Of a DNA stretch of 25,410 nucleotides, positions 1 to 25,410 are shown piece by piece. The position numbers were made by a program, and so were the translations under genes. The notes under the pieces were generated by a model, which was given only the letters and a program-made list of their open reading frames with translations, had not been told where the DNA came from and searched no databases. Numbering within the stretch: position 1 is the stretch's first letter; each line of letters opens with the position of its first letter. This DNA comes from a virus: IMG/VR virus record IMGVR_UViG_3300008113_000434, positions 1 through 25,410 of that record; one strand, written 5' to 3'.

Positions 1-55
1 TCAAATTACACTGACAATGGCTCAACCATTTTCAGGGACAGCATATCTGTCTTAA
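1..55 (+). CDS. 3' end of a tail-fibre-like gene (partial)
   Basis: Only the last 17 codons (frame starting at base 2) are in the window, ending at the TAA at 53-55. The visible tail reads QITLTMAQPFSGTAYLS. It resembles the last strand of the next gene product (NTVTVSFASPPPAQAFKVVIVG region), with the same alternating beta pattern and an aromatic-rich ending. I therefore take this to be a fibre with a related C-terminal domain. The next gene's ribosome site (GGGAG, 56-60) starts immediately after this stop. A second open frame (bases 1-66) ends at 64-66 but would overlap that site and looks less like a fibre end. Function is inferred from neighbours. Confidence 0.5.
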   Translation, partial: QITLTMAQPFSGTAYLS

Positions 56-66
56 GGGAGAAGTAA

Positions 67-1545
67 ATGGCAAGATTATTCGTAACGAGTATTAACCTCA
101 ATAAAAATGAGTTGCTTAATGCTCGAATTCAAAATTTAAGCACACCGCCATCTAGCCCAGTAACAGGTCAGATTTATTACAATAACTCTGATAACCTTTT
201 ATACTTCTGGAACGGGACAGAATGGCTTACAGCATCAGGAGACTTTGGAGATAGTAACTATACTACCAGAGTTAAGTTTGGACAAGCAGTATCTCATGGA
301 ACATCTCAATATGTAGCACATGCAGATCATACACATGATGTAGCTGATATTATAGGTACAGCTAATCAGATTACTGTAACAAAAGCAGTAAATGGCGATG
401 CCACAATATCTATTCCATCACAACTAAATGTAACAAACATTAATGCTGGGAATGTAGAGCTTTCAGGAAGCGCAGACATTACTGGAACACTTGAAGTTAC
501 TGATGCTACAAATCTAAATAGCACACTGACTGTCGATGGACACACAGAATTAAACAATACTCTACATGTAGACGGAGCAACAACTCTTAACTCTACAGTA
601 GCAGTTACTGGTCAAACTACTCTTAATGGATTAGTTAACATTAACGCTAATACAACAATTGTTGGAGACCTAACGCTTTCTGGCGGTACATCAGACATAT
701 CTGTAGGCGGTAATGCAACAGTAAGCGGAACATCTACATTAAATGGCGCCACAACAATAGATGACACTTTAAATGTAACAGGAGCTGCAGACTTTGATTC
801 AACAGTAAATGTTGATGGAGCGATAACAACATCTGGTCAACTAACTGTAAACAACAGTTTAGATTTAAATGGCAGCGCAGATGTTTTAAATGCATTAACA
901 GTAGGTGGTGCTACAAACCTAAACTCTACTCTAGATGTAACTGGTGCAGCACAACTTGACTCGACACTTGCAGTAACTGGTAACGTAACACTATCTGCAG
1001 ATGTTTCTGTAGGTGATGATTTAACTGTAAATGGTGACGCATCGGTAGGTGGATTATTCTCTGCAACTGGAGATGCAACATTTGGCGGAAACGTACAAAT
1101 TGATGGCAGCCTAAACGTTGTAGGTTCAATCAACTCAATCAATACAACTCAGGTAAATATTTCTGATAACAAGATTAATCTTAACAGCGATATGCCAGAA
1201 AATCAAGCTCCAACAGTTGATGCTGGAATTATTGTACACCGTGGATCTGAAGAAGATGCATTGTTTACATGGAATGAAACATCTAATCATTGGGAAATTG
1301 GTTTAGCAAATGGCCCACAGCATGCAATTACAAGAAAGTTTGTTTCACAAATTGGTGATGGAGTTGTATTAAGCTGGCCAATTACACACAACCTTGGAAC
1401 AAGAGAAGTAACAGTTCAAGTTTATGATGCTACTTCATATGATACAGTCGAAGCAGATGTAGTAAGAACAAACGACAATACGGTAACAGTATCGTTTGCT
1501 TCTCCTCCTCCCGCACAGGCATTTAAGGTGGTAATTGTTGGATAA
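67..1545 (+). CDS. Tail fibre protein with tandem beta-repeats
   Basis: Predicted 492-residue virion fibre. The N-terminal 60 residues carry a module (PP..P..GQIYYNN....LYFWNG..W) shared with the next gene. A histidine-rich HADHTHD segment follows near residue 85; HxH clusters bind metal in some phage fibres. Residues about 125-355 are degenerate 10-15-residue repeats of the type NLNSTLxVxGA, rich in Asn, Thr, Gly and Val, as expected of a trimeric beta-helical or beta-spiral shaft. Near residue 390 lies a GIIVHRG..DALFTWNET module also present in the 1840-6765 protein. The C-terminal 60 residues are a beta-rich tip (VTVQVYDATSYD...). The ATG has GGGAG six nt upstream. It probably contacts the host surface or forms the fibre shaft; the exact attachment is unknown. 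Confidence 0.85.
   Translation: MARLFVTSINLNKNELLNARIQNLSTPPSSPVTGQIYYNNSDNLLYFWNGTEWLTASGDFGDSNYTTRVKFGQAVSHGTSQYVAHADHTHDVADIIGTANQITVTKAVNGDATISIPSQLNVTNINAGNVELSGSADITGTLEVTDATNLNSTLTVDGHTELNNTLHVDGATTLNSTVAVTGQTTLNGLVNINANTTIVGDLTLSGGTSDISVGGNATVSGTSTLNGATTIDDTLNVTGAADFDSTVNVDGAITTSGQLTVNNSLDLNGSADVLNALTVGGATNLNSTLDVTGAAQLDSTLAVTGNVTLSADVSVGDDLTVNGDASVGGLFSATGDATFGGNVQIDGSLNVVGSINSINTTQVNISDNKINLNSDMPENQAPTVDAGIIVHRGSEEDALFTWNETSNHWEIGLANGPQHAITRKFVSQIGDGVVLSWPITHNLGTREVTVQVYDATSYDTVEADVVRTNDNTVTVSFASPPPAQAFKVVIVG
450..1130 (+). repeat. Degenerate beta-repeat shaft of the first fibre
   Basis: The coding sequence repeats short motifs of the form xLxSTLxVTGxxxLx, for example LNSTLTVDGHTELNNTL, LNSTVAVTGQTTLNG and LDSTLAVTGNVTLS. 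The repeats are similar in protein but diverged in DNA, so they are old or kept by selection on protein structure. They produce several spurious antisense frames here. Confidence 0.7.
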
Positions 1546-1850
1546 TGGCTAAAAGATTCTTAACCCCGATTCAGCTGGCAACGCTAGATGCGCCACCAGC
1601 TAATCCAATTCGTGGACAAATTTATTATGACAATGCCGAAGAAACAATTAAGGCATATAACGGACAAATTTGGTACGACGTGGCGGGACCTAAGAATATT
1701 TTAGATCACACTCACATTGGTTCTGGAATAGTTGAAGAAGTTCAGTACTCAAACTACGTAGACGGAGATAGAATATTTGCAGACAATGGAAGTATTAATT
1801 CAAGCTTTATAGATAATTATATTGACGGAGGTAGCGCAAGTGGCAATTAG
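1545..1850 (+). CDS. Short tail fibre-like protein
   Basis: A 101-residue protein whose start ATG overlaps the preceding stop by one base, suggesting translational coupling; the nearest SD-like site (AAGGTG, 1525-1530) is too far upstream. Its first 50 residues match the N-terminal module of the preceding fibre (PPANPIRGQIYYDNAEETIKAYNG). It also has the histidine motif DHTHIGSG and a SNYVDG segment. It looks like the head and neck of the larger fibre without shaft or tip. It may be a separate adaptor, a decoy paralogue or a relic of module exchange. Its end overlaps the next start by 11 nt. Confidence 0.7.
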   Translation: MAKRFLTPIQLATLDAPPANPIRGQIYYDNAEETIKAYNGQIWYDVAGPKNILDHTHIGSGIVEEVQYSNYVDGDRIFADNGSINSSFIDNYIDGGSASGN

Positions 1851-4800
1851 AATTCAATTAAGAAGAGATACAGCAGCAAACTGGACCTCCTACAATCCAA
1901 TCCTTAGAGCAGGTGAAGTTGGTGTAGAAACAGATACACAAAGACTAAAGGTCGGTGATGGTTCTTCAGCATGGCTTTCTCGTCCATATATCAACGTTCT
2001 TCCATCAGAGCTAAGAGAATTAGCACAAGACAATGTAAATGAAGCATTAACTGCTGGAAATGGTATTACAAAGGTCTATGATGACCTTAATAATACTATT
2101 ACTATATCCGTAGACACATCTATTATTGCAAATAGGTCATACGTAGATGCAGCAGTAGCAAATGTATTAGATAGCGCACCAGAAGTTCTTAATACACTTA
2201 ACGAACTCGCTGCAGCTATCGGAGATGATCCTGCATTCTTTACAACAGTAGCAAACAACCTTTCAACACACCAATCAGATACAACAAATATTCACGGAAT
2301 TGCAGATACTTCAAAGCTTGTAACAGACGACGGTGCTCAGACCCTTACAAACAAAAGTCTTACAAGTCCAACTCTTACAGGTGTTCCAACTGCACCAACT
2401 GCAACTGCAGGCACTAATACGACCCAGGTTGCTACTACAGAATTCGTAAAAACTGCAGTAGATAACTTAGTAGACGGAGCCCCAGCTCTTCTAGACACTT
2501 TAAATGAAATTTCTGCAGCTATTAACGACGACCCAGCTTTCTTTAGCAATGTTGCTACAAATTTAGCTTCACACGAAGCAGACACTACAAATATTCATGG
2601 TATTGCAAACACTGCCAAGCTAGTTACAGATGATGGGAATCAGTCTTTAACAAATAAAACAATTTCTGGATCAAGTAATCTTCTTACAAATATTGGAAAC
2701 GCTTCTCTTGTTAATCCTTCTATAACAATTAACGGGGTTGAGATATTCCTTGGAGGATCTGCAAACTATGATACAGATGATATTGTAGAGGGAACTAATA
2801 ATTTATATTTTACAGCTGAGAGAGCACAGGATGCAGTAGCTGCAGCTATTTTAGCTGGAACACATCAGAATCTTACTGTATCATACGATGATAATTTAAA
2901 TAAAATATCATTTGTTGCAGAAAATGGAGTTGCTGACTCTACAACAGATGACCTTGATGAAGGAACAACAAATCTTTACTTTACAGATCAAAGAGCAATT
3001 AATGCCGTAGGCGGATCTGCAACGTCTGCAGATGTTCCAAATACTGTCGTTAAAAGAAACGCTCTTGGAGATTTTGCAGCAGGAACAGTTACAGCAGATC
3101 TTGTTGGAAATGTGACTGGAACCGTAAGCGCAATTGATAACCACACCACTACAGGGCTTCCAGAAGGAGATAATTTATACTTCACAGGAACTAGAGTAAG
3201 AGACGAGGCTGCAGATACATTATTAGCAGGTAATGGTATTGATATTGAAGTAGACCCTCAAACAAAAGAAATTACAATATCTGGTGAGATTGCTTCTACA
3301 GGAAATGCAGGTATAGCGTTTTTCCATGAAGCAGACTTTACTGTAGATCAAAATGGCGGTGTAAATCTAGTACCAGAAAGAATTCAAGACATTGCTGCAG
3401 GAGCAACAGCTGCAGGAGAAGCAATTGATGTTTTTTATGACGATGTTAATAATCAGATAATTGTTTCAGCAGAAGATGCAACATATACAAATAAAGGTGT
3501 AGCAACTTTTGATTCAACAGACTTTGTTGTGACAAATGGAAATGTTGAATTGAATTCAGAAGGAGTAACTCAGATTGTTGGAGACATGATTTCCTCTAAC
3601 ACAGAGTCAGGAATATCTGTAACTTTTGACGGAATTAATAATAAATTAGATTTTAATGTAAATGATCCAACAATTACTTTAAGTGGAGATGTTGCAGGTT
3701 CGGCAACAATGACAAACTTAGGCAATGTTGAGATATCAACATCAATTCAGCCAAACTCAGTATCTTTAGGAACAGATACTACTGGTAATTATGTTCAAGA
3801 TATTACTGGGACAGTTAACGAGATAACTGTTTCTGGTTCTGGATCAGAAAGCGCATCAGTAGTAATTGGTTTACCTGATACAGTACACATTACAGACGAT
3901 CTTCAGGTTGGCGGAGATACAACAATTGTTGGAAATCTTACAGTACAAGGTACAACCACAACAATTACATCTCAAAACTTAGCAATTACAGATAAGTTAA
4001 TTGAATTAGGAAATACAGCCTCTCCAACAGACGCAGCAGCAGATGGTGGAGGTATATTCCTTCACGGAACAACAGATAAACATTTAGCTTGGTATGATGC
4101 AGCAGATGCTTGGACATCTTCTGAAAATTTTGATTTACATGTAGGCAAGGTTTACATGATTGATGAAACAGAAGTTTTGTCAAATAATGAACTTTTTGGA
4201 ATAAATAAAGACAATATTGGAAAGTTTACAGCAAAACCAGAAGCTTCTTGGCAAGGTACTGATGTACTTAGAATTGGAGAAATTGGTTTAGAGTCAGATA
4301 CTGGTAACTTTAAGATAGGAGATGGAACATCTACATGGTCTGCGTTAAACTATGTTAACGTGACACCATCTGATTTAAGCAACACAGTTGGAGACTATAT
4401 ACCGTTGGCGGACAGAGGAGTTAATGACGGTGTAGCTGCAATTAACTCTACTGGAGAAGTTCTTTCTTTATCTAATTTTGTTGCAAATAGCGATGCCACT
4501 ACAGGAGCCCCATCTGGAAACTATGGACTTATTGTTAAAAGAGGCAACCAGCCAGACGCTTTGCTTATTTGGAATGAGACATTGGATAGATGGACATACT
4601 CTAATGACGGCGGAACAAATAATTATGTAATAGCCTCAGAAGTATTTGTAAGCTCATCTGTATCCACACATAATGCAGACACTACAGACGTTCATGGGAT
4701 ATCTGATACAGCCAATCTGGTATATCAGGTAGACCTAGACGCAGTAGAACTTGCAGTTACAAATTCTTCTCAAACATATACTAATAATCAAATCTCGCTA

Positions 4801-6765
4801 CATAATAACGACACAACAAATGTTCACGGCATAACAGACACCGCAGATTTAGCATACCAGGCAGATCTTGTTGATGCAGTAACTACTTTAAATACAACAA
4901 TTCAGTCTGAAGTTACTGATTTAGAGATTCTTATCTCAGAAACAGTAACAAATCACTCAAATGATTCTACATCAGTTCACGGCATAGCAGACACAGCAGC
5001 GCTTGCAACATTTACATATGTCGATAATAAAGTTACCACAGACATAGCAACACATAATAATGATACTACAAACGTACATGGTATCCCAGATACCTCATTG
5101 TTGGCAACAATTTCTTATGTAAACCAGCAAGCAAGCTCAGCAGAATCTGATGCTGCAATTTATACAGATGCAGCTATAGTAACGCTAAATACCCAGGTAC
5201 AGCTTGACATTAATCAAGCTCAATCAGATGCTGAAACAGCTGCATCTTTTGCTTTATCGCAGGAGGTTACAGCAAGATCTCAAGCTATAGCTACTTCTGT
5301 AAATAACCATAATAACAGCACAACTTCAGTACATGGAATTGCTGATACATCTGCACTAGCAACAAAAACTTATGCAGACAATGCTGTATCAACACACAGT
5401 TTAGATACTACTGCAGTACATGGAATTGCCGATACAGCTCAACTTGCAACAAAGACCTATGCAGACAATAGCGCTTCAATATCTGCAGGAGCAGCTCAAA
5501 GCGCAGCAGAAACATTTGCAACTGGAGCCGTAACTACTCACAATTCAGATACCACAGATGTACATGGTATCTCAAATACTGCTAATCTTGTATATACAAA
5601 TGATGCAAGATTAAGCGACACTAGAACACCAACAGATGGATCTGTAACAGCGACTAAACTTGCAGCAGACTCAGTAACAAATAATGCAATAGCTGAAGGA
5701 TCAATTTCAATTACTAAGATTACTAACTTAGAAGATGATCTTGCAGCAAAATCCCCTTCAGACTCACCAGTATTTACTGGAACTGTTTCTTTGCCATCAA
5801 CCACAACTATTGGACTAGTTGACGGAACAGAAATTGGATATTTAAATGGAGTAACATCCAATATCCAGACACAGCTAACAACAAATGCTGATGAGATAGC
5901 GTTAAAAGCAAATATTGCATCTCCAACGTTTACTGGAGTTCCCGCAGCTCCTACAGCATCCGCTGGTACAAATACTACTCAAATTGCTACAACAGCATAC
6001 GTTAGAACAGAAGTTTCTAATTTAATTAATTCTGCTCCAACAACACTAGATACTCTTAATGAGTTAGCAGCAGCATTAAATAACGATGCTAGTTTTGCCA
6101 CAACAATCACAGCTGCGGTAGGATTAAAAGCACCATTAGCAAGTCCTACATTTACAGGTACAGTAACATTACCTAATTCAACAATTACAACAGTAATGCT
6201 TGCAAACGGCTCAGTAACTGCAGAAAAGATATTTGCAGGAACAATTACAAATGCAGAAATTAGCGCATCTGCAGCAATCGATCAATCTAAGATTTCAGGG
6301 TTGACTACTGCCCTGAATTTAAAGGCACCTCTTGCGTCTCCAACATTTACAGGATCTGTAACAGTTCCTGCTCCTACAGCAGACACACATGCTGCTACAA
6401 AGGCATATGTTGATTCTAAGGCTCAAGATATCATTCCTTTAGATAATTTAAATAGTCAATTTGATGGATCAAGGTCTAGGTTCCAGCCTAAATTAAATAA
6501 TGAAGCTGTTACAATTACAAACCCCCTTAGACTTTTGATAAGCATTAATGGTATAATTCAAATATTAGGAAATCCTGATAACCACTGGTTATCTCCGATT
6601 CCTTTTGATGGATTCTACGTAGATTCTGATGGGTACCTTAACTTTGGAGAGCCAGTTCCTAAAGGTTCGGTATTTGACGGAAGAGTAATGAATGGACCAG
6701 CTATAAATTCTGTAGACAGATTTAAGTATCCATTTAGACCGATAGATATATTATTAGGAGCGTAA
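1840..6765 (+). CDS. Large tail fibre / receptor-binding protein, 1641 aa
   Basis: I chose GTG 1840 because GGAGG (1827-1831) lies 8 nt upstream and the protein then begins MAIRIQLRRDTAANWTSYNP, the classic start of a phage Mtd-N-like fibre domain (…GEVGVETDTQRLKVGDGSSAW). A longer frame from TTG 1822 has no such site. A second copy of this module (ASWQG.DVLRIGEIGLESDTGNFKIGDG) is encoded near 4230-4340. Between and after them are nine HG[IV]-type repeats, three SAP..LDTLNELAAA..DD..F modules (near 2165, 2465 and 6020) and LTN/SPTFTG segments, all typical of long phage fibres. The C-terminal 110 residues (from FDGSRSRF) form a separate globular tip, probably receptor-binding. It is by far the largest gene here and probably the main host-range determinant. 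Confidence 0.88.
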   Translation: MAIRIQLRRDTAANWTSYNPILRAGEVGVETDTQRLKVGDGSSAWLSRPYINVLPSELRELAQDNVNEALTAGNGITKVYDDLNNTITISVDTSIIANRSYVDAAVANVLDSAPEVLNTLNELAAAIGDDPAFFTTVANNLSTHQSDTTNIHGIADTSKLVTDDGAQTLTNKSLTSPTLTGVPTAPTATAGTNTTQVATTEFVKTAVDNLVDGAPALLDTLNEISAAINDDPAFFSNVATNLASHEADTTNIHGIANTAKLVTDDGNQSLTNKTISGSSNLLTNIGNASLVNPSITINGVEIFLGGSANYDTDDIVEGTNNLYFTAERAQDAVAAAILAGTHQNLTVSYDDNLNKISFVAENGVADSTTDDLDEGTTNLYFTDQRAINAVGGSATSADVPNTVVKRNALGDFAAGTVTADLVGNVTGTVSAIDNHTTTGLPEGDNLYFTGTRVRDEAADTLLAGNGIDIEVDPQTKEITISGEIASTGNAGIAFFHEADFTVDQNGGVNLVPERIQDIAAGATAAGEAIDVFYDDVNNQIIVSAEDATYTNKGVATFDSTDFVVTNGNVELNSEGVTQIVGDMISSNTESGISVTFDGINNKLDFNVNDPTITLSGDVAGSATMTNLGNVEISTSIQPNSVSLGTDTTGNYVQDITGTVNEITVSGSGSESASVVIGLPDTVHITDDLQVGGDTTIVGNLTVQGTTTTITSQNLAITDKLIELGNTASPTDAAADGGGIFLHGTTDKHLAWYDAADAWTSSENFDLHVGKVYMIDETEVLSNNELFGINKDNIGKFTAKPEASWQGTDVLRIGEIGLESDTGNFKIGDGTSTWSALNYVNVTPSDLSNTVGDYIPLADRGVNDGVAAINSTGEVLSLSNFVANSDATTGAPSGNYGLIVKRGNQPDALLIWNETLDRWTYSNDGGTNNYVIASEVFVSSSVSTHNADTTDVHGISDTANLVYQVDLDAVELAVTNSSQTYTNNQISLHNNDTTNVHGITDTADLAYQADLVDAVTTLNTTIQSEVTDLEILISETVTNHSNDSTSVHGIADTAALATFTYVDNKVTTDIATHNNDTTNVHGIPDTSLLATISYVNQQASSAESDAAIYTDAAIVTLNTQVQLDINQAQSDAETAASFALSQEVTARSQAIATSVNNHNNSTTSVHGIADTSALATKTYADNAVSTHSLDTTAVHGIADTAQLATKTYADNSASISAGAAQSAAETFATGAVTTHNSDTTDVHGISNTANLVYTNDARLSDTRTPTDGSVTATKLAADSVTNNAIAEGSISITKITNLEDDLAAKSPSDSPVFTGTVSLPSTTTIGLVDGTEIGYLNGVTSNIQTQLTTNADEIALKANIASPTFTGVPAAPTASAGTNTTQIATTAYVRTEVSNLINSAPTTLDTLNELAAALNNDASFATTITAAVGLKAPLASPTFTGTVTLPNSTITTVMLANGSVTAEKIFAGTITNAEISASAAIDQSKISGLTTALNLKAPLASPTFTGSVTVPAPTADTHAATKAYVDSKAQDIIPLDNLNSQFDGSRSRFQPKLNNEAVTITNPLRLLISINGIIQILGNPDNHWLSPIPFDGFYVDSDGYLNFGEPVPKGSVFDGRVMNGPAINSVDRFKYPFRPIDILLGA
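2265..5610 (+). repeat. Nine HNxDTTxVHGIxDTxxL repeats in the large fibre
   Basis: The His-Gly-Ile/Val core is encoded near 2293, 2596, 4693, 4824, 4978, 5078, 5330, 5416 and 5561. Consensus is (T/N)H(N/x)xDTTxVHGIxDTxxL, often followed by a TYADN or TYVDN segment. The first two are isolated; the last seven form a tighter array. This motif is widespread in phage fibres. Its periodic histidines suggest trimer core or metal contacts, which is inference. Confidence 0.75.
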
Positions 6766-6770
6766 AGTAA

Positions 6771-9700
6771 ATGGCAAGAAAAGTTATAATGGAGACAGCG
6801 TATACGTTTACTCCAACAACAAAAACAATTGTAATTCCAAAAGCAATACCAAGAGAAAGATTGCTTTTGATCACAAATGTGACCCAAAACCAGGTCATAT
6901 ATAATTTCTCTGACCCAAGCTTAAATGCAACAACATATACAGCACTTGAGCAAAATGGTACAGAGACAACAACTATTGTATTAAATTACAATACAGCATC
7001 AATGTTAACAACAGATAAGTTGTCTATCACAATTGATGAATTTGATGAGACATTTATGCCTGCAGAGACATTAATGGACACAACAAACAAGTTTAGAGTA
7101 TCGCAGCCACAAGCGCTTATTGATACAGACTTTGAGTATGGTACACAGATTACCAAGTGGGAGAATCTTGGTTTATACAACAATAGACCATTTTCATACT
7201 CTTCTCCTACAGCAATTTCAAACATTGGATCGATCACATTTCCAACAGGATCCTCAAATGTTACAGTAAACCTCACATCAGGAGTTGGTCCAGGAAATGG
7301 AACATCTATTACTGTTCAGGATACATATTTATCAGCAGCAAACGGTAACTTTGTTGTAGAGTCAGGCGGAGGAACATCATCATTCGTTTATTCTGCTTCA
7401 GCAAAAAACAATACTGGTATTACCAATATTCTAGATACCAATAAGACAGCAATTTACTCTGCTACTAGATTCTCAGGTGCAAGAATTGGTTTTATTCCAG
7501 TAATGTCATATTCTGGAACAAGAATTGATGTAACAACAACTATTGCACACGGACTTTCTTTAGGAAATGAAATTGTTGTGACTGGTGTAACTGCTACCAC
7601 TAATGCTCCTAACGGTAACTTTACAGTAGCACAAATTTTGTCACCTACAAGATTTGCCTACTTTACAACAGCTATCCCAACAGGAACACTATCAGGACCT
7701 ATTGAAATCTACGTAAGACCGCAGTCAACATTCTTGCACAGACCAGCAGATGGTGGAGTTATTTTTACAACAAACTCTTCATCTAACTATGCTGCTGCAA
7801 TTCGTCAAACAAGACGTTATTTTAGATACCAGTCAGGTAAGGGATTACAGGCCTCATCAGGTACAATCCTAAAGCCTTATGCAGGTATTGATTCAATTAG
7901 CTCTAGTGGTACAACAGTAACTGTTGTTACCAAGGAAAAGCATAACATTCAGCCAGGAACACAAATTGCAATCGGTGGATGTAATGAGTCAGCCTATAAT
8001 GGAACATTTACAATTTCAAGTGTAACTGGATACAATACTTTCCAATATACAGCTTTGTCTGTTCCATCATCAACTGTTGCAACAGGTAACTACTATGCCT
8101 CAATCGTACAGTGGTATGGTTGCCAAAATAGACTAGGAATGTTTGACGATCAAAATGGAGTTTTCTTTGAGTTTGATGGTCAAAAGCTATATGCAGTTCG
8201 TAGAAGCTCAACTTTCCAACTTTCAGGAAAGGTAACTGTCACAAACGGTGACGACACAGTTTCACAAACAGACACAGCTTTCCCAACATTCTTTAGTAAG
8301 CAGTTAATCCCAGGAGATTACATTGTTCTTAGAGGACAATCATACAAGGTACAGTCAATTCTGAGTGATATTTCCATCAAGATTACCCCTGCTTATAGAG
8401 GAGCAACAGCAAACTACTGCATTGCATCAAAGACAGTAGACACTAAGATTCCTCAAACAGCATTTAATATGGATAAGGCAGACGGCACAGGACCATCTCA
8501 ATACACAATGGATCTATCAAAGATGCAGATGTTCTATGTAGACTATACATGGTACGGAGCAGGATTTATTCGTTGGGGCGTAAGAGGCCCAAAGGGTAAC
8601 GTTATTTATTTACACAAGATGCAAAACAATAACGTGAATACAGAAGCTTACATGCGTTCAGGTAACTTGCCAGCACGATATAGCTCTACAACAACTCCGC
8701 CATTTACAAGTACAACTGCAACTGTTTTAAGCACAGATTTAGCAATACAGGTCCTTAGTACAGCAGAGTTCCCATCAAGCGGAACCTTGGTAGTTAGAGA
8801 TAATGCAGCCTACGAATATGTAAACTATTCAGGAAAAACAGCAACATCCTTTACTGGATTAACTAGAGCAAGAGCAGGATTAAGCTCTTACACTGGATTT
8901 ACAATTTCAGCAGGCTCAAACATCGGAACACTAGCAGGTCTTAACGATGCAGCATCTTTACAGGTTGGTATGCAGATGGGTACAGCAGATTTCCCAGATG
9001 GAACATCAATTGCATCAATTAATGGAACCGTAGTCACACTAACTGGTCCTGCATCAGTGTCTAACCCTACTGTAACATTTGTTCCAATGGGTAACGCAAC
9101 ACCATTACAGTTCACATACTCACCAACAGCACCAACATGTGTTGAGCTAGCATATCCAACATTTGGAGCTTCTATCTCACACTGGGGTACATCTGTTATC
9201 ATGGATGGTCGATTCGATGAAGATAAGTCCCTTATCTTCACATACGGACAGAGAACATCTACATCAATTCCAGCAGGAGCAACAAGAGTTCTTCTTGGAA
9301 TTAGAACCGCACCTTCAGCAGATAATGGTATCGGAGCAGTCTTTGGTGCTCGTGAAGTTGTAAATAGAATGCAGCTTATGCTTAAGTCACTCGACATCAC
9401 AGCATCAGCAGGCTCTGGTTCACCAACAGTTCTTGTTTCTGCAATCTTGAATGGATTGCCAAGTACTGGTGTAACATGGACAAACGCAGTCGGTAACGTG
9501 GCAGGAGTAGTTAACTCATCACTTGCTCAGATTGCCGATTACGCAGGTCTTTCAGTTACAATGTCTGGTGGTGAAACAACTGGTGGATTCTTCTCACAAG
9601 GAACAAACTCTGTTGATTTATCAGGACTTAGAGATCTTGGTAACTCAATTCTTGGTGGAGGCGGAACAACTACTACATCTGGAATTTACCCAGATGGACC

Positions 9701-9788
9701 AGATGCCCTTCACATCACGGTTACAAATCTAAGCTCATCAACTGCAACAGTGTTCTCTCGTCTATCTTGGACAGAAGCACAGGCATAA
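6771..9788 (+). CDS. Large virion structural protein, 1005 aa
   Basis: Begins MARKVIMETAYTFTPTTKTI, with AGGAG (6756-6760) 10 nt upstream. The N-terminal 110 residues are a small beta domain. Residues about 150-470 hold repeated beta modules of the type xxHGLxxGxxIVVxGVxx...NGNFTVxxIxxxxFxY (clear copies around HGLSLGNEIVV and HNIQPGTQIAI). The centre has RLGMFDDQNGVFFEFDGQKLY and an FIRWGVRGPKG segment that I associate with large structural proteins of cyanophages and related marine phages. Later modules resemble FPSSGTLVVRDNAAYEYVNYSG and LQVGMQMGTADFPDG, then a C-terminal REVVNRMQLMLKSLDI domain. Probably baseplate- or fibre-associated. Arg codon CGT is commoner here than in the fibres. 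Confidence 0.78.
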   Translation: MARKVIMETAYTFTPTTKTIVIPKAIPRERLLLITNVTQNQVIYNFSDPSLNATTYTALEQNGTETTTIVLNYNTASMLTTDKLSITIDEFDETFMPAETLMDTTNKFRVSQPQALIDTDFEYGTQITKWENLGLYNNRPFSYSSPTAISNIGSITFPTGSSNVTVNLTSGVGPGNGTSITVQDTYLSAANGNFVVESGGGTSSFVYSASAKNNTGITNILDTNKTAIYSATRFSGARIGFIPVMSYSGTRIDVTTTIAHGLSLGNEIVVTGVTATTNAPNGNFTVAQILSPTRFAYFTTAIPTGTLSGPIEIYVRPQSTFLHRPADGGVIFTTNSSSNYAAAIRQTRRYFRYQSGKGLQASSGTILKPYAGIDSISSSGTTVTVVTKEKHNIQPGTQIAIGGCNESAYNGTFTISSVTGYNTFQYTALSVPSSTVATGNYYASIVQWYGCQNRLGMFDDQNGVFFEFDGQKLYAVRRSSTFQLSGKVTVTNGDDTVSQTDTAFPTFFSKQLIPGDYIVLRGQSYKVQSILSDISIKITPAYRGATANYCIASKTVDTKIPQTAFNMDKADGTGPSQYTMDLSKMQMFYVDYTWYGAGFIRWGVRGPKGNVIYLHKMQNNNVNTEAYMRSGNLPARYSSTTTPPFTSTTATVLSTDLAIQVLSTAEFPSSGTLVVRDNAAYEYVNYSGKTATSFTGLTRARAGLSSYTGFTISAGSNIGTLAGLNDAASLQVGMQMGTADFPDGTSIASINGTVVTLTGPASVSNPTVTFVPMGNATPLQFTYSPTAPTCVELAYPTFGASISHWGTSVIMDGRFDEDKSLIFTYGQRTSTSIPAGATRVLLGIRTAPSADNGIGAVFGAREVVNRMQLMLKSLDITASAGSGSPTVLVSAILNGLPSTGVTWTNAVGNVAGVVNSSLAQIADYAGLSVTMSGGETTGGFFSQGTNSVDLSGLRDLGNSILGGGGTTTTSGIYPDGPDALHITVTNLSSSTATVFSRLSWTEAQA

Positions 9789-9805
9789 AATACTAGGAGG
9801 AAACA

Positions 9806-10318
9806 ATGTCTATTAATAAGGCTAAGATACCTTATAATGCTGAACTAGCAACAAAGACATTGTCGGTCTCAGACGAGGCTGGCTTTAATGGGCAAGTTAC
9901 TTTAGGTGGCACCATTAAGATTGTCGGAAATATGACTGTAGACCATACCTCTGGTGGTAGCATGACGTTGTCGGATGGGACAATGACGAAAGTCGGAGTC
10001 CCATCCATTACCACTATATATCCAACATTTGGTAATTTTACATTAAATAGTCCTGATTTAAGAGACAGTTTAATTGAAATGAACTTAACAGTACCTAATA
10101 CTGTAACCATTCCAGCAGATTCACCAGCATTAACTTTTCCTGTAGGAACAACAATTGATATCTTGCAAACTAACAGCGGTCAGACTACAATAGTGGCAGG
10201 TAATGGTGTTGTAGTAACTGGAACACCTGGATTAAAAATTAGAACCCAATGGTCAATCGTGACTATTTTAAAAAGAAATGCAAATACTTGGGTAGTATTT
10301 GGAGATTTGACGACATAG
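9806..10318 (+). CDS. Small fibre/virion protein, 170 aa
   Basis: Starts with a strong ribosome site (AGGAGG, 9795-9800, five nt from ATG). Residues 25-70 include two or three short beta-repeats like those of the first fibre (GFNGQVTLGGTIKIVGNMTV). Residues 85-168 form a compact beta domain (NLTVPNTVTIPADS...TTIDILQTNSGQTTIV...VVFGDLT) of a type seen at the C-terminus of phage fibres, where it resembles a single-stranded right-handed beta-helix or a small tip. No enzymatic motif is present. It lies between the large structural protein and the FN3-Hint protein, and probably decorates the same structure. Confidence 0.7.
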   Translation: MSINKAKIPYNAELATKTLSVSDEAGFNGQVTLGGTIKIVGNMTVDHTSGGSMTLSDGTMTKVGVPSITTIYPTFGNFTLNSPDLRDSLIEMNLTVPNTVTIPADSPALTFPVGTTIDILQTNSGQTTIVAGNGVVVTGTPGLKIRTQWSIVTILKRNANTWVVFGDLTT

Positions 10319-10327
10319 GAGTAAGAA

Positions 10328-12001
10328 TTGGCTAAAAAGACTGGTAGAAAGTCCTCAGCAGTAGGTGACTATGAAAAGCCAATGCCACCAGAAAATCTGG
10401 TGGCCACAGACGTTGGTACAGATAGACTTTTTAATAATGGAGCAGCCAGCGTAGCTTTTACTGTAAACCCATTAAGTTCTGTTCCAACATCATTTAACGT
10501 TGTTTCAAGTCCTGGTAATTTTACAGGAGCAGGCACATCTTCTCCAATTGTTGTACAGGGTTTACAGTCTGGAGTACAGTATACATTCACAGCAACTGCT
10601 TCTAACAATAACGGTACATCAAATACTTCTGCTGCTTCTAATACAATAACAGCAACAACAGTTCCTTCTTCCCCAAGACTAGCAACAGCCGTTTCATCAG
10701 TTGCAGATCAAGACACAGTTACATGGTCTGCTCCAACTTCTGATGGAGGAAAACCAGTTACTAGCTACACTATTGTATCTAGTGACCCATCAGCTCAACT
10801 GCCAGCAAATGATGGTACACCAGGTCCAACATACTTAAATGTAACTTCACCATATACAATATCAGAAACTGGTGGTACAACACAAAGATATAAGATCTAT
10901 GCAATTAATGCTAATGGAACTTCTGATTTTATGGAAACTAATCCAATAACAACGTTCTTTAGCCCACCTTCATTCTTCGGTCCCCCAGCATTCTTTAGCC
11001 CTCCAAGATTCTTTGCTCCACCACAATTTTTCTCCCCACCAGCGTTCTTTTCACCTCCAGGATTCTTTAGTCCGCCACAATTCTTTTCTCCTCCTGCGTT
11101 TTTCTCCCCACCAGGATTCTTTAGTCCACCTTCTTTTTTCGGACCTCCAACATTCTTCGGACCACCAGCATTCTTCGGTCCTCCAAGATTCTTTAGCCCA
11201 CCAGGGTTCTTTGCGCCACCATACTTCTTTGGACCTCCTTTCTTCTTCGGTCCCCCAGCATTCTTTAGCCCTCCAGCATTTTTCTCGCCACCATTTTTCT
11301 TTGGGCCTCCAAGCTTCTTTGGCCCACCAAGATTCTTTGGGCCACCAGTGTTCTTTAGCCCTCCATTTTTCTTCGGACCACCAGCATTCTTTGGCCCACC
11401 AAGATTCTTTGGGCCTCCAAGCTTCTTTGGCCCACCAAGATTCTTTGCGCCACCTAGATTTTGTATCGAAGAGGACACTCCAGTCCTTACTCCAGAAGGA
11501 TACAAAAAGGCAAAAAATATTTCTATAGGGGATAAAGTATTAACATTGATGTTTGATGACTTAACGCTTGGTGATCCAAATTGTGAGGTCGGAGTAGTAA
11601 CAGAAGAGTGCTCTTCTATAGTAAAGTCATGGTCAACAGAAATGTTGTCAAATGTAAGAACAGTAGAGTCAGAAATTACAGATATTATAGTTGACCCAGC
11701 AGATTCTTTTATTATCATAAATAATGATGATAAGAAAAGATTTTCTAAGAAAGAAGATGTTCTTGTATTTAAAGACAATAAATATGTAATCGTTACATTA
11801 GAAAATCTAAAAATAGGTGACTATTTAGCTACTTATTCTGCAGAGGATAACGTTGTGAATCATACCATGATTAAAGACATTAAGGTTGTTAGAAAAGATA
11901 CAAATGTATTATTATTCTATAGAGAGCCTTACGGCATGATGATTGCAGGCGGAATGTTAGCCTATAATGGATGTCCATCTCAAGTCTTGACTAATCCTTA
12001 A
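10328..12001 (+). CDS. FN3 - (FFxPPx)28 - Hint chimeric protein
   Basis: A 557-residue protein from a TTG start with AGGAG (10317-10321) six nt upstream. Residues about 17-112 and 113-207 are two fibronectin-III-like domains (PP.NL.A..., YTFTATASNNNGTS, then TYTIVSSDP... and RYKIYAINANGTSD). Residues 210-377 are 28 perfect-length hexapeptides FF[SGA]PPx. C379 starts a Hint domain: block A is CIEEDTPVLTPEGY...ISIGDKVL (379-405), a second LKIGDYL lies at 494-500, and it ends at LAYNGCPSQVLTNP, where N547-G548-C549 would be the splice or cleavage site. The usual TxxH of block B is not seen; the aligned stretch reads FSKKED (472-477). No homing endonuclease fits in 170 residues, so this is a Hint or bacterial-intein-like domain rather than a full intein. 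Likely a surface adhesin whose C-terminus self-processes; the function is inferred. Confidence 0.85.
   Translation: MAKKTGRKSSAVGDYEKPMPPENLVATDVGTDRLFNNGAASVAFTVNPLSSVPTSFNVVSSPGNFTGAGTSSPIVVQGLQSGVQYTFTATASNNNGTSNTSAASNTITATTVPSSPRLATAVSSVADQDTVTWSAPTSDGGKPVTSYTIVSSDPSAQLPANDGTPGPTYLNVTSPYTISETGGTTQRYKIYAINANGTSDFMETNPITTFFSPPSFFGPPAFFSPPRFFAPPQFFSPPAFFSPPGFFSPPQFFSPPAFFSPPGFFSPPSFFGPPTFFGPPAFFGPPRFFSPPGFFAPPYFFGPPFFFGPPAFFSPPAFFSPPFFFGPPSFFGPPRFFGPPVFFSPPFFFGPPAFFGPPRFFGPPSFFGPPRFFAPPRFCIEEDTPVLTPEGYKKAKNISIGDKVLTLMFDDLTLGDPNCEVGVVTEECSSIVKSWSTEMLSNVRTVESEITDIIVDPADSFIIINNDDKKRFSKKEDVLVFKDNKYVIVTLENLKIGDYLATYSAEDNVVNHTMIKDIKVVRKDTNVLLFYREPYGMMIAGGMLAYNGCPSQVLTNP
10955..11458 (+). repeat. 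28 tandem 18-bp units encoding FF[S/G/A]PPx
   Basis: Twenty-eight in-frame units without any indel. Positions 1, 2, 4 and 5 (F, F, P, P) are invariant. Position 3 is Ser, Gly or Ala. Position 6 varies widely (S, A, R, Q, G, T, Y, F, V). Codons differ between units (TTC/TTT, CCA/CCT/CCC), showing protein-level conservation. Two exact DNA duplications mark recent exchange: 11297-11339 equals 11405-11447 (43 nt, offset of six units) and 10973-11005 equals 11243-11275 (33 nt, offset of 15 units). Confidence 0.95.
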
Positions 12002-12015
12002 TAAAATGCTAAAGT
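11987..12015 (+). promoter_or_regulatory. Candidate promoter for the oxygenase cluster, leaderless
   Basis: TTGACT (11987-11992), 17-nt spacer, then TAAAGT (12010-12015) preceded by the extended -10 TG at 12007-12008. The ATG at 12022 follows after six nt, where transcription would be expected to begin. No Shine-Dalgarno site precedes the ATG. The -35 lies inside the last codons of the Hint gene. Confidence 0.55.
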
Positions 12016-12021
12016 AGTTCT

Positions 12022-12672
12022 ATGAAAAAAGAACAGTTATTCCCTGGTTTGTGGAAGTACTCTGATGTATTTACTTCTAAGCCTTATTTAATTAAAACAC
12101 TTGAGGATACAATTTCAAGAAGTAATGGAAAATACTCATGGGAAGATTCTGAAGTGGGACATGACGATTTAATTAAAGATTATCGTGACTGCAAAGATTT
12201 TAAGCTGGGTAGATTTGGTCAAGAAGAGCAAGATGAATATATAGAAGAGTTTAATTCTATTTGGAAAGAAATAACTGATCTTCAGTCAGGTCCAGTTAAA
12301 GAATATTGTGATTTTTATAATATTCAGATGAATTTTTCTGAGTGGATTAATGTTGTTAAATATGGTCCAAACCAATACTTCAAAGAGCATGCAGACCATG
12401 GTTATTCATACATATCTACCGTTTCTTTAGTTGGGTATCCAAATAAAGAATATGTTGGAGGATCTTTATATTTCCCTAAGCTAGGAATAAATATAGAACC
12501 AGACGAAGGTGATCTTTATATATTCCCATCCACATACTTATTTTCACATGTAGCAATGCCAGTTCAATCAGGAACAAAGTATTCATTTGTAACAATGTTA
12601 GACTATAATGACTATACCCATACAGAAGAGTATGAAGAATTTATTAAGAACAAATACCTAGGAGATAAATAA
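12022..12672 (+). CDS. Fe(II)/2-oxoglutarate dioxygenase, prolyl-4-hydroxylase type (1)
   Basis: 216 residues. A double-stranded beta-helix domain occupies about residues 100-195. Iron ligands are H123 and D125 (FKEHADHGYSY) and H176 (LFSHVAMP). K186 in SGTKYSFVTML is positioned to bind the 2-oxoglutarate C5 carboxylate, as Lys does in animal and algal prolyl-4-hydroxylases, where many bacterial relatives use Arg. YVGGSLYFPKLG and EGDLYIFPS are the usual strand motifs. The family couples 2-oxoglutarate decarboxylation to hydroxylation of a protein side chain or small molecule. First gene of a likely transcription unit; one-base overlap with the next gene. The closest relative here is the next gene, sharing most of the catalytic core. 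The substrate is not shown; the proline repeats just upstream are a natural candidate. Confidence 0.87.
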   Translation: MKKEQLFPGLWKYSDVFTSKPYLIKTLEDTISRSNGKYSWEDSEVGHDDLIKDYRDCKDFKLGRFGQEEQDEYIEEFNSIWKEITDLQSGPVKEYCDFYNIQMNFSEWINVVKYGPNQYFKEHADHGYSYISTVSLVGYPNKEYVGGSLYFPKLGINIEPDEGDLYIFPSTYLFSHVAMPVQSGTKYSFVTMLDYNDYTHTEEYEEFIKNKYLGDK

Positions 12673-13367
12673 TGTTTTCACCAAATGCAGAATATCTATA
12701 TCACGGAATTGTTGTTTACAGAAATGTATTCAATAACCTAGACTTAGTTAACAGACTAGAAACAGCACTTGCTTCTAGCGATTCAAAATATAAATGGAAC
12801 CAAGCGCAAACTGGATATGCAAATACAGATTTAAAGTATCGTGATGCTCATGACTTTAAAATTAAAGTTAATAGCGACGAGAGCTTAATGCTACAAATGG
12901 ATTATGTAGAAAAGAAGAATCAAAAAGAGGCAGAAATTGCCCTTAAATCTATTTATGAAGATTCCAAGAAAGCACAAGAGGGGCCAGTAGAAGAATATAG
13001 ACGAGTATTTGGTCTTGCCCCATTAAACTATTGGGAAGCTTTTAACTTTGTTCGATATGGCAAAGACCAACACTTTCAAGTACATTCCGATCATGGCTAT
13101 TCCTACATATGCGTACTATCTTCAGTAGGATATATTAATGATGATTACGAAGGTGGAGAATTGCATTTTGACAAGTTAGGTTTGACCTTTAAGCCAAAAG
13201 CTGGAGACCTATATCTTTTCCCATCCTCATACATATATTCACACTCGGCAAACCCTGTGACATCTGGAACGAAATACTCCATAGTTACAATGTTAGATTA
13301 TCTAGAAGCACCTCACACACCAGATTATCGTGACATCGAAAAAAGATACTCAGAGGGCTATGTATAA
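12672..13367 (+). CDS. Fe(II)/2-oxoglutarate dioxygenase, prolyl-4-hydroxylase type (2)
   Basis: 231 residues, tandem paralogue of the preceding gene with a different N-terminal half. Iron ligands are H138 and D140 (FQVHSDHGYSY) and H191 (YSHSANP); K201 in SGTKYSIVTMLDY is the probable 2-oxoglutarate-binding residue. EGGELHFDKLG and AGDLYLFPSS are shared with copy 1. The helical insert at residues 65-105 (Lys/Glu-rich) is longer than in copy 1. The ATG overlaps the previous stop by one base and has AGGAG seven nt upstream. Both copies keep all catalytic residues, so neither looks like a decaying duplicate; different substrates or a heteromer are possible. Confidence 0.87.
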   Translation: MFSPNAEYLYHGIVVYRNVFNNLDLVNRLETALASSDSKYKWNQAQTGYANTDLKYRDAHDFKIKVNSDESLMLQMDYVEKKNQKEAEIALKSIYEDSKKAQEGPVEEYRRVFGLAPLNYWEAFNFVRYGKDQHFQVHSDHGYSYICVLSSVGYINDDYEGGELHFDKLGLTFKPKAGDLYLFPSSYIYSHSANPVTSGTKYSIVTMLDYLEAPHTPDYRDIEKRYSEGYV

Positions 13368-14079
13368 GATAGATGCATATAAGACTTCTGAAGATGCAGC
13401 TATAATTACCCCTCTTCAGGTAAAAAGAGATTGGATGGAGCTAACTCATGAAAGGCATGCGTATAGTTGTTTCCCAGTAACATTAACTAATTCTTTGGGA
13501 TTTGGCCTATCTTTTCCAGAAGATATAGTTTTTATGTGGGACGGATCGTCTGACGCTAGGCCAGAACATGTTAAAATTTTATCTGGTCATAAATATGCTT
13601 ATACTGAAAGAGCAAATGCCACAATCAGTTTTAAAACTGGTTTAGTATTTAGAACAGAAGAAAATGTAAGCTTACTTGGAATGCCTACGCCTAATATGTT
13701 TTTAGATGGAGCATACCCATTTACAACTGCAATCAGTACTTCTTGGTACGAAGCAGACTTTCCAGTAGCCTGGAGAATCACAAAGCCAGGAGTTGCAATT
13801 ACAATCCCAGCAGGGTACCCAGTAATTACTGTATTGCCTATATCTCTTTCTAATATTAATGAGTCTGAAGTCACTCTAAGGTACAAAAAAGATATGCCAC
13901 CCTCAAAGTTTTCTAGTTTGTACAATGAAACAGATCATATAAAAATTGTTTCTGAATATGCTGTTAAAAAAGAGTGGACCAATTTTTATAGAAATGCAGT
14001 AGACTACCTTGGCAATAAATTAGGTAAACATGAAGTAAAAAGTATAAGGTTAAAGGTTATAGATAATGCCAAAAATTAA
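13360..14079 (+). CDS. DUF6065-like protein
   Basis: 239 residues from ATG 13360, which overlaps the preceding gene by 8 nt; a longer frame from GTG 13330 is less likely because the family I recall begins close to an xxIDAY motif. The signature RDWMELTHERHAYSCFPVTL at residues 23-42 and WDG at 60-62 fit my recollection of DUF6065, a family of unknown function in bacteria and phages. The pattern of GxxIxIPAGYPVITVLPI strands near the C-terminal half suggests a beta-barrel or cupin-like fold. No clear metal triad is visible. It sits between dioxygenase genes, so a role in the same pathway (substrate binding or partner) is inferred only from position. Confidence 0.72.
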   Translation: MYKIDAYKTSEDAAIITPLQVKRDWMELTHERHAYSCFPVTLTNSLGFGLSFPEDIVFMWDGSSDARPEHVKILSGHKYAYTERANATISFKTGLVFRTEENVSLLGMPTPNMFLDGAYPFTTAISTSWYEADFPVAWRITKPGVAITIPAGYPVITVLPISLSNINESEVTLRYKKDMPPSKFSSLYNETDHIKIVSEYAVKKEWTNFYRNAVDYLGNKLGKHEVKSIRLKVIDNAKN

Positions 14080-14806
14080 ATTTGGATCAGCACGTCCATA
14101 CAATAATGAGCCAGAGTCAAAACCTCTTGAGCCAGGCCCAATTAAAAATTTCATGCCAGACTGGTGGAAAGATGCTACTAGGTACTGGCTAAATGATGAG
14201 GGGGATCCAATTGTTGCCTCCTATAATAAAGATGATCAAGAAGAAAAGTCTCTAGGCTTCAAGTCATGCCCAGCACTTTTAGATATATTTTCAGTTGGAT
14301 ATACATTACGAACTCCAACGGACATTATGTTTGTGCAGTATGAAGGCCAACCATTTGTTGTCATAGATGAAAAATATAAAGATTTTTGTGAAGCAAGAAG
14401 TGACATGCCTCAGTTTAAGTATCCACATGGATATCACAAAAAACATTTTCATTGGTGGCCTAACTGGGGTATCGAGATGCCTCCAGGATATAGCGCATTG
14501 GTAACTACGCCTTTAAATAGATATGATTTACCTTTTTTAACAGTTAACGGTATAATTGACAGTGATAGGTATACTATGCCAGGACTTATGCCTTTCTTCT
14601 TAAAAGAAGGATTCTCTGGGCTTATTCCAAAAGGAACTCCATTTGCCCAAGTAATCCCTATTAAAAGAGAAGACTGGAACTCAGAAATGATATACTATAC
14701 AAATGATCAGATGTACGATAGACATGTGAGCGTTGTAGAAAAGTATAGAGTTAAGTTCGGTGGCATCTATAAAAGAAAAACTTGGATTAAAAAGAATTAC
14801 GAATAG
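14066..14806 (+). CDS. Second DUF6065-like / cyanophage-type conserved protein
   Basis: 246 residues, start overlapping the previous gene by 14 nt. Features: an early MPDWWKD motif, KSCPALLDIFSVGYTL near residue 70, a His/Trp-rich stretch (YHKKHFHWWPNWGIEMPPGYS, about 124-144) and FSGLIPKGTPFAQVIPIKRE near 190-209. I recall proteins of this pattern as conserved hypotheticals in cyanophages. The order of motifs (C-P...GY.L..P.DI, W.I..P.GYS, IP.GTP...VIP) parallels the preceding protein, so the two are probably distant paralogues. The HKKHFHWW segment could bind metal, but no known catalytic set is evident. Function unknown. Confidence 0.72.
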   Translation: MPKIKFGSARPYNNEPESKPLEPGPIKNFMPDWWKDATRYWLNDEGDPIVASYNKDDQEEKSLGFKSCPALLDIFSVGYTLRTPTDIMFVQYEGQPFVVIDEKYKDFCEARSDMPQFKYPHGYHKKHFHWWPNWGIEMPPGYSALVTTPLNRYDLPFLTVNGIIDSDRYTMPGLMPFFLKEGFSGLIPKGTPFAQVIPIKREDWNSEMIYYTNDQMYDRHVSVVEKYRVKFGGIYKRKTWIKKNYE

Positions 14807-14815
14807 GAGAAAGAA

Positions 14816-15547
14816 ATGGCATTTGAAAGCGCAGTAGACCCAGACATTGTATTAAATTATGATTCTCTTGAAGACGGTAGAAATGTTAGAACATCTAGAA
14901 AATCAATTACTCCTTCTGGATGGTTTGGTGAGGACAAGAGCATGATTCAAGAAATTGAAAACTTCTTGACTGATGAAGAATGCGACTACTTAGAAAACTT
15001 TGCTCGAAATAACAAAATTTGGGACGTAACAGAATCACATTACAATGAGAATGGAACCATCATATACGACCACAGACCGTGGGAAAATAGAGTAGCAACT
15101 TTAAATACTTTAATGAAGGCTGATGAAAAAGTTGTAGAGATGCTAAGAGCAATTATTGAAAGATTAAAGCCTGTTATCGATGAGTTCTTTCAAGTAAATG
15201 CAGAGCCAACAAATCCAGCAATTGTAAGATGGCCAGTTGGAACATTTCAGTTTCCTCATGCGGACAAAGAGCTACATGAGGGTCCTGACGCAGGAACAGA
15301 AAACGATTTTCCATGGTATGATTTAGGAACCATCTTCTATTTAAATGATGATTACACTGGTGGAGAATTACATTTTCCAAGACAAGAAGTAATGTTTAAG
15401 CCTAAGCGCAAAGCAGTATATTTCTTTCCTGGAGATAAGTATTTTATTCATGGAGTAAATAAGGTTTTGTCTGGAACAAGATATACGTCTCCTTGGTTCT
15501 GGACCATTAGAGAATTGCATGGTGAAAGAAAAAATGTCAGCTGGTAA
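14816..15547 (+). CDS. Fe(II)/2-oxoglutarate dioxygenase (3)
   Basis: 243 residues with AGGAG (14805-14809) six nt before the ATG. Residues 44-65 (IQEIENFLTDEECDYLENFA) are the usual N-terminal helix-strand unit of prolyl-4-hydroxylase-like proteins. Iron ligands are H148 and D150 (FQFPHADKE) and H212 (YFIHGVNKV). R222 in SGTRYTSPWFW is the likely 2-oxoglutarate salt-bridge residue, in contrast to Lys in copies 1 and 2. TGGELHFPRQ and YFFPGDKYF are the typical core strands. The family is clear; the substrate is unknown. Overlaps the next gene by 14 nt. Confidence 0.87.
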   Translation: MAFESAVDPDIVLNYDSLEDGRNVRTSRKSITPSGWFGEDKSMIQEIENFLTDEECDYLENFARNNKIWDVTESHYNENGTIIYDHRPWENRVATLNTLMKADEKVVEMLRAIIERLKPVIDEFFQVNAEPTNPAIVRWPVGTFQFPHADKELHEGPDAGTENDFPWYDLGTIFYLNDDYTGGELHFPRQEVMFKPKRKAVYFFPGDKYFIHGVNKVLSGTRYTSPWFWTIRELHGERKNVSW

Positions 15548-16280
15548 TTACGAAGCTTTAAAAGAAAAGTATCCAACTTTAACAGTACATAAAGATGATT
15601 GCTTTACTATTGAAAACTTTATTACACCAGATGAAGCTACTAAGATTATTGCTTATTTAGAGCATTTAGTAGACTCTGGAAAATTGCAATGGAATCAAAT
15701 ATCTTTTTATGATTCTTTTGCTATGGGATTTTGGGATTCAGATAAAAACTTAGAGCAATTTGGTTTGCCAGAAGATTATTTCCCTAGACTAAAGTTTAAG
15801 ATTAAAAAAGCTGGGGAGGCCTTGTTTGGAATTAAATGGGATGAGATTAGTTACCATGCACAAAAGTGGATCCCAGGAGCATTTGCAGATTTTCATTCAG
15901 ACAACACAGATCACGAAGGAAACCCAACTGCATTCGAAAGAAGTCGTTATGCAGCATTTATGTATTTAAATGAAGATTTTACTGGAGGCCTTTTAAACTA
16001 TAGAGACTTTGATATTACTATTACTCCAAAGGTTGGTCTTATTGCAATATTTGCAGGAGGATTCGGTAATGAGCATGAAGTAACAACCGTAAAGGATGGA
16101 ACAAGATATACAATTGGGTCTTTTTGGGACGATGCTTCTATAGTATACACAGATGAGCAAAGACAAAGATGGGCAGACGAATTAGCAGAAACAAGAAAAG
16201 AACAAGATGAGCAGTACAAGCAGTGGGCTGTAGATAAAGAAACAGGACACACACCTATATATAAAGGTAAGGGAGAATAA
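15534..16280 (+). CDS. Fe(II)/2-oxoglutarate dioxygenase (4)
   Basis: 248 residues from ATG 15534. I prefer this over ATG 15519 because GGTGA (15521-15525) stands 8 nt upstream, the same kind of site used by the capsid gene; the longer form adds only five residues. Iron ligands are H121 and D123 (FADFHSDNTDHEG) and H181 (GNEHEVTTV); R191 in GTRYTIGSFW binds 2-oxoglutarate. TGGLLNYRDFDI replaces the usual GGELxF strand. The C-terminal 40 residues are Glu/Gln/Lys-rich and probably helical, absent from the other copies. N-terminal CFTIENFITPDEATKI is family-like. Substrate unknown. Confidence 0.85.
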   Translation: MSAGNYEALKEKYPTLTVHKDDCFTIENFITPDEATKIIAYLEHLVDSGKLQWNQISFYDSFAMGFWDSDKNLEQFGLPEDYFPRLKFKIKKAGEALFGIKWDEISYHAQKWIPGAFADFHSDNTDHEGNPTAFERSRYAAFMYLNEDFTGGLLNYRDFDITITPKVGLIAIFAGGFGNEHEVTTVKDGTRYTIGSFWDDASIVYTDEQRQRWADELAETRKEQDEQYKQWAVDKETGHTPIYKGKGE

Positions 16281-16281
16281 A

Positions 16282-16929
16282 ATGGCAGTAGATGAAAGTA
16301 TTCCAGAAAGCGATCTAATTAAATACTCTGATAAAATTTTGTATTATAAGAATGCTATACCAAGCATTACAGAGCTAGTAGCTGATTTAGATGAATACCA
16401 AGAGCAGTATAACCCAGAAAATTGTTTTGTTGGGCCATGGGAAGATTGGGCTTCAAATGATGACCCATCTCATTTTTACGGTGAAAGACGCACAGGTTAT
16501 TACGACAGCTTAGAAAATAATCAAGGAGAGCTCTCCGAGTATGACCAAAAAGCAAAAAGCATTGTTGCTAACGTAAAAGAAGCAATTGAGAGTCTTGCTA
16601 GAGACTACTCAGCTAATACAGACACAGTAGACTACGGATCCCTTTTAGATACATTTCAAATTGTTAAGTATAAAGAGGGCGAAGAGATGGGACTTCATTA
16701 TGACAGATACCCAGACTCTGACAAAATAACATCTTTGTCTGCAGTAATTTATGTAAATGATAACTATGAAGGTGGCCATATTCATTTCCCAGATTTTGAT
16801 TTAGCTATTAAGCCAGAAGCTGGGAGTGTTTTGTTTTTCCCATCAACAGAAGATTACGAGCACGAGTCGTTAGCAGCACACAACGGCAGAAAGATTATGA
16901 TTCCTATATTCTTTTATAAGTCGGTATAA
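16282..16929 (+). CDS. Fe(II)/2-oxoglutarate dioxygenase (5)
   Basis: 215 residues with GGGAG (16271-16275) six nt before ATG. Iron ligands are H139 and D141 (GLHYDRYPD) and H194 (YEHESLAAH); R203 or K204 in HNGRKIMIPIFF is the likely 2-oxoglutarate-binding residue. YEGGHIHFPDFDLAIKPEAGSVLFFPS is the core strand run (positions 163-188). The DTFQIVKYKEGEEMGLHYD stretch parallels the VVKYGPNQYFKEHAD segment of copy 1, so it is nearer copies 1 and 2 than 3 and 4 in this part. Last gene of the cluster; the LamG gene follows after 9 nt with its own strong ribosome site. Confidence 0.86.
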   Translation: MAVDESIPESDLIKYSDKILYYKNAIPSITELVADLDEYQEQYNPENCFVGPWEDWASNDDPSHFYGERRTGYYDSLENNQGELSEYDQKAKSIVANVKEAIESLARDYSANTDTVDYGSLLDTFQIVKYKEGEEMGLHYDRYPDSDKITSLSAVIYVNDNYEGGHIHFPDFDLAIKPEAGSVLFFPSTEDYEHESLAAHNGRKIMIPIFFYKSV

Positions 16930-16938
16930 GGAGATTAA

Positions 16939-18666
16939 ATGTCTTATCAGTTAAAGGTTATAAAAGATAACCCAATAGGATTCTGGATGCTAGAAGAGTC
17001 TTCTGGAACAGTTGCGTCTGATAAGTCTGGTTGTGGAAATAATGGAACCTATGTAGGTGGTATTAGTGCAAATATGTTGCCATTAGTACCAGGCGGAGTA
17101 TCTGGAAACAAGATCACTAATACTTCCTACATAACATTTCCAGTAACAAAAAATTATTATGGACAAACAGCATCCTCTGCTTTGGCCAATAAAAATACTG
17201 TCGATAACTCATTTACCTTAGAGGCCTGGATATATCCTTCAATATCTTCAAGCTCTTCAATCCCATTATTTGCAGATATAACAAATAATATTGGACTATA
17301 TTGGGAGAACTCTGCAAACATTGTGTTCAAGATCTCAAGTTCAGAAAAAATATCTTATGCTGTTCCATATTTTAAGAAAGCATTACATGTAGTAGGTGTT
17401 TATACAGCAACCTCAATATCTTTGTATGTAGATAGCATTCTTGTTGGAACAAAAAATATTTCTAATTTTAAATTTTTAAATAATACTACTTTATTTCAAT
17501 CTGGGCCTACATCAAGCGCAGAAGATTTCTTTATATTTGATGCTCCAGCGGTATATAGATATCAGCTTAATGATTCTTCAATTAAAAAGCATTATGTTGA
17601 GGGAAGCATATCAAAGAACCCTATTCAGGTTGTCTACCCAGACGAAGGAATTTTGTTTAGCTTAAATGACATGAAAATTAAGCCACAGTTCGTTTATACC
17701 TATCCTAAAAATAGAAATTGGTCAGAGATTATAGATGGATCAACTGTCTATTATGATAATATAAACAATTATATTGCATTTTACGATATTGATTTATCTG
17801 GGGCTAAAACATTTACCTATACCGATTCCTTTACTATCCCAACAGAGATTGGATTAATTTCTTCAAAAATAGAGTGGAGAAATGATTATGGCATTACTGT
17901 TAGAACCAGCATAGATGGAACTAACTGGCAGCCATGTTCTAATGGTGAAGCTATTCCTCAATACAAAAAAGGTTCATTTGATACTTCTGGAAAACTATTT
18001 GTAGAAATAACGATGGCTACGCCAGACATCACATTGTTTAATCCAAGACTATCATTTTTTGCTATCAGCTTGTTCTCAGACAAAGATATATATTCAGACA
18101 ATTTTGGAGACAAAATATCTTCATCTACAGAATATTCTTTAGGCTCCATAGATTACCCTATTTTGTCTAGAAACTATTCAAACGGAATTAGAGGTAACTC
18201 GTTCATCTTAAGCACAAGCTTACAAGCAAAATCCTTAGAGATGTTTTACACCCCAAACGGTACCGCAGAATTCGGTTTAATTTCAGGCACAGGAACTGGA
18301 TATTCCTGGAACGGATCTGGGGTAATTTCTAAGCTAAACGTAGATAAGATATATGTTAATGGGGTAGACAGAACCTCAGCAACTAACATTAGCTCCTGGC
18401 TGGTAGACGGACAGCCTCATCATATTGTAGTTGTTTTTGCCACCCCTATTACAAATAATATAACATTTAACCACACGTCAGTAAATAGTCACCTATATAA
18501 AAATATTGCTGTATATTCTAAGACCCTGACTGCCTCCATAGTTACAGAACACTATAATTGCTATGTTGGGAAGCCTTCTACTAGCATTCAAGAACCTGTA
18601 ATGACTATGACAGAATTAACTCCTAAATACTATAATAATGACTGGGTAGTCATCCAAACAATTTAA
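16939..18666 (+). CDS. LamG-type lectin-like virion protein, 575 aa
   Basis: AAGGAG (16928-16933) precedes the ATG by five nt. Residues 10-215 are a concanavalin/laminin-G-like fold: PIGFWMLEESSGTVASDKSG, NGTYVGG, SFTLEAWIYPS and HVVGVYTATSISLYVDSILVG are the expected strands. Residues about 225-395 form a second beta-rich unit of unknown family (a SIDGTNWQPCS segment recalls discoidin-like domains). Residues about 400-545 look like another, more diverged LamG-type unit (SLEMFYTPNGTAEFG, WLVDGQPHHIVVVF, KNIAVYSKTL). Such proteins occur in phage tails and bind host glycans. Its place after the dioxygenases suggests it is either another substrate or simply the next tail gene. Confidence 0.8.
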   Translation: MSYQLKVIKDNPIGFWMLEESSGTVASDKSGCGNNGTYVGGISANMLPLVPGGVSGNKITNTSYITFPVTKNYYGQTASSALANKNTVDNSFTLEAWIYPSISSSSSIPLFADITNNIGLYWENSANIVFKISSSEKISYAVPYFKKALHVVGVYTATSISLYVDSILVGTKNISNFKFLNNTTLFQSGPTSSAEDFFIFDAPAVYRYQLNDSSIKKHYVEGSISKNPIQVVYPDEGILFSLNDMKIKPQFVYTYPKNRNWSEIIDGSTVYYDNINNYIAFYDIDLSGAKTFTYTDSFTIPTEIGLISSKIEWRNDYGITVRTSIDGTNWQPCSNGEAIPQYKKGSFDTSGKLFVEITMATPDITLFNPRLSFFAISLFSDKDIYSDNFGDKISSSTEYSLGSIDYPILSRNYSNGIRGNSFILSTSLQAKSLEMFYTPNGTAEFGLISGTGTGYSWNGSGVISKLNVDKIYVNGVDRTSATNISSWLVDGQPHHIVVVFATPITNNITFNHTSVNSHLYKNIAVYSKTLTASIVTEHYNCYVGKPSTSIQEPVMTMTELTPKYYNNDWVVIQTI

Positions 18667-18668
18667 TT

Positions 18669-18695
18669 TGTCCTTGTCTTTGACAAATCTGGACA
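18669..18695 (+). promoter_or_regulatory. Nested dyad before the head genes (possible operator)
   Basis: TGTCC-TTGTC-TTT-GACAA-atct-GGACA forms a ten-base-pair stem with a 3-nt loop and a 4-nt bulge. It covers the candidate -35 and the spacer of the promoter upstream of 18709 and directly follows the LamG stop. No T-run follows, so it is not a standard terminator. It could be a repressor site or an mRNA end structure. Confidence 0.4.
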
Positions 18696-18701
18696 TATAC
18701 T
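18674..18701 (+). promoter_or_regulatory. Candidate promoter for the small protein and portal genes
   Basis: TTGTCT (18674-18679), 16-nt spacer, TATACT (18696-18701), then seven nt to the ATG at 18709, so the message would start at the codon. An alternative pair is TTGACA (18680-18685) with TATAAA (18701-18706), 15-nt spacer, which would suit a start at the in-frame ATG 18727. No Shine-Dalgarno site is seen before either ATG. Confidence 0.5.
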
Positions 18702-18708
18702 ATAAAGA

Positions 18709-19071
18709 ATGGTAAAATATAATCCTATGGACATTAAAAAGCTCAGTCAGTCAGTTGTTGAAGAAACAACTCTTGGTATATATGTTTGGGAAATGCCAGA
18801 TGGCAGATGGATCGGAGATGACGATGGAAATTTTCTTTCGATCACGGCCAAAAAAGGAAACAGATCCAGAATCGATGCTCTGGCTAGAGAAGTTCGCTCA
18901 TACGGTATATATGAGGGCGGGCCTAAGTTTCTTTCGGGAAGACGAAAGATTGATGACGAAGAATTTGAGCATCAAAAGCAAAGACTTGAATGGGGACTAG
19001 TTCCAGATCCTTTTGATATTGGAAATTATAAAGACGAGATGAAAGCTTTGAAGGGCGGAAGACAGCAATGA
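18709..19071 (+). CDS. Small conserved phage protein upstream of portal
   Basis: 120 residues, Asp/Glu- and Arg-rich, no signal or membrane segment. Distinctive segment: EETTLGIYVWEMPDGRWIGD, then DDDGNFLSI, KGNRSRIDALAREVRSYGI and QRLEWGLVPDPFDIGN. I associate this pattern with hypothetical proteins near the head genes of large actinophages, but I cannot name a function. The terminase, usually placed here, is absent, so a role in packaging or portal assembly is a guess. ATG 18727 is an alternative start that removes six residues. Its stop overlaps the portal ATG (ATGA). Confidence 0.75.
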   Translation: MVKYNPMDIKKLSQSVVEETTLGIYVWEMPDGRWIGDDDGNFLSITAKKGNRSRIDALAREVRSYGIYEGGPKFLSGRRKIDDEEFEHQKQRLEWGLVPDPFDIGNYKDEMKALKGGRQQ

Positions 19072-20645
19072 ATTTTATTGAAGACGAAGATAGCTCAGTT
19101 CAGATATCTACAGCGTCAGACTTATCTCGATTTGCAAATGTATATGTAGAAAAAACAACTGATGAGTTTAAGATGCAAGGTGATGATTTAAGAAAGCTTC
19201 ACGGTTTAAGTCCAGCATTTAAACGTAAGATGACAAGAGACATGCAAAAGATGTTTGTTGGAACAGATGGAGCACAGACACAACAGAATCTTCTTGCACA
19301 AGCAATTACTGGATATGCGCTATTTGATTTAATTGAGCCACCATTTAACTTAGACTATCTGTCAAAGGTATATGAAATATCTCCATACAACTACGCAGCA
19401 ATTAATGCTAAGGTTGCAAACATTGTTGGTCTTGGATATGATTTTACTGAGACAAGAAAAGCAAAAGAAGTTTTGGACGATATCAATGATGAAAAACAAT
19501 TGCAGAGAGCAAGAAAAAAGCTTAATAGACTAAGACAAGATTTAGATGCGTGGCTAGAAGCTTGTAATCAAGAAGAAACATTCGTAGAAACTCTTATTAA
19601 GGTTTACACAGACGTAGAATCTACTGGCAATGGATACCTTGAAGTAGGACGTACTACAAGCGGTAAGATTGGATATATAGGCCATATCCCAGCAAAGACT
19701 ATGCGTGTGCGTCGTTTACGTGATGGCTTTGTTCAGTTGCTGTACGGTAAAGCAGTATTTTTCCGTAACTTTGGAGATCAAGATACTCCAAACCCAATTG
19801 CTGGACAAGAAGACCGCCCAAATGAAATTGTTCACATAAAGAAATATACTCCAACAAATAATTACTACGGAATCCCAGACATCGTAGCAGCGGTTAATGC
19901 TATGGCTGGAAACGAGTTTGCTGGAAAGTATAATCTTGATTACTTTGAAAATAAAGCTGTCCCAAGATATATTGTCACAGTCAAAGGCGCAAAGCTTTCT
20001 TCAGAATCAGAAAGAAAGTTATTAGAGTTCTTCCAGGTTGGACTTAAGGGCAAGAATCATAGATCTTTATATATTCCTCTGCCAGCAGACAGCCCAGACT
20101 CAAAAGTTGAATTTAAGATGGAGCCAGTTGAGGCAGATGCTCAGGACTCATCATTTAATAATTATAGAAAAATGAATAGAGACGAAATACTTCTAGCCCA
20201 TAGAACACCTATTAGCAAAATTGGTCTGCCAGAAGGAATTAATTTAGCTGCAGCCCGTGATGCAGATAAGACATTTAAAGAGCAGGTTACAAGACCAGCC
20301 CAAGATATTCTTGAAAAGAAAATCAATAAATTGGTTGAAGAGATGACAGATGCTCTATATCTTAAATTAAATGAACTAACATTGACAGACGAAGATACCC
20401 AGTCAAAGATAGATGAAAGATATTTAAGAATGAAGGTAATTACTCCTAACGAAGTCCGTATTCGAAAAGGTATGGTTCCTATCGATGGCGGGGATGAAGT
20501 AGTAGAATTAAAGCCTCAGCAAGCAGCAGAGCAAAGAGCTCAGGCAGGCAATACAAGAACTAGAACCCAGGAAAGATCTGCAAATTCTCCAGATATTTCA
20601 GGAGAGGCTAGACAGCCAAAAGGAGAAGGTCGAGTTACGGAATAA
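19068..20645 (+). CDS. Portal protein (PBSX/HK97-like)
   Basis: 525 residues. It forms the dodecameric DNA entry channel at the capsid vertex and docks the terminase. Evidence: YEISPYNYAAINAKVANIVGLG (about 103-124), VYTDVESTGNGYLEVGR near 180-196, IPAKTMRVRR, NEIVHIKKYTPTNNYYGIPDIVAA (about 254-277), and NYRKMNRDEILLAHRTPISKIGL with ARDADKTFKEQV in the C-terminal half are the ordinary portal signatures of the PBSX family. Length is usual. The last 45 residues are Gln/Arg/Glu-rich and disordered. It overlaps the preceding gene by four nt and is followed by a hairpin, then the protease gene. Confidence 0.9.
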   Translation: MNFIEDEDSSVQISTASDLSRFANVYVEKTTDEFKMQGDDLRKLHGLSPAFKRKMTRDMQKMFVGTDGAQTQQNLLAQAITGYALFDLIEPPFNLDYLSKVYEISPYNYAAINAKVANIVGLGYDFTETRKAKEVLDDINDEKQLQRARKKLNRLRQDLDAWLEACNQEETFVETLIKVYTDVESTGNGYLEVGRTTSGKIGYIGHIPAKTMRVRRLRDGFVQLLYGKAVFFRNFGDQDTPNPIAGQEDRPNEIVHIKKYTPTNNYYGIPDIVAAVNAMAGNEFAGKYNLDYFENKAVPRYIVTVKGAKLSSESERKLLEFFQVGLKGKNHRSLYIPLPADSPDSKVEFKMEPVEADAQDSSFNNYRKMNRDEILLAHRTPISKIGLPEGINLAAARDADKTFKEQVTRPAQDILEKKINKLVEEMTDALYLKLNELTLTDEDTQSKIDERYLRMKVITPNEVRIRKGMVPIDGGDEVVELKPQQAAEQRAQAGNTRTRTQERSANSPDISGEARQPKGEGRVTE

Positions 20646-20650
20646 TTATT

Positions 20651-20674
20651 AGGCAACTAGTTATTTGCCTTTTG
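20651..20674 (+). terminator. Hairpin after the portal gene
   Basis: AGGCAA (20651-20656), an eight-nt loop, TTGCCT (20665-20670) and then TTT: a six-base-pair stem with a short T-run. Weak by bacterial standards but directly downstream of the portal stop. Its 3' arm also serves as a possible -35 for the next promoter. Confidence 0.5.
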
Positions 20675-20693
20675 ATATATAACATAATAAAAT
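20665..20693 (+). promoter_or_regulatory. Candidate promoter for the protease-capsid unit, leaderless
   Basis: TTGCCT (20665-20670), 17-nt spacer, TAAAAT (20688-20693), seven nt, then ATG at 20701. There is no Shine-Dalgarno site in the AT-only stretch before the ATG. The arrangement copies those before 12022 and 18709. Confidence 0.5.
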
Positions 20694-20700
20694 TAACTAT

Positions 20701-21762
20701 ATGAATATCGAAAAGTCTTATTGGTCTTCAAATGGCGACGCCATTAGTTTATCTGTTCCATTTACAAAAGTCAACCGTGAACAAAGAACTGTATCTGGTT
20801 TCGCCACTCTTGATAACATTGATCAAACAGGAGACTTAGTAACAGCAGAAGCTAGCCTAAAGGCTTTTGAAAATTTCCGTGGCAACATTCGTGAGATGCA
20901 TGGATCAAATGCAGTTGGCAAGATGGTTTCATTTAAGCCAGAAACATTCTATAACGCAAGAACAGGCGAATTCCACAGCGGAGTTTATGTAGATGCGTAT
21001 ATTTCAAAGGGTGCACAAGATACATGGGAAAAGATTCTTGATGGTACTCTTGCAGGATTCTCAATTGGCGGAAAGATTGTAGAATCAGAAAATGAGATTA
21101 ATAAGGCAACAGGACAAACAGTAAGATTTATTAAAGAGTATTCTCTCATTGAACTTTCAGTTGTAGATTCTCCAGCAAATGAACTCTGCAACATCTTGTC
21201 TATTCAGAAAATGAACGGTCAGCTTATATTCAAGGGAATCGCAGCAGAGACAAAAGTAGAAAACATTTTTTATTGTGAAGAAAGCGATTCTGTATTTATG
21301 TCTACAGAGTCTTCTTTTATTTCACCAGTTAGTGGAAAAGAAATTGAGCTAATTGGTTGGGTAGAATCAAATGACGTAAACAAAGCAAAAGAAATAGATA
21401 AGATTCTTGCTTCATTTAAGAAGACAAGATTGACGTTGCCTGAAACACAAACAATTGCAAAACAGGCAAACGCAGAAGGAGGTAATGAAGTGTCAGAAAA
21501 TACAGAAGCCGTTGCAGCAGTTGAAGAGACTGTAGCAGCAGTAGAAGAAACACCAGTTGCAGAAGCAACTGAACCAGCAGCTGAAGCACCAGCAGACGCT
21601 TCTGCCGAAACTCTGGAAAAAGCAGCCGACGTATCAGAAGTTGAGGTTGATGAACCTGATTTTGCAAAGATGCTTGGCGAACTTAAGGAGTTTTTCGCAG
21701 AAACTCTTAGCAAGACTATCAAAGGCGTTAGCAGATATTACAAATGCGTTGAATGGCGTTGA
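20701..21762 (+). CDS. Prohead protease (S78-like) with scaffold-type tail; 3' end frameshifted
   Basis: 353 residues as written. Residues 15-165 are the HK97-type prohead protease, which cleaves scaffold and capsid proteins in the immature head. Catalytic His is H67 (REMHGSN), Ser S121 (AGFSIGG), and the conserved IELSVVDSPAN follows at 150-160, with E151 a candidate third residue. Residues about 185-235 are an inserted small domain; 250-315 is a Glu/Ala/Val-rich linker; 320-341 begins a helix (FAKMLGELKEFFAETLSKTI). After K341 this frame gives an unlike tail that stops at 21762, while the expected coiled-coil and terminal motif continue in the +1 frame to 21901. The full-length product would be 399 residues, a normal protease-scaffold fusion. 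The start has no Shine-Dalgarno site. Confidence 0.87.
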   Translation: MNIEKSYWSSNGDAISLSVPFTKVNREQRTVSGFATLDNIDQTGDLVTAEASLKAFENFRGNIREMHGSNAVGKMVSFKPETFYNARTGEFHSGVYVDAYISKGAQDTWEKILDGTLAGFSIGGKIVESENEINKATGQTVRFIKEYSLIELSVVDSPANELCNILSIQKMNGQLIFKGIAAETKVENIFYCEESDSVFMSTESSFISPVSGKEIELIGWVESNDVNKAKEIDKILASFKKTRLTLPETQTIAKQANAEGGNEVSENTEAVAAVEETVAAVEETPVAEATEPAAEAPADASAETLEKAADVSEVEVDEPDFAKMLGELKEFFAETLSKTIKGVSRYYKCVEWR

Positions 21763-21901
21763 AAAGCGCATTGAAGCAGTCGAATCTGAGACTGCAATTA
21801 AGAAGTCCTCTGACCTCGGCGGGTCACAGGAAGTAGCAACAATACAAAAATCAAAGTGGAACGGTTCTTTCCTCGGATCCGTATCAGACTTAATTAGATA
21901 A
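21724..21901 (+). other. Out-of-frame C-terminus of the protease-scaffold (+1 frame)
   Basis: From 21725 the +1 frame reads ALADITNALNGVEKRIEAVE, then a charged and Ser/Gly-rich stretch (KKSSDLGGS) and ends KWNGSFLGSVSDLIR at the stop 21899-21901. The heptad pattern and terminal motif fit the scaffold ends of phage protease fusions. This frame has no start codon with a ribosome site nearby, so it should be joined to the upstream frame. A +1 slip of tRNA-Lys from AAA to AAG at 21721-21724 would do so. A one-base insertion error (GG for G at 21724-21725) would look the same. Confidence 0.7.
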
Positions 21902-21922
21902 ACAAAGGTAGGTGAAAAATAA

Positions 21923-22975
21923 ATGAGCAATGAAACATTAGAAAAGACTATTGCAGCAGGTACAACTGCTACAGGTACTTTCGCTTCCACAACTGGTGGA
22001 ACTGGAGTACATCGTGCTTCCGAAAACGGAAACGGTGGTCTTCTAAACCCAGAACAATCTTCTCGATTCCTGGACTACATGTTCGACGCAACCGTAATTG
22101 GTAAGGTCGCACGTACAGTTCGTATGAGAGCAGATACTACTGAGATTGATCGTATGTCAGTTGGTGAGAAACTGATGAAGATTGCTACTGAAGGTGACGA
22201 TACAAATAGCGCAAATTCAGGAGTAACTTTTTCAAAGATTTCTCTAACAACAAAGAAGCTTCGTTTAGATTGGGAGCTTTCAACAGAATCTCTAGAAGAT
22301 AACATCGAGGGTGCAGATCTTGAAGATCATATTGCACGTTTGATGGCAACACAGGCAGGTAATGATATTGAAGATGTAGTCCTTAACGGAGATACATCTC
22401 TTTCATCAGACCAGCTTTACAAGGCATTTGATGGAGCAGTCAAGAAGTCAAAGGCTAACGGTCACGTAGTTGACGCAGGTGGAGCAGCAGTTTCACGTGC
22501 AGTATTCAACTCAGCACTTAAGGCACTTCCTCGCAAGTACAAGCAGCGTCGTACAGACCTTCGCTTCCTTGCAGGATCAAACTTGATTCAAGACTTCCTA
22601 TATGCTAACAGCATTGGTACAAATAACACAATCCCACAGGATATCGCTTCAAGCATCATCCGTGGAGACGTACAGCCTCTATCAGGCCCAGCAGGTTATG
22701 TAGCACCATATGCATTCGGTATTCCAATTGTTGAAGTTCCTCTATTGAAGGAAACACAGACAGGTGATTACTCAGGAGCAACAGGTTCACACGGTGATAT
22801 CCACTTGACATTCCCAAATAACGTAGTTATTGGTGTTAAGCGTGACGTAACTGTTTACCGTTTCTTCTGGCCAAAGAAGGACTCAATCGAGTACACAATG
22901 TTTACTCGTGTTGGTGTTCAGATCGAACAAGCAGATGCTTGGGTCGTAGTAAAGAACGTCAAGGTCGCTTCATAA
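21923..22975 (+). CDS. Major capsid protein (HK97 fold)
   Basis: 350 residues with AGGTGA (21910-21915) seven nt upstream. The N-terminal 35 residues are Thr/Gly-rich and flexible; GGLLNPEQSSRFLDYMFDAT begins the folded part. SKISLTTKKLRLDWELSTES is the E-loop/P-domain strand typical of HK97 capsids, LEDHIARLMATQAGNDIEDVVLNGD the spine helix, and GIPIVEVPLLKE with LTFPNNVVIGVKRDVTVYRF the A-domain. There is no N-terminal delta domain, consistent with a separate protease-scaffold. Arg CGT/CGC and C-ending codons are commoner than in neighbouring genes, fitting high expression. A strong hairpin follows. Confidence 0.92.
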   Translation: MSNETLEKTIAAGTTATGTFASTTGGTGVHRASENGNGGLLNPEQSSRFLDYMFDATVIGKVARTVRMRADTTEIDRMSVGEKLMKIATEGDDTNSANSGVTFSKISLTTKKLRLDWELSTESLEDNIEGADLEDHIARLMATQAGNDIEDVVLNGDTSLSSDQLYKAFDGAVKKSKANGHVVDAGGAAVSRAVFNSALKALPRKYKQRRTDLRFLAGSNLIQDFLYANSIGTNNTIPQDIASSIIRGDVQPLSGPAGYVAPYAFGIPIVEVPLLKETQTGDYSGATGSHGDIHLTFPNNVVIGVKRDVTVYRFFWPKKDSIEYTMFTRVGVQIEQADAWVVVKNVKVAS

Positions 22976-22999
22976 TTAGGAGTAAAATCCGCAAGAATG

Positions 23000-23030
23000 G
23001 CCCCCAAAGCAATTTGGGGGCTGTTCATTT
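23000..23030 (+). terminator. Strong hairpin after the capsid gene
   Basis: GCCCCCAAA (23000-23008), a GCAA tetraloop, and TTTGGGGGC (23013-23021): a perfect nine-base-pair stem closed by a GNRA loop, followed by TGTTCATTT. It sits 25 nt after the capsid stop and is probably an intrinsic terminator or mRNA-stabilising 3' end. Confidence 0.8.
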
Positions 23031-23041
23031 AAATATATCAA

Positions 23042-23050
23042 TGCTATAAT
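23042..23050 (+). promoter_or_regulatory. Extended -10 promoter before the 23079 gene
   Basis: TGCTATAAT carries the consensus TATAAT (23045-23050) with the extended TGn. A -35 is weak (TGTTCA, 23022-23027, 17-nt spacer). The gene's ribosome site AAAGGAG (23067-23073) follows, so this message has a short leader, unlike the three SD-less starts. Confidence 0.6.
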
Positions 23051-23078
23051 TGATGTACCTATTATCAAAGGAGTATAT

Positions 23079-23477
23079 ATGTCATTCGAGACATTGAAGG
23101 TATCGGAACTAAGAAAAATAGCAGAAGATTTTGCTGTAGACACAGATGGCCTAAAAAATAAGGCAGATATAATTGCAGCCCTATCAGAAGAAGGCGTAAG
23201 CTGGTCAGTATACAGCAAGACAATTAAAAAAATTGAAGATGAAAAAGAAGAAGCTCCAGAAGTTCTTCCAAAGTTCGATCCAAAGGCGAAGCAGGCGGAA
23301 GGATCAGTTCTAGTCAGAATGACAAGAGCAAACTTTAGATATGACATTATGGGACACACTTTTACAAAGGATCACCCTTTTGTAGCAATGTCAGAGACAG
23401 ATGCACAAAAGATTTTTGATAGTCAAGAAGGATTCAGATTAGCTAACCCCACGGAAGTACAAGAATTTTATAGCTAA
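23079..23477 (+). CDS. Small head-region protein with SAP/Rho-N-like domain
   Basis: 132 residues; AAAGGAG lies five nt before ATG. Residues 4-40 (LKVSELRKIAEDFAVDTDGL, then KNKADIIAALSEEGV) form a helix-extended-helix unit of the SAP, HeH or Rho N-terminal type, which often binds nucleic acid. A charged linker (residues 48-70) leads to a C-terminal piece (SVLVRMTRANFRYDIMGHTF...FVAMSETDAQKIFDSQEGFR) that I have seen in proteins next to phage capsid genes. Placed straight after the capsid gene, it may be a head completion, decoration or DNA-contact protein; this is inference. Confidence 0.75.
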   Translation: MSFETLKVSELRKIAEDFAVDTDGLKNKADIIAALSEEGVSWSVYSKTIKKIEDEKEEAPEVLPKFDPKAKQAEGSVLVRMTRANFRYDIMGHTFTKDHPFVAMSETDAQKIFDSQEGFRLANPTEVQEFYS

Positions 23478-23492
23478 TATGTAGGAGGAGAA

Positions 23493-24473
23493 ATGGCAGA
23501 GGTTCTAGTTGGAACAAACTCACCAATAAGTCATCAGGTTTATTGGCAAGGAGAATCAGTAGACGCAGATTCTGCACCTACAGTAAAGATATATGATATC
23601 ACTGAGGATCCAGCAGTTTCTCCCCCTATTAATCCAACCACTTTATTAACAACTTTAACATCTGTTAAAGATGAAACAAATGTTGGAGTTTACAGCGTTT
23701 ATCTTCCATTATCGTATACAGCTAGACAAAGAGAACTAAAGCTAGTTTGGGAGTATCAAGTATCCCTTAATAATGTTTCAAAGTCTCATGTTGTTTTTGT
23801 GACACAACCTTATACTGATCTGTCGCAGGCCTCTATTTCTATGGGAATAAGTAATGATCCATCAGACCCAATGTATAAAAGCTATAGAGAATTACAATCT
23901 GCTGAGCGATATGCTAGAAAAAAAATAGAAACTCATTGTGGACAGGTATTCTATCTGTATGATGATTCATTTACTGTATACGGAAATGATTCAGACACAT
24001 TATTGTTGCCACAAAAATTAAATGAATTGCATGAAGTTTATGCAAATGATTTATTGATGTACGATAAGTTTGCCCCACTAAATAATTTTGGCTATCAGCT
24101 AGATGTCACAGTTAGTGGATTTGGTTTAAAGATCAATAGAGCGGCCCAGCTTGATAACATTACATATACAGCAAACGGAATGGTGCCTCCGTCTATTCAT
24201 GATTACACTGGTGTATTTAGACAACCAGACCAATATAAGGTACAAGGCAGATTTGGATGGGCAGAAGTCCCAGACGAAGTAGAATTAGCATGTATCGAAT
24301 TGATGAAAGATTATTTTTCCCAAGATAAAACTTGGAAGCACAAGTACTTAAAGAATATCCAAACATTTGATTGGCAATTCGAATATAATTCAGAAGTTTA
24401 TTCTGGAACTGGTAACGCTTATGCTGATCAACTTTTGGCTGACTATGTCTTAAACCAGGCGGTAATCATTTAA
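23493..24473 (+). CDS. Head-tail connector/adaptor-like protein, 326 aa
   Basis: Strong ribosome site AGGAGG (23483-23488), four nt from ATG. Residues 1-105 are beta-rich, Ig-like (VYWQGESVDADSAPTVKIYD, LVWEYQVSLNN). Residues about 128-326 have the features of gp6-like connectors: helix YRELQSAERYARKKIETHCG, a beta middle (SFTVYGNDSDTLLLPQKLNELHEV), FGWAEVPDEVELACIELMKD and a final helix. This family forms the ring under the portal. The N-terminal Ig-like part is additional to the usual short connector. Ends in a one-base overlap with the next gene. Confidence 0.72.
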   Translation: MAEVLVGTNSPISHQVYWQGESVDADSAPTVKIYDITEDPAVSPPINPTTLLTTLTSVKDETNVGVYSVYLPLSYTARQRELKLVWEYQVSLNNVSKSHVVFVTQPYTDLSQASISMGISNDPSDPMYKSYRELQSAERYARKKIETHCGQVFYLYDDSFTVYGNDSDTLLLPQKLNELHEVYANDLLMYDKFAPLNNFGYQLDVTVSGFGLKINRAAQLDNITYTANGMVPPSIHDYTGVFRQPDQYKVQGRFGWAEVPDEVELACIELMKDYFSQDKTWKHKYLKNIQTFDWQFEYNSEVYSGTGNAYADQLLADYVLNQAVII

Positions 24474-24901
24474 TGAATGATTTAGTAGCAGCAGTACTCA
24501 GCATGAAGGCAGACGTCTATAGGCAGTCTGAAATACAAGACCCAGATACGGGAGAAATTGTTAGATCCTTTATGTATTATAAGACTATCGATTGTCACGC
24601 CAAAGGTGTTATTAGTAATTCGGCCACAACAAGATCTAGCGACAGACAACAGTTTTCTACTAAATATTTGAATGAGCAGGTAATCCAAGTTAGAACTTTA
24701 GAAAGACTTATTAATAGAGAAAAGATTACTAACATTCGTGATTCTGCAGGTAATGTTATCTGGAAAGAAATTAACTATCCAAATGAGACCCCTACAGTAT
24801 TTGAGGTTATCGGAACTACTCCTATAACTGATCCATTTGGCCAACCAATTGGATTCAGCACAGCAATGAAGAGATCGGAGAATCAGCAAATTGGACTCTA
24901 G
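24473..24901 (+). CDS. Head closure / head-tail joining protein-like
   Basis: 142 residues. ATG overlaps the previous stop by one base. MKADVYRQSEIQDPDTGEI, IDCHAKGVISNSATTRSSDR and TVFEVIGTTPITDPFGQPIGF give a small beta-barrel outline like SPP1 gp16-type head-closure proteins, which is the usual gene after the connector. Pairwise identity is likely low; assignment rests on size, order and pattern. No catalytic motif. Confidence 0.65.
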   Translation: MNDLVAAVLSMKADVYRQSEIQDPDTGEIVRSFMYYKTIDCHAKGVISNSATTRSSDRQQFSTKYLNEQVIQVRTLERLINREKITNIRDSAGNVIWKEINYPNETPTVFEVIGTTPITDPFGQPIGFSTAMKRSENQQIGL

Positions 24902-25410
24902 CTCAATGTTAATTCATGCAGCCAGCGGTCTTGAAGGACTGATGGTTGGTAATAGAGATAATCCTGCAATCAAGGATAGTACTGTTGCACAAGTTTCTGC
25001 ATTTATATATTATCAAGCTAACGTTATTGCCAAGCTTGAAAAGAGTAAAGAGTTTCAGAATCTATTTGCTAAAACCATATTCCAGCAAATAGAAAAAGAT
25101 TTTCCAGAGTTTATAGACTCGCAGGCTAGATTAAAGCCAAAATCTTATCACCATGCTTATGAGTGGGGGAAAACTGGAGAGCCTTCAGGGAGATTATTTA
25201 AATTAAATAGACTTGATCAGCAAGGTCTGTCTTTTAGATTAGACTATGAATTTCTTCCTTCTGTTGTTAATGTTCCAAATTCATCTGGAAGACGCAGATA
25301 TAAATTTGAAAATAAAGCTTCTGTGATGGAAGCAGGAATGCCCGTAATAATCTCTCCAAGGTCAGCAGAGCGACTTGTGTTTAAGATTGATGGTGAGACA
25401 GTCTTTATGC
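24891..25410 (+). CDS. Neck/tail-completion-like protein (5' part, runs off window)
   Basis: The frame is open from here to the window end with no stop. I favour TTG 24891 because GGAG (24877-24880) lies 10 nt upstream and other genes here use TTG or GTG; ATG 24906 is the alternative and has no ribosome site. The visible product begins LDSSSMLIHAASGLEGLMVG and continues with a helical part (VAQVSAFIYYQANVIAKLEK) and a YHHAYEWGKTGEPSGRLFKL motif, then strand-rich sequence. By gene order it should be a neck or tail-completion protein. It overlaps the previous gene by 11 nt. Confidence 0.65.
   Translation, partial: MDSSSMLIHAASGLEGLMVGNRDNPAIKDSTVAQVSAFIYYQANVIAKLEKSKEFQNLFAKTIFQQIEKDFPEFIDSQARLKPKSYHHAYEWGKTGEPSGRLFKLNRLDQQGLSFRLDYEFLPSVVNVPNSSGRRRYKFENKASVMEAGMPVIISPRSAERLVFKIDGETVFM

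Follow-up and report, generated by a model that had tools for sequence, protein, structure and literature searches.

A tailed-phage gene cassette in which an aromatic-proline repeat protein is linked to prolyl-hydroxylase-like oxygenases and DUF6065 proteins

The window analysed here is a stretch of 25,410 nucleotides of viral DNA (IMG/VR record IMGVR_UViG_3300008113_000434), and it carries a gene for a repeat protein, hereafter referred to as R (ORF 10328-12001, 557 aa), followed by five oxygenase genes and two DUF6065-type genes (Table 1). These seven genes form one tight co-directional run after R in which some genes overlap. Promoter and terminator signals in the cluster did not rise above those of shuffled sequence, and no tRNA or Rfam match was obtained.

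Table 1. Coordinates of R and of the genes that follow it in the window.
Feature	Position (nt)	Strand	Basis
R, N-terminal part with fn3 domain (aa 48-105)	10328..10954	+	ORF; PF00041 3.6e-6, above cut-off
28 tandem FF[SGA]PPx units, candidate substrate for hydroxylation	10955..11458	+	disorder predicted, pLDDT ~45, all coil
Hint-fold domain, C-terminal in R	11462..11998	+	Cys1 kept; block-B His replaced by Glu, penultimate His by Tyr
Class-A oxygenase A1, HxD...H...K	12022..12672	+	PF13640 2e-9; alignment
Class-A oxygenase A2, HxD...H...K	12672..13367	+	PF13640 1.2e-12; 1-base overlap with A1
DUF6065 protein x	13330..14079	+	PF19541 6.3e-31; likely start ATG 13360
DUF6065-like protein y, phrog_7084	14066..14806	+	phrog_7084 3e-30; aligned with x
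Class-B oxygenase, HAD...H...R	14816..15547	+	PF13640 2.8e-6; conserved in 86 loci
Class-C oxygenase, HSD...H...R	15519..16280	+	PF13640 1.4e-7; conserved in 67 loci
Fifth oxygenase, HYD...H...K	16282..16929	+	PF13640 1.5e-11; slot variable in relatives

The count of 56 prolines in 28 consecutive FF[SGA]PPx units given by the original prediction is exact for this ORF, and the tract is also detected in the DNA as an 18/36-bp tandem array. Units differ from one another at synonymous sites (CCA/CCT/CCG/CCC for proline, TTC/TTT for phenylalanine), showing that it is the amino-acid pattern that is preserved. Among the repeat proteins compared, the phenylalanine pairs are as invariant as the proline pairs. 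Modelled as a monomer, the tract received no confident structure from AlphaFold. R has an fn3 domain, the genes upstream of it match tail and virion families, and at one related locus (L094) an S74 fibre chaperone is fused after the repeat region. These features mark R as a tail-region protein with a predicted disordered aromatic-proline tract near its C-terminus, presumably present in the virion.

That R carries a Hint domain is borne out by the predicted fold, which starts at Cys379 (nt 11462) with an AlphaFold pLDDT of ~93 and compares to inteins, bacterial intein-like (BIL) domains and hedgehog domains with Z ~16 (up to 16.3), while the Pfam Hint models match R only under their cut-offs. 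The domain is thus like the Hint/BIL domains (2lwy) and the hedgehog autoprocessing domain in its fold and its N-terminal cysteine, Cys379 being at position 1, where an active Hint domain has Cys or Ser, but it differs from them in two catalytic histidines. The block-B TxxH motif reads SKKE (relatives have H, Q or E at the histidine position), and the C-terminal His-Asn reads AYNGC, with the asparagine kept and the histidine replaced by tyrosine; some relatives of R end in FDM or VIA. The module is also optional, as ~40% of the repeat proteins terminate without it. With two catalytic histidines absent and the domain optional among relatives, neither a general role for it nor the proposed step in which Hint would cleave or attach the modified protein is supported. 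Close relatives of the domain were found on two contigs only, and therefore the oxygenases and a DNA repeat pattern were used as queries instead; cultured phages gave a single weak Hint match, in Phage NCTB.

The placement of R directly before five oxygenases that keep HxD...H and a basic residue is upheld by both PF13640 and the alignments. All five ORFs score above the curated PF13640 cut-off (28.6-49 bits vs. 27), and each retains the iron triad together with a basic residue at H+10, the HxD in classes B and C being read from a separate alignment owing to an insertion. Lysine had been assigned to the 2-oxoglutarate-binding position of two enzymes; the alignment places it in three (the genes starting at 12022, 12672 and 16282) and arginine in the other two (14816 and 15519). 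This residue is lysine in collagen and algal prolyl 4-hydroxylases (P4H) and arginine in PHD2. The triad and the lysine are retained in nearly all of 152 class-A sequences. The oxygenase genes are under purifying selection: A2, which has at least 172 viral relatives, gives a pN/pS of 0.10 (vs. L003), and the fifth oxygenase, the least conserved of the array, gives 0.38 to 0.58. By sequence profile, the closest solved relatives are mostly peptidyl hydroxylases, prolyl ones foremost (P3H1 at 1.6e-14, the Bacillus anthracis P4H at 3e-13 and the P4H 5c5t at 1e-11), and nearly every PDB match of the array is to P4H, P3H1, PHD2, LH3 or PiuC.

The two DUF6065-like proteins that had been noted in the run stand on different footings. 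Protein x is a member of PF19541 (108 bits against a curated cut-off of 26.6), while y matches phrog_7084 but no Pfam family and is related to x only distantly, at profile level. The predicted fold of x is dUTPase-like (AF2 pLDDT 92; Z 11.7 to dUTPases, with an rmsd of 2.7 over 112 residues), and the y-class consensus strings GIID.D and GTP..Q resemble dUTPase motifs 3 and 4, by eye only. The likeness to dUTPases lies in this predicted fold, whereas DUF6065 shows ~12% identity, a length of ~250 aa instead of ~140 and another gene context, and nucleotide hydrolysis is not indicated. Protein x had no match in cultured phages.

To place these genes in a wider context, viral contigs were scanned for the repeats with a DNA pattern blind to the enzymes, which returned 102 distinct FFxPP proteins. 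An oxygenase lies within 3 kb downstream in 48 of the 52 FFxPP genes with at least 3 kb of downstream sequence and upstream in 0/49 (Fisher 2e-24), where the P values overstate the case because the contigs are not independent: at 60% identity, the first downstream oxygenases fall into 15 clusters. Another repeat class, [FY]FPP, agrees with FFxPP (downstream 53/62, upstream 1/46, and DUF6065 in 40/62), with seven proteins of this class having neither an oxygenase nor DUF6065 within reach. PF13640 genes are present in each of the 20 repeat-bearing records that were tested, the four apparent exceptions among them, and in 10 records their density near repeats is 24 times that elsewhere. The repeats and the enzymes are thus linked, and the co-occurrence in other genomes that the original prediction named as a check is there. 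Control GPP repeats had an oxygenase at 1/69; the FFxPP repeats were accordingly not read as collagen-type, since glycine at every third position is not needed and GPP repeats come without an oxygenase array. In cellular genomes the pattern gave 11 matches, low-complexity or chance-like and none with an oxygenase, and no comparable system usable as a model.

A single phage lineage could simply have passed on the repeat gene and the array together without the two being functionally connected, since ~30 loci have the portal neighbourhood of the window in common, but this seems extremely unlikely to us. The association persists where the gene order is inverted (class H on the opposite strand, in L106 and L110) and across different C-terminal modules, enzyme sets and both repeat classes, and the array is mostly absent from portal relatives that lack the repeats. 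Among 26 portal relatives, the full array is found only in the two with FFxPP and in L243, where a protein with fn3 and Hint domains and another kind of aromatic-proline repeat lies directly upstream of it. In some phages (L269, L279) the corresponding slot contains DUF6065 and one or two such oxygenases although aromatic-proline repeats are missing, which counts against a strict linkage.

Across loci the order R-A(A)-x-y-B-C/D-E is conserved, with R-A-x as the minimal form, and the conserved core is R, DUF6065 and a class-A oxygenase, whose nearest solved structures are prolyl 4-hydroxylases. In 11 loci the same slot holds PF03567 and PF05118 genes (sulfotransferase and Asp/Asn beta-hydroxylase), and in seven loci a PF11397 GlcNAc-transferase, presumably of the family that glycosylates the hydroxyproline of Skp1 (Gnt1), lies 14-2700 bp downstream of R. 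A different reading takes the cassette to act in the synthesis or modification of a small surface molecule of host or virion, such as a sugar or lipid, with the tail gene adjoining it because both occupy a variable receptor-related slot. In that slot, portal relatives without repeats do combine DUF6065 and oxygenases with genes for UDP-glucose dehydrogenase, a GDP-mannose dehydratase-type enzyme and glycosyltransferases. We regard this reading as quite unlikely, as in repeat-bearing loci the enzymes are linked with the repeat gene proper, on one side only and specifically relative to GPP repeats, and sugar-nucleotide genes are absent from the recurrent neighbour clusters examined.

The reading that we find reasonably likely is that of a self-modification cassette of tailed phages, in which the oxygenases hydroxylate the R tract, most likely at its prolines. 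In phages with this cassette, the repeat protein is probably hydroxylated by enzymes that the phage itself encodes. Near its C-terminus, this tail-region protein would expose a disordered tract of aromatic-aromatic-small-Pro-Pro repeats, and several prolyl-hydroxylase-like Fe(II)/2-oxoglutarate oxygenases, made from co-directional overlapping genes, would hydroxylate the tract inside the infected cell, either ahead of tail assembly or while it proceeds. The class-A oxygenase and DUF6065 would be the invariant partners, DUF6065 probably helping modification or fibre assembly, and further oxygenases may elaborate the tract, as may a sulfotransferase, Asp/Asn hydroxylase or GlcNAc-transferase in other phages. 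The likely purpose would be to make a strongly hydrophobic tract soluble, as a polyproline-type fibre tip that may also be glycosylated or sulfated. If true, self-hydroxylation would account for phages having such enzymes at all; the association itself points to a concrete candidate substrate and to R, class A and DUF6065 as the minimal set of genes, and it places DUF6065 in a functional context.

The linkage does not single out the modified residue, and phenylalanine or other fibre proteins could be targets. The oxygenases could instead act on R or neighbouring fibre proteins away from the repeat prolines (on Phe, Asp/Asn or Lys, or within other domains), with the repeats marking only the fibre type, which would suit the presence of several oxygenase classes per locus, the Asp/Asn beta-hydroxylase and the equal invariance of the phenylalanine pairs. 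We consider this unlikely, given that the closest solved relatives are mainly prolyl hydroxylases and that proline-rich tracts are common to both repeat classes and the L414 variant, despite differing spacing and small residue.

Extending the self-modification reading, it is possible, although we propose this only tentatively, that the fibre tips of uncultured phages are hydroxyproline-rich aromatic-proline structures, glycosylated or sulfated in part, which form in the bacterial cytoplasm through a dedicated and exchangeable cassette with a class-A prolyl hydroxylase and dUTPase-fold DUF6065 as its core. They would then be the phage equivalent of the hydroxyproline-rich glycoproteins of plant cell walls or of the adhesive proteins of mussels. 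We take structure 5c5t to be a virus-encoded P4H that comes from a eukaryotic virus with one enzyme and other repeat motifs, and we know of no linked repeat gene array or DUF6065 there. It is alike in belonging to the P4H family, with a match to the class-A profile, and in its viral repeat peptides. For that virus-encoded enzyme, hydroxylation of proline-rich viral repeat peptides was proposed in 1999 (cited in PMC9301287). The B. anthracis P4H (5hv0, 3itq) and the PiuC/PKHD hydroxylases, which are the best solved matches, have the same PF13640 double-stranded beta-helix and HxD...H...K, but are single cellular genes unlinked to an aromatic-proline repeat protein. In the Skp1 hydroxyproline pathway of Dictyostelium and Toxoplasma, PhyA is followed by Gnt1 (PMC3515798, PMC11570480). 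The likeness lies in a cytoplasmic prolyl hydroxylase followed by a GlcNAc-transferase, with a PF11397 gene beside the repeat gene in the seven loci above, while the pathway differs in modifying a single proline on a eukaryotic protein, and PF11397 is absent from this window.

The 2OG-Fe(II) oxygenases of T4-like cyanophages (T4-GC 104, 412; phrog_61) belong to the same superfamily as the array, and among the cultured phages searched it is cyanophage proteins to which classes A and B are ~30% identical at best coverage. The published roles of the cyanophage members are metabolic or in DNA repair, with functions on DNA or in 2-oxoglutarate/nitrogen metabolism having been proposed (PMC3037559, PMC9602691), and the present oxygenases might likewise serve in the repair or base modification of DNA or adjust the 2-oxoglutarate and nitrogen metabolism of the host. 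Some of their PHROG names read 'DNA endonuclease' or 'ferrochelatase', which we take as annotation carry-over because the same ORFs exceed the PF13640 cut-off. An AlkB-type structure comes up in the PDB match list only at its lower end (E = 0.003), and a role of this kind, which we judge very improbable, leaves the aromatic-proline linkage and the one-sided gene order unexplained. In phage ACG-2014h, whose oxygenase region has no FFxPP repeats, the short tail fibre gene is immediately followed by two genes for 2OG-Fe(II) oxygenases.

The tract of FF[SGA]PPx units and the five dioxygenases of the original prediction were both confirmed in the window. The units follow one another without a break in a single open reading frame, that of the repeat protein R, and they use a mixture of synonymous codons; it is therefore the amino-acid pattern that is maintained. 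AlphaFold models the repeats as coil at low confidence. All five enzymes are PF13640 oxygenases with HxD...H and the 2-oxoglutarate-binding basic residue (at H+10), and their supposed prolyl-hydroxylase-like nature is borne out by profiles built from them, whose best matches among solved structures are prolyl hydroxylases. From R through the fifth oxygenase, neighbouring genes overlap or abut. In a comparison with the viral contig L003, conservation of the class-A2 and class-B genes matches that of the portal gene (90% identity vs. 91%; pN/pS of 0.10 and 0.10 vs. 0.11), so both are, judging from this comparison, under strong purifying selection, with the fifth oxygenase being the variable member.

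A search starting from the class-A2 enzyme showed an FFxPP gene just ahead of it in nearly all loci whose sequence extends far enough upstream. Since the direction of this search is biased, viral contigs were scanned for the repeats alone (DNA encoding three consecutive FFxPPx units, enzymes ignored), and duplicates were removed by C-terminal sequence. At least 102 distinct repeat proteins remained, the sample being the matches listed, which are neither complete nor random. Among these matches, an oxygenase lies within 3 kb downstream of 48 of the 52 proteins with at least 3 kb of downstream sequence and upstream of 0 of the 49 whose upstream flank reaches 3 kb, and where both flanks are present it is downstream only (17/17). 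The co-occurrence anticipated for other phages is thus found. In three of the four exceptions, the same locus or contig contains another repeat gene that does have oxygenases after it; the record of the fourth (L161) includes a further array with oxygenases downstream. PF13640 genes occur in all 20 repeat-bearing records tested; among the matches listed for 10 such records, the 9 kb following the array contain 56 oxygenase matches and the other 818 kb contain 21, a 24-fold difference in density. P values for the co-occurrence ignore relatedness among contigs, and the first-downstream enzymes group into 15 clusters when 60% identity is required and 33 when 70% is.

In the controls, 1 of 69 phage GPP repeats had an oxygenase, and none of the 11 chance-like FFxPP matches in cellular genomes had one. 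Among phages of the window's family, recognised by their portal and with 7 kb or more of upstream sequence, two have FFxPP and array, 21 have neither, none has the repeat but no array, and three have oxygenases and no FFxPP. In two of these last three, L269 and L279, the oxygenases number one or two and are accompanied by DUF6065, glycosyltransferase and sugar-nucleotide genes. The third, L243, has a full array (A-A-x-y-B...) with no FFxPP in its record; upstream lies an fn3-Hint protein whose tract is of another kind (FFPPFFPPYFPYFPYFPPYFPP...). This exception suggested a general association of the array with aromatic-proline repeats. A second scan, again blind to enzymes and aimed at [FY]FP[PY]-type tetrads, yielded 107 distinct proteins, with an oxygenase within 3 kb downstream in 53/62 and upstream in 1/46, and DUF6065 within 3 kb in 40/62; the class-A-then-DUF6065 pair recurs here as well. 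Nine proteins have no oxygenase, of which two have DUF6065 genes and the rest are mostly arrays inside larger proteins. A different, Cys-rich tail repeat of GQSGPGYSCNAY type is seen at L279:446-1696, in a slot with DUF6065, one oxygenase and sugar-nucleotide enzymes, and there may be separate modification cassettes for other repeat classes.

The 115 complete repeat proteins include 45 whose C-terminus lies no more than 60 aa behind the array (31 of these within 12 aa) and 65 that extend more than 140 aa beyond it, mainly as Hint-like sequence. At locus L094 the array leads into an S74 endosialidase chaperone, a domain type found in trimeric phage fibres and as a rule removed from them. Given this and the many proteins ending close behind the array, the tract is at or near the C-terminal tip; as the C-terminal modules vary or are missing, the enzymes are linked to the repeat rather than to the Hint domain. 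R does carry the predicted Hint domain (a confident AlphaFold fold, Z of ~16 vs. inteins, BIL and hedgehog domains). Its proposed role in cleaving or attaching the modified protein is doubtful, since in an alignment of 33 relatives the window's protein keeps Cys1 and has Glu in place of the block-B His and Tyr in place of the penultimate His, and other relatives have FDM or VIA ends without the catalytic Asn.

With oxygenases clustered at 45% identity (labelled A to Z), dozens of contigs have FFxPP loci of the order R-A(A)-x-y-B-C/D-E, x being DUF6065 and y a DUF6065-like protein, and the minimal locus is R-A-x. In L106 and L110 an opposite-strand class-H oxygenase stands between R and A, so the linkage survives strand changes. 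Between R and A, 11 loci (including L097:809-2084) have a sulfotransferase (PF03567) and then an Asp/Asn beta-hydroxylase (PF05118). A PF11397 GlcNAc-transferase lies 14-2700 bp downstream of R in seven loci (L094:8655-9620, L473, L483, L497, L503, L513 and L102), and none is present at the portal or GPP control loci or in the window. This family, which we take to be that of the Skp1 hydroxyproline GlcNAc-transferase, gives a family-level hint of hydroxyproline. The Skp1 pathway has been described (PMC3515798, PMC11570480).

The fold modelled for DUF6065 (pLDDT 92) resembles that of dUTPases (Z 11.7, rmsd 2.7 over 112 residues). The domain is mentioned nowhere in the open-access literature searched, and our guess is a trimeric assembly or binding partner of the fibre. 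The y-class proteins (14066-14806 in the window, and relatives) have GIIDxD and KGTPxAQ stretches resembling dUTPase motifs 3 and 4, which suggest true descent from dUTPases.

The sequences, the enzyme family, its catalytic residues, the selection and the linkage are shown; the mechanism we infer, from R synthesis to modified fibre tip, is as follows. R would be synthesised in the cytoplasm. Class-A enzymes would bind its disordered aromatic-proline tract and hydroxylate it on Pro, the extra enzymes would attach sugars or sulfate or work on other positions, and DUF6065 would assist. The modified tract would finally be at the fibre tip, where an unmodified one would be an aggregation-prone hydrophobic segment. 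For phage 2OG oxygenases, DNA repair or host nitrogen metabolism has been proposed (PMC3037559, PMC9602691), and the literature terms viral use of prolyl 4-hydroxylase cryptic; linkage of a repeat gene to an oxygenase array is unreported in the open-access literature searched.

By its genes, the window appears to span the tail-to-head region of a tailed phage. Its portal is ~60% identical to those of Streptomyces phages of Stanwilliamsviridae, and an actinobacterial host is therefore likely, as far as portal likeness indicates.

Features of the window and their positions
Feature	Position	Remarks
Virus record G000		25,410 bases
Large tail fibre ORF	1822-6765	1,647 aa; matches several fibre PHROGs
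Further virion proteins		between fibre ORF and region of interest
R	10328-12001	fn3 domain, then repeats, then C-terminal domain from Cys379
FF[SGA]PPx tract	10955-11458	28 uninterrupted units, in R
LamG protein	16939-18666	after region of interest
Portal	19068-20645	
Protease and capsid genes		beyond portal

The 28 Pro-Pro pairs of the tract should make translation EF-P dependent. Phe codons in the repeats are biased by position (first TTC 91%, second TTT 69%; 1,368 units, 122 proteins). An antisense 293-aa ORF with GGPKN repeats (10897-11778, minus strand) was rejected as a gene, being a by-product of the repeat codons. Some phages (records G015, G016 and G020; L161, L090 and L148) have a pair of FFxPP arrays separated by several kb, and the oxygenase array follows directly on just one of the two. 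The structural-protein ORF at 67-1545 has a bactofilin (polymer-forming) match just above the cut-off, and one PHROG match of the tail fibre ORF (aa 1133-1294) is named polysaccharide deacetylase, possibly a capsule-active domain.
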